64,000 nucleotides of DNA, taken from assembly GCA_015039365.1 (NCBI GenBank), contig WION01000200.1, positions 1-64,000 of the forward strand. Direction: 5' to 3'. Position numbers and translations under genes: made by a program. Below the pieces are notes generated by a model, which was given only the letters and a program-made list of their open reading frames with translations, was not told where the DNA came from and ran no database searches. How positions within the stretch are numbered: position 1 is the stretch's first letter; each line of letters opens with the position of its first letter. Source of the stretch: Amanita rubescens (lineage: Eukaryota > Basidiomycota > Agaricomycetes > Agaricales > Amanitaceae). This document shows, in pieces, positions 1 to 64,000 of the stretch.

Positions 1-700
1 GCTCCCCTCACCTCAAATAAAATGTAGATTGTAAGGATATAATTCCAAGTGACCATCCAAGGTTTCTGAGAGCACCGCTCTGAGTTGTGCTTGTGATATA
101 ATATAATATACAACTCATCTTGAAACTTATAGCATGTGAAATATGAAACGTAGTCAAACGTTTGGCTGCCCTCCTCCTCTCAAATAAATTATAGTTTGTA
201 AGGACATGATCCTAAGTGCCCACCCAAGGTTTTTGAGAGTGCCGCTCTTTGTTGCGCTTGTGATAAGCAAGTGATCTTGAAACTTATAGCGTGTGAAATA
301 TAGAACGTAGCAAAACGTAGCAAAACGTAGTGGCCTTCCTGGCTGCTCCCCTCACCTCAAATAAATTGTAGATTGTAATGATATGATCCAAAGTGACCAC
401 CCAAGATTTCTGAGAGCACCGCTCTCAATTGTGCTTGTGATATACAACTCATCTTGAAACTTATAGCGTGTGAAATATAGAACTTAGTAAAACGTAGCAA
501 AACGTAGTGGCCTCCCTGGCTGCACCCATCCCCTCAAATAAATTACAGTTGGTAAGGATATAATCCTAAGTGCCCAGCAAAGTTTCCTGAGAGTGCTGCT
601 GCTTGTGATAAGCAAGTTACCTTGAAACGTACCAAAACGTAGCCCAAACGTACCAAAATGTCGTTGCCTTTCTGGTCACTCCTTACACCTCAAACCCATT
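1..700. repeat. Tandem repeat, about 175-bp unit, four copies
   Basis: Four diverged copies start near 1, 170, 345 and 521. Each carries the same order of landmarks: a C-rich start followed by CTCAAATAAA, then GGTTTCTGAGAG, then CTTGAAACTTATAGC, then short AAACGTAGC runs at the end. The last copy is degraded. No open frame is shared between the copies. The window starts inside the array, so the total copy number is unknown. Confidence 0.8.
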
Positions 701-780
701 GGAATCTTAATTGAGGATGTCCCAATGACATATTTGATAAGTTTGGGATAGTCTAGCCATTGTAATGTACACTGTATATT

Positions 781-1170
781 TAACATTCACTGCCGCCTCT
801 TAGCATTTGACCATTGCTGCTGCCATTTCTATACCTCCTCATCTATTATTTCTGATGAGCAAAAGGATGTTTCCTTATATCATACATTCCAATTGAACAG
901 TCCAGAGGGGTGTGACAGCAGTGGAGAGCAGAGGGTAAGCGCTCCTGGTGTTGTGACCTATATGTCACTACAGGTCACAACTTGACGAATATTGAAGGCT
1001 CAATAACTCAAAAACTGGACCGCCAATTTCTTAGCTATTGCAGGGTTAGTAAGTGGTATATGATACCTTTCCATTGATACAATAAGATTTGAAAAAATCT
1101 ATGATATGTTTATAGTACTAGTGTTATAAAAAGGTGTATAATCTATGATATGAAGTTATAGTACTAGTGT
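781..1170. repeat. Segment duplicated at 41740-42070
   Basis: The stretch containing CAGTCCAGAGGGGTGTGACA and AAAAACTGGACC recurs in the same order at 41740-42070. There it lies directly next to the 3' end of GTPase gene B; here it is separated from gene A by about 2.5 kb of repeats. The end of the segment holds short direct repeats built on GTGTTATAAAAAGGTGTATAA. No gene is seen. Confidence 0.7.
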
Positions 1171-1223
1171 TATAAAAAGGTGTATAATCTATGATATGTT
1201 TATAGTACAAGTGTTATAAAAAG

Positions 1224-2490
1224 GTGTATAATAAATGGACACTGCCACATTATTTCCTTGGCCAAGGAAATAATGTGGCAGTGCATATCCAAATAGAACC
1301 AAACACAAACAAGGGCAGACATTACAATTGGCTCCCTGTTTCCATAAGAGTTCATGCCATAGGGAGATTTGGACAGCAGGATACTATGCTTCTTTATAAG
1401 CAATCATGCAAGGTTGTAGGGTAAGGCAGGTAGAAGACAAAAGCAAATAAATGGACACTGCCACATTATTTCCTTGGCCAAGGAAATAATGTGGCAGTGC
1501 ATTTCCAAATAGAACCAAAGACAAAAGAAGCAGATATTGCAGTTCATTCCTTGTTTCCATAAATGGTTTATGCCTTGGGGAGATTTGGACAGCAGAATAT
1601 GTTAATCATGCAAGGTAGCAGAGTAAAGCAGGTAGAAGACAAAAGCAAATAAATGGGCACTGCCACATTATTTCCTTGGCCAAGGAAATAATGTGGCAGT
1701 GCATTTCCAAGTAGGACCAAACACACAAAAGCACATATTGCAGTTCACTCCTTGTCACCATGAATGGTTTATGCCTTAAGGAGATTTGGACAGCAGGATA
1801 TGCTTCCTTGTAAGCAATCATGTAAGGTAGCAGAGTAAGGCAGGTAGAAGACAAAAGCAAATAAATGGACACTGCCGCATTATTTCCTTGGCCAAGGAAA
1901 TAATGTGGCAGTGCATATCCAAATGGAACCAAATACACAAAAGGGCAGACATTGCAATTGGCTGCCTCACGCTGTTTCCATAAGGGTTCATTCTATAGGG
2001 AGATTTGGACAGCAGGATACGCTTCTTTATAAGCAATCATGCAAGGTGGTAGGGTAAGCCAGGTAGAAGATAAAAGCAAATAAATGGATGTGACTGCCAT
2101 ATCATTTCCTTGTCCAAGGAAATAATGTGGCAGTGCATTTACAAGTAGGACCAAGCACACAAAAGGGCAGGCATTGCAATTAGCTCCCTGGAACATCATA
2201 GCCTTTCTGCAGGAGGACTGCCTTTATGTCACACAAGATGGTGTGGCACAGCATGAAGGCACAGGGTTCTAGAACCAAATAAATGAATACATCAAATTTT
2301 GTTTACACAATTCCATATAATTATGAACAGAGCTGTAATGCCATTCAATGACTTAGACAGTGGACATGCCTCTTTAAAGTTATGGTAATCATGTAAGGTA
2401 GTGGAGTAAGGCAGGTGCAAGACAAAAGCAAAGAAATGGACACTGCCACATTATTTCCTTGGCCAAGGAAATAATGTGTGCATTTGCAAA
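1224..2490. repeat. Tandem units of about 205 bp, each with a 44-bp palindrome
   Basis: A perfect inverted repeat with 22-nt arms and no loop (arm CACTGCCACATTATTTCC plus TTGG) occurs at 1240-1283, 1456-1499 and 1658-1701. A one-mismatch copy lies at 1870-1913 and imperfect copies near 2092-2135 and 2441-2481. Spacing is about 200-220 bp for the first five. The sequence between palindromes is also shared (GGCAGGTAGAAGACAAAAGC and GAGATTTGGACAGCAGGATA). Short open frames across the units are a by-product of the repetition. The block lies 3' of gene A and is absent beside gene B. Confidence 0.85.
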
Positions 2491-3738
2491 TACATGAACA
2501 GCAGAGATTGCATTTAGTTTCCTGTGTCCATACTGCATGGAATGCAGTAGCAGCAGAGACTTGGATTTGGACACTCCTTGTAGGCAATGCAAGGTAGCAG
2601 TGTAGGGCAGGTAGAAAACACCAGAAAGCAAATGAACATTGCAAAAGACAAGTAAGCATCCAAAACCATAAGAAAAAGTTACAGCCAGCTTCACTGGTGC
2701 ATCGAAAGATGATGCAATTTGAGTCAAGTTAACACCCTTTATGAGATAATCATGCCAAGTTGCCAACAAGTAGCAGATCAGAGTAGGTGTAAGACTCAGA
2801 CAGGTTCAAAGAAACAGACACTACAAATAGCACCAAACAAAAAGTGGACATTGCAGTTAGCCTCCTGTGGCCATAAAGGGGTGCATGACATGCAGTAGCA
2901 GAGATAGTTTGAAAATCTTTTAATTCATGGTAGATGCAAACAAATAAATATTGCCAAAAACAAAAGTTTCATCAAATTGGATCCATGGAAAGGTGATGCC
3001 AAACAAGACATTGAAGGCAAATAGGCTGGCAAGGATACAGATAGCACAGACACCTTCAGCTAGGTCATGATATCTACAAGTTCACATGATAAATTCATCA
3101 GAGTATATAGAAAACAATTGCTAGATGCAGGTTGTACTGTGTGACATGATTATCACTGTCACATGCCTCCAAATAAGGAAAGTCTCCATGAAAGCAGATG
3201 TACATTGTTTCCTTTATATCTCCAAAACTACACCACCAATTCCTTAGCTATTTTAGGGCTGATATATTAAGCATATAAGCTTTTAATTCATATCTTTACA
3301 TTCAGGAAAAAATGGTTCTTTATTATACATATATAGGTATAAAATCCACATTAATATGGAAAGTCACCATGCGAGGGCTGTACTTTGTTTCCCTCATATT
3401 ACAAGAACTACTCCACCAATTACTTAGCTATTCTAGAGTTGATATCCAATGCATATAAGCTTTCATTTGATGTATTTACTCTCAGGAAAAAATGGTTCTT
3501 TGTTATACATATATAAGTATAAAATTCATATTAATTCTTTGTTGTCAGACCACATAGTACAAATGGTGCTCCATGACAAAATGTTGAGAACAGATATACA
3601 GTACAGTAGTACAAAAGCAGAAAACTGAATAAGAAAGGCTGAAAGTACTATAGCTAATGAGTTAAACATGAGAAGATACTAGGGGAAAGTTGACATGCCA
3701 TCATTGAGTGGAGGTTTTACTAGGATGCACTGAAGATA
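2490..3738. repeat. Decayed repeat units and a 180-bp tandem duplication
   Basis: 2490-3176 holds increasingly diverged pieces of the preceding unit without a clear palindrome. 3177-3357 and 3358-3537 are two copies of one another; both contain CAGGAAAAAATGGTTCTTT and TATACATATATA. Part of them resembles the 1000-1130 stretch (CCACCAATTNCTTAGCTATT). 3538-3738 matches the region next to gene B (GTGGAGGTTTTA followed by AGATACTATATCAGC). No coding region is seen. Confidence 0.6.
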
Positions 3739-6700
3739 CTATATCAGCAATTCCAGCTCAAAGAAGACAGGGACTGAGTTACATAATAAATTGTTAAGAA
3801 CTATTTTTCTGAATTCAGCACACTCTGTGTCAGATGGCTGATGTTTGATGGTGAACCAATCATTGATGTCCTTTGACCTCAAGTAGTGATCCACTTCTTG
3901 TTCAACCAGTGCATGCTGGGTCTTCAGATAAAGTTTCCAGGCCTTGGTGAAGCCATCAGTGGAATTGCAGCCTTGCTGGACAAGCCAGAAGGAATGTTCA
4001 AGACAGATGAGGATGGCTGTCCATGTAATAGTAAGAAACTGTAAATATAGGAGAAAGGGTAAAATTAATCAGACCAATAAAACAATGCAAAGAAGGTGCC
4101 TATGTAATTGGGAATACTTGAGTGAAGGGGATGAAAAGAATGAAATGTGATCTTACATTGAATTGAGTGTCCATAAGGCCCTGAACATGGTTCACCTGTC
4201 AGCAATTCAAATTGAGCTAGGAGGCACACAGTCACTCACTGCCTGGATGGGATTTCATGGCAACATGTCAGCAATTCAAATTGAGCTAGGAGGCACACAG
4301 TCACTCACTCCCTGGATGGGATTTCATGGCAACATGTCAGCAATTCAAATTGAACTAGGAGGCACACAGTCACTCACTGCCTGGATGGGATTTCATGGCA
4401 ACATGTCAGCAATTCAAATTGAGCTAGGAGGCACACAGTCACTCACAAGCTGGATGGGATTTCATGGCAACATGTCAGCAATTCAAATTGAGCTAGGAGG
4501 CACACAGTCACTCACTGCCTGGATGGGATTTCATGGCAACATGTCAGCAATTCAAATTGAGCTAGGAGGCACACAGTCACTCACTGCCTGGATGGGATTT
4601 CATGGCAACATGTCAGCAATTCAAATTGAGCTAGGAGGCACACAGTCACTCACTGCCTGTATGGGATTTCATGGCAACATGTCAGCAATTCAAATTGAGC
4701 TAGGAGGCACACAGTCACTCACTTCCTGGATGGGATTTCATGGCAACATGTCAGCAATTCAAATTGAGCTAGGAGGCACACAGTCACTCACAACCTGGAT
4801 GGGATTTCATGGCAACATGTCAGCAATTCAAATTGAGCTAGGAGGCACACAGTCACTCACAAGCTGGATGGGATTTCATGGCAACATGTCAGCAATTCAA
4901 ATTGAGCTAGGAGGCACACAGTCACTCACTCGCTGGATGGGATTTCATGGCAACATGTCAGCAATTCAAATTGAGCTAGGAGGCACACAGTCACTCACAA
5001 CCTGGATGGGATTTCATGGCAACATGTCAGCAATTCAAATTGAGCTAGGAGGCACACAGTCACTCACTCCCTGGATGGGATTTCATGGCAACATGTCAGC
5101 AATTCAAATTGAGCTAGGAGGCACACAGTCACTCACTCGCTGGATGGGATTTCATGGCAACATGTCAGCAATTCAAATTGAGCTAGGAGGCACACAGTCA
5201 CTCACAACCTGGATGGGATTTCATGGCAACATGTCAGCAATTCAAATTGAGCTAGGAGGCACACAGTCACTCACAAACTGGATGGGATTTCATGGCAACA
5301 TGTCAGCAATTCAAATTGAGCTAGGAGGCACACAGTCACTCACAAGCTGGATGGGATTTCATGGCAACATGTCAGCAATTCAAATTGAGCTAGGAGGCAC
5401 ACAGTCACTCACAAACTGGATGGGATTTCATGGCAACATGTCAGCAATTCAAATTGAGCTAGGAGGCACACAGTCACTCACAAACTGGATGGGATTTCAT
5501 GGCAACATGTCAGCAATTCAAATTGAGCTAGGAGGCACACAGTCACTCACAAACTGGATGGGATTTCATGGCAACATGTCAGCAATTCAAATTGAGCTAG
5601 GAGGCACACAGTCACTCACTGCCTGGATGGGATTTCATGGCAACATGTCAGCAATTCAAATTGAGCTAGGAGGCACACAGTCACTCACTGCCTGGATGGG
5701 ATTTCATGGCAACATGTCAGCATTCAAATTGAGCTAGGAGGCACACAGTCACTCACTCCCTGGATGGGATTTCATGGCAACATGTCAGCATTCAAATTGA
5801 GCTAGGAGGCACACAGTCACTCACTCCCTGGATGGGATTTCATGGCAACATGTCAGCAATTCAAATTGAGCTAGGAGGCACACAGTCACTCACTCCCTGG
5901 ATGGGATTTCATGGCAACATGTCAGCAATTCAAATTGAGCTAGGAGGCACACAGTCACTCACTCCCTAGATGGGATTTCATGGCAACATGTCAGCAATTC
6001 AAATTGAGCTAGGAGGCACACAGTCACTCACTCCCTGGATGGGATTTCATGGCAACATGTCAGCAATTCAAATTGAGCTAGGAGGCACACAGTCACTCAC
6101 TCCCTGGATGGGATTTCATGGCACCGTGTCAGCAATTCAAATTGAGCTAGGAGGCACACAGTCACTCACTCCCTGGATGGGATTTCATGGCACCGTGTCA
6201 GCAATTCAAATTGAGCTAGGAGGCACACAGTCACTCACTCTCTGGATGGGATTTCATGGCACCGTGTCAGCATTCAAATTGAGCTAGGAGGCACACAGTC
6301 ACTCACTCTCTGGATGGGATTTCATGGCACCATGTCAACATTCAAATTGAGCTAGGAGGCACACAGTCACTCACTCTCTGGATGGGATTTCATGGCACCA
6401 TGTCAACATTCAAATTGAGCTAGGAGGCACACAGTCACTCACTCTCTGGATGGGATTTCATGGCAACATGTCAGCAATTCACAAGTTATATTCCTATCAC
6501 TTTGAAATTCTTACATTTTCCCCCTTATCATTTGCATAATTAGTATATTGTCAAATTAGCTTAATGTCATACTCACATACTGAACATCCAGGTTAAACTT
6601 GGTCACCAATATTTGGTCATGATACTTACATCCTGAAACATCTGTGATCACCATCTTCCCTGGCTCAAGTAGAAGTGAACTCTCACATAATCCTTCTCAA

Positions 6701-8089
6701 TTTCAGTCATGGCTCAAGAAAATGCATTCAATTCGCATGCCTGCCAATAGCAATGTGCAAACCAAGATGCAGCTTTGTAAATCAAGTCATGCTTTGTTTA
6801 TTTGAGCACTCATAGTATCTGTACAATTCAAGAAAAAATGTACCACTGTTAAGGTATCCTGAAAGATATGCCTGAAATAGAGAGATAAGTTGAAGCAACA
6901 GCAGATATGTAAGCAGATAACAGACTTGTTCACTGCATATTCAATGCAGACCTCTAGGTTATTCTGTTGGACAGTGACAAACAACATCTTCAGTGCCAAG
7001 TCATCAATCGATGCCGCCGTCTGTTTGATTAGTTTCCCAACTTGTTCCTGATGATTACCTTCATCCTTCTCAATAGCTGGACACACTATAAGTCCCAAGA
7101 TTGGTTGCTAAAGGAGAAGAGACATACATTCAAATTGCACATATGCACAAGGTGAAGACTTATAATGCTTGAGTGGCTCCTCAAACTTCTCCTTCAAGGT
7201 AGCACAAGCAACTTCTCTATTCTCCTCTTCTTCTTTATTTATATCATAGACCTGCGTGATGAGATCATCAAATTTCGTGAAGATTGCCACAACTGGAACT
7301 GTTCATTGTCAGTCACAATGAAGAGTTTGGAGATTTTAAATGATCTTACCATTCCCGCAATATTTCTCATTGAAGAACCTCTGTTCCAATTCCAATAATG
7401 GGCGAGATACATCCGGAGTGAAACAAAACCTGAACACATTTCAGTTGTGCTACATAAAGGAAGGATATAACGCACCATATCACATGGATTTGGTCCTTTA
7501 CTTCAGTTGCTTTTGCCTTCTCCTGTATGAAAGAGCATACTTCCTGAAGTTCCTTCTCGCCTCCTGCCTCGAAACCGGGAGAGTCGTGGAAGATAAATTG
7601 TGGGTTGCTATTGAATGAAAACTCGTCATGGACGTTATGGATCCCTCGCTACAGAATCAAAGTCAACAACCTGGTTAGAGAAATGCACAAGGATCACCTT
7701 CGAGGATGGGTTAATCTGTCGGTGAAGGGGTGATGATAGTGCCAGGGTATCAAGGGAAGCGGATATCTTACCTTGCTGTAAACCGGATCCTCCTTTGTAT
7801 TGCAGACCCGCTTGAGCAGCGTCGTTTTACCGGCATTCGCCCTCCCGATGACAAGGATACGGAAGTGGGTGTACTTGGCCCGGAGTTTTGCAGCTTCTAC
7901 CGGGTCGATCGTCATCGTTGATACAGTGGGTGCTAGATCAGCTGGACTCGGAGGCACAGCAATGGTTGGAGGTGCCGAATTCGAGAGGCTAGGAGGCGTA
8001 CCGTTCTGCGATCCCCGTCCGAACATCTTCTTCAGGCGATTGCGAAATCCCTTGGATTCTTTGGCAGTCTGCAACCGTTGTTCAGCCAT
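3739..8089 (-). CDS. P-loop GTPase gene A with an array of 35 three-nucleotide microexons
   Basis: This is a Ras-like P-loop GTPase of the family expanded in Agaricomycetes. Motifs seen are G1 GRANAGKTT, G3 HDSPGFEAGG and G4 FTKFDDL. Exons (minus strand): 8089-7772 (basic N-terminus MAEQRLQTAKESKG), an 18-nt exon 7715-7698, 7648-7476, 7429-7350, 7298-7128, 7076-6926, and one starting 6871 whose end is uncertain. Then come single-codon exons GAT (6632-6630) and TAT (6579-6577) and 33 more in the 69-bp array. The 3' exons are 4180-4157 (24 nt), 4099-4075 (25 nt) and 4038-3739, which encodes a hydrophobic helix followed by CLEHSFWLVQQG and a conserved C-terminal segment ending in TAG. Lengths of the first exons keep the frame exactly. 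The phase from exon 6871 into the array is not resolved; phase 1 is excluded by a stop, while phases 0 and 2 are both open. The substrate or partner is unknown. Confidence 0.75.
4196..6480 (-). repeat. Homogenised 69-bp intron-plus-microexon array of gene A
   Basis: There are 33 full units and a partial one. Read on the minus strand, each unit is a 66-nt intron (65 nt in the units that lack one A) that starts GTGAGTGACTGTG, has a branch-point-like TTGCTGACAT and ends CCCATCCAG, followed by a 3-nt exon. Every unit keeps GTGAGT and a terminal AG, even where the base before AG has changed (CATCTAG near 5963, ATACAG near 4654). The triplets on the coding strand are GGA x9, GCA x7, AGA x4, TTT x4, CTT x3, GTT x3, CGA x2 and GAA x1. 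Outside the triplet, unit differences are few: a 1-nt deletion in five units, CACCGTG or CACCATG variants at the proximal end, and isolated substitutions. First triplet 6445-6443, last 4242-4240. Confidence 0.9.
7698..7715 (-). other. 18-nt microexon of gene A (INPSSK)
   Basis: The short exon is bounded by CGACAG on its 5' side and GTGATCC on its 3' side and adds six codons between VYSK and RGIHNVHDEF without changing phase. Gene B has the same exon (INPTSK) at the same place. Leaving it out would still keep the frame, so skipping is possible. Confidence 0.75.
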
Positions 8090-8960
8090 ATCGATGAGGG
8101 GAGATAAGAAGAGCTTTAGGGTCTATCTAGTCACTTCAGCCTGGAACGCTACTTATGGAAGGTGATCGTTACACGTCGTCTGTCAAAAAATGATAGGCTA
8201 CCGTACCGTCTCACAGACCTTATTCCCTTCCTTCTGCACTGTTCTCGCGCGAGAACTCAGCAACCCAAGAAGACCTCAGCACTCAGTCTGGAACTCCCTC
8301 GCTCATGTCCAACACGACCTCGGTCCCCAATCTTGTTCTTCCCACGGAAAACCCACCGCTGACGTCCTTCTTCCTCTCGTCGTCATCGGCGCCATCGTGA
8401 TCTGGGACATGGTCGAATGACGGTCACGTCTCCTTTGCCACCGACCTCGCCCTTCCACAGATTCTCGCGCCTCTCACGTAATCCATTCTGCTTATGCACC
8501 GCCTGTTCCTTCTCTGTACAGTCACAAAGAAAACTCAGTCAAAATCGACGTCAGCCTTCGTCCGCGGCAAATTGTCTCACTCTCAGAAGATATTTGCGTC
8601 AAGATACGGAGTGGTTAGGGCGACGACGACGTTCTCCCCGCTCTAGCTAGTAAGTTCACTCCTCTTACAACGGATGATATCTAATCCACTACCTCAGTCG
8701 GATCATGTGCCTCTACCAACAACCCCGGCCTACGGATCTTCTTCGATGGTCAAAATCGAGGAATAACAGGCCGACGGCTACCCCCTTCAATCCTCCCAGC
8801 CCCATCATTATGCCAGAACCCACCCCAACGACTACTGAGGCAGCACCTGTGTCTCCCCGCCATCGTCTCATGAGTCAGAAGAGTTGCTTGATGCACCAGT
8901 CGGCGGTCATACGATAGTGCAAATCTCGACGGTTAGTTCGGTTCATATCCTCCTCGCACT
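8090..8960 (+). pseudogene. 5' flank of gene A and remnant of a divergent gene
   Basis: The sequence upstream of gene A matches 45743-46410 upstream of gene B. It holds a plus-strand fragment reading MSNTTSVPNLVLPTENPP, a Ser-rich stretch, and then LCTACSF…RQDTEWLGRRRR. At gene B the same remnant is followed by a more recognisable C-terminal part. Frames are broken by indels between the two copies and no full gene can be assembled, so it is called a remnant. The shared bidirectional promoter of the two genes would lie in 8090-8280. Confidence 0.4.
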
Positions 8961-10470
8961 TATCTGACTACCGAGCGTAACAGTGACGATTCTTCATCAC
9001 CCGCTATCCTTTAATCCTACCACGGTCGATGCCGATGTCTCAACCCAAAGGTACCCACAAATCCTTACTACCCCTTCTTGCTCAACGTAACGCTTAGATT
9101 TGGACATGCAACCATAGCACGATGTGAAGGTCATTTCGCTTGGATGCTCTCTTCGCTATGCTTGGTGAATGTACTTGCCTGGGTCCTAGCACCGGTATAA
9201 CCTGTATAACGTGTACAATGACATTTTCTTCCTTAATTCGAAAAATTAACAATGATACCTGTCCAACAAGTTCTGCTGTAACCTGTATTCACTCTATACT
9301 AACAGTCGATTGACATTTGTGTATTAGGTCAGCAACGGCTATACAACACGACGTCCGATTCAGGCCATTCTTTGCTTACGAAGGTGCTCCGTCCCTTCGC
9401 TGACCCGTTTCCGTCTCTACCAGTCAATCACAACCAAGGCCTCTCTCACCGATATCTGTACCACGGCCAGAAATCGTGACCTCGGTCACCGCTCTCGATG
9501 AATGTGTTGACGACATGGCGTCCTACCAAGCATGTGCACGTGGGCCTCTTCGGGGTATATGGCACAAGGGAGATTACGAAGGTGCGCTCATCCCTCCTGT
9601 TGTATACCTGTACTGACCTTCCACATCCTTTCAGGTCCGCACCCGGCGCCCATCCACCGCCAGTAGTCTCAACTCCTCAGCCGCTCACTGCTTCCACATG
9701 CCCATGTAAGACGCACTCAGGTCACTGCCTGCTCGAACGGCGGCTGTACCAAGTCCACCCTCGGCCGAAATCCGTCTATCGGCATCGTTCTATCTGCTCC
9801 AGGAACTGACAATCCCCTCTTACAAGGCTTGGCAATGCGTTCCCTTCACCTCTGCAGCTGGTTCCCGCGTTGTCTAACCTTTCCCCTGACTATGGAACGA
9901 ATCTACCTCTCACGTACTCCAGCTCATTTTCTACCAGTCTGGAGCACCTTCGTTCCGGTCCCGTCATTACCTCTACCTCACTGCTCTACAAGGCGTCTCT
10001 CACTCTCCTTGGCTGCCTCCCAATCTTCTTCTTCCCACGGAATGACGGCCGCTCCTTGCTTTCTGGATATGCCCTGTTTATTCCTTCCGTCTAGCAATAT
10101 TGTAGGGTTCACCAAAAGGGGTCTTAGCATTGAGATGCTTTATGGATAGGGAAGGGGCGGCGATTTCAAGATGGTTATCCCACACGGGATATGCAAAGGT
10201 ATACGCTTCGCTTTTGATAATGTTCATCGAGTGGGGCTAATGACTCTCAGGTTCGTGCCTCCTGACGAGCATAAACCGGCATGCAAAAGCGCAAAAACCA
10301 CCACGGTTGCAAATGCCGACAAGAACTTGATTCTAGGAGACAACGGCTTACACGTGTGAGACGTGGATAAACTCTTTCCCCTTATCTATCAACCTAATCA
10401 CCCTAATCCAACAGGATTCTTACACAACTCTATGATGGTGCGGCGATGTGTGGATGATAAGGTCAAGCCT
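8960..10470 (+). other. Low-complexity decayed coding sequence, no gene assigned
   Basis: Several short Ser/Thr/Pro-rich plus-strand frames occur, for example 9835-10094 with LPLTYSSSFSTSLEHL and LTLLGCLPIFFFPRNDG. The FFFPRNDG piece resembles the LVLPTENPP region of the remnant at 8280-8400, so this may be another broken copy. No conserved domain, start or splice series can be followed across it. Confidence 0.3.
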
Positions 10471-10760
10471 GACTTTTCCTGATTTTCGCTGCCCCCCGGT
10501 TCATCCCCGACAGGATTCTTCTTGCGAGTCGGTGCTCGGCGGTTTCGGCTAGTGCTGTGGCAGGCATGAGACGTATTTGGGCAAAGTAGCTGGAAAGTTT
10601 CGGTGCTTCTTACTGGTCATCCGAGGAAGCGCGATAACCTGTCACTGGAAAATCCTTCCAATGTCATTGACAAGCTGATCATTTCTGCTTTCCGGCGCTT
10701 GTGCTTTGGTACGCACTAGCCTGAAGTTGTTCTATGTAAATAAGAATCGCCGATTATGGA
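10470..10760 (-). pseudogene. Fragment of the family copied at 28015-29165
   Basis: GACAGGATTCTTCTTGCGAG, TTTCGGCTAGTGCTGTGGCA and CCTGTCACTGGAAAATCCTT recur in the same order at 28890-29165. On the minus strand the frame reading ATALAETAEDLL in the other copy is interrupted here. Only the 5' part of that gene is represented. Confidence 0.6.
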
Positions 10761-10872
10761 ATGCAGGGTACATAACAGTCGGAGTTTCGGAACCTGGTTT
10801 CGGTTACCTGAACCTCACCCTAAACAACTCCAAGGCCTCTTCTTCTCGCGTCTCACCCACATTCCATTCAGC

Positions 10873-11058
10873 TTAGTCTCGTTCCCAGACGTTCTGGGGC
10901 AGCGGAGACAGCCGAGCGGAGTATTAAGCGGAGGCAAATATTTTGGCGCAACTTTTGAGCACGATGCTGCCCAGCCTGGCGCGAAACTTTTGCGAAAAGT
11001 TTTGCCTCCGCTTCAGGCTCCGCCCGGGTACCGGCCCGCAGAACATCTGGGTACGAGA
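10873..11058. mobile_element. MITE-like foldback element, about 185 bp
   Basis: The ends are inverted copies: left CTCGTTCCCAGACGTTCTGG, right (reverse complement) CTCGTACCCAGATGTTCTGC. The inner parts also fold back (GGAGGCAAATATTTTGGCGC against the complement of AAAAGTTTTGCCTCC). It is GC-rich compared with its surroundings. No transposase frame is present. A target-site duplication could not be fixed. Confidence 0.55.
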
Positions 11059-13100
11059 TTACTTGAGAAGTGGGCCACCGCATCGCGTGGCATGGTCCGA
11101 GGCCACATTCACGTGCACTGCCTTACAATATGTCCATAATATATGTTAAGAAATGCAATAATATATGTATGCTCAGCAACTGTGTGGTGTGGAGATCGTA
11201 TCAGGAATGCCTGAAAATAACATACAATGCTTGGTATTCGGGTACCTTCAACTGCTAACAAGATCAACTAGATCATATTCCAACGCCACGGACTCTGAAA
11301 TTCCAGCAAGACACTCCAAGTTGGGGAGTCAGGTGATACACTCAAGGTCGAACCACTGCATGCGCTACAAGCTCAAGGGAAGGCAAGGGCAATGTAGCAG
11401 GCACTGCGATCCGAACCCCGGTGTCGGTCTTGACTCTTGAGACAAAGAGAGTTGATTTGTCGGCAGACATTACTCATCGTCACCGAAAGCCGTGCGACGC
11501 TCATCACCAGAAGGCAGGGGCAAATGCACAAGTCGGGCTTTTCACCTAGAGGAAGACAGTCATCACGAGTTCCGGATAGAGGAATATGTCGGGTCTCACC
11601 ATTAGAGGAGAAGAGCGTCGAGCTGGAGAAGGTCTCATCTCGGGCCTCGTTGTGATTTAGGTCATGTCGATTCTGAATGGTGGCCGGCCCAACATGTACA
11701 CGGCTGCTGGGGGGACCAGCCACCAGGAGTACTTCGAATGGTGAGCGCAAATGTGTGGTGTCCCGCCACGTCATGCAACGAGTCTCGGATCTAGCCGTCT
11801 TGTTAAAAGACAGCTGCGAGATGCAGTGCTGGAGTAAAGAATCTGAAACAAGGAACGCGTTAAGCGACCTTTGAAAGAGCTAGACGAAACGGCATCTCCG
11901 AGTCTTTGGGCGAAGCGTCAATTACGAGCTATTCTTTGAGATCCAGAAGAGGGTTCCTTGCTAATGTGAGACGAGTCGCTCTTTGGACTCGCGACTGCAG
12001 TGGTACTAGGTGTGTCTGCAGGCAAAGACAAAGCGGTTGGAACCGCCGGTATACATAGAGGAGAAAGTTCTGGGAGACGCGCAGGAGTAGCGAGTGGTGA
12101 CGGGTCCTTCTCGCGGACCACAGTGGGAGCCGTCGGTCGAACTAGAGCACGAGTGAAAGCTGCGTTTGATTGGAACGCAAGAGCCGTCTGAGAAGCATGA
12201 CAAGATAAAGATAGAGGAGCGACAACTTTGCTTGAGTGCCAGGCTGTAGAACAAGGCCGGGAGCCCGATACAGTGGTAGAATTAGACAGCTGGTTGTTGG
12301 CCATATTAAAGAAGCGATTAATCAAATGCTAGAGGATGCAAGAGGCCGAAGCGGAGGCTTGGTAACGCGAACAGGCGATATTGCGTACAAGGACACGTAT
12401 ACGATAGCGATAGCAATAGAATTAAGGGTAATAGCGGCGTCGGCTAGGGCGGGTAAAGGCTAGGACGGATAGTCGATGGTAGGGAAGAGGGGTTTCGTGC
12501 GGTGAGTACGAAAGTTGAGGCAGGATGGTCATGAAACATAGCTGGTCAGCACAATTGAACGGTTTAGATTGGGAACACATACCTTGTGTAGGTGTTATGT
12601 CGGCACGAGAGAGCAGAAGAGAGTGACAGAGCTGAGAGAAGACGAACAGATTTGGGGAGGCGGAGGACACAGCAACTGACGGAATAATCCATATCGGTCG
12701 CGCCATTTTTATCATCGGGGGTGTTGGCATCTTTGTCTTCTTTGTCAGAGTGGAAAAGCGCAGTGAGTTGCGTCTCGCCGCACGACCTGTGTTATGTCTC
12801 GCGTCTGTCCGGGGATCCGGGGACGTTTGCCGGAAAATGTCGTTGTGCCGGAAAATCCCGTGCGCACTAGCGTGTCTCGGGTCTCGCCGGCCAATTGGTC
12901 GGTTAAAGCCGCGTCAGCAAGATACCGAGTCCTTTCAGGCCTCGGAACATTCAGCTTATGCCCCGCCTGTTTCATCCCTCCCTACCATGCACAACCTAGT
13001 CTGGAAAAGAAACTGTGTCTCGAGTCGTACAAGATCAAGATTCAGACTGACCTTTTCCCAGAGAGTATGTGTAGCTCGTGCGCCATGAAAATTTAAGGGA
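11059..13100 (-). other. No confident gene; possible decayed minus-strand gene at 11918-12730
   Basis: On the minus strand 12730-12580 reads MPTPPMIKMARPIWIIP, followed by a GTATGT donor and, further on, a Ser/Thr/Pro-rich frame (MANNQLSNSTTVSGSRP) at 12304-11918. The pieces could be exons of a secreted or membrane protein but no family is recognised and the joins are uncertain. The rest of the interval shows only short random frames. Confidence 0.25.
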
Positions 13101-13940
13101 AAAACACTTGCTTGTGCGTAATCCAAGCGCGAATCCCAAGATCTATCCTCTTCCACATGGTGAGTGGTCTTTCATTATTCCGGCTCGTAATCGTGTTGAA
13201 TGTTGTTATTACAGCATATATCACCAACATGTTCCCTCTTCTACAAGTAATACCAGTTGGTACAACCTCGGCTTCAGAATGATAACCTTACAGAGTAAGG
13301 TACGTAGTTTTCGTATCGATCTTCTTTCTTACACGTCATCTAACTTAGTTTGTGCGAAAATTTTCATGAGCCTCCGGAAGACTGAAAGAAACTGGACGGT
13401 ATCCACGAACACGTCCTCTTCGCATCCGTTCGACGTTGTGCCATTCTTATTGGCGGAATCAAGATGGATATCTCGGATGCCAGACGTATCACTGGGTTGC
13501 CGATTCGAATGGCGCAGAGGGGAAGGAAAGAATGCAGAATGAGTTGAGCCTGTATAGGTGTCATATCATTTTCAATTGTGAGTTTCTTTCCTCCCTCGTG
13601 CAGGCTTCGGGCCTCAACCCCGCAGAGATTGAGTCCGAAATGACATCTGAGTAACAAGCCCAGGCCTCCGGGCTGACACGTACCTGGTACCATGCATACC
13701 TGTATATCATAACATTGCTAATACTCCAAATTCCAAGAAGATAAAACGGAAGGTAATGTGTCGATGGGCTTGAACTTGGAGCATAGGCGATCTTGTCGAG
13801 CAAAAGTTGCACCTTGATTAATAACCACTCCATTGCACTGATGATAGGCGCGAATTCTTCGTGTGCCTCGAATGATTTCTGCGTCGCTGTCACTCATTAC
13901 TATGTCGTTGATGTCATGTGGGAGGCGCGTCTTTTGCCCC
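13100..13940. other. No gene assigned
   Basis: Intron-like pieces occur on the plus strand (GTGAGTGG at 13160, TTACAG at 13212, GTACGTAG at 13301), which suggests a former gene, but the exons between them do not keep one frame and no family is recognised. Confidence 0.25.
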
Positions 13941-13979
13941 CATCGATAGAGCTGGAGTCTGGTAGATCTGAAAACCGTA

Positions 13980-14680
13980 AATTTGCCATCTCTTCCAACC
14001 TCCCAGATGGGCTAAAGGATTTGGTGGAATGTTTAACAAGGACATTCCCGGGCCCGCATTCAACATTAAACCCGCACCCCTCGACTATTATCAAGACATC
14101 GATGGTCGATTCAAGGTTTCTGGTTCGTTGGGGTGAGTAAGATACGATACGTTTCTTCTCGTCATGTATTATTAGCAACAGGTTCATATATTCATAGCAA
14201 GGAACAATCAGCGCATTATAAACTTATTACGTCCAAACTCATGCGCTGGGTTATCTCTAATCGATCGATCAATCATCATCCCAGTACGATCTCTACACTT
14301 TCGTCCCCATGTCATGTGCTTACAGAAAAGACGCTAGGACGTTACCTGAATGCGTAAAGCTAACGGTTCTTTCGCCTCTAACGGAAATCGTACATTCAGT
14401 GGCTTCTTCCACCTCCCCACCGGGACCAAAGGCTGCCGTGGAACATTTGAAGGACATGTTCCAGCATTCGCTGTTCCTAATGCAACTATCACCTTCCAGG
14501 AAGAGAGCGATTTGAGTGGGGAGTATGGTATTCTCCATGAAAGTGCAGTGGAAAAGTCCGGTCACATGAATATCGTTTGCGACACTCCAACAAACTATAG
14601 GTTTTTTGCTATCGAGGGTATTCTTTCGTATAACCTCTACAAGTTGTACAATCTTACTGGTTCATTGGTGTGGGCATAGA
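13980..14680 (+). CDS. Unrecognised small protein, partial exon model
   Basis: Two plus-strand stretches look coding. The first, about 14027-14131, reads GGMFNKDIPGPAFNIKPAPL and continues to GRFKVSGSLG before a GTGAGTAAG donor. The second, 14350-14679, reads from KANGSFASNGNRTFSGFF to YNLYKLYNLTGSLVWA and a stop. Both are rich in Gly, Asn and Phe with short beta-strand-like patterns. The join between them, probably two or more small introns, was not resolved. No family recognised; it may be a small secreted or lectin-like beta protein, which is only a guess from composition. Confidence 0.35.
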
Positions 14681-14879
14681 TTAGTAGTTAGTTGGTTTCA
14701 TCTCTCTTCTAATACATCTTTCTACGTCAAGGCAACGTGTGCGCGAAGGTGGCAGATTTCCTGAACAACAAGATGCACAGGGCCCACGGGAGGACGGTTG
14801 CTTGCAGCCAACGTCAGAACTCTTTCCAACCGTACTTCCTCCGTTGTGCCTAGTGCTAAGAGGTTTATGGTTTACTGTA

Positions 14880-15400
14880 AAATAACCGCTGAGTATCCTG
14901 CAGAAAGGCCATACATATTAATTTGCGTACTCTGCAACGAGAACAAGTTCCTGTTCAAGTTTGACGTAATCTTTATACGGCGGCAGAATAATACGATTAA
15001 AACCCGTATGGCTCTCTGGACGTTCCGAGAGGTACCCTTCGTAAATGGCCATTTCAACTCCTGAAAGCCTTTGACCGGGACTCGTGGCGATCCTGCAGCA
15101 AACCGGAGGAAACGTGATTGGCGTTCTGAGGTGTGTTTAATCCAATCATCACTATCACAAAACAGTCGAACAAAGACAATGCGTGACCTGTTAACTTTGA
15201 CTTACACGTCGATTTTGGAGGTTCCGCGGATGAGCTTTAGCTCATATTCGTCGAATACATTGATCAGATCGAATGGTACAAGTTCACTAAAGCCTGAGGT
15301 GAACGCATCGAATTGATCTCGGACGCGTTTGCAGACGTAATGTTGGATTAGGAAGCGAAAAATGTTGTTGTACTTTTGAGTGTGCCATGGCAAGCGCAAT
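14880..15400 (-). pseudogene. HECT ubiquitin ligase remnant
   Basis: The minus strand carries broken pieces matching the C-terminal lobe of the HECT protein at 47522-49098: [20 protein letters not shown] and VFDEYELKL near 15330-15205, SERQSRFLRFAAGSPRVPVK near 15130, and [17 protein letters not shown] near 15030-14970. A frameshift separates the last two. As in the other copy, the residue at the catalytic cysteine position (SHTCFNR in active ligases) is Gly. Confidence 0.75.
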
Positions 15401-15424
15401 GTTGTAGTATATCATATATGCTAA

Positions 15425-15934
15425 TCAAGTAAATTTGTACACTGCAGAAACATCAGTTCCATATACCACACGAGACAACCAACTGCCACACGTACCACAA
15501 GCCCCACTACTCGGCTTCGCCTTCCAACCCCCATACGGCTCGTGGGTCTTGCGCACTTTCTCAATAAACTCTTCCGCCTTGTCTTCCGCGACGAGAGAAA
15601 CGGTACACCCTCCCCACCCCGCATCCGTCAGCCGACTCCCAAACGCACCCGCTTGAATAGACAAAGAAACGAGCGTGTCCAATTCCGGACAGGAACAGTC
15701 AAACAGACGAGCAGCTCCTTTGTGATTCGTTCATCAGATTTCCGAGGGATTCTAGGACCGCCGCGACGAAGGAACCTGGCGGGGAGGTAAACGCATCCAA
15801 CAGATTTTTCGAAATTGGAGTACGCGTAGGGACTCGGAGAGAACGTGTTTTGCTCGGGTGTAGAGTTGAAAGTCCGTCGCTTCGACGTAGACCTCGTCGA
15901 ATACGGGCTGAGCAAGTCCAGGCATGTAGATCAT
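15425..15934 (-). pseudogene. Galactokinase C-terminal part, inverted
   Basis: Minus-strand frames give VFDEVYVEATDFQLYTRAKH, VLSESLRVLQFRK, then MNESQRSCS, then GAFGSRLTDAGWGGCTVSLV and AKPSSGACG. These are the C-terminal GHMP-kinase segments of eukaryotic galactokinase (GAL1/GALK) in the right order, but two changes of frame are needed to read through. The rest of the gene lies on the opposite strand at 16262-17165, so an inversion has cut the gene. Confidence 0.8.
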
Positions 15935-16261
15935 TTATTCCATCGTTAGTCCGTCTCCGTCTCGTGGGTGTTTGGGTTTTGGGACATCGAGCTCTGTGAT
16001 GACGACTTCGAAGCCATGAAAAGTGAAATGGTCACGGGAAGAGATACTTACTGCAACAAAATTGGATAGGTAGATTTTAATGCGAGAAGTGTTGAAGAGA
16101 AAGCTCCCGCAAGAGTATAGCGTCGATATTTGAAAGGCGTCGCGAAAGGTAACGCGGTAACGGCCCTGACAACCTTAGTAAGCAAGGATGGGCATATTGT
16201 AATCGAACGACTGGCACGTACACAGACCTGCAAGAGCTCTTTGGCAACCTAGGAACCCATG

Positions 16262-17165
16262 GCACATCGCAGAGACCCGCCACTCACCCGGACACGTCGT
16301 CGCAGAAAACCTAGACGCAAAATACCCACGTCAGGCATTTGCACTGGCGCCCAAGCACGTCGTTGAACCTCTGGATGTCGGGGAGGACCTCATCAGAGTC
16401 CAGGCATGGGGTCTCGACGAAAGAGTTGAGATGGGAGAGTTACGTCAAAGCGGGATATTACGTTCGTGTTTTCTTTTTGGGGCCTTCGATCTAATCTCAG
16501 CTATATATGATATTCAGGATGAACACCCCGTACCCGTTGATCTGTTAGTCACTGGAACCGTTCCAGCAGGATCGGGTCTTCCATCCAGCGCTGCTATGGT
16601 CGTGGCCAGCAGCTTGGGGTTTCTCGTCGTCAATGACAAAGTTGGTAGATCGTTTTCAACGCCGATCGCGCCCTGATTCTTTCATTGGTAGCTCGATCAT
16701 CACGCTGCAAGTCCAATTCACAAACTGACCAAAGAAGAGTTGGTCTGGATGGCAATGGAGAACGAGAAACGTGTAGGAGTTAACAGCGGAGCGTGAGTCC
16801 CCGACCATCCCTATGCATCGTGTTAGTAACAGGATGGACCAAGCCCCTCCGACCCCTCTTCCGCGCTCCACATCTCTTTCTACCCCACCCTAGCCGCCTT
16901 CCCAGTCCCTCTACCCCCCCAAATCCGTGTTTGTCTGCGCAAACTCTCTCGTCGTCTCCGACAAAGCCGTCACGGCCAAACACCGCTACAACCTCCGCGT
17001 CGTCGAAACACTCATCGGCGCCAGAATCCTCGCGAGGTAATTTGGAACACCAATCACCGATACCGAGAGAATCACGTTTAGGGAAGTCGTAGGCCGGTTC
17101 GCAGGCGAGGAGGATGAAACCGAGCTGAGCGTCGAGGAACTCCAAGAAACTCTTGCGATTCGCCA
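16262..17165 (+). pseudogene. Galactokinase N-terminal to middle part, disrupted
   Basis: The plus strand reads RHSPGHVVAENLDAKYP, WESYVKAGYY, then DEHPVPVDLLVTG and VPAGSGLPSSAAMVVAS (GHMP ATP-binding motif). Next come ELVWMAMENEKRVGVNSG, ALHISFYPTLAAFPVPLP, SLVVSDKAVTAKHRYNL and RITFREVVGRFAGEEDET. The order matches galactokinase, which phosphorylates galactose in the Leloir pathway. Frame changes near 16430, 16790 and 16920 and stops show that it is not functional. The N-terminal galactose-binding GEHxDY motif was not found. Confidence 0.8.
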
Positions 17166-18249
17166 TAATTGCTCCCCATTGGCAATCATGATGCAAGTTT
17201 CGTACAGATCTCAGCCGCATGCTCCCAACTCTACCGTATTTGAACTCCACTTTTCGCATCCGAACTGTCCTCTCTCCTCATAACTTGATGTCCTCGACGG
17301 TTGTGGTCAATTTTGAGATGTAAAGATACCTGCTCTCAGCGCCTCTTGGCGTTTTCTAGATTTCCTCCAAAAATTACTTTCAAAGCGTCTGGTTTATGGG
17401 ACATCCGCATCGCACAAAGCGGGGACATTTATAATCGCAAAATTCAAAAACTGCATAGCCTTGGATGTGACTTCACGCGTAACCTGGAGCACAGCATGAC
17501 CAGTTCGTCAACCTTTACGCCCTTATACTCTCTAACAGCTGTTATCAAGGTATCCTGGGATTTAAGGGACTGTTTTCTCATACTTAATGAAATAGTGTTG
17601 ACATCTAGTCAATTTCAAGGATTTTATGGCAGAAAACGAACAGGTCGCGAGCTTAAGTGGCTGTGGATCTACTCTAATCGCAAGCTGGAGACGAACTACT
17701 TGAATAAATGCTCATACCAGGTGGCCATGTTGCCACTGTATAACAGGGGTGACTCTTTATTTCTGCTTTATCGCCTTCGTCTGTCCTGCGCCGCTAATTT
17801 ATCATGCGATGCATTGGCCCTTAGAAAGCAGTATGTATTGCAAAGTGAGTCATGGTAAATGTTTCAGTGTGATTGTTGAGTGCATGGGCCTCTAGATCTA
17901 TTATGGCACTACTCATTGACTGGACAAGCCATCATTAAGTGACTGGATATGGAGTTTGTTAGGTGATGCTGGGATACTAAGGAAACAATGAGACATAAAT
18001 ATCAGATGCTGTGATGAGGATGATGGCTATGCTGGGTTAGAATATTCATCCAGAATCATTACAGTCCAAACACAGGAATAGCTACAGCAATTTACATGTC
18101 ATCAAAGAATGGAAAGATCACCATCACATTCTGAAATTCATTCACACATACACTCTGGGCATGAGTCTGCAATGCAGGAGAATCCAAAGACAATATTAGA
18201 TAAAACATTCAATAAAAAAAAAAACAGTGTACAACACACCATAGGTACC
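17166..18249. other. No confident gene between the galactokinase remnant and the NLR
   Basis: A 185-codon plus-strand frame (17301-17858) exists but shows no domain and has unremarkable composition. The AT-rich 17870-18240 stretch is the 3' flank of the NLR gene and contains a run of A at 18212-18224. Confidence 0.3.
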
Positions 18250-21200
18250 CTATGTTGACTGTACTGTTGTTGCACTGATTTCTTTGACCAGATCATCAAG
18301 TTCCTGAATGCAATAAGCTGTAGTGGGGTGGTTATATCCCATCTCAATTGTCATCATCTCAACAGCTTGAGACAGCAATGATTTTGCTTCATGCCATCTT
18401 CCTTGCCTTCTATATGTTATGGCTAAAGATGCCATTGTGGACAAAGTATCTGGATGGTGTAATCCATGTTTTGCATTTCTTGCACTCATCAACTCCACCC
18501 CTATCTTCTCTGCATCACCCCACTTTCTCTGACTGCTGTATATTATTTCTAAATTTTGCATGATTTGAAGAGTATCCAGATGGTCTGGTCCAAGATTTAC
18601 CTTCCTCACATTCATCACCTCCACTTGCAGGTTCTCTGCATCACCCCATTTCCCCTGCTTCTGGTATGTTATTGACAAGCTATGCATGATGCTCAGAGTA
18701 TCTGGATGGTCTGTTCCAAGTTTTGCTTTCCTTGCATTCATCACGTTGACTCCTATCTTCTCTGCATCACCCCACTTTCCCTGACTGCTGTATGTTATTT
18801 CCAAATTTTGCATGCTTTGAAGAGTATCCACATGGTCTTGTCCAAGCTTCAACTTTCTTGCATTCATCACCTTGACCTGCAGCTTCTCTGCCTCATACCA
18901 CTTGCCCTGATTCCAGTATGTTACTGCCAAAGAGTGCATGATGCTTAGAGTATCCACATGGTCTGGTCCAAGTTTTACTTTCCTTCCATTCATAACCTCC
19001 AATGCCATCTTCTCTGCATCCTCCCACCTTCCCTGACTGGTATATGTAGTTTCCAAGTTTTGCATGCTTTGAAGAGTGTCCAGATGGTCTGATCCAAGTT
19101 TTAATTTTCTTGCATTCATCACCACAACCTGCAGCTTCTCTGCCTCATACCACTTTCCCTGATTCCAGTATGTTACTGCCAAAGAATGCATGATGTGCAG
19201 AGTATCTAGATGGTCTGGTCCAAGCTTTGTTTTCCTAGCATTCATCAGCTCCAAACCCAGCCTCTCTGCATCATCCCACTTTCCCTGACTCCTGTAAGTT
19301 ATTTCCAAATTTTGCATGCTTTGAAGAGTATCCAGATGGCTTGTTCCAAGCTTTGTTTTACTTGCATTCATCACCTCCACCTCAATTTTCTCTGCCTCAT
19401 ACCACTTTCCCTGACTGCTGTATGTTATTTCCAAATTTTGCATGCTCTGAAGAGTATCCAGATGGTCTGGTCCAAGCTTTGATTTTCTTGCATTCATCAC
19501 CTTGACCTGTAGCTTCTCTGCCTCATACAACTTTCCTTGATTCCAGTATGATACTGCCAGATTTTGCATGATGTGCAGAGTGTCCAGATGGTCTGGTCCA
19601 AGCTTTGCTTTCTTTGCATTCATTACCTCCAGCCCTATTTTCTCTGCATCACTCCACTTTCCCTGATTCCTGTATGCTATTTCCAAATTTTGCATGCTTT
19701 CAAGAGTATCTAGATGGTCTGTTCCAAGCTTTGCTTTCCTCACATTCATCAACTCCACCCCTATCTCCTCTGCATCACTCCACTTTCCTTGGCTCCTGTA
19801 TGTTGCTTCTAAATTTTGCATGTATTTAAGAGTATCCAAGTGGTCTGGTCCAAGCTTTGCTTTCCTTGCATTCATTACATCCACTCCTATCTTCTCTGCA
19901 TCATCCCACTTTCCCTGACTCCTGTAAGTTATTTCCAAATTTTGCATACTTTGAAGAGTATCCACATGGTCTGGTCCAAGCCTTGCTTTCATTGCATTCA
20001 TCACTTTCACCCCTATCTTCATGGCATTGCCCCATTTTCCTTGACACCTGTATGTTATTTCCAAATTTTTCATGCTTTGAAGAGTATCCAGATGGCCCAC
20101 TCCAAGCTTTGCTTCCCTTGCATTCATCACCTTGACCCCTATTTCCTCTGCACCACCCCACTTTCCCTGACTCCTGTATGTTATTTCCAGGTTTTGCATG
20201 CTTCGAAGGGTATGTGGATGGTCAGGTCCAAGCTTCAATTTTCTTTCATTCATCACCTTGACCTGAAGCTTCTCTGCCTCATACCAGTTTCCCTGATTCC
20301 AGTATGTCACAGCCAAGGCATGCATGATGCTCAGGGTATCCAGATGGCCTCCTCCAAGCCTTGCATTCCTTGCATTCATCATCTCAACCCCTATCTCCAC
20401 TGCATCAGCCCACTTTCTCTGATGCCTATATGTTATTTCCAGATTTTGCATGCTTTGAAGAGTATCTGGATGGTCTGTTCCAAGCTTTGCTTTCATTCCA
20501 TTCATCACCTCTAAACCCATCTTCTCTGCATCACCCCACTTGCCCTGCCTCCTGTATGTCACTGAAAGAGAGTGCATGGTGCTCAGAGTATCCAGATGAC
20601 TGGCTCCAAGCTTTGCTTTCCTTGCATTCATCACCTCAATCTGCAACTTCTCTGAATTGCCCCATTTTCCCTGACTCCTGTATGTCACAGCCAAGCTGTG
20701 CATGGCATTGAGAGTATCTAGATGCTCTGTTCCAAGCTTAGTTTTCCTTGCATTCATTACTTCTACATGCAGTTTCTCTGCATCATCCCACTTCCCTTGT
20801 TTCCAAAAGGTTAATGCCAAAGTGTGCATGGCTGAGAGAGTATCTGGATGATCTGATCCAAGCTTTGCCTTTCTTGCATCCATCACTTCTATCACCATCC
20901 TTTCTGCCAGATCTAGCTTTCCCTGACTCCAGTATGTTTTTACCAAATTGTGCATAGTGTTAAGAGTATCTGGATGGTCTGGTCCAAGCTTTGACTTTCT
21001 TGCATTCATCACTTCCACTTGCAGTCTCTCCGCCTCATGCCATTTCCCTTGCTTCCAGTATATGGATGCCAAACCATGTAATGTATCTAGATGGTGTGAT
21101 CCAAATATTGCTTTTCTTGCTTTTCTTGCTTTTATCACCTCCATCTGGAGCTTTTCTGCATCATCCCACCTTCCCTGGTGCAAGTATGTTGATGCCAAAT

Positions 21201-22999
21201 GGTGCATGGCCAACAGAGTATCTGGATGGTCAGATCCAAGGTTTGCCTTTCTTTCATTCATCACTTCAACACCCAACTTCTCACACTCATCCCACCGTCC
21301 CTGCCTACAATATGTTGATGCTAACCTTTGCATGATGCTGAGAGTGCTTGGGTGTTCTAGTCCAAGCTTTATTTTGTGGTGTTCAGCTGCAAGAAGTAGC
21401 AGCTTCTCTGATTCATCCCAACTACCAACATGATCAAAAACAAGTGCAAATCTAGCACATTCATCATCATAGTATCTGCTTTCCAGCTTGAGTTGTGATC
21501 CATGTAAATAAATTATCCTAATATGTGGTGCAAGTAGTTTGCAGAATGCATAATTATCAATTTTCCAATCAAGTGCCACAGAGCATGACAACAGTGCCCT
21601 TGTTTTCCAATATTGATTAGTAATGTCTGTCTGGGGGATGATATGCCTGCTCCACTTATTTACTAATGGATGCATTGAATATTGATCATCAACAACTTTG
21701 ATTAAGGAGAATGAGAGTAGAACTTGGGTTCCATCCTTGAACCTCATTCTGTCCCATTCACCATCTTCCTTGTTCAAAAGCAGATTCTTATCATCCAACA
21801 GTATTACTGATGATGGCAAGTTGGACTGTGACTCCTTTACAAGATCTCGTTTCAAGTAATTCTCCGCTGCATTCATGAATAATTCTTCAGGAATATTCTC
21901 ATGGTTTAAAAAGGCAAAAGTTTTTAGAAGTGTGATTGCAGTTTGTGCTGCTTGAGCCTCATGCCCAGCTCCTTTTTCAGCCATGCTTTTGATATGTTCA
22001 ATTGAAATGTCCCATATTTCATATGCAGATCTTCCATAACCAGAGGCTCCTTTGAATCCTGTTCTTGACATCAAATCTGGCTTGTGTTCTTTTAATAGTT
22101 TGAGATATTCATCAATGCTGTACTTATATCTGTGGATGAATGTACCTGCTTGGTCAACAGCAAGTGGCATTCCACCCAATTCAGACACAACCTTTTTGGC
22201 TAATCTTTTTGTGTCTTCAGACATGTCATCAAGGTTCATCATGGCTGATTTTAACAGCAAAAGGACAGCCTCATCTTCAATCATGCCATCAACATCCACT
22301 GAATCCAATGCCAGTCTCTTCAATCCTGCATTCCTACTTGTAATTAAGACATTTCCCCCATTCCCTGATGGCAGGAATTTGTCAACCACTGAGTAATCCC
22401 CATCTGCACCATCATATATCATGAGCCACCCAGATGCTTGAGTAATCCACTTGATAGTGGCTGGAGGAGATTGTTCTGCTTCCTTTGGGACATTGTTAGC
22501 CTGAGCTATCTGCTTTAGTCCAAGTTCAATACTAGTCTCTGACGATGCATCAATCCAATATATATCAGAAAACCTGAGACAAGCTGTTCATTTCAAACAA
22601 GTATTATACTATTGGTATGCTCACAAATCATGACTTTGCTCAATGAATTTCAAGCAAATCTGGGTTTTTCCGATACCTCCCATACCATGCAAAATGAAAG
22701 ACTTTCTTTGGCCCTCCACATGAGAGCTGAAATATGCTTTCAGTCTTTGCAAGTATTCATCTCTACCTGTGAAGAATATACTAGAATGTTTCTGGGATGC
22801 TGAAGAAGGTAGTGTGGTCTCAGCAGGACTCAGAGCAGCATGATAGATGTTGGTTGTGATGCTTTTTGCCTATGGATCAGAGTTAGTTCCATACTACCAA
22901 TGAACAATTATTAAACACAATAACCTCGTTAAATGTGGAACTCGTCACAGCGAAATCTTTTGCGTGAGCAAAGTTCCCACCTTGCTGAGGGTTTGTCAT
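18250..22999 (-). CDS. NB-ARC/TPR NLR-type protein with 24 near-identical TPR units
   Basis: Three exons (22999-22925, 22869-22625, 22573-18250) join in frame to 1,547 aa. The second exon has FFTGRDEYLQRLKAYF and the Walker A motif GMGGIGKTQICLKF. The third has SGWLMIYDGADG (Walker B), NVLITSRN and GGMPLAVDQAGTF, the usual NB-ARC order. From about residue 460 it carries 24 kinesin-light-chain-like TPR units of 42 aa with core LGPDHLDTLQSMQNLEITY. The product is a signal-transducing ATPase of the fungal NLR class that would oligomerise on ligand sensing by the TPRs. An alternative start at 23244 (exon 23244-23074 spliced to 22984) also keeps frame and adds a basic N-terminus. No separate effector domain is visible at the N-terminus. 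The TPR part is highly repetitive in DNA, so copy number is likely unstable. Confidence 0.85.
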
Positions 23000-23244
23000 G
23001 ATGGTGGTTATAACGCAACTCTAGATGCATGGTAGGGGCATAGACACATGGTTGAAGTTGAAATGAAGCCTACCTGATAGCGATCAATAGTTTGAGCACG
23101 TCGTGGTGAAGAGGAAAGAGTGGACGTGACGTCTGTCACAACTCGGAATGCGGCGGATCGGCATCTGTCGCGTTGCAAAGAGAGATATACACCTTCGCAG
23201 GCTCGCGCTCTACTTTTTCTTGCGTGGGGACTATTTGCCATCAT

Positions 23245-24414
23245 CGTCGAGCGAACGTAAGCAATTTGTATTCAGAGTAGCATGATAAATAGATGGAAAT
23301 GTATGCAATGCGCGATGTTAACACTGCCATGGCAGTCCAGAATACACTGGACGTCAGTTGAGTTAGTATGTACTGTACCATCTGACACCCGTTCCACACC
23401 ACCTACCACCCTTCTACTCCCAGCGCTGGTAGATCATCTCTGCCTCTCTTGCTTTGACAGTGAAAGCCTTCCAACTGCTCGCTGTCGCCCAAACCGCATT
23501 GCCGGCGCTGGGCCACAACCCTCACGCCATGGCCCATGACCCAATCAACAATCACCAGGATTGTTTCTCCACGTCCCACCGGTTTCTGCTGCTTAGTCTC
23601 TGAACCGCCCCTCTATGAACGATCATTCCTTGATCCATGTAAGAGACAGAGGAAGGAGCTCTAGCAGCCTTCCGTGGCCCTCTCACCATTCGACAACGGC
23701 AACTTGAGGGAGAGGGAGCGTGGATTGTAGAGATTTTGGAGAAAGTAGAGGCGGAAACGACAAGCGCAGCCCGATCTCACATCCAAATCGTCATGCGAGC
23801 GGTATATCCCACGATCAGCCTGAGATGTATGAGACGAATGTGACTACGGATAGGCGAACGGTGAACATGGGGCGGAATGCAGAAAGCCTCGTTCAGCGTG
23901 TTTCGATGTGGTGCTGGGCCTGGTGGCACTGGAGAGTGGTGACGGCACTGTTGGTACTGAGAGCGTAGCCGAGAGAGAGGCGGGATGAGCTGGAGGCACA
24001 AGGAGGGACTGGTCGTGGTAGCAGAGAGCCCGTGGATGGCGCCTGGAGACTGCTGTGGATAATATATAATAATATATGCCGCTCGACCGTCGACCTGGCC
24101 GCAGAGTCGGCAGCGCCAGAGGGGTGAGGATGCATGGGTCTGAGCTTCTAGCCGTTGTCGCTATACGCTGCGGTGTCAAAGGTGCTGAGATCCCACTATC
24201 TCTTCTAAAAATGCCGCTGGGCACTGCTTGAGATCATTTGGCCTTGATGTCGCCGCCGGGGCTATGTTCGGAAGCGGTGACAAGAATAGAGTTATGTAAG
24301 CCAATTGAAACGTAAGCTCGGCTCTGGTTAGGCAGCCGAACAAAGCCACATGTATGTAAACTACTTCTTCAAGGACAGCGTTCACCTGCTCACTGACCAG
24401 TCACCGTCAATCAG
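23245..24414. other. Intergenic, no gene assigned
   Basis: The NLR promoter must lie at its 5' side (about 23000-23400). Overlapping frames of up to 126 codons occur on both strands at 23720-24224 but none has a recognisable motif or splice pattern, and they shadow one another. Confidence 0.4.
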
Positions 24415-27400
24415 ATGTCGGTATCTGGCTCTCCCTGGGACGATATTCCTCAGGTCATAAACATCAACACCGGAGCGACCATCCCTCCTCCACCAGGCGC
24501 GACGTTGCTCGAAAATCCCTACACACATCCAAGGTGAGTCGCTGTTTTACTCAACATGCGTCATACTGATGAGGTACACCACACAAAAGAGTATCAAACG
24601 GGACCCCTAACTCCCAGTTCACCCCTTATCCGGACCGTTTTTCCCCTCCCCCCTGGGCCGGGTCGTCCATCCCACCCCCCACTGCCAGTTATCCACCACA
24701 GACGCCCGCTGATTTGTCTGGGCCACAGAGTCCCGCTTCGTTTGGAACCACCCCAATATCAGGGTACACGGATCGTGATTTTCCAAACCTAGCTGAACGG
24801 CACATAGATGTACAGCCCTCTCGTTCAAGCGCGCAACAACAAAATGGATCACCAAATAATGATGAACAAATGGCAGCATTGCTGGAGTATCTTGATCCTC
24901 TCGCGGCACACCCTATTATGAATATCACCGCCGACATTAAGCTCCTCATCCGCATATTCGCAACCCTCCTGTACTTCTCAATGTTCCTGTTCCTACCGGT
25001 CTTCTATCGCACACGTGTTAATAAAATTTTCTGTGGCGTACGCTTAACAAAGGATGAAATTGCCTCCCGCCGTGCGAGCGGTCTTCCACCCCCTTCTCGG
25101 AGACCCAAAAGCTGGGAAGAACTGAACGATTCTTGGAGTGCTCTTGCGGATTCCGTCGTAAACGAGTGGGGAATGCTCACTATTGTCTCGGTGTTGCTAC
25201 TCTCGTGAGTCTGATGCACAAGTCAAAATCTTCACAATTGACAAAGTTTAAGCGCAATTTATAATGTCGTCCAGTTAGGCGTACATGGCAGCCATCTCGT
25301 ACAATGCACAGCGCTCATGTCCCTTGTCGGCGCCCTCATGAGTCTCATCTTCGGCTGCTTATACGTTATCCAATTTTCAACAATGCAAAGACCTTACGTA
25401 GTAAAGGAGTGGGCTCAGGTTAGTAGCAATTGACTAAAACTACAATCAAATTTTACTTTACGGTCCCTACTTTGTCCCCAGTATACGATTCATTCATTCC
25501 GCAGCAGCTGGTGGAACATTTTCACTCTACTTTCTTTACCTTTCGTCTGGCTCTCATGGTATGACTACGGTTCTTTTCTACTTATTTCACCCTAATGCAA
25601 CCCTCCAGGTCCATCATCCTCTTTATTATATGTCTCATGTCTACCATCTGGCAAGCGTCAGGCGAAACGACCGACGGTCGTGGTCTTAATTCTGTAGCTC
25701 TTGAGGTTAAAATCATCGTATCCGCTTTCCTCTTCATGGGTGGAATCCACCTGTGCCTTGTATTAATTGGATTTTCTCAGTATGACGACAACGACGAGAA
25801 CTGGACAGAGCGATTTAAGCGTCTTATCCGTCCAGCATCTACGGTACGGCTGCACAAGCCAAGTTCTGTGGCGGCAGCAAGCGCGGCACTGCCACCACAG
25901 CATCAAGAGTCGCATCGCCATGGCATCGAGATACATCCACCTTCTCAACCTTCAAATGCCCCTTCGATTCCCTTTGCGAATATTGACCCAGCAACGCCTG
26001 CGCCATCATCACAACCTCGAAATTCAAATAACCTTCGACGTCGTTCTGTTCCCGCGATGACCACGGCCGAGGAAACAACTGTGCCATCATCACAGCAGCA
26101 AAACCTGCCTGGCCGTAACACTACTAGGGCACACCAACATTCTCAGCCTCAGAGTGGAGAACACCCCGTGGCGAACCCAGCTGCACCCCCATCCAATTCA
26201 TCATCCCTATCGCCTCAAGCGCCCGACAACTCGTATCCTGGAAATCGATTTGTGCGTTTTGCTGCGTCAACGGAGCTCATCTCACCCCAATCAGCGCCAT
26301 TGTCGACATCGTCAGCAGCATCGTCACCACGAGGACCAGCACGATCCAATGTTGTCAATTACCCAACAACACCAGCAGGGGGACGATCACGATCGCATAG
26401 CATCAATAGTCCACTACCACCTTTCACCTCACGGGAGTCCGCTTCCGCCTTGAGTCCGATATCACCTTTCACCTCACCACCGTCATCACTGGGGGCATCA
26501 GCACCATATACATCTGTACCACAACACACTAATACCCCGTTCATCTCCTCACAACAAAGCTATGCCTCTGGCGCACTACCAACGTCACCAACACCACCAA
26601 TAGGTGGATTGGCACGTTATGGTTCTTCATCGTATAAACCAAGACCATATATATCGTCATATATGCAGACATCACATAGAACGCAAGCATCATCACTGTA
26701 AGCATCACCACCATATGGCTGTATCATGATATGCTAATACCCTGTTCTTCTCCTCACCACAAAGCTATGTACCACCAGTAGCGCCTGGATATGGTTCTTC
26801 GCCATACGCGTCAACACCATTTGTGCCCCCATACGCGCCGACATCGTATAGATCACCATACGCATCGGCGCCGCATAGATCGCCATATGCGTCAACGCCG
26901 TATAGATCAACACCACAAGCATCGACTCCATATGAGTTTAAATTATACTCTACACCATACTATAGATCAGTACGTTCGGTGCCGTCGACACTGGCACCAC
27001 CAGTGACGTCGCCAGCGATACCATCATCATCAGTATTAATACCTCCGGGACCGTCCGCAGCGTTACTTTCTCCTCCTCTCGCTACCACCCAAGAGGAAAG
27101 ACCCTCAACCACGCATCAGAAAGACGAACCGTATGGCTCCCCGACACAAATCCAAAGGTCCGCCAGAGTCCGGAAGAATGAACAAAGGATCTCGGCTAAA
27201 GTGACGGACCTCCCCCCAGGTTTCGTCCCTAACATCAGCCAAGGCATCCTAAACTTCACTAGTGGGGCGCCCGACGCCGGTCGCGGCGTTGGTCATAGTA
27301 GTGACTTGGAATCCTGGTATTCCCCATCCGAGGAAGGTAGCATTAGGGCTACTACACCCGTCATTGTGGTGGCAGACAACGGCTTGAACATGGAAAGTGG

Positions 27401-27509
27401 TGATCGAGTTCAAGCTTCGACGTCATCCTCAACAACGGCTATTCCTTCCAGTTCCAATCCTGTTAATCTTTCCCCATCCCCCAGACATCACCCGCGGGGC
27501 CCGGGGTGA
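24415..27509 (+). CDS. Multi-spanning membrane protein with a long Ser/Pro-rich tail
   Basis: Six exons (24415-24533, 24590-25204, 25253-25418, 25482-25558, 25609-26697, 26765-27509) join exactly in frame to 936 aa. The first 120 residues are Pro/Ser-rich. Hydrophobic helices follow: LLIRIFATLLYFSMFLFLPV, MLTIVSVLLLSAIYNVV, LMSLVGALMSLIFGCLYVI, FTLLSLPFVWLSW joined to SIILFIICLMSTIW, and IIVSAFLFMGGIHLCLVLI, so five to six membrane spans. The C-terminal half (about 500 residues) is Ser/Pro/Thr-rich and contains short tandem motifs such as PYASTPYRS. I recognise the architecture as an uncharacterised Agaricomycete membrane family but no function is known. Confidence 0.8.
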
Positions 27510-28014
27510 TCCGCGAGATGCGGAGGACAGGGTCGATAGTGGTGTTTAGGGCGGCATCTGAAAAGGAAGTGGCGGAGGGATTGAGGTGCCTTCATGTTGA
27601 GAACTTCCCAGACGAAAAAGTGTTGTACTTATGCCATTGCACACCTATGCCATGGACGCCCGTGAAGGCTTCATCTACTCAATAAGGAAAAATCTGTCGC
27701 ATATAAAACCCTGTTCAAAGATATTGCGTAACTATACATTATGCCACTTTCCATTGCCAACTCGGCCCAATTGAATCTCCCCGAGTGTTACAAGCCCCAA
27801 ACATCAATCATTAACAAACAAAAAGAGACACTTACTGCTCTGCACCAGTCCACATACCAATTAACCCAGCCGCTGAACCAATACATCCAATCTGAACACC
27901 ATTCACGACCCACTCTGGATCATCTTGTTCAACATAGCTTGACGTCTACTTTTATATTAACAAACGAGTAAGAGGAAACGTGGGACACTTGCCATGGTCC
28001 ATAAAACGGCCCCA
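27510..28014. other. Intergenic, no gene assigned
   Basis: A 76-codon plus-strand frame (27741-27971) is Gln/Asn-rich and has no supporting feature. Confidence 0.4.
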
Positions 28015-29160
28015 TCACCGATGATCTTGACTGTCCCTTTCAGCTTTCTGATCGGCGGTTGCGTTCCGATACTTTCCTCCGCCAATTTGGACTCGCCAGA
28101 GAAGTGGATAACGGGGAGGCGCCAAATGAGGGCGTTTGGATCGGCTGATTCGTCTTGAATTGGGGTTGAGGAAGTAGGACGAGGAGGAGGCGGAGAGTAC
28201 CCCGTTATGCGTAGGGTGATTGGGAATAGCCGGATGGCTTTGTTGATGTCTTCTTCGCTTCCTGTTGATTGGCCAGTTCTTGACTTCTACACCTGCCCAA
28301 TCCCATCCATCCACTACGCCTGCGTCGTCTGAATTTGGCCCTCCCCGACGAGCTTTCAACGCTTCCCACCGTTCCTTGATTCCATCCTTCCAATACCCTG
28401 CTGCACCCCCCATCCTGACAAAATCGAGATAAGAAAAAGAATCGACGAGTCGTTCGACCCAGCGACGCGTATTTTGGATCGAAACGGACCATTCGTGGTT
28501 CGTGAGGCCTTGGTCTTCTTCTCCATCCATTTCTTCTTCAGTGCGCTGGTGGGTTGGCTGCTAGACGGTTCAGAATCTTGGGCGTCGGAGGAGACATCTT
28601 TTGCTACTATCGAAACCTGTATATGCGCGCAAGGTCAGAGTCCGGTAGTTAGTAATAGGAAATTGAGACTCACGTCGTCATCATCGTTGTCGGTATCCTC
28701 ATCCTCATCCTCACCCTCATCCTCGGAGTCACTATCATCCCCATCCTCGTCTTCGTCTACAATGTCTTCGTCTACAATACCTTCAATATCTTGAGCAATG
28801 TTGATCAAGTTCCCCCACACCTCTTTCATATCCGCCTCTATCAAATACCTCGCGGCGGAGAGGAACGGGTGATCGGGGACAGTCCCCTCGGTTCATCCCC
28901 GACAGGATTCTTCTTGCGAGTAGGTCCTCGGCGGTTTCGGCTAGTGCTGTGGCAGGCATGTATTTGGGCAGAGTAGTTGGCAGATACAAAGCGAAACAAG
29001 GAAATTGTTCGGGATCTACAGAGCGGTCATCAGAGGATGCGCGATAACTTGTCACTGGAAAATCCTTCCAATGTCCTTGACAAGCTGATCATTTCTGCTT
29101 TCCAGCGCTTGGGAGGACAGTGTGCTTACATAGCCTGAAGCATGTAAATAAGAATCGCAG
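28015..29160 (-). pseudogene. Unrecognised gene with acidic stretch, probably decayed
   Basis: Minus-strand pieces in order: FALYLPTTLPKYMPATALAE and EDLLARRILSG; PFLSAARYLIEADMKEVWGN and LINIAQDIEG followed by a long Asp/Glu run that ends at a GTGAGTC donor; then EWSVSIQNTRRWVERLVDSF, SYLDFVRMGGAAGYWKDGIK and ERWEAL. A relative on the opposite strand at 31379-32430 and a fragment at 10470-10760 share the same pieces. A change of frame between the first two blocks and a stop before the third suggest decay, unless small introns were missed. Function unknown. Confidence 0.4.
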
Positions 29161-29917
29161 ATTATGGTGACGGGAACCTTGTCGTTCATGGGAGCGCGCG
29201 GGCGGTTTCGGGATGTGATAGCATGCAGGGTGGTCGTTGAGGGTGCGCACAGGCAGTTTCAGGAGGCATGCAGGAGTTGAGGGCTGACAGGTGGTTCTTT
29301 TTTCTTCTTCAAGTAATAAGTGATGGGTGTGACTGCTGGCGGTGCTTAGATAGTCGCTGGGATCTCCGTTCACATTCTAGCACAACGATAAATGCATCGA
29401 GACTCGCTCCGGTCGCGCCTGCCCACAAGAACGAAGGGATCTATACGACGGAGTTAGTGAATGCTGAGGAAGTAGAAATGAGGGACTTTGTATTGAGTCG
29501 CTTGCAAGGCGAGAGAAAGGCTGAAACATTCGTTCGTCCACTTGTCTGGATCTATTGAAGAACGAGTTTGGCTGCCTTCCGAGACATGGCTTGGCAATAT
29601 CGTTGATAGACGAGATAGGTGGTAATTGAAGTAATTTAATCTGTAGAAGAATTGGAAGTAACGAGTAAAAGGAAACGTGCGGCCCAAATCTTCCATTCTT
29701 TGACAACCGTCATCACCGAGGACCCTAGGAGTTTCAAAGGAGCTGGTATGACCTGTACAAGAAGAGACATTGTTAGCATGTTTACGTGATGAAACCTATA
29801 TAAGCAACACCAAACCCAAGTTTCTTTCTCACAATCAATTGGAACTTACTGAGGTGAGACTTGAATATCGTCTGGTGGGTGTTGAGTCGACTGTCGGAAT
29901 TTACTGGCGTCGCAGAG
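29161..29917. other. No gene assigned; 5' flank of the small gene that follows
   Basis: Frames of about 100 codons on both strands (29268-29706) have no motif and overlap each other. The direct flank of the next gene is AT-rich. Confidence 0.35.
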
Positions 29918-30229
29918 ATGGACGAGCGGACGTTATATATAAAGGGATACAAGCTCGACCGCCAGAAAATACGCTCTGAATTCCCTAAATATGATGATGA
30001 CCTGGAAGACAACTACGAGTTTGGTTACTTTACGCCCATCATCGACAACATCCCAGAAACAGCCTATAAGTACGTGGGATGTGGAGTGGAGCCTGACGGC
30101 TATGATCTGAACTTGGTCCTCGTCCTCGAGGACGGATATGATCTGGACGACGTTTTTACGGTCCCGGATGCGCTTCCTAAGGCAGCGCTCGATGTTTTAA
30201 CGCCTGGAATCTGGCCGTCGCTCCCTTAG
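29918..30229 (+). CDS. Small acidic protein, 103 aa, unrecognised
   Basis: Translation from ATG at 29918 begins MDERTLYIKGYKLDRQK and ends LTPGIWPSLP. It is rich in Asp and Tyr with no signal peptide or membrane span. The composition and even codon use suggest a real gene, but no family is recognised. The frame stays open upstream to 29861, so the true start or an upstream exon could differ. Confidence 0.45.
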   Translation: MDERTLYIKGYKLDRQKIRSEFPKYDDDLEDNYEFGYFTPIIDNIPETAYKYVGCGVEPDGYDLNLVLVLEDGYDLDDVFTVPDALPKAALDVLTPGIWPSLP

Positions 30230-31378
30230 GGACTACTTGCCATCCGTTATCTGATCCACCCTCTCTGAGTCTGATGACTATGGGTTTGTTGCGATGTAGG
30301 CTTTGACCATTGCCGAGTCACATTGTTTTTGGAATGTCCTAGTTGATAGCTGTAGGTCATATTTCCATGTGAACAAGCCGCTGAAACAGCGTGTTGTGCG
30401 ACTTCAAGAAAATGTTTACAGGGTCAAGATGCGGGACAGTGAGATGCCGCGCTGTAGAGGGCGCGCCGGACGCCGTCCTCCGAGACGACTATCTGGTCCA
30501 TAATCCGATCTTTCAGGCTCACCCAATACCTACACAGCGCGTTCAACAACTCTTTCACTTCTCCACCAGGATCGTTGGCAGCATCCCATCCGCCGCATAC
30601 TTGACAATCATCTTGCCGAGGGAGACCCACGTTGGCTTTTCATCATCTTTATGAGGCAACTTGGGGAACGAAAAACTGTGATGAAGTAGCGAAAGTCGAA
30701 TCGGCAGGGTGGAGGACATCAGCCTACTAGGCGATACGTACTTGGAATTTTCCGAGATGGAAGGAACGTGTTATATACAACCGCGTTCTATAAAAGGGCA
30801 GCCTCTTGAGCAAGAGCGGTGCAACCCGATTTCGAGGCATGAGAGGGAGGTAAACCTTTTTGGGGTCTTCCCAGCACCATTTCGGCTATATGTTGCGATG
30901 ACGAATTAGGGTGAGCCGTACCTACTGTAGTGGCAGCAAGGGCAGACTCGACAGAGCGACCGGGTCTGGCAGGATGGTTGATAGCCGGGCACAGCCATCG
31001 GCCCGGTCCACGCTTCGGGCATGGCAACTCCGTATTCGACCACGCGCGCTCCAGAATGAAAACCAAGAGACTCTTCAGGCAATCCCACGCCGAGAAACCA
31101 GAGCATGCTCCAGACTCTGCGCACGACCGAAAACTCGTATCCGACAGCCGTATCCGCTCGGCGCTCGTCATCGTTCTCCACGCTCTCGAATTGTTATGAG
31201 GACTACGTTTGGAATACGTTAGATCGACCCGAGAAGGAAAGCAAAAACAAACCTCGAATCAACCCTCCGAATGGGAATTGACAGAAACCGGGCGGTCCCC
31301 TTTTGGACTGAACTCGCGAACGACTCTACGGCCCCTTCCTCCCTGTAACCCAACCTCTCAGTCACAGCGTCCCTCTAG
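30230..31378. other. No gene assigned
   Basis: Several frames of 60-130 codons overlap on both strands, for example 30788-31171 minus and 30911-31222 plus. Overlap of this type in GC-balanced sequence is expected by chance and no motif supports any of them. Confidence 0.35.
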
Positions 31379-32430
31379 ATGGAAAACGAACCGCCCTCCT
31401 CAGGCTTAGAAGAAGGGACGACCCACCCTTCTCTCCGCCGGTATACACCTCCAATGATTTTATGCTTCACCAACACCTCACTCATCCCAGCACTAGGCGA
31501 TTCCCTCAATGACGGCATCGCTCACAGCCCAAACCAACGCCCTCCGCCGCAACTCCCTGATTACCCATTCCTATCCGCGGCGAGGTATTTGATAGAGGCG
31601 AATATGAAGGAGACGTGGGGGAACTTGATCAACATTGCTCAAGATATCGGAGGTGTCGTGGACGAAGACGAAGATGGGGATTATAGCGACGAGGGTGAGG
31701 GTGACGACGGTGGAGACGACCGTTACCTGACACTGACCTTGCGCGCATACAGGTTTCGAACCTGCCCCAAAGACGCCTCCTCCGACACCGCCCACTCTGG
31801 ATATCATCCAACCCACCGGCGCCTCCGAGGCTTCATGAACCACGGATTGTCCGTCTCAATCCGAAACGCGTGCCGTTGGGTCGAACGACTCATTGATTCC
31901 TTTTCTTACCTCGATTTTGTCAGGATGGGGGGTGCCGCCGGGTATCAGAAGGATGGAATCAAGGAGCGGTGGGAGGCGTCGAAGGCTCATCAGGGAGCGC
32001 TGAGCGCTGGCGTAGAAAGCGAATGGAGGCGCGTCGTGTGTTGGACGGATTATCAAGATTTATTGCGTGCGTGTCCTCCTTACTCACAGATTCACAGAAC
32101 TGACCCATGTGCACAGTTCATATAAGCAACACAACTGACCGCCCCTTTCACAGTCAAGGACAGGCCAATCAGCAGGCAATGAAGACAGCAACGAAGACAT
32201 CCGGCTATTCCACATCACGCCACGCATAACGGGGTACTACTCTGCCTCCTCCTCGTCCTACATCTTCCTCAACCCCAATTCAAGACAAATCAGCCGATGC
32301 AAACGTCCTCATCTGGCGTCTCCCCAGGATGGAATCAGGGAACAGTGGGAGGCGTTGAAAGCTCATCAGGGAGGGCTGAGTCCTGAGTCCTGACGACGTG
32401 GGCGTAGTGGACGGATGGGATTGAGCAGAC
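31379..32430 (+). pseudogene. Inverted relative of the gene at 28015-29160
   Basis: The plus strand encodes PFLSAARYLIEANMKETWGN, then LINIAQDIGGVVDEDEDG and an acidic stretch. It continues with LSVSIRNACRWVERLIDSF, SYLDFVRMGGAAGYQKDGIK and ERWEASKAHQG, with a partial second repeat of the end at 32320-32440. Relative to the other copy a potential donor and acceptor around the acidic stretch are lost or shifted. The two copies form a diverged inverted pair about 2.2 kb apart. Confidence 0.4.
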
Positions 32431-33219
32431 GTAGAAGGGGAATGGAGGCGCGTCATCCGTTGAATGGATTATCAAGATTTATTGCATGCGTGTCCTCCTT
32501 TCTTATTCTCTGATTCACACAACTGACACATGTGCACGGTTCATAGCGTAAGTACCACCAGGCTAGATGGTCGAGCGTTTTTTGCTTTTCTGTCTCGAAA
32601 ACTGATAATACCGTTGTGTTTTGCTCGTTGTAATGTATCAATACATATCGTCACTGTCCACGAGTTCTGATTGGCATCACGAAGTGGAAATAGAACAATA
32701 ACCAAGAGACCTATTTTGGTGGCGGTGACGTGGAGATGACTCATGAGAGGGTGCCGAATCCTGTCAAGGTACCGCTCCATGTCAGTTGTTGCCTTGAGTC
32801 AATCTCCGATGGACACGTACCTCGGGGTCGACCGACAACATTAGTTCAGCCCAGCTTTCAAATGCATTTCGCTTCATACGCCTTCACTAGCGCGTATGGA
32901 TGGGAACCGAAGATTTAGACGCGAAGTATGAAGATTTTGAGCTGGGATTGTAAAACATAGGCAACGACACGTACATGGTCCGTTGGTACCGTCATGAGTC
33001 TGAGCGTCGTCCCAACATCTTTGTCTTCAATTTCATCTTAGCACCTCTTTCTTCATCGATACCTAACCTTACGGACCAGAGACGCGTCTCCTCTTCTCTT
33101 TTCCTGACGATTCTTAGTGACGCCCAGTCAACTGTGACCACACGCTCACTTTTGCCCTTTTCGTCTCATCCAGTCTTTTCACGGTTGCCCCTCTCCTTCA
33201 CTCACTCTTCATAAGTTCC
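32431..33219. other. No gene assigned
   Basis: Only short frames on both strands; no motif, repeat or splice series was seen. Confidence 0.35.
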
Positions 33220-33846
33220 TCAGTCGTATTCATCCGCACTATAGCATATATTGAGCCCAGACAACAACATGACCTGTCTATCTTCTTTCCCTAAGTTTTT
33301 CCAGTGAGAGATAGAGCGAACCCACCTAGGTGTCGTGGCGGAGGGACAGGAACCAGATGCAGCTCTACCTCCCGCGTATGCACGAATGAAATGCGAGATA
33401 CGCATTAATTGCCCGGGCGTTTCGCAGACCTGTACCTCGACAGCGGATCTGAACCGTGTTGGGTGAGGGAGAAGCAAGGTCTGCAATTGGGCTATGGAAT
33501 GTCGGATGGCAGCCTGGACGCCTGCCACTATGGATATGCTTTTCCAGTCTGTTGATATGGTCGATATGCATAAGTTGTCGACCATCTCGGACCGGGGCTT
33601 CCGTTTTTCTTTGCCTGACGTCGTTTGATGACGATGGCATCGATAACGATGAGGAGGGGAAGGATGGCGGGGGCAGTTTTTCTGTGGGAACTTTGAAGAA
33701 GAAGAATACCGAGGGGGATGAGGCCGTGTTGAGAGACAGTGGAGGGTGGACATGAACGAGGGAGTTGGATGGTGAATGGGCGCCGTGCGTGGATCAAGGA
33801 TGTTGGGAGCGTGAATAAGGATCCGAGGCCCGCAGAGGTCAGTCAA
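33220..33846 (-). pseudogene. Fragment related to the remnant upstream of GTPase genes A and B
   Basis: A minus-strand frame of 208 codons is open, but a different frame over the same bases reads KTAPAILPLLIVIDAIVIKR, a membrane-like helix. A third frame reads LRNARAINAYLAFHSCIRGR. The stretch resembles the SVPNLVLPTENPPLLSFFL remnant at 45900-46000 when shifted by a frame, so a frameshifted copy of that unknown gene is likely. Confidence 0.3.
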
Positions 33847-34391
33847 GGTATCGGGCGCTGGACCGTCTCCGTTGTTTTCCAGCCTTGAAGACGGGGTGAC
33901 CCATGTTGCCGGATAGAGAAGTTATCTAAATTGGGCCTGGGAGCTGAACCCGGTTCTTGGGGTCAGTGCTGCCTCGTGAACTTCAAATACTTCCTCAACC
34001 CTTCAAAGTTCACACACCATTCGATTTCGCTCGCACCCGTGCCACACAGTACACTCGCATCGCTCTGCGCGCTCTCAAGTTTTGACCAAACACGTCCTTT
34101 CTAACCAGCTGGAGCCTGTCCCGTGACGGTCATCTGGCGCACCGTTATCTCTTTGATCTCGCCTCGCCCACTGCCCTACACCCTTCACACACGAGTAGGT
34201 CAAGCCACATGATACTGCTGTCACCGGCTGATTTCTTAATCTTGAGTCCACCTCTATCAAGTCCAGTACACAACTCTTTTCACATTTACGACCCAACTAT
34301 CACTGCTTTTTCCCATTATCTCTGGTGAGCATTTCCTTTTACCACCCCCTCAATCCAACAATCTGATCTTGATCCTAGCACAACATCAGTC
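33847..34391. promoter_or_regulatory. 5' flank of GTPase gene C
   Basis: No gene is seen. The stretch is C/T-rich near the start codon (34300-34390), as is common upstream of fungal genes. A clear TATA box was not found. Confidence 0.3.
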
Positions 34392-37300
34392 ATGGCAGCT
34401 ACAACTGGTACATTAATTTATGTGACTCAGCATTGCTAATCCTTGACTGACACATATCAGATGCAGATGAGACACATGTTCAAATACTCATGAAACGCTA
34501 TCTATGCCCACATTTTCGCATCCTTATCATTGGGAGGGCTAATGCAGGCAAGACAACTATCCTTGAGAAGGTTTGTGGTGTAGCAAAGGGGACAAAGTCC
34601 ATCATATATGACAAGGGTGGTAAGTCAGTCTGAATTTTGTGCACCCTTTGACTTGACTAGTATTGTTTCTTGTAGGTAATAAGCTTGAACAGTCTGTGAT
34701 TCATTTGATGCCATCAATTGAAGTGAGTCAGATAATGATGTATGGATGTACCCATTCACATGCAATGATAACAGAGAGGCCTGCATGATATTGAGCATCA
34801 AATTACATACCCTGGAAGTAACTTTATCTTCCATGACTCTCGGGGTTTTGAAGCTGGTTCAACGGAGGAATTGGAGATTGCTTGGAAGTTCATTGAAAAG
34901 AAGTCTGCAGAAACTGAGCTGAAGAATCAGCTGCATGCAATTTGGTATCTTGCTTTATCCCTTTACAATACTGTCTGATCTGGTTTTCTGCAGGTACTGT
35001 ATACCCATGGATAGCCCTCGTCCCATTCTATCTGCAGAGCTTGAATTCTTCAATAAAGGGACAGGCAGAGGTAAGTCCTAATGAATTTGTATACCATCTT
35101 GTTGGGTTTGGAGAGATTGTTTACCTTTCCAATTGCTAAATTGCCACAAAATCAACTTACTGACTAGCAATATTTCCTTTACAGTTCCTTTGGTGGTTAT
35201 ATTCACCAAATTTGATGGTCAAATAACCGCTGAATTTACCAACTTGACTGATGCAAATAATGAAGATAAGTGGGAGAGAGCCAGGGAAAATGCTGAAATC
35301 ACTTTTCAGGAAGTTTATCTTCCTAAAGTTTTGGATGCCAAATATCCTCCCAAGGCATATGTGCAATTGGAAGGTGAGAAGAATGAGGATTTCTTCCCAA
35401 AAATTGGGAGTAATATTGTTTCATAGACATGGATTTACCAGAGAAGAATTGTGCTGAATTAACTCAGAAAACTGCTGATGCAATAGATGATGACACCATA
35501 CAACAGCTGTTTGTCTCAACACAGATGAACAATCTTGACCTTTGTGTTGAATCTGCACTTCAGTGAGGGTCACATTCAAAATCTCACTTACTGACCTTGA
35601 CATTGTTCAGACATGTTCTGAAACATGAAAATTGGACATGGCATCATGTCATTCTCATAATTTTTGGAAAATTTCCACATTTCTGGGTATGCATTTTTGT
35701 CAAACTGCACATTGGCATAGGAAAATTCAAATGGCGATAGGTCCACAGAGATGTAGGTGGCCTTCATATGGAATGATGAATGCTTCAAAAGTTTATCAGG
35801 AGGTAAGTAACACTCCAATGCCTTCACATGAAAACAAGATTAGTCATGTGTCAGATGGCTGGTAAACGACTGAGTGAAGCACAGGTCAGTTGTCACCATA
35901 TTCTTGGTGGTGGGATCTGATAAAATTAATATCAGTGGGTTAGTGACATTGCACCAGCATAGACCTGATATATTTCTCATGACAACAGTTTGTGAGTAAT
36001 GCTTCCCTTTGTGATCCGCAGTCTTGTCCCATAATCTACAGGAAGTGAGTGACATGACTCAATTTTGATTTTGGGTAAATGATTGATGGCACATCATATG
36101 ACCAATAGCAAGTGAGTTAATCAATCATTGTAAGCAGACTTGTCAATCCAGTCTTCCATGGTCAGGGAGTCAGTAATACAACACTGCTTCACACTGCATC
36201 TGACCTGCTTAAAGAAAGTAAGCAACATTGATATTTGTGCAGCTTATCAGACATAACTCAACAAACAACAGAAAGTTGGTGACATCCTGGTATCTGAAAG
36301 AGAGTCTCAATAAACTTGATTGGATTAATAACAGGAAGTAAGTCAGATTTTCTTTCTGTCTGCTTATAAACATTACATCTTGTCTCAAAACAACAGACAG
36401 TAAATATTTCTCCTATTCAAAGCTTCTTCTTCACAAGCTATTGTAAAACAAACAGCATGTATGTGATCCTTTTGTGAGATGTGAACTCATCATATGAAAT
36501 ACCATGGCAAAAGAGAGTTAGCATTGTTTTCTTTTTCCCCAATGCATGATGCTAATTTTATTCTAAAAGGAAGTGAGTAATACTGGCCACATTGCTACAG
36601 GACAATTTGGACACATCTTGTTGTACAGATTGTGAGTGATATTACAAATTTTGTGAAAAGCAGTGAATCCATGTCTTTTCTTATGGGTTTAGAAGGTTAG
36701 CAGGATGTCACACTGGTTTGGTGTTTCAAAGATGACCTTATCAAAATTTTACCTGTGGCCAACAGTATGTAAGTAATGTTCGAAATATTTCTGAAAAGCT
36801 GCTTTATGTATTTTTCCCCAACTGACAGCATGTGAGGAACATAGAAGGTTGTGTAGAAGGCAGTCCAAGTCTCATCACATCTTTTCCCATGATCAACAGG
36901 GAGTGAGTGACATTGCACATTTTGTGAAAGGCAGTCTCATCACATCTTTTCCCATGACCAACAGGTTGTGAGTGACATTACACATTTTGTGAAAGGCAGT
37001 CTCATCACATCTATTTCTATTACCAACAGGGAGTGAGTGACATTGCACATTTTGTGAAAGGTAGTTTCATCACATCTTTTCCTATGACCAACAGCTTGTG
37101 AGTGATATTGCACATTTTGTGAAAGGCAGTCACATCACATCTTTTGCTATGACCAACAGGTTGTGAGTGACATTGCAAATTTGTGAAAGGCAGTCTCATC
37201 ACATCCCTTTCTATGACCAATAGCAAGTGAGTGACATTGCACATTTTGTGAAAGGCAGTCTCACCACATCTTTTACTATGACCAACAGGGAGTGAGTGAC

Positions 37301-39830
37301 ATTGCACATTTAGTTAAAGGCAATCTCATCACATCTTTTGGTATGACCAACAGGTTGTGAGTGACATGGCACATTTTGTGAAATGCAGTCACACACATCT
37401 TTTGCTATCACCAACAGTCTGTGAGTGACATTACACATTTTGTGAAAGGGAGTCTCATCACATCTTTCCTATAACCAACAGGCTGTGAGTGACATTGTAC
37501 ATTTTTTGAAAGGCAGTCTCATCACATCTTTTGCTATGACCAATAGCTTGTGAGTGACATTGCACATGTTGTGAAAGGCAGTCTCATCACATCTTTTCCT
37601 ATGACCAACAGGGAGTGAGTGACAGTGCACATTTTGTGAAAGGCAGTCTCATCACATTTTTTCCTATAACCAACAGGTAGTGAGTGATATTGCACATTTT
37701 GTGAAAGGCAGTCTCATCAAATCTTTTGCTATGAATAACAGGTTGTGAGTGAGATTGAACATTTTGAGAAAGGCAATCACATCACATCTTTTGCTATGAC
37801 CAACAGCTTGTGAGTGACATTGCACATTTTGTGAAAGGCAGTCTCATTGCATCTTTTTGTATGACCAACAGCAAGTGAGTGACATTGCACATTTTGTGAA
37901 AGGTAGTCTCATCACATCTTTTCCTATGACCAACAGCTTGTGAGTGATATAGCACATTTTGTGAAAGGCAGTCTCATCACATCTTTTTGTAACCAATAGC
38001 AAGTGAGTTACATTGCACATTTTGTGAAAGGCAGTCTCATCACATCTCAACAGTTTGTGAGTGACATTGCACATTTGTGTAAGGTAGTCTTGTCACTATG
38101 ACCAACAGCAAGTGAGTGACATCATACATTTTGTGAAGGGCAGTTTCATCACATCTTTTCCTATGACCAACAGCTTGTGAGTAATATTGCACATTTTGTG
38201 AAAGGCAGTCTCATCACATCTTTTCCTATGACCAACAGCAAGTGAGTGACATGGCACATTTTCTGAAAGGCAGTCTTGTCATATCTTTTGGTATGACCAA
38301 CAGCAAGTGAGTGACATTGCACATTTTGTGAAAGGCAGTCTCATCACATTTTTTCCTATAACCAACAGGTTGTGAGTGACATTGCACATTTTGTGAAAGG
38401 CAGTCACATCACATCTTTTGCTATGATGAACAGCTTGTGAGTGGCATTGCACATCTTGTGAAAGGCAGTTTCATTACATCTTTTCCTATGACCAACAGCA
38501 AGTGAGTGACATTGCACATTTTGTGAAAGGCAGTCTCATCACATCTTTTGGTATGTCCAACAGGGAGTGAGTGACATTGCACATTTAGTTAAAGGCTGTC
38601 TCATCACATCTTTTCATATGACCAACAGGTTGTGAGTGACATTGCACATTTTGTGAAAGGCAGTCACATGACATATTTTGCTGTCACCAACAGTTTGTGA
38701 GTGACATTGCACACAGACTTGCACACAGAAGTCTCATCACATCTTTTCCTATGACCAACAGCAAGTGAGTGACATTGCACATTTTGTGAAAGGCAGTTTC
38801 ATCACATCCTTTCCTATACCAACAGCTTGTGAGTGACATTGCACATTTTGTGAAGGGCAGTCTCATCACTTATTTTGCTTTGACCAACAGCAAGTGAGTG
38901 ACATTGCACATTTATTTTGTGAAAGGTAGTCTCATCACATCTTTTCTATGACCAACAGTCTGTGAGTGACATTGCACATTTTGTGAAAGGCAGTCTTGTC
39001 ACTATGACCAACAGCATGTGAGTGACATTGTACATTTTGTGAAAAGCAGTTTCTCACATCTTTTCCAATGACCAACAGCTTGTGAGTAATATTGCACATC
39101 CTGTGAAAGGCAGTCTTGTGGCAGTCCAAGTCTCATCACATCTTTTCCCATGATCAACAGGAAGCAGTGAGTGACATTGCTCTTTTTTTGAAAGGCAGTC
39201 TCATTGCATCTTTTGATATTACCAACAGGGAGTGAGTGACAATGCATATTTTGTGAAAGGCAGTCTCATCACATCTTTTCCTAGGACCAACAGGAAGTGA
39301 GTGACATTTCACATTTTGAGAAAGGCAGTCTCATCACATTGTTCCTATGATCAACAGCTTGTGAGTGATATGTACATTAGAATGTTTTACTCTATCTCAT
39401 TGATAGTCTGAAATTTTCTCCATTTTTGGAGACAGGGAAAGGCTGTTTGCAATCCAGGTATCTTGTTCTTTTATTATGTGGGTAGTACACAACTGATGCA
39501 ATGCATCAAGCCTGCTGATTGCCAGATTTTAGTTTGTAAATTATTCCTTTTCATATGTGGTATTTATCCTTAAAACTTCAAGCAATTATCATTATTGCCA
39601 AGCTATCCTTTTGGATCGATGCATCACTTCAGCTATCAGTAGCACAAGCCTTGTATCAATACAAGCAAAAAGGCTACATTCAAAAACTAAAGACTGACAT
39701 TACTGCTGACCTTCTGCACTATGGTCATAAAGATTTGGTCACATTGCTCTATAGGAAGGTGACTCACATTGATGGTGGGTCCTTTGTCTACTCATGCACT
39801 AGTACTTATGAACAATTTATGGCAGGGTGA
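34392..39830 (+). CDS. P-loop GTPase gene C with 56 microexons
   Basis: Exons 34392-34407, 34461-34619, 34676-34722, 34775-34944, 34994-35070, 35185-35373, 35427-35562 and 35611-35686 encode a GTPase with G1 GRANAGKTT, G3 FHDSRGFEAGS and G4 IFTKFDGQ. The last of these ends in a hydrophobic stretch WHHVILIIFGKFPHFW in phase 0. Then follow 55 exons of 3 nt and one of 6 nt between 35800 and 39360. The gene ends with exon 39436-39457 (GKAVCNP) and exon 39583-39830, a hydrophobic helix AIIIIAKLSFWI and a C-terminal segment homologous to the end of genes A and B. All exons together give 1,311 nt, an exact multiple of 3, so 436 aa. If the array were removed as one intron the protein would be 379 aa, also in frame. 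The 113-nt interval 35687-35799 could hold a further small exon. The function is unknown; the layout suggests a membrane-anchored GTPase with a variable linker. Confidence 0.8.
35687..36902 (+). other. Diverged microexon series of gene C (18 units)
   Basis: Triplets flanked by AG and GT lie at 35800 GAG, 35936 TGG, 35989 TTT, 36042 GAA, 36109 CAA, 36166 GGA, 36215 AAA, 36272 AAA and 36335 GAA. They continue at 36397 ACA, 36456 CAT, 36514 AGA, 36570 GAA, 36629 ATT, 36693 AAG, 36766 TAT, 36829 CAT and 36900 GGA. The introns between them share little sequence yet each has a GTRAGT-like start (GTGAGT, GTAAGT, GTCAGT, GTTAGC, GTATGT, GTTGGT) and a pyrimidine-rich or AACAG end. That the exon length stays 3 while the introns have diverged is the best sign of selection on these exons. 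Weakest members are 36272 (GTTGGT donor) and 36514 (AAAAG acceptor). Confidence 0.75.
36903..39360 (+). repeat. Homogenised 65-bp intron-plus-microexon array of gene C
   Basis: There are 38 units. Each has an intron of about 62 nt that begins GTGAGTGACATTGCACATTT and ends CCTATGACCAACAG, followed by an exon NNN. Triplets are CAA x9, CTT x9, GTT x6, GGA x4, TTT x2, TCT x2 and single GCT, GTA, CAT and GAA, plus one 6-nt exon GAAGCA at 39161-39166. Introns differ by scattered substitutions and small indels (51 to 79 nt) but keep GTGAGT and a terminal CAG or TAG throughout. None of the triplets is a stop in phase 0. Confidence 0.9.
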
Positions 39831-40591
39831 AGTACCCAGCATGCTTTTCAAGTGATTCAGTGTCTATATTGCCTTTGCATTGAGCTCATATTCATTTGTA
39901 CATAGATCACTTCCAATCATATGCCTTCCTTTGGTTACTTATCCATGTGTCTGAGCCTTTCTTTCTAATGATATGGTTATTTCCAATAAATTCAGTGACA
40001 AGTTTGATGTGGGTAAAATGTGTGTATAAATTATAATGGTGGCTACATAATAATTTATAGGGACCTATTTGAGTTTGGTTCCTGGCTTTAGGGTATACAG
40101 GGGGATTCAGGCTTTGATTTAGCATCAGCTGACATGGCAAAAGTCTGATCATGTCTGATTTAGTTCCAAGGCCATACTAGTGAAAGAAAGGCTTCAGTCT
40201 TATGCTCACCAGGTCAAGTGGGCACTTAATGTACTGATACATAGTTAAGATATGACTTCCAGGAACCATAATATGTACAAACAAACTGCACTAGGCATCA
40301 GCAAACAGGGGGAAAATCTGACAGCATCTGACTATGCTGGAACACTAGTTGTCTGATCTCTGGTTGTCTGGTTGTCTGACAAATGCTGGAACACTAGTTG
40401 TCTGACTGCCTGATTGTCAGACAACTTCTGGAATTGGCTCAGCATCAAGAGTTTCTTCTTGATCACCAAAATCCTGAAACAATTCTTCATGTCCATCTCA
40501 GAGTCTGAGATTTCAGATTCAGAAGTTGCTTCTTCTACTAGGTCTGCATTTTCATCCATTTCTGAAGGATTCAGAGATGGTGTGCAATTGT
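39831..40591. other. Intergenic 3' of gene C with short tandem repeats
   Basis: The unit GCTGGAACACTAGTTGTCTG occurs twice at 40339-40405 with further TGTCTGGTTGTCTGAC runs. A 75-codon acidic minus-strand frame (40332-40559) covers this repeat and is not supported otherwise. Confidence 0.4.
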
Positions 40592-41438
40592 TAGTGATTG
40601 GAGGTTCAGTTATGTAACCACAAATTAACCATAACTTAACTGAACCTAACTGATAATTAACTGGTCAAGCAGTTAAGGTTAGGTCTTTCCCATGAATGAA
40701 TTTAACCAGTTATGACTGGTTAAAATTACATAATATTCCCAGCTGGTAGAGCAGGTCATTAGTATCATTTTGAGCCCTTATTAATGTAATTTGGCCCAGT
40801 GGTTCATGAGATATGAAGTATTTTGAGGGGATGTCAAAATTATTGTGTTTCCCATCAGCAATGTGGTCCATGACATGCAAAAAGCAATATACAGTTAGTT
40901 TCTCATGTTCAATCTGCTAGCTATTTCCCTCACCACACTCAGAAACATAGTTCTCTGGGATGCTGATGAGGAGCAAAGTTTTGCATGGCTGTCACTGAGG
41001 CTCTAATTTGTATGCAATTTTCATTATGTTTATCATTCTGTATTGGACAATATACTTCTGACTTAGGCTGTTGGCATTTGGGACTTGTTTCTGACTTACA
41101 TATATTGATCAGTTATGAGCATCATAGACAACATTGCTAATGGTAAACCAATCATCTTGACATCCCTCACAAAACACTTCATATCTCATGAACCACTGGT
41201 CCAAAGGGGTCAAAATGATGCTAATAACCTGCTCTACCAGGTTACATAATTTCAATTGGTTATAACCAGTCCAGTTAAGGTTAAGGAAATTCTGGGTCAT
41301 TAGTTAATTGATCAGTTACAGTTAATCAATTTTGGGGCAATTAACTGGACTTAACCTAACCTCACAACACTAATTATCAGTTAGGTTCAGTTAAGTTACG
41401 GTTAATTTGCAGTTACATAACTGGACCTCCAATCACTA
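40592..41438. mobile_element. Foldback DNA element with long terminal inverted repeats
   Basis: The left end TAGTGATTGGAGGTTCAGTT is matched by the right end, whose reverse complement is TAGTGATTGGAGGTCCAGTT. The inverted homology continues inward for about 270 nt on each side (for example GGTTCATGAGATATGAAGTA at 40800 against its complement at 41175). No transposase is encoded. The TAGTG terminus and a partly matching 8-nt flank (GCAATTGT and GCAACAAT) would fit a non-autonomous hAT-like element, but this is tentative. Confidence 0.7.
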
Positions 41439-42119
41439 GCAACAATAAGGATGTCAAAACCCTCAAGTTTGTCAGCTGCACTCCCTCATTCATTTTCTTG
41501 CATGGACATCTTTTTGTTCATACTCACAATCTTGCACACTTGTCATATTGTCTTGCAATCAATGCATCCCAGTGCTCTGGGTGGGACATGTTCTGACAGC
41601 ACATGATGGGTTTCTGGCCCAGATTTCTCACTGGGCATGAGTCCTGGAAAGCCCACCACACAGCCAGGCTTGGGCCAGGCTTATTAGGGCAGGCAGGCTT
41701 AGGGCTTCAGGCCCAAGCCAGCACATGACTAATTTCACCATTGCTTCTGCCATTCCCCACACACTACCATCTATTCCTGATGAGCAAGGGACATTTCCTT
41801 ATACCAAGCAGTCAAATTGAACAGTCCAGAGGGGTGTGACAGCAGTGGAGAGGAGAGGCTAAGCACTCCTGCAGAACTCCTGCTGTTGTGACATATATAT
41901 CACTACTTGTCACAATCAGCCCAAGATTGAAGGCTCAATATCTCAAAAACTGGACCACTGATTTCTTAGGTTGGTAAGTGGTATATGATAGCTTCCACTG
42001 ATACAATAACATCTGGAGAAAGTGATGATATGTTTATAGCATTAGTGTTATAAAACACTGTATAATGATCAAGTGGAGGTTTTAGGATGTGCTGAAGATA
42101 TATCAGCTAATATTCCAGC
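41439..42119. repeat. 3' flank of gene B, matching 781-1170
   Basis: 41740-42070 is the partner of 781-1130 (CAGTCCAGAGGGGTGTGACA, GATTGAAGGCTCAATA, AAAAACTGGACC). Before it, 41600-41720 has short runs based on CAGGCTTGGGCCAGGC. No gene is seen. Confidence 0.6.
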
Positions 42120-45100
42120 TCAAAGAAAACTGGGACTGGACTTACATAATAAATTGCTAAGAACTATTTTTCTGTATTCAGCACACTCTTCATCAGATGG
42201 GCAATGCTTTATAATGAACCAATCATTGATGCCCATTAACCTTAAGTAGTTGTCCAAGTCTTGATTAACCAGTGCATGCTGGGTGTTGAGATAAAATTTC
42301 CAGGCCTTGGTGAACCCATCATTGGGATTGTAGCCTTGCTGGACAATCCAGAAGGAATGTTCAAGACAGATGAGGATTGCTGTACATGTAATGGTAAGAA
42401 ACTGTAAATATAAGAAAAGGGTAGGATTAATCAGACCAGGGAAACAATGCAAAGAAGGCACCTATGTAATTGGGAATACTTAAGTTAAGGGAATGAAAAG
42501 AATGAAATATGATCTTACATTGAATTGAGTGTTCACAAGACCCTGAACATTGTTCATCTGTGAAATTCATGCCTATTAATGAAGTAGGGCAAAGAGAGTA
42601 GGTGGGAGAAGACAGGTACAAACTAAACAAGTTGTGAGGGTGATGTCAGCAATTCAGGACTCAGAGGTGCACAGTGACTCACAAGCTGGATGGGATTTCA
42701 TGGCAACATGTCAGCAATTTGAATTGAGCAAGGAGGCACACAGTCACTCACAAACTGGATGGGATTTCATGGCAACATGTCAGCAATTCAAATTGAGCTA
42801 GGAGGCACACAGTCTGTTACAACATGGTACGGACTCCCGCATTATGCTTACATGATACGTCGGACATGTTTATTTTCTTATGCCTACCTTACTCGTCGTC
42901 TCCCTTATGCTCGATTCATACGGACAAGCTCATTTCCTTACTTATACCATTCCTTGTTCCACATATGACGCCGTCTTTATACTCCTTTCGTACTTACCAT
43001 TATTCATTAATTAGTACGTCTCATTGTACTTGCTAGTATAAATACCGCATGTATTCTAGAGTCGAACCCTAAGTTCGACTTAGCTGTTTATTGTCGTCTG
43101 GCAATATAACCTTACTCTTAACTCAACTACCACAATCGTCCTCAGATCCTAAGTCAACGTCTTGACTTAGTATTGAACTTATAATCTTAACGTTTGACTT
43201 AAGACTTGTAATCGTAACTAGAGTTGCCGCTGCAACTTAGGTTGAGATTAACGAGTTCGTAACACAGTTGCTCACTTGCTGGATGAGATTTCATAGCAAC
43301 ATGTCAGTGATGAAAATATATAAAACCATATATTATAAAACCATATATTATAATGATAATATATTGTAGATATTTCTTATCTTATCTTCTATCTTATCTT
43401 ATCACAAGATAAGATAGAAGATAAGATACTGATAATCAAATCTATACTAAAGGATATAGATTAAGTAGATATAAATACGCTTGCGTCATAGTTACTAGAT
43501 ATGATTCCTTATGAATCATATATCGTCATTCTACAGCAATCTGTCAAGAATGAACTCTATAATATCTGTCATACAGCAATATGTCAGATATGACAGAACA
43601 CTATAATTTCTGTCAATCATTATGACTAGGAATAGATCATATGATGAGTCAATATGATGATAGCTGTGTAATACAATACACACCTTATCATCCAATAGGA
43701 TAAGGTCCGTAGATAGCATAGTTTACACTTATTTGTATCTCAGACAATATAAAAGGAGGGACAATTCGTTGTTCCCTCCTAACTTCTTACTCTCATCTAC
43801 ACATCTTATAGTTGAGCCTCAGCTCCTATAAAGTCCCTCAAATCAACCTCCCACCTTCACAGTAAGTCAGTTCCTTACTCAGTATCATGTATGCTGCGCT
43901 GCTGCGTTGGACTCCATGATGAGGAGTCTTCCAACTTCATCAGTCAGCAATTCAAAATGAGCTAGGAGGCACACAGTCACTCACTCCCTGGATGGCAACA
44001 TTTCAGGAATTAAATCAGGTGAAGGAGGTACACAGCAACTCACCTTCTAGATATGAGGTGAATCTTTTCTATCAATTTGGAATTCTCCATGTAACTTGCT
44101 TATTACCTCCTATACACTACATTCACAAGTTACCTTCCTGCCACTTTGAAATTCTTACATTTTCCCCCTTATCATTTGCATAATTAGTATATTGTCAAAT
44201 TAGCTTAATGTCATACTCACATACTGAATATCCAGGTTAAGCTTTGTCATCAATATTTGATCATGATACTTACATCCTGAAATATCTCTCATCATCATCT
44301 TGGGCCCTGGCTCAAGCAGAAGTGGACACTCACATGATCCTTCTCAATTTCAGCCACAGCTCAAGAAAATGCATTCAATTTGCACACCTGCAAATAGCAA
44401 TGTCCAAACCAAGATGCAGCTTTGTGAATCAAGTTGTACTTTGTTCATTTGAGCACTCAAATTTCTACAATTCAAGAAAAATTGTACCACTGTTGAGGTA
44501 TCCTCAAAGATAAACCTGAAATAGAGAGATAAGTTGAAGCAACAGCAGACAAGTGGATACAGACTTGTTCACTGCATATGCAATGCAGACCTCTAGGTTA
44601 TTCTGTTGGACAGTGACAAACAACATCTTCAGTGCCAAGTTGTCAATTGACACTGCTGTCTGTTTGATTAGTTCCCCAACTTGTTCCTGATGATTACCAT
44701 TGTCCTCTTGGATGGCTGGACATGCTATAAGTCCCAAGACCAGTTGCTAAAGGAGAAGAGACATACATTCAAATTGCACATATGCACAAGGTGGAAACTT
44801 GTAGCCCTTAAGTGGCTTCTCAAATTTCTTCTCCAAGGTAACACAAGCAATTTCTCTATTCTTCTCGTCTTCTTCATTCCTATCATAGACTTGCATGATG
44901 AGATCATCAAATTTTGTGAAGATTGCCACAACTGGAACTGTCTGTGGTCAGTCATGGTGAAGAGTTTGGAGATTCTAAACAATCTTACCATTCCCACAAT
45001 ATTGCTCATTGAAGAACCTCTGTTCCAATTCCAATAATGGGCAAGATACATCCAGAGCAAAACAAAACCTGAATGCATTGTCAGTTGCACCACATAAAGG

Positions 45101-45742
45101 AAGGATATCATGATAACACACCATATTGCATGGATTTGGTCCTTTACCTCAGTTGCTTTTGCCTTCTCCCGTATGAAAGAGCATACATCCTGAAGTTCCT
45201 GCTCACCTCCTGCCTCGAAACCAGGAGAATCATGGAAGATAAATTGTGGGTTACTCTGGAATGAAAACTCATCATGGACATTATGGTTCCCTCGCTACAG
45301 CATCAAAGTCAAAGACCTGTTTAGAGAAATGTGCAAGGATCACCTTTGAGGTGGGGTTAATCTGTCAGTGATGGGGTGTCAGATGATAGTGGGGTATCAA
45401 GTGAAGCAGATATCTTACCTGGCTGTAAACTGGATCCCTCTTTGTATTGCAGACTCCCCGCTTCAGCAGCATCGTTTTACCAGCATTTGCTCTCCCGATA
45501 ACGAGGATACGGAAGTGGGTGTACTTGGCCCGGATTTTCGCAGCTTCTAGTGCCGGGTCGGTTGTCATCATTGACACAGTGGGTGCTAGACTCTCAGCTG
45601 GAGGCATAGCAACGGTTGGAGGCGCCGAATTCGAGAGGCTAGGAGGCGTACTCAGGATCTGCGATCCCCGTCCGAACATCTTCTTCAGGCGATTGCGAAA
45701 TCCCTTGGACTCTTTGGCAGTCTGCGACCGTTGGTCAGCCAT
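42120..45742 (-). CDS. P-loop GTPase gene B with 7 microexons, paralogue of A
   Basis: Exons 45742-45419, 45361-45344 (18 nt), 45294-45122, 45068-44989, 44937-44767 and 44715-44565 match gene A exon for exon, most with equal length. G1 is GRANAGKTM, G3 HDSPGFEAGG and G4 FTKFDDL. An exon starts at 44515. Single-codon exons are GAT 44276-44274, TAT 44223-44221, AAG 44046-44044, GGA 43987-43985, CAA 43278-43276, TTT 42754-42752 and CTT 42685-42683. The 3' exons are 42542-42519, 42461-42437 and 42401-42120 (CLEHSFWIVQQGYNPND). Two solo LTRs sit in introns of the microexon region. In the frame that suits the C-terminal helix the 24-nt exon contains TGA, so gene B may be a pseudogene or use a slightly different splice pattern. 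Confidence 0.65.
42815..43264. mobile_element. Solo LTR 1 (450 bp) in an intron of gene B
   Basis: The element starts TGTTACAACATGG and ends GTTCGTAACA, giving a TGTTAC/GTAACA inverted terminus. It is flanked by CAGTC on the left and CAGTT on the right, a 5-bp target-site duplication with one change. An internal GTATAAATACCG at about 43037 could be the LTR TATA box. No internal retrotransposon region remains. It splits a unit of the 69-bp repeat. A Copia-like origin is possible from the size. Confidence 0.85.
43308..43942. mobile_element. Solo LTR 2 (635 bp) in an intron of gene B
   Basis: The element starts TGATGAAAATAT and ends CCAACTTCATCA, so the termini TGATGAA/TTCATCA are inverted. A perfect 5-bp duplication GTCAG flanks it. 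CAATATAAAAGGAGGG at about 43745 is a likely TATA region, and a 17-nt inverted repeat built on CTTATCTTCTATCTTATC lies near 43380-43430. It is a different family from LTR 1. Confidence 0.9.
45344..45361 (-). other. 18-nt microexon of gene B (INPTSK)
   Basis: Bounded by CTGACAG and GTGATCC on the minus strand, phase 0 on both sides. It is the counterpart of 7698-7715 in gene A. Confidence 0.75.
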
Positions 45743-46950
45743 ATCGATGAGGGGAGGATATAAGAAGAGCTTTCAGTTTGGAAGGCGATCGTTACACAGT
45801 TCTCCCACGTTCACGTCCTCGCCCTCATCAACACGTTCTTCTTCTCGACAGGAGGTCTCTCAGACCTCAGCACCTACCAACCTGGAACTCCCTCGCTCAT
45901 GTCCAACACGACCTCATCTTCCTCGGTTCCCAATCTTGTTCTCCCCACGGAAAACCCGCCGCTGCTGTCCTTCTTCCTCTCGTCGTCGTCGGCGCCATCG
46001 TGATCTGGGACATGGTCGAACGACGATGTCTCCTTTGCCACCGACCTCGCCCTTCCACAGATTCTCGTCATACAGCCAGTACTTCCTGCGCCTCTCACGT
46101 AATCCATTCTGCTTATGCGCCGCCTGTTCTTTCTCTTCCTGCCGTGTGCAGTCACAAAGAAAACTCAGTCAAAGTCGACGTCAGCCTTCGTCCGCGGCAG
46201 GTTGTCTCACTCTCAGCCCGGGAGATATTTGCGTCAAGATACAGAGTGGTTAGGGCGACGACGACGTTCTCCCCGCTCTAGCTAGTAAGTTCACTCCTTC
46301 TCTTACAACGGATGATATCTAATCCACTACCTCAGTGATGCGCACCGGATCATGTGCCTCTACAAACAACCCCCTCAGCCCGGTTTACGAATCTTCTTCG
46401 ATAGTCGAAATTGAGGAATAATAGGCCGAGGGCGGAATTGGCACCGGCTGACTAGGTGCCCCACATTCCATATCCACTTCCTCCCTCAAACACTTATCCA
46501 CATTTACCGCCACGCGATGCCCTGTGGTAAATTGTTCATACCGCGTACCAAGCATATATGTAAACACTGCTCTCGTCCCGGCGCGGCGCGGTACTTGTCT
46601 TCTTTGATGAGGTACCACAATCTGGTAGCATAACCTGTCGATGTTGCGTACCGTGAGTCGGTGGCCAGGAGCTTCAGTGGTCCCGAACTGTTCGCACCCG
46701 TCTGGGATCTGGATCCCCTCAAGGCCGTCATCGATCCCGTGACTATTGCACTTGACCTGCCTATCGCTGGCTTGGAGACGCTCAAGAGTCAAGAGGTAGG
46801 GAACAATGGGCTTCTACTTCAAAGTGGGTAAAGATCATTACGCCGTGACGACCCGCCACGTCCTGTTCCCTGAAGACGAAAGTAATTCTCTTTCTTCATT
46901 CTACCCCGACTCGTAGGATTCTCCCTCCCCTACCCCAAGTCGCTTGCCTC
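45743..46950 (+). pseudogene. Remnant of an unknown gene with a VTTRHVLF module
   Basis: Plus-strand pieces include MSNTTSSSSVPNLVLPTENP at about 45898, a Ser-rich helix-like stretch, and QDTEWLGRRRR near 46240. Further on are SGPELFAPVWDLDPLKAVID near 46675 and GFYFKVGKDHYAVTTRHVLF near 46810. The TTRHVLF segment resembles the His-containing TAxHV motif of trypsin-like proteases, but no Ser or Asp motif follows. I recall the module from unannotated Agaricomycete proteins. Frames change between pieces, so it is probably broken. Confidence 0.4.
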
Positions 46951-47521
46951 TCCTCTCGTATAAATACCACTCGGTTGTTACTCTCTCCATGCCAAATGGA
47001 CATTATTATTGATGCCGTTTTAAATCACGCGTGATAAGTAAGCTGAAGTTCGATGCCTAGGTAACGCCATTTGGCTGCGCGACTCTTCTAGTTAACGTCC
47101 TCGGAAACTCCACGAATCGACTTTCTCTAACGACTTCTTAGAACTTCGCTCCTACGACTCGGGACTTTCGACTTTACTCCGATGTATGCACCATCGTCTG
47201 CCCTGTTTGAATGACGACGATGACGACATTGAAATAAGTTCGAAACGATGAGGATGCTGGTACTAAATGGCGTAGTCGTCTATAGCAAACCGTTGTAATC
47301 GATTCATCGATATCCGTCTGCGATTTTGTGCTTTAAATTCGCTCTACTTCGTCTTGAGCAACTTGGATTGGTCTAGATAAGGTTTCTTCGGAACACTCAC
47401 AAACGGACAATAGACGATATAAAAATGTACGATTTCCAGGAATACTATATGTACAGAATGTTCACGGTCTGCTATGGATGACCGATGAAGCATCCCAAAC
47501 AAAGGATTGAGGTACGAACAC
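46951..47521. other. No gene assigned
   Basis: Only short frames occur. The start of the interval holds CTCGTATAAATACCAC, a possible TATA box without an assigned gene. Confidence 0.35.
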
Positions 47522-49098
47522 TCACTCTACAACACAAAAAAGTTTCTTCTCAAGATCGATGTAATCTTTGTACGGCGGCAGATCAATGCGGTTAAAGCCA
47601 GTATGGCTCTTTGGAGATTCTGACGGGTCACCCCATTTCGCGACTGTAAACCGTCTTTGCAGCTCTTGAAAACCTTTGACAGAGACTCGTGGTGATCCAG
47701 TGGTAAACCTCAAAAGACGCGATTGACGTTCTGAGGACCAACTCCGCACGCATTTCCAGAACCACTGAATCACGTCATCATCGCTCTCATACCCATCGTA
47801 TACCGTATGTTTCGCCCAATCGTCACTATCGCGTTGAAAGAGTTAGCTGCTCAGTCGCTTCTTGACATAGAACTTGAACTCACACATCAATATCCGACGT
47901 GCCACCGATAAGGAGCTTCAATTCATTTTCGTCGAATACCCTGATTAGATCCAATGGAATGATTTCGCTGAAGCCAGACATGAATGCGTCAAATTGATCT
48001 TGGACGCGTTTACAGAGGCAATACTCGACGTGCAAGTCCACGTATTCCTTCTTATTCTCTTCGGTTACTTTGATATCGTATCCTCCAGGTTTAAACTCAA
48101 ACGTTTTGATCCCGCCAAGTCGTTCTTCTGTGACTGTGAAATTCGAATCGAATTTACCTGTGATGTCGTTTTCACTGTATCAACTAAATAAACGGGTAAT
48201 GGTGCGCGTGGGAGTACGACTCACAGTATCCGTGTCAACCGGCTATACAACTCGGTATCGATGCTTTCCAAGTCTGCCAGGTTGACTTTTTTGTTAAGGA
48301 TCATCTTGTAGAAGCTGGTAGTAAAGGAGGCGTCCAGGAGGGAACGATGGAAAATACATAGGCCGATGCACCGGCCGACGAACTTGAGATGCTCTGGGTT
48401 CGTTTCTTTAGCATCGGATGAATATTCGAATAGGGAATATGATTGAGTGGATATGTCGCGCGAGAGTAAGTAGAAAAATTCCCTGGAAAAGTCAGGCGCC
48501 CGAGGAGACGACTCGGAAGCGGAATCCAGATCATCTGATTCGCCCTCAAACGTGATCAAGAGTCGACGTTTCAAATCTTCCGGAGTTTTTCGCATAATTT
48601 CGGCAAAACTATCTTCAAAGATGTGACTTCGCCTGACTTTGACCTGACATAGGCCGCCTTCCTGCGCGCGCATAACAGGTTGGCTTCTGAAATAAATGCG
48701 TTTCCTGAAAAATTGCCGCGTAAAGTCGTGAAGACGACTTGGCAATGAAAGACGAGGATCGTCCCAAGTCGTTATTTTTGCAATATGGTCGACGAAGTAA
48801 ACTTTCCCTTGTGAATTGACGCGCATTTCCCAGCGCGGCCTGGGGGTAAATGGCCGGGCTCGGCAGCGCTTTCAAGCACGTTTGGGAGTGGCTTCAAGGA
48901 CTGAGGGTTGGACCAGTGTGTGGTGCGAGTGTTGTGATCAACGTAATAGCGTTGACCTGTTGGGGTGAATCGCTCCTCCCAACCCTTTGGAATGTTTTCA
49001 TCGTCAGTCACAGTATCCGCCACTTGACATTGCATCAGAAGTTGGTTGTGAGAGAGAGAGAGAGAGAAGACGGCAGTGACTATATTTAGTAGCATCAT
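47522..49098 (-). pseudogene. Nedd4/Rsp5-type HECT ligase lacking the catalytic cysteine, truncated
   Basis: Minus-strand blocks are a WW domain (IPKGWEERFTPTGQRYYVDH, TTHWSNPQ), a second WW (WEMRVNSQGKVYFVDH, ITTWDDPR) and a long HECT region. The HECT blocks include SFAEIMRKTPEDLKRRLLIT, FVGRCIGLCIFHRSLLDASF, QDQFDAFMSGFSEIIPLDLI and [13 protein letters not shown]. The catalytic region reads [17 protein letters not shown], where active enzymes have Cys at the Gly position. There is a frameshift just before the second WW (48840), no C2 domain and only two WW domains. The C-terminal ETEGFGQE is missing. The decayed copy at 14880-15400 shares the Gly, so the loss is older than the duplication. 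It cannot form the ubiquitin thioester. Confidence 0.8.
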
Positions 49099-49138
49099 AA
49101 CTATATCGGGCCGATTCGGCTACGCTACTCCGTCGCCC

Positions 49139-51032
49139 ATGACACGGACGTCGGATGAACAAGTTCCTCTTCTACAGGATACTACTATTGAACAAACACA
49201 GTTTCCATGGTTACAATTCTCGATCATCTTTGCATTGAAGACTTCAGAATTCCTGACGTCAACCACTACACATCCGTTCATTCCAGATGTAAGTACGCTC
49301 TCTGAACCCCGTCATTCATTTATACTGATCATCATTGTTCTTACTAGCTAGTACGACATGTCGGGATAACAAACGGAGAGAGGAACGTCGGATACTATGT
49401 TGCTTTGCTGGTACGAAGGTCTTCTCCCTCAGTGTATGTCATCGCTGAAGGAGATGATTCCGTCAACAGCTATCCACGTTCTTTGCTGCTGAGACAGTTA
49501 CAACGTTCCTTTTCTCTCACCTTTCGGATCTGGTAGGCCGCAAGCCTGTTCTTCTCACTTGCGTAATCGGCTTGTCGATATGCATCTGTGGCTTTGGGGT
49601 TTCGATGACGTTCTGGATTCTAGTCCTGTGGTTCGTACTATGTTCAAATCAATACAAAATTTCTGATGCTTCGATAGGCAAGCTATAATGGGCGCACTGA
49701 GTCAGCATTTTATTGGAAATGCCGTCGTGGTTGAACTTTGACGTGTATCTTAGACGGGACAATGGGCGTAGCGAAAAGGTTCGTCATCGTCATCTCAATG
49801 CTCCCTGGTACTGATTCTGTCATGCAGCATGTTGGTAGAAGCAGCCGATTCAACCCATCTCGCTCGAGTGCGTGCCAGATTTAGTTCAGAACATCACGTT
49901 CTCACTGGGACGTAGGCAATAGGCTATTTTGGCACCTCGGCGTACGTTGCGAATATGGTGGGTCGTATTTCCTTTGTACTACCTCACGCATGATTGATTA
50001 TATGCGCCACAGATTGGGGGTAAGATCGGCGGTTCACTGGCAAGACCAGTCGAGCAATATCCACACCTGTTTGGTTCCAGTGAATTTCTCAAGAAATACC
50101 CTTACTTTCTTCCTTGCGCCGTCTCCTCAATCTTACTGTTCATCTCCTGGCTATCCGGGGTTGCTCTCCTGAAGGAAACCGTAGCGAAGCCATTACCTAT
50201 TTCTAGCATATTCAAACGCAATGCACGGGAAGAGACCTCGGAAGAGGGAACCGAAAGCGTCAGAAAACCACCATTACGTGCGATCTTCATACGCCCAGTC
50301 ATAATCGCCGCAACCAACCTTGCAGCCCTGGCTCTAGTCGACAGATTCTACATCGCCGCCGACGCTCTCTATCTCTCCACTCCAATCAAAGACGGCGGCC
50401 TCGGCTTTTCCGTAAACGCCATCGGTACTTTCTCTTCTACCTCTGGAACGGTCGTATGCGTATCTCAGCTATTCTTCTTCGCACCCATACACGCCAACTT
50501 GGGCTCGAAATATCTATTTATAATTGGTCTATCTGCGGCGCTTCCGCGATTTGCGTTGTGGCCTGCGATGAATTGGATTGCGAGGAACGACGGATATATG
50601 GGTTGGGTGTGGTTCGGGCTTGGATTTCAGATGTGTTGTTCGGCGTTTATTCAGTTTGCGTACGGTAAGTCGTTGCGTATTCTATCTACATGATGCCACG
50701 TCATAGGCTGTATATAGGTGCGATTTGGGTTTTGATTGCTCGATCTCCTGGAAACCGCAGTTCCTTGGGTGCGGTAGTGGGATTCTGTCATGTACGCTGC
50801 TTCCAAGTTCTTCCGATTTCGATACTATGAGCTCAACTATTAACAGGTGGGGAATAATGTAGTACGCACCATAGGCTCTGCAGTATCAAATTCGCTCTTT
50901 TCGCTGTCGATTGATAAAGGGTATCTGGGTGGATATTTCGCATATTTCATCTTCATCTGTGTTACGATCATAGCGCTGTGCGCGACATTGTTATTGCCCA
51001 GAGACGAGATTACGCAGGAAAGGAAGCGCTAA
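49139..51032 (+). CDS. MFS transporter 1
   Basis: Ten exons (49139-49288, 49348-49410, 49470-49630, 49678-49700, 49754-49778, 49828-49867, 49916-49957, 50013-50664, 50718-50791, 50847-51032) give 471 aa in frame. The acidic N-terminus (DEQVPLLQD) precedes FPWLQFSIIFAL, and MFS motif A is LSDLVGRKPVLL. The central loop follows LFGSSEFLKKYPYFLPC and ALLKETVAKP. It belongs to the Agaricomycete DHA1/ZIFL-like MFS group with about 12 spans; substrate unknown. Its start lies only 40 bp from the first frame of the HECT pseudogene on the other strand. Confidence 0.85.
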
Positions 51033-51359
51033 GCACATGTACTCGTATACTAACACTACAAAACCCTATTCAAAGAAATCGGTATTAGGTTCTTGATATC
51101 ATCAAGCCAGGCCTCGGACGAGGTAGTGGCCCATACGGCCAAGTGAGTTATAAAACTCTTCACACGGTAGGCATACATGCAATACAATTAGCTACAGAAG
51201 AAGTCATCTGTCCAGGTCCATGCCGCAACGATCTTGTCAATGTACATAGGAGTCTGGTCGGATAGCCATCGAATGAACGTTGAACGTTGAACGGTGATGG
51301 CAATTCTTCCTTATTCATTCTTTGCCGGCCGGTCTGGAACGCATATCTAGCTCGATTCA
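51033..51359. other. Intergenic, source of the copy at 53205-53365
   Basis: 51033-51110 together with the end of MFS 1 is repeated at 53205-53365 (CCTATTCAAAGAAATCGGTA against CCTATTCAACGAAATCGGTA). No gene is seen. Confidence 0.6.
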
Positions 51360-53046
51360 TTACATGTACTCCTCTTCGTTCATGTCGTCAAAGGGCCAGT
51401 GCGCTGCGATCTGAGCCCGTTCCTCCTCGGATCCGGCCTTCGCCAATGTATCCAACTTCAGCTGCTTGCTGCGCATTATGGCCTGCTCGTAGTTCCTGGC
51501 GGGCACCCAGACCTCCGGCCCGCAGCCGATGATGATTCGGCACGCCTCTGGAGTCACGTCCGCTCTTCTCTGTTCCGCATCTAGCCTCATGGTCTCGTAT
51601 ACGTCCTTGGCGTCGAACACGAGAGGACACGGCGGGCCTCCCCCCGTAAGCGTCTCCCAGTTCACCGTTGCTTCTATCAGCGCAACCTTCAGCGCGAGAG
51701 TTTCGCCTTCCCACGGGTCACTGGCGTAGCAGAAGAGGCGGCGGCAGAGCACTCCCATGGGGATCGTCAATGCCGCATAATGAAGCTCGTTGTACTCCTC
51801 CGTGCATTTGACGTAGTAGTAATGGACGAGGCGTTGACGGTAGAGTTCCTCATCTTCCAAATTCTCCGGTAGCGAAGGCCGCGTCATAGATTGCGAGATA
51901 GCATCATCATAGCTCTGTAGCCGTTGGGGTATACCGGCAAGGAGAAATAGAGGTAGGATCGAGGTATGTTGCCAGTCGATTAGGCTGACGACGCGTAAGC
52001 TAGAGTCGGGCGACCTGGAAACGATGATATTGCTCGGCTGGAGGTCGGGATGGCGGATGCAGAAATGACCGAGGGCTGGGTCCCTGGGGATCAGTGACGA
52101 CGCGATGAGGAGATAGCGGTCCAGGTTCTCGATGTGATCCGACGGGAGCTGCTCCTGGTATTGGTAACCTTCCCTCCTTATGCATTGGAACGGCAACAGT
52201 GGTCGACCAAACCGTTCCAGATAAGCTAGTTCCTTGTCAGCTCCTCTTACGAGTGCTGCTTCGGAACTTTCGTCTATAGTTATCAGTTAGTTTAAGGGAG
52301 TAATAAAAAAGGCAAAGAGCAGCCTACATGGTCCCCGATCTACGTCGAGCTGTGATCTCCTACCATACCACAGAGGCAGTGCTGTATCTGGACCGATGCA
52401 GAAACGCTTGTCCTCTAGCGGGATGCACGGCCTCCCGGCCACATTCTCCAAGTCTTTTGTATAGTACAGGCTTCCGCCAGCCGGGAAAGCAATCGACATC
52501 ATCTTCGACTCGAGTTCAGCAAGCTGGCATGAGACTGAAATAATGTCCTCTTCCCCTAGGTCAAACCATATGTCGCTCAAGCTAGTGGCTTCTACGAATT
52601 CCATAAAGATATACTCAGTCTCTGCCACGTTGTCCGATACAGGCGAGTATCCATATACCTCAGGTATAGGCAGCCCAGAGGAACGGAGTAAGGCCATAGT
52701 AGCCACTTCACTGGCGACAGCGAAGTACTTGGGAATCGTAGCCGGGTACGGGATACGCGCTACCATTTTGAAGCCACCGCTCATGGTGATAAGGAAGGTA
52801 CGGTTAAACCCACCCTCGGCGAATTTTTTCAGGTCGACAATATCATCAGGACTCCGATCGACGGACTGTGCTGCAAGTCGACGTAGCCCATCGACGTTGA
52901 AGACCCGTCTACGCTCTGCGTGGCGAAGGACATCGTTGATACTAGATTACGGGTTACTAGACATATACCCCGTAGAATAACATGCATGAGGCTTACATCC
53001 ACCGCCCTGACGTGTAGTCAAAAAGGTCGTGACGAAGATGCACCAT
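51360..53046 (-). CDS. APH-like kinase, AIM9-type family of Agaricomycetes
   Basis: Three exons (53046-52997, 52941-52328, 52273-51360) give 525 aa in frame. The N-terminal part reads KKFAEGGFNRTFLITM and FKMVARIPYP (nucleotide-binding strands with the Lys), then EYIFMEFVEATSLSDIWFDL. The catalytic loop is IRHPDLQPSNIIVS, followed by VVSLIDWQHTSILPLFL with the metal-binding Asp. The last 100 residues are acidic and end PFDDMNEEEYM. This is an aminoglycoside-phosphotransferase-fold protein of a family widely multiplied in mushrooms and related to mitochondrial AIM9; the substrate is unknown. The gene is flanked by direct repeats of the MFS 1 3' end. Confidence 0.85.
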
Positions 53047-53204
53047 GATAGAGAACGCACGACGTGGCGGCCAACGGGTCGTAGAGCTCAAGTAAGAAAA
53101 GTGAAATGAACGCAGTGAGAGCAAGGATGGCGCAGAGACAGTGAGACTGGAACTGCCAGAAAGGAGAGTCAAATACGGATCTGAAAAGAAGGGCTAGCTT
53201 GTTT

Positions 53205-53365
53205 TGTTGATGTTACGATCATAGCGCTGTGCGTGACATCGTTATTGCCCAGAGACGAAATTGCAAGCGCTAGGCGCAATGGGTCGCCACTCGCTAGAGT
53301 ACATCTACTCGTATACATCTCATTACAAGGCCCTATTCAACGAAATCGGTATTAGATTCTTGATA
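53205..53365 (+). repeat. Duplicate of the MFS 1 3' end
   Basis: TGTTACGATCATAGCGCTGT, GTTATTGCCCAGAGACGA and AAATCGGTATTAGATTCTTG repeat 50960-51100 with several substitutions and small deletions. The copy is in the same orientation and has no upstream MFS sequence. Its distal part forms the last codons of the Crinkler-like gene on the opposite strand. Confidence 0.8.
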
Positions 53366-56334
53366 TGCCTACGTTTGCAGCCCTTGGCAGCGTCAAGTTT
53401 GTCCCGGAAGTCCAGCGTCTTCCTCCTCTTTTCCCTACTATCACTGTTCTCGTCATCAGCGTCTCGCTCCCTTTTCTGACTATCCACCGATTTCCTACTG
53501 CTGCACTCAGAAGCGTCAGAATCTTCCTCCCTCTTCACCATTTTCCTCCTCTTTTCCCCGCCTTTACCACACTCGGCAACGTCAGAACCTCGTCTTTTCT
53601 TTGAAACCCGGTCATTCGACTCCATCCACGCTCGCTCCCGTTTTTCGAGGATATTCAAAGGAGACAAGTCCTTCGTTACCTCCTTCACAAGTTCCATGTT
53701 GAGTGTCGCAATCGGAGGGTCACCGTTCTCTTTCCAATTCTTCTCGTTGCTGACATCCGCGCGCGCCGGAAATGAAGCGATGACGCGTAAAAGGTTGTAT
53801 GACCCTACGTCATCGCACCCATCTGGTAGGCTCTTCAATAGCTCTCGTGTGTCCCTAACGAGACGGTTACGAGCGCGGCTAGAAAAGGATTTCCCGTTCT
53901 GTAAAGATATGTTTAGTCGGTCTTGACGAGCATATTAGGCACAGACCTTGAAACGAAAGAACTTTTTTGGCGTTACACTTCTTACCGCGTCTTTCATTGT
54001 CTTGTTATCAAGAAAGTTTTCCGAGTATTTGGCTTGCAGGGCGACCCATAGCAGCTGTCCGTTGTACAACTCCAGCACAAAGATGACGTCCGGCCCCATG
54101 TTGACACATGGGAAGCAGAAGGGCTGTCGAAAACCATGCTTTAGCCACTTCAGAGTTTGCTCAGGCGTTTTCGCGTACATCCCCAGTGCAGCAGAAGGTC
54201 CGATAGACCCAGTACGATGAACGTAATAGATATTCGGTTTACAATCAGCTGGGGACTCGCCGGAGGAATCAGTCGGAGAAACATGGACAGAAACCAATCT
54301 TGCAGGCTTTTTGGCCCATGAGGGGATAGTCCCGGGGAAATTGAATATGTGTTTCAATTTCCTTTGCTTTTCCGCGCCAAATATAAGGTCAAGACAGCAG
54401 ACGATAAAATTTTCCAAGCCGTTTGATGACCCTTTGTTATCGTTTATCCCTATACTCTGAGCGAAGTATGCATAGCTTCGATTACGTTTTTCGTTAAACC
54501 AGCGATGAGCGGCCGCGACGACTAGATGTTCATCGAAAACCACATGAACAGTTCCTCCTTCCTTTCTAAGTCTCCCCAGGCCGTGCTCAACCCATAGCTG
54601 ATCGTCATCGCCGAGGGGGCCAAGAAGGATGGACCGCATAACATAGAGTGGCAGTATGTCACGAAATTTTGCAAACTTATCTTTATCTGATAATTTACTA
54701 GTATTCAATATTCATATACGAGCCAAGTACATGCCGCTCTCACCATTTTCCAATTTTTTAAAATCGAACATGTCCCTCTCCTCAAGTTCTATATCCTCCA
54801 ATTTTGCTTGTTTCTTGTTTCGGACGGCCTCGCGATTAATCGCGGGTTTGAATCCAATGGCCCGAGAAACATATGTGTCTAAAAGTGGAATCGGTTGCCG
54901 GTACCCGTGAAGAAGTAGTTCAGTGACGAAACCAGCCGCAAATCTGTACCTGTGTGAACAGAACAACATCGATACAATCTCATGAGGTTAGAAAGCAGGC
55001 CCCGACCTTCCGTTTAACCAGTATTCCATGCGTTCTTTGAGTTTCTTTCCCTTCCGTTTGCGAAAGATCCATTCGGGCACGAACCGCCTCACCCAGCCAG
55101 ACATCCCGTTTTTGCCTTCCCATCCCTCAAACGCACCGGTGTCGTAACATCGTCGGTACTTCGACTCTTTCATGACGGCAGATGTCACCGTTTCATCGAC
55201 ATCTGAATGGGAAAGACCCGTTCCCGCGAGAATAAGGAAGGCGTCAAGACCGAGAGTCAGAGCAGAAAAGGTAAGAATGAGTGGGCGTAGAATAGGACGA
55301 CGTTCCATGTCTTCTGAACGGAACGCTTTAGTATGTTCCGTCGCGGCGAACCGGGCTTCGTCGATGATGCAGTACAAGGGCATGCATCCAGATGACGACG
55401 TCGATGTTATACAGGATTTAAGGGCGTTCCGTATGTAAAGAAGCACCTTTTCCGTCAACTCATCCAAGTCGTTATCGAGATATACCGATAGTTTGCGCGT
55501 TAAGTCATGAAATGGATCGGATATATCGGTAAAGAAGGATGGCTGGAGTTGAAGGAGCAACCATTTGCGTCTATAGTTTCTAAAATTGCTTTCGGTAAAA
55601 CCGTCGTCTGAGCTAATGCTTGCCTTCATAGCTTCTACAAACAGATGAAAAATCAAAACGCGTGCCAGAAACACGCGTTTGAATGCACGTCCCGCGAGTT
55701 CTTTATTAGATTCATGAAGAGTATGGTATTCGGGTGAGGTAGACGGGGGAAGAACGGGACAGAACTTGGGATCGTTGCGAATCGTTGACTGAATTGCCTT
55801 TTGAAGGTCGGCAGACCCCAGGGAGCTTGAATCGACGTAGGAAGTGAAATAGAGGCCCCAATGTTGGCATAATCCTTCGAACAGCAAGCGCGTCTTTCCG
55901 GAGCCAGAGGTGTTGATAAAGATCGCATTTTGGGGACGGAATACATCATTGACCCTCTGCTGCAACTCAGGTTCCTCGGCAAAGTATCCGAGGTTATGCA
56001 GCAATAGGCTCGGTCTCTCGCGAACACAAGGGAGTTCAAGGTTCTTCAAAAAGGTTTTGGTTCGCTCGTCGAGCTGAGATTTCACGTTTTCAGGCGGCAT
56101 CCACGTGGGGAGGGTGAGGCGGTTTAGATCAACCAAGTGGGGTTCAAGAGATTTTAGAAAAGAGAACACGTCTTTTTCGCGTAGAATCAGAGGATGGTCA
56201 AAGATATGAGCTCGCAGCTCGCAATACCCTGGGCTTGTTGGTCCATCTGTGCGTGGGGCAGGGCTCATACCAGAGTGCGTAACCAAGTTTGGCCCATCCC
56301 CCTTAGTAACGGAACCCTGAAACGACTCCCACAC
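53323..56334 (-). CDS. Crinkler-like P-loop NTPase fused to a PD-(D/E)XK nuclease domain
   Basis: Four exons (56334-55007, 54949-54744, 54686-53947, 53898-53323) join in frame to 949 aa. The NTPase part has INTSGSGKTRLLFEGLC (P-loop) near residue 140 and PLYCIIDEARFA (Walker B). The later part has GPDVIFVLELYNGQLLWVAL followed by QAKY, the D…E…QxK pattern of the restriction-endonuclease fold. A Lys/Arg-rich, NLS-like C-terminus follows (KKRRGSD, EKRRKM, REKRRKTLDF). This architecture was described for Crinkler-RHS-type effectors in fungi. No signal peptide is seen. The final residues (IKNLIPISLNRAL) are encoded antisense to the duplicated MFS 3' end. Confidence 0.75.
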
Positions 56335-57173
56335 TCTGTCATCACATAACGAGCTTGATTTTGATTCTTCACCGTCGACGTTCGAGAATAGGGGGCATTA
56401 TAAACGGAAGGGAGGATTTGAACATGGTGGATTGTAGGTATGTAGTAAGTCAGAGCATAAAAGCGGAGATTTATGGATTGAATTAACTGTCGTCCGTATT
56501 TGGATCTTTCGCATGATCGACCTGGGAACGCGGCAGAAATGCAAAATCCTCGTTCAACGACGATGGAAAATGTAGTTCAAGCTGGACTACTGTAAGCGTA
56601 ACGTATAGATAGTATCAGGTTGGCACGACTCATGACTCTCTTCTCAGATTTATCTTTCGGACTTTTTTATCTTGTGACCAGTCATCCTCTCCTTTGTCCA
56701 GGTGGCTCCGTGATTGACGGTCGGGCGATTGCGCTGATGATACATTTATATGACCCTTCCAAAGGACTGATGCCCCGCGAACCCACGACGTGAGCCGCGT
56801 GAGTCTGTCAAGCATGATAAGAGAAGATCTCCCCGGTCCCGTCACAATGTCGCATATGTACGTCTCGAAACAAAGCTTTCAATCCGTCGACCTAGCCTCC
56901 TGTGATGTTCATTTGAGCGGCTACTTGTCAAAGTCAGCCAGATGCAGAAGGAGTAAGTAGTGACCATCATATCAAGCAGAATCTCAGGGAATTCCATATC
57001 TGGCATCCGTCCAATCAGCAGTGAGTCTCTTTATAGGTTGCAGGGTAACGTCACTCAGAAGTCATTTAGTAGACACGACCATGATCTCAATGCTGTCCCG
57101 TTTGAGTCAAATGCCCGTTGGCTCGAAACGGTTATCTCCTTCCCCTACTTCCATTCCCCTCTCTCGTTTGGAT
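56335..57173 (+). promoter_or_regulatory. Upstream region of MFS 2 with CCAAT and TATA boxes
   Basis: CCAATCAG lies at 57011-57018 and CTTTATAG at 57029-57036, about 145 bp before the ATG. GGCATCCGTC just upstream recurs before MFS 3 and, as GGGTCCGTCC, before MFS 4. The 5' flank of the Crinkler-like gene occupies the beginning of the interval. No other gene is seen. Confidence 0.55.
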
Positions 57174-59058
57174 ATGAGGATTGATTCGAGAACAGGAGAT
57201 GATGAGGAAGTCCCTCTTCTCTCTGATCAACGGACTCGCGAGCGTCTTGAGCGGCGGGCGCCCTTTCCGTGGTTCCAGTTTTCGATCCTTTTTACCCTGA
57301 CATTTTCACAGTACCTGACGTTGAACATCCAAAATCCTTTTGTTCCGGATGTATGTTTTCCTCATCGTCTGAGCCATTCCGCACACTAATCATTATCTAT
57401 AGTTAATTAGACATGTCGGGATAGCGCGTGGATTCGAGAAGAACGTGGGATATTATGTTGGGTTGCTGGTGCGTCTCCGGGCCCTTGTATCATTACAATC
57501 TCTAATGAAACAGAATAACAGACGTCTACGATATATGCCGCCGAAGCTGCTACCTCTTTTCTTTTCTGCCGGCTTTCTGACCATATAGGCCGCAAACCGG
57601 TTTTTCTCGCCTGCATAATTGGTTTGTCGATAATCATCTGTGGCTTTGGGCTATCGACGACGTTCTGGGCTCTCATTCTGTGGTTCGTGCGACGTTTGAA
57701 TTTACGCACCGTTCTTGATTATGCCTAGTGAAGCTCTCATTGGAGCGTTAAGTGAGTCGTTTACTCGGAAACTCCCACATGTTTAATCTCGTTTCAGATG
57801 GGACTTTTGGATTAACGAGAAGGTTAGATAAACGTTATAAGAGCTACATTCCTTCTGATTCGACCGTGTAGTATGCTGACGGAGATGATCGGCCAAACGG
57901 ACATCGCTAGGGTACGTTCGTAGTTCTGGATTATCTCATTTTCTCATTGCCGCGAGCAGGGAATCGCCTACTACGATATCTCATGGTATCTCGCGGGTGC
58001 TGTATGTCATATTCTCTTTTCACAGTGCGCATTTTTGAACACGATACCTTTCCGCAGATTGGGTCCAAGGTCGGCGGTTCTCTCTCGAGACCTGCGGAAC
58101 AATTTCCAGGGCTATTCGGTTCGAGCGAATTCCTCAAGAAATATCCATACTTCCTTCCTTGCGCCATCTGCTCCATGTCACTCTTTGCTTCGTGGCTACT
58201 TGGAACAATCTTCCTGAAAGAAACTCTGCAAAAGCCATTACCACTCTTTGGTTTCAAAACCCAAGAAAGCGAACCTGTGGATGATTGTGACACTACAGAG
58301 GAGGACGAAAGCACCGAAAGGCCATCTCCATTACGCGCAATCTTCGTACCCAGGGTCATTATTTTTGCCATAAATCTAGCTGCGCTTTCTCTACTAGAGA
58401 AATTCTATTGGGCAACTGAAGCACTATTTCTCTCCACACCTATCAGGGTTGGCGGCCTTGGCCTTTCGCCCGGCGCTATCGGCACCTTCCAATCGTACTC
58501 CACATTATTCATAGGAATTTCTCAATTGTTCGTCTTCCCCCTCATGCATGACAGATGGGGATCGAAAAATATCTTTATACTCGGGGTATTCGCAACACTC
58601 CCCCGATTCATAATGTGGCCTGTCATGAATGGGATTGCGAGGAGTGATGGCCACCCTGGTTTGGTGTATTTCGCGCTAGGTTCTCAGGTCTGCTGCTCAA
58701 CCTTGGCTGAATTCGCATATCGTAAGTCGTAATACGGAACCACAGTTCTTCTAAATATACATCGATTTTAGTTTCGATTTGGGTAATGATCACCAAGTTG
58801 CCTGGAAACCGTGACTCGTTGGGTTCAATACTTGGATTTTGTCAGGTGAGTTGTTCTTGATTTCCTCATATCGGGACCTCATTTTTCGGGCACCAGACGG
58901 TGACGAGTATAGTGCGCACTGTAGCTCCTACCGTTTCCAATACCCTCTTTTCGCTGTCAACAGACAGGAACTATCTCGGTGGATATCTAGTTTACTTTTT
59001 CTTCGTTTATTGCTCGATAATGGCATTGTGTGCAGCATCGACACTGTCCAGATATTGA
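57174..59058 (+). CDS. MFS transporter 2
   Basis: Ten exons (57174-57350, 57403-57468, 57522-57682, 57729-57751, 57798-57822, 57872-57911, 57960-58001, 58058-58721, 58772-58845, 58897-59058) give 477 aa with the same intron positions as MFS 1. Motif A is LSDHIGRKPVFLA. SRPAEQFPGLFGSSEFLKKY and the TIFLKETLQKP loop are present. It lacks the extended basic tail of MFS 1 and MFS 3 and ends AASTLSRY. No defects are seen. Confidence 0.85.
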
Positions 59059-60009
59059 ATTGTACAAGAAAGGGGGATAGAAATGGGAGAAGTCAACGCA
59101 TCTTCAACTTAGCATTTAGCATTGCAATGTACAATAGCATGATACCAACTCTCTCCAAGTTGAACGCGGGTGTGCGTAAGATTTGAGTTCCCGGGGTCCG
59201 CGCTGCTTCGGAGTACGAGTTTCGGCTCCGACCCTTCGCCAGCACTCGTTTGCGTCGTTCGCCTTTCTTTAACTGCTTTGGAGATCTGCGACAAAATCAA
59301 TGCGGAACTGCTGTTGTGTTCGAAGATGAAGGGTGTTGAAAGATCGAGGTTCTATGAAATGTCCCCGGGGCCGGTCACATAGGCGCAACTTGCAAGTGTA
59401 CTATTCACAGGTAAGTCAGGTTGTTAATTAGAATGTTAGTATTGGGCACGACCTGAGTTGTTTATCCTACGAGGTCAAGATATCGCGGATATAGGGGATT
59501 CGGTCTTTATTTGTCTTATCCGAGCTCCGGTATCTCAGTCACGTCTGCCTGCCAGCATACCCCATGTTATCGCGCCTTCCCAATCTCCATCTGGCCCTTC
59601 AGCTCGATTCCGATACCCTGCAAACACGCCACGTGCGCCGTGCAACACTGCGTATGGGTCTGATAAGACGAGAATCTCATATAATGTTACGTAGGTATCC
59701 CTTGAAACGACGAGTCGGATACCTTCAGGTCACTAACTTTGGCCTCTTCTTATAGTCGCTTGACAGTACTATTCACGTCAAAATCTGTCTGATGTGGAAG
59801 GGGAGACAAGTGACCATCATTCTCAGTAGTATCTCTGGAGTTGCTATATGCGGCATCCGTCTGGCAATCAGCGACAGGTTCCTTTATTACTTATAGAACA
59901 ACAGGCCCGTAACACCGTGTACACACCTCAATCCCTGTCTAATTCAAATGCCAACACGAAACGTTATCGTCTTCCCCCGCCTTTGTTCCTCACTCTGGCA
60001 CCTCTGGCT
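59059..60009 (+). promoter_or_regulatory. Intergenic region with MFS 3 promoter elements
   Basis: GGCATCCGTC at 59852 and CAATCAG at 59865-59871 are followed by CCTTTATTA at 59881. They match the order seen before MFS 2. The first 700 bp hold only short frames. Confidence 0.45.
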
Positions 60010-61934
60010 ATGGCGACTGATCCAAGGGACGAAGAAGTCCCCCTCTTAAACTCGGAACGACTTGGATCTCGAACGCGCATCGAGCAGACGCACTTTCCTT
60101 GGTTACAATTTTCAGTTTTCTTCGCATTGGAGACTGCAGGATATTTGACATTGAACACTCAACACCCCTTCATTCCCGATGCATGTCTTTTTCATCATTT
60201 AAACCTTTCCATTCAATGATCATCGGCTATCTCATTCAGTTGATTCGAAATATCGGGATAACGGGGGGAGAGAAGAATGTGGGATATTACGTCGGTTTGC
60301 TGGTGCGTGTTTCGGTCCCGATATGTCTCGCGCGAACGAAACAAATAACAGACATCCACAATATACGCGGCTGAAATGGCCACGACGTTCTTTTTCTGTC
60401 GGCTTTCCGATCATGTGGGCCGCAAACCTGTTTTTCTCGGCGCTATCATAGGTTTTTCAGTATGTATCGTCGGTTTTGGGCTTTCGACAACGCTCTGGAC
60501 ACTTGTTCTGTGGTTCGTACGCCACTTGAAATAACACGCCGTTCTTGATTTATTTAATTCACAGTGAAGCTCTCATCGGCGCGTTGAGTAAGTCATTCTG
60601 TGGAATGATCGCCACGTTTATATAACCTCCGAAATCGTATCTCAGGCGGGACTCGCGGATTGACGAGAAGGTTGTGTAATCGTTAGAACAACATCGTCCT
60701 GCTGATTTGATTATGCAGCATGTTGACGGAGATGGTCAAGCCCACAGATGTTGCGCGCGTACGTCTTTAGTAAGCACATGGATCGTAACTGTTTTTAACT
60801 GGCGCGAGCAGGCATTCGCGTACTCTTCCGTCTCGTGGTACGTTTCGGGCACCGTGGGTCTTATTCTTTACAGCATGGATACTTTAACATATTAGTAACA
60901 GATTGGGTCCAAGATCGGTGGTTCTCTGTCGAGACCCGTCGAACGATTCCCCGGATTATTTGGTTCAAGCGGATTCCTCAAGAAATATCCATACTTCCTT
61001 CCTTGCGCGTTCTGCTCCGTATTGGCTTTCGCTACATGGGTCATGGGTGTTATTTTCCTGAAAGAAACTATGGAGAAACCGTTGTTCAAAGACAAGGCCC
61101 AACAAGACGAATCTTCATCGTCCGCAGATCACATACTGGAAGACGAAATTCAAAGCATTAGAAAGTCGCCACCATTACCGGCCATCTTCGAACCCAAAGT
61201 TCTCGTCGTTGCCACCAATTTGGCTGCGATATCTCTTGTAGAGAAATCCTACTGGGGAACAGAAGCACTATACCTCTCGACGCCTATTGCGGACGGTGGT
61301 CTTGGTCTTTCTCCAAGCGTTATCGGCACTTTCGGATCAATCACCGCAATCGTCGTGGGCATGTCTCAGCTACTCATCTTTCCCCCCGTGCATGCCAAAT
61401 GGGGTTCGAGATCCATATATCTTTTCGGTGTTATTGCGTCGCTCCTGCGATTCGTGTTGTGGCCTGTAATGAACTGGATTGCGAGGGTGGAAGGCCCCGC
61501 TAGTTTGGTGTTGTTCGCGCTTGGTTTTCAGATCTGTTGTTCAGCTCTGGTTGAATTCGCGTGTAGTGAGTCCTCGTTTATACTGAAGCGATATCCTGAA
61601 CGTGCATTTAGTTGCAATTTGGATTTTGATTGCCCAGTCTCCTCGGAGTCCTGACTCGCTGGCCAGAGTACTCGGCTTTTGCCAGGTGCATTGTGGTTGG
61701 TTTCTTAACTTCAATATCATAACTGACGTTGGGTGACAGACGGTGGCGGGTGTATTGCGCACCGTAGCCCCTGCAATTTCAAACTCCCTCTTTTCGCTCT
61801 CAATAGACAAAGGGTATCTCGGCGGATACCTGGTTTACTTTTTCTTCGTTTGTAGCTCGGTGATCGCGTTGTGCGCAGCATCGATGCTTCCGAGACAACG
61901 AATTGCCCAGAATCAGCAGGAAAAACGGCGATAG
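60010..61934 (+). CDS. MFS transporter 3
   Basis: Ten exons (60010-60180, 60240-60302, 60352-60512, 60565-60587, 60646-60670, 60719-60758, 60812-60853, 60902-61565, 61612-61685, 61740-61934) give 485 aa. Motif A is LSDHVGRKPVFLG. FPGLFGSSGFLKKYPYFLPC and the VIFLKETMEKP loop are present, and the protein ends in a Gln/Lys/Arg-rich tail. The first intron begins GCATGT, a GC donor in place of the GT used at the same site in the three other copies. Confidence 0.85.
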
Positions 61935-62607
61935 AATTGTTGGAGAAGTCAACGTCACAAGCGTCGGCACGAGGTAACGGGATTTAGCATTACGATGCAC
62001 AAATTCTCTGATAACAACATTCAGCTGGACATTGCTGTATTAAGCTCATTTACGCCGCGCGTTACCTCTCATTTGATGATGTGCGCTTGCATGATGTTAT
62101 CGAGGTGTTTGCTACCACTGTGGCATGAAAGGAAAGAGGTAAATTGAAGGTGCAGGTATGATCCAGGGCTAAGGACTGATATTATGCTTTCCGAGTCAGT
62201 CTCGGTAGATAGTCGCGCCGGAGATAGCTATCATAATCCCCGTACAACCCTTAATTAGCGGGATTCTGTTTCCCCGCCAAGTTCCAACACGCCACATGAC
62301 ATGGGCGGCCCGATAAGACAAGTCAATGTCACGTACTTATCTCTTGACGCCGCTCAGATAACATCGACTTACTTATAGTCGCTGAAAGGATGCAATGACT
62401 AGTGTTAAACTTAGACTGATATGGAAGGAGTTCGGCACCGGCAACATCTGGGGTCCGTCCATTCAATTGGTCCCTTTATAGAACTGCAGGGTGGGCTGCT
62501 TAACAGCATGTACCTGACACATTGCTGTCACCCCAACCTGATTCAAATGCCTGGAAGCAAGGGTTATCAACGGTTTCCCCACCGTCCTCTCTCTTTCCCC
62601 TTTGATC
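61935..62607 (+). promoter_or_regulatory. Intergenic region with MFS 4 promoter elements
   Basis: GGGTCCGTCC at 62451, CAATTGG at 62464-62470 and CCCTTTATAG at 62472-62481 precede the ATG by about 130 bp. The beginning of the interval shows no gene. Confidence 0.45.
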
Positions 62608-64000
62608 ATGACGGCTGATGATGAGGAACAAGTCCCTCTTTTACACTCAGAGCAAGTTCGGGTACGAGCCCCCTTTCCATGGTTCCAGTTCTCTATTCTC
62701 TTCGCATTACAAACTGCGGGCTATCTGACGTTGCGCAGCACAAGTCCCTTCATTCCGGATGTACGTTTTTAATCCCCATGATGCGAACCTTCCCAATCTG
62801 ATCATTGCTCATAGCTAATTCGAAATATTGGGATAGCAAGGGGAGAGAAAAACGTGGGATATTACGTCGGATTTCAGGTACGTCTCGTGGTATTGTATAT
62901 TCAGAGCTTCTATATAAAACTCAACTTCAGACATCTACGATATACGCTGCTGAAACGGCAACAGCGTTTTATTGCTGTTGGCTTTCCGACTATATAGGCC
63001 GCAAACCTGTTTTTCTCGCGAGCATAATAGGATTGGCGCTATGCATGTGCGGCTTTGGGCTATTGAAGACGTTCTTTGCTCTACTTTTCTGGTACGTATG
63101 ATGCTTAAATTAATTATCATATGAGTTTTCATATTGCTTGACAGGGAAGCTCTGATTGGCGGGTTAAGTAAGCTTTTTCATTGAAAATGCCGCGATAGCT
63201 AACCGCTAATATTGTATTCAGACGGGACTTATGGATTGACGAGAAGCATGTTGGCGGAGATGGTCGATCCAGCAGATATTGCTCGAGTACGTTTCAATTA
63301 TGGGTTGCGACTCGAGTTTGATCAGTTGCGAACAGGCATTCGCGTACTCTGATCTAGCATGGTACGTTGCGGGTACCGTGAGTTCTATTTTCTTTGTAGT
63401 GGCGACGCGCACGAGTAAATCCATTTGCACTAGATTGGGGCCAAGATTGGTGGTTCCCTCTCGAGACCTGTCGAGCAATTTCCCGGATTATTTGGTTCCA
63501 GCGAATTTTTCAAGGAATATCCATACTTCCTACCTTGTGCCGTTTGCTCTTTTTTATTATTTGTTGCATGGCTAGTGGGAACGGTATTCCTGAAAGAAAC
63601 TCTGGTGAAGCCATTCCAAAAGAAAACCCAAGAAAGCGAGCCAATTGCATCTATGGAAGAGGGGGACGAAAGTACCGAGCGACCTTCATCTCTCGCACCC
63701 GGCATTATTATCATTGCTATCAATCTAGCAGCGATATGTCTAGTGGAGAAATTCTATTGGGCCACCGAAGCATTGTTTCTCTCTACACCTATCAAGGACG
63801 GCGGTCTCGGTCTTTCACCACGCGCCATCGGCACCTTTTCATCCTTCTCTTCAATTCTCATAGGCACATCCCAGCTATTCATCTTTCCCCGCATGCATGA
63901 CAAATGGGGGTCGGGCTATGTATTCATACTTGGTGCATCAGCATCGCTCCCGCGATTCGTATTGTGGCCCGTGATGAACTGGATCGCGAGGAGAGATGGG
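62608..64000 (+). CDS. MFS transporter 4, cut by the window end
   Basis: Exons 62608-62760, 62815-62877, 62931-63091, 63145-63167, 63222-63286, 63336-63377 and 63434 onward are in frame to the window end. Motif A is LSDYIGRKPVFLA. The fifth exon joins what are two exons in the other copies (TYGLTRSMLAEMVDPADIA) with the intron removed exactly. The central loop is shorter than in MFS 2 (PSSLAPGIIIIAINLA). The last exons lie beyond 64000. Confidence 0.85.

Follow-up and report, generated by a model that had tools for sequence, protein, structure and literature searches.

The window analysed here, a stretch of 64,000 nucleotides of Amanita rubescens DNA, contains at 34392-39830 of the forward strand an intact gene, gene C, for which the gene model gives 68 exons and 450 codons. 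All 67 introns are of the GT-AG type, and the only stop codon is the terminal one, as established by a check of splice sites and frame. Fifty-nine of these introns, with lengths of 46-79 nt, lie in the region 35687-39435 of the same strand, where the inner exons comprise 55 exons of 3 nt and one each of 6, 12 and 30 nt; these inner exons of gene C are all multiples of three in length and in phase 0. A continuous reading of the region would meet 83 in-frame stops, and its length is 3n+2; it therefore must be spliced. The features of gene C and of its two sister genes are as follows:

34392-35562, forward strand: seven ordinary exons with the P-loop GTPase part (GRANAGKT), from the GT-AG and frame check, with homologues of up to 88% identity
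35611-35686, forward strand: final ordinary exon 5' of the array, ending in ...IIFGKFPHFW, conserved in paralogues
35741-35752, forward strand: 12-nt exon VHRD, from spliced alignment with P0002 and P0033; a VDRE-like exon occurs in paralogues
35800-35802, forward strand: single-codon exon GAG (E), from spliced alignment and paralogous loci
35855-35884, forward strand: 30-nt exon MAGKRLSEAQ; P0033 has MANKQLSEAQ at the same place
35936-36831, forward strand: constant block, in which 16 exons of one codon each read W F E Q G K K E T H R E I K Y H, from spliced alignment and comparison of loci
36900-39360, forward strand: variable tandem array of 38 single-codon exons and one 6-nt exon, GVGLVQGVSALGVVLQLQFQLQQVLQGVFQLQSHLEAGEL (TRF period 65)
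39436-39830, forward strand: two ordinary 3' exons (39436-39457 and 39583-39830) with the C-terminal segment AIIIIAKLSFW... and the terminal stop, from the gene model
3740-8090, reverse strand (ends approximate, by eye): gene A, a sister GTPase gene that has a separate array at 4181-6686
42100-45740, reverse strand (ends approximate, by eye): third copy of the GTPase gene, a relative of gene A with a broken array remnant

A first-pass annotation had described here dozens of consecutive phase-0 single-codon exons in a P-loop GTPase gene, which is supported, and the underlying run of triplets between splice sites is indeed present, with 46 exact AGNNNGTRAGT sites on the forward strand of 35687-39435. 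The window contains 91 such sites on both strands versus 3.57 expected (none of 100 shuffles reached 91), and 41 of the other 45 lie on the reverse strand in the two sister genes. The arrangement is not unique to gene C; it recurs in paralogues and in these two genes. Some details of the earlier description had to be revised: the introns, given as about 56 of 50-133 nt, number 59 and are shorter; the 12-nt and 30-nt exons join the 3-nt exons and the one 6-nt exon that had been recognized; and the open frame has 450 instead of 437 codons. A 434-codon model, in which exons of 12, 30 and 3 nt were lacking and one acceptor was misplaced, is superseded. Spliced alignment revealed that the longest “introns” of a simple reading conceal exons, the 30-nt exon MAGKRLSEAQ being hidden in one of 133 nt.

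In case of the GTPase part, Pfam MMR_HSR1 matches residues 25-112 of an earlier 438-residue model with 20.0 bits, slightly below the curated PF01926 cut-off of 21.9; this family is given for 6 of the first 40 homologues listed. The C-terminal segment is matched in 16 of 18 sequences (the window and L009-L025) and absent from L024 and L025, which are shorter stretches. A second copy of gene C is 99.9% identical over 4.8 kb and has the same codons. The array of gene A consists of 33 units, RRRRGGGGGGGAAFFFLFVRGVRLVEAAALAGA, with a 66-nt intron family that is unrelated to that of gene C, and the third GTPase copy retains a remnant of a gene A-kind array, with units at about 42677-44278.

Constant block and homologous proteins

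The motif encoded by the constant exons is contained without interruption in two proteins, P0002 and P0033, whose JGI contigs measure 1,446 and 1,903 nt; as these contigs are short and their frames uninterrupted, they are probably spliced transcripts of related Amanita species. Spliced alignment of these proteins to gene C gave z = 9.6 for P0002 and z = 12.0 for P0033 (100 shuffles each), with splice-site weights that were taken from gene C itself and were alike for real and shuffled guides, and it exposed the previously unsuspected 30-nt exon. The earlier suggestion that the codons are spliced in is thereby supported for the first, conserved codons, for which homologous uninterrupted proteins argue for inclusion in the mRNA, and it would apply to the variable ones as well. 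From the first 16 codons, the family motif can be given as approximately WFEQGKKETDREIxYDG. It is spelled codon by codon, at least to REI or a close variant, in 15 of 16 loci, including L024 and L025, which nearly duplicate gene C. For 13 constant codons compared at 14 loci, identity amounts to 92.5% for the codons, 81.7% for the residues, 94.4% for the splice sites and 78.1% for the intron interiors, in a comparison in which the model of gene C still had one wrong acceptor. The introns of the constant block are unlike one another in sequence.

A distant paralogue on the reverse strand, L017, has 48 introns that separate codons matching contiguous segments of P0047 (z = 8.7) and P0034 (z = 4.9; 60 shuffles), and P0028 shares 37 of 95 residues with it by alignment alone. 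The 41 residues that follow the motif in P0033 are array-like in composition in their first 20 and not in their last 21 residues, a split chosen after inspection, and the same composition test found no resemblance to arrays in the tail of P0002. This test is not very specific, because the ordinary middle of P0047 also exceeds most background draws (2.9% reach it). In a search for a protein that joins an array to the C-terminal exon, none of 63 candidates reached E <= 1, and among the matches listed, the protein models of A. rubescens and A. brunnescens, with the exception of P0070, end before the exon 35611-35686 or 0-52 residues after it.

Codons and introns of the variable array

Beyond what had been noted earlier, the array divides into a constant and a variable part, the variability seen lies in the DNA, between units as well as between loci, and the arrangement is present at many loci of the genome. 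In gene C, the introns of the variable part are mostly 61-62 nt long with a period of 65 nt, which TRF detects at 36868-39116 and 39129-39368, the latter including the 6-nt exon (39161-39166). The constant part of a unit is bounded by GT and AG and has 62 nt, which is not a multiple of three, and within the array almost any donor could stand for another, as could almost any acceptor. The same intron stretch has 1,802 matches in the genome with at most 3 mismatches; the places inspected, which are a part of these and were among the first 100 listed per search, are arrays of this GTPase family. Identical introns stand next to differing codons, with 41 introns and 9 codons in L021, 37 and 5 in L010, and 22 and 6 in gene A; over four loci, 120 identical introns adjoin 16 codon types. 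In gene C itself, this contrast is weaker than in young arrays.

A parser that allowed exons of 1-15 nt gave 3 nt for 996 of 1,021 exons, gene C copies included, and the exact units of the whole genome number 1,021 in one intron family (with one stop triplet) and 500 in another (with none). Against the 1,021 units stand 13 with 2-nt and 6 with 4-nt exons, 17 of which lie in C749 and C13. Nevertheless, exon length had to be rejected as a proof of frame constraint and is a soft sign at most, since 13 of 899 parsed exons are not divisible by three versus 14.5 expected from the per-base rate of the introns; parser errors account for at least 7 of these, one lies beyond an array end, and the 5 that are left are all in L010. 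Net frameshifts occur in two of the four arrays that share the 120 identical introns, namely in L010 (odd exons of 4, 2, 4, 2 and 2 nt) and in L031 (a single 4-nt exon). The L024 array appears interrupted, as does that of the third GTPase copy of the window. The copies L021 and L029 differ by one whole unit, as do L012 and L027.

In 18 arrays with 877 triplets, no stop occurs where 57-73 would be expected, which nonetheless does not prove translation: with AG-TAA-GT or AG-TGA-GT, a GTAAGT or GTGAGT donor would arise anew, so that cryptic donors may explain part of the deficit and splicing alone could exclude such triplets. The third bases obey a grammar set by splicing: NGA outnumbers NGT by 178 to 3 in arrays versus 4 to 12 in the ordinary exons of gene C, as NGT would create a second GT. 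Third bases have 6% G+C in array codons and 36% in ordinary gene C exons, and the third-base rules leave every exon boundary unambiguous. Intron ends are weakly linked with the codon next to them, which may reflect splice-site co-adaptation, and the order of the variable residues had no amphipathic pattern (combined z 1.1 and -0.5 over 18 sequences).

Codon runs and short blocks recur within arrays above the level of 300 shuffles; blocks common to different loci do not exceed shuffles, and an exchange of codon blocks between loci was therefore rejected. Codons are more diverse than introns within arrays, yet not between near-identical copies: in six overlapping pairs of these, the codons differ at 4 of 1,020 nt and the introns at 83 of 21,641 nt. 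As these rates are equal, selection on the variable codons is not visible there, and without a codon excess an ongoing hypermutation of the triplets was discarded as well. Alignment across a missing unit probably accounts for one of the 4 codon differences.

Explanations and known systems

The best explanation, which we consider probable, is that single-codon exons are spliced by intron definition and that the array is a variable region made of codon cassettes. In this view, gene C belongs to a large Amanita family of P-loop GTPases in which the segment between GTPase part and C-terminal exons is divided into single-codon exons. Most likely, the spliceosome takes out the short introns one by one via intron definition, and nearly every codon would therefore reach the mRNA. 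The splice sites and the intact frame are observed, and from them we infer the order and completeness of intron removal. The 65-nt array would be the variable region, with units of a constant intron and one codon that are mostly gained or lost as a whole, whereby the reading frame would be kept, and with codons that vary by unit and locus against a background of similar introns. Probably, duplication and conversion homogenise the introns, and selection retains or favours different residues. The variable codons would thus be included in the mRNA, codon skipping may occur, and the diversifying mechanism is putative. A more far-reaching version is tentative, and we would not expect it to hold in full: the array could encode a hypervariable protein region with one codon per exon, in which identical introns are interchangeable handles for a frame-safe duplication, loss or exchange of single codons, resulting in a fast-changing family repertoire, perhaps for fungal or host recognition and possibly widened by skipping. 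A biological role of the array in recognition is a guess.

What else could account for such an array? In principle, only the conserved 5' codons might be exonic, and the 65-nt array might be a minisatellite within one long intron, with splice sites that are decoys or relics. The lack of a protein with complete variable array and C-terminal exon among the 63 candidates, the tail of P0002 and the second half of the P0033 tail, the partial explanation of the stop deficit by splicing, the equal differences of codons and introns between near-identical copies and the net frameshifts in L010 and L031 would all agree with this. Silent triplets, however, should match the homogeneity of the introns that flank them, and they are far more varied; moreover, third-base rules hold the boundaries unambiguous, the first 20 residues after the motif of P0033 fit the array composition, and the C-terminal segment follows downstream in 16 of 18 sequences. 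We regard a minisatellite as unlikely. An insertion of mobile, introner-like introns between the codons of a once continuous exon, with identical introns flanking old codons, appears improbable, as it would have to occur at nearly every codon boundary and in phase 0. Introners with target duplications of 3-9 bp are known (PMC9860276), and the 1,802 genomic recurrences, the identical copies beside unlike codons at four loci and the match of the codons between the L017 introns to a continuous segment of relatives fit this idea; the low G+C content of the third bases, the duplicated codon runs and blocks within arrays and the dissimilar introns of the constant block do not.

Combinatorial alternative splicing, in which the skipping of codon subsets would let a single gene produce many linkers, could in principle operate without loss of frame, because all inner exons are phase-0 multiples of three and the array donors and acceptors are nearly interchangeable. 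As the main purpose of the array it is rather doubtful, since the variation between loci is already present in the DNA. Skipping is compatible with the codon-cassette explanation, and both can hold. An assembly artefact or decayed pseudogenes, finally, might be suspected from the concentration of 2- and 4-nt exons in C749 and C13, from the out-of-frame L010 and L031 and from the seemingly interrupted arrays of L024 and the third gene. This is hardly conceivable: gene C is intact throughout, between its start codon and its stop codon, its second copy has the same codons, and many loci share the architecture with different codon strings, which rules out a single assembly error.

If splicing occurs as inferred, codon-cassette arrays test the lower limit of exon size and the order of spliceosome action, annotation can miss whole protein segments, and the design generates diversity with a repeat whose constant part is an intron and therefore places no constraint on the protein. 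In a large GTPase family, this may be a new way of building a variable protein segment. Microexons are understood here as internal exons far below about 36-51 nt that are bounded by splice sites and present in mRNA; judged by sequence, the 55 3-nt exons of gene C with their GT-AG introns would qualify, with P0002 and P0033 supporting inclusion of the constant ones. Single 3-nt exons are already known, and runs of dozens with introns about 20 times longer are apparently new: a literature search on such exons, arrays and intron families, with bioRxiv and most subscription papers outside its scope, found no comparable run. Fusarium CYP621A reportedly has a 1-nt exon (PMC12940212). Two 3-nt exons were noted in the fungal lipS gene (PMC5639578), and intron definition with sequential removal has been proposed for an Arabidopsis 1-nt exon (PMC4674806). 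Such isolated exons can be spliced, but they are single cases, whereas gene C has a run of dozens.

The schistosome micro-exon genes, which are alternatively spliced and encode secreted proteins in 10-20 exons of mostly 15 bp with introns of 0.1-5 kb, resemble gene C in having many very short exons, mostly multiples of three, that are hard for automatic annotation (PMC10526429). Gene C likewise has many in-frame microexons and lacks the long introns; it differs by its 55 one-codon exons, introns of 46-79 nt, GTPase part and tandem, alike introns with differing codons. The aphid bicycle genes are likewise highly divergent with many small exons, and a related gene has more than 100 microexons, but almost all of their internal exons are in phase 2, and the available text does not mention identical tandem introns (PMC9168663). 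In brown-algal ROCO GTPase genes, a repeat motif forms its own exon, and these exons are shuffled and alternatively spliced (PMC11378527); there the exon is a whole LRR motif, and in gene C it is one codon. In Cryptococcus, introns were gained by repeat expansion, with identical neighbouring introns arising by duplication within a gene (PMC2395259). This is similar to the array in its duplicated identical introns and differs in that it concerns few introns of one gene, single-codon exons not being mentioned in the available text. Like an introner, the intron of the array occurs at many places of the genome. Introners are further marked by scattered insertion into unrelated genes, with target duplication or terminal repeats; the places inspected, from the first 100 listed per search, belong to the GTPase family. 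The WD repeats of Podospora het-d and het-e (HNWD) come from a fungal family as well and have concerted units with few differing positions (PMC1805685). The array has alike units within and between loci with gain and loss of units, and positive selection at the variable codons may or may not be a further parallel. The constant part is translated in HNWD as a WD40 repeat, whereas in gene C it is the 62-nt intron, with one exonic codon per unit. By analogy, the array would be the codon-cassette counterpart of the repeat-based variable domains of fungal non-self recognition genes.

A motif spelled codon by codon

Within gene C, a GTPase gene on the plus strand, the stretch 35687-39435 consists of short GT-AG introns in a chain with triplets between them, and the run of AG/NNN/GTRAGT units described in the first-pass annotation is indeed present there. 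Across the window there are 91 sites matching AGNNNGTRAGT (3.57 expected), and the stretch contains 83 stops when read unspliced. An initial parse with 56 introns and 55 small exons was superseded, as spliced alignment with the database proteins P0002 and P0033 as guides revealed hidden exons, VHRD (12 nt) and MAGKRLSEAQ (30 nt), inside supposed introns of 113 and 133 nt. The intron lengths of up to 133 nt claimed at first pass thus have to be corrected, since the 133-nt and 113-nt "introns" each conceal an exon. An additional codon, GGA (36166-36168), lies inside a former 103-nt intron, and the frame of 437 codons is replaced by a refined model of 68 exons, 67 GT-AG introns and 450 codons with one stop.

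P0002 (386 aa, JGI contig of 1,446 nt) and P0033 (311 aa, JGI contig of 1,903 nt) appear to be spliced transcripts of related Amanita, because their source contigs are too short for such introns. In a comparison of part of P0033 with this genome (75.7 Mb, 786 contigs), the best-scoring place was 81% identical, and the top exon-wise value among the matches listed was 92%. Both proteins carry, unbroken, a segment that gene C splits into small exons: P0033 reads ...FPHFW VGRDEMANKQLSEAQWFEHGKKDTDKQIVYDG, and the counterpart in gene C is FPHFW/VHRD/E/MAGKRLSEAQ/W/F/E/Q/G/K/K/E/T/H/R/E/I/K/Y/H/G. The spliced alignments to gene C reach z = 12.0 (P0033) and z = 9.6 (P0002) relative to 100 shuffles of everything after FPH(F/L)W. 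When a family consensus was used as guide, the codon-by-codon motif was found in 15 of 16 loci (including L024 and L025, which are near-copies of gene C), reaching at least REI or a close variant, and the last four motif codons (xYDG) aligned cleanly in about half of the loci. At the locus L021, this alignment gave no motif pattern, apparently because the examined stretch starts within the preceding exon; its parsed codons are WFEQGKETDREIYG. For the codons WFEQGKKETDREI, 13 in number, identity across 14 loci (L024 left out) is 92.5% in nucleotides and 81.7% in residues, compared with 78.1% for the interiors of the introns between them and 94.4% for the splice sites. We are highly confident that these constant codons are included in the mRNA.

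A similar organization is found in a distant paralogue on the minus strand of the locus L017, where 48 introns separate small exons: ...QNDEID/F/E/R/A/R/V/A/G/R/E/R/S/F/Y/QE/G/S/W/.../E/R/D/F/R/Q/E/F/L/K/R/E/I/I/PELLSLFG. The contiguous counterparts are ...RRDFVEREILPGLLSLF in the related protein P0047 (z = 8.7) and ...EREDFLKREILPELFSVFG in P0034 (z = 4.9; 60 shuffles each). As the L017 introns are mutually dissimilar, the single-codon architecture would predate the tandem arrays.

Variable codons between constant introns

From 36900 onwards, the sequence of gene C repeats in tandem with a 65-nt period, one intron and one codon making up each unit. The sister gene A has an array of its own:

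4181-6686, minus strand: gene A array, 33 single-codon units, introns of a family unrelated to the gene C introns

With stops and exon lengths of 1-15 nt permitted, a parser applied to the window and the loci L009-L025 returned 1,021 small exons, 996 of them of 3 nt. Exact units AACAG NNN GTGAGTGACATTGCAC also number 1,021 genome-wide, a separate count that is equal by coincidence, and include 6 TGG, 1 TGA, and neither TAA nor TAG; the second, unrelated intron family of gene A has 500 exact units genome-wide and no TRR triplet. Among 877 triplets of 18 arrays (copies L023-L025 left out) there are no stops, versus 57-73 expected from base composition, or 66 expected in 780 triplets after runs were collapsed, a deficit that needs caution because TAA or TGA between AG and GTGAGT would recreate GTAAGT or GTGAGT donors. 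Array triplets end in A or T in 94% of cases, ordinary gene C codons in 64% (n = 289). As NGA far exceeds NGT (178 vs 3) and NTT exceeds NTA (184 vs 20), the triplets clearly avoid a second GT donor and likely also a TAG acceptor. Avoidance of CAG acceptors is not seen in the 877 triplets (NCA 30 and NCT 35, near parity), which also contain no cysteine codon.

In three of the arrays, the introns are nearly uniform and the codons are not. Mean intron heterozygosity is 0.010 in gene A (28/29 units), 0.016 in L021 (68/69) and 0.004 in L010 (43/44), versus 0.57/0.67/0.48, 0.68/0.66/0.58 and 0.09/0.66/0.21 at the three codon positions. The contrast is weaker in gene C (24/25 units; introns more diverged at 0.099, codon positions 0.50/0.66/0.50), which most other arrays listed resemble (introns 0.06-0.15). 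An exact 62-nt consensus intron occurs in 120 copies at L010, L021, L030 and L031 (335 units compared), preceded by 16 different codons. The constant codons of L010, L030 and L031 are almost identical, and the variable strings after them are dissimilar. L021 (83 exons) and L030 (42) have exclusively 3-nt exons; exons of 4, 2, 4, 2 and 2 nt in L010 and of 4 nt in L031 cause net frameshifts. Exons of 2 and 4 nt are seen in the arrays at G000:C749:2127-4149, L010 and L031, which are perhaps decaying or spliced otherwise.

Present hypermutation of the triplets does not account for the contrast, because near-identical copies differ equally in codons (4/1,020 nt) and introns (83/21,641 nt; sum of six pairs having loci in common). 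One whole unit is the difference in the L021/L029 and in the L012/L027 copies, and within arrays codon runs and short blocks recur above 300 shuffles; blocks common to different arrays show no excess over shuffles. Homogenization of introns with retention of different codons would be the simplest reading.

Probable translation of the variable part

It is likely that the variable codons, too, are included in the mRNA. Translation is favoured because functionless triplets should match the uniformity of their surroundings, because exon boundaries are kept unambiguous, and because a conserved C-terminal segment lies downstream of the array in 16 of the 18 sequences given. Exon length is soft support at most, and neither the amphipathic order of variable residues nor the codon and intron differences between near-identical copies lend support. 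After the motif, P0033 continues with RLLQRNYEHQYQNLLLLPLQ, whose array-like composition is reached by 0.2% of background draws; with the tail divided post hoc, after inspection, the composition test finds it lost half-way and absent from the last 21 residues, as it is from the P0002 tail. The protein database search found no protein uniting array and C-terminal exon, and a search with the end of P0002 matched P0002, P0033, P0001 and nothing else. Among the proteins listed (P0001 to P0120), the A. rubescens and A. brunnescens models other than P0070 stop either short of FPH(F/Y)W or 0-52 residues beyond it, and annotation therefore misses the array and the C-terminal exons. A. brunnescens may also have arrays.

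Copies, splicing and relation to known systems

The locus L023 (G000:C311) is a second gene C copy with 99.9% identity over 4.8 kb and the same codons, being either the other haplotype or a recent duplicate. In the gene C copy L024 (minus strand, about 2475-5183), the array is broken by ~2.7 kb of other sequence. The window itself holds a further GTPase gene copy, its array perhaps broken by inserted sequence around 42.8-43.9 kb, and a gene of another kind:

42100-45740, minus strand: third GTPase copy, array appears broken up
18250-22422, minus strand: NB-ARC gene, 1,390-aa open frame with NB-ARC match and 18 TPR_10 stretches

The tetratricopeptide repeat (TPR_10) region of the latter has a 126-nt DNA period and, given the NB-ARC match and these repeats, the gene looks like a fungal NLR-type gene.

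Introns of 46-79 nt are of a length compatible with intron definition. As a 3-nt exon could hardly seat both adjacent complexes simultaneously, the introns would be expected to leave one after another, and sequential removal has likewise been proposed for a 1-nt exon of Arabidopsis (PMC4674806). Joining of non-adjacent splice sites would lose codons and keep the frame. The splicing machinery is presumably ordinary.

Microexons as such are already known. Neither a segment of dozens of single-codon exons nor an array with a constant intron and one variable codon was found in the literature searched (preprints and most subscription papers excepted), and we therefore rate the system as a whole, as opposed to its single exons, as categorically new. 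According to a 2024 paper, functional microexons were previously undescribed in filamentous fungi (PMC11121469); two 3-nt exons are noted in a fungal lipS gene (PMC5639578). The GTPase family has relatives in other mushrooms and is large in this genome, with at least 210 exon-wise matches at E <= 1e-6 from 150 of 462 candidates scored. A role of this family in recognition may be proposed purely by analogy to repeat-based recognition genes of fungi (PMC1805685).
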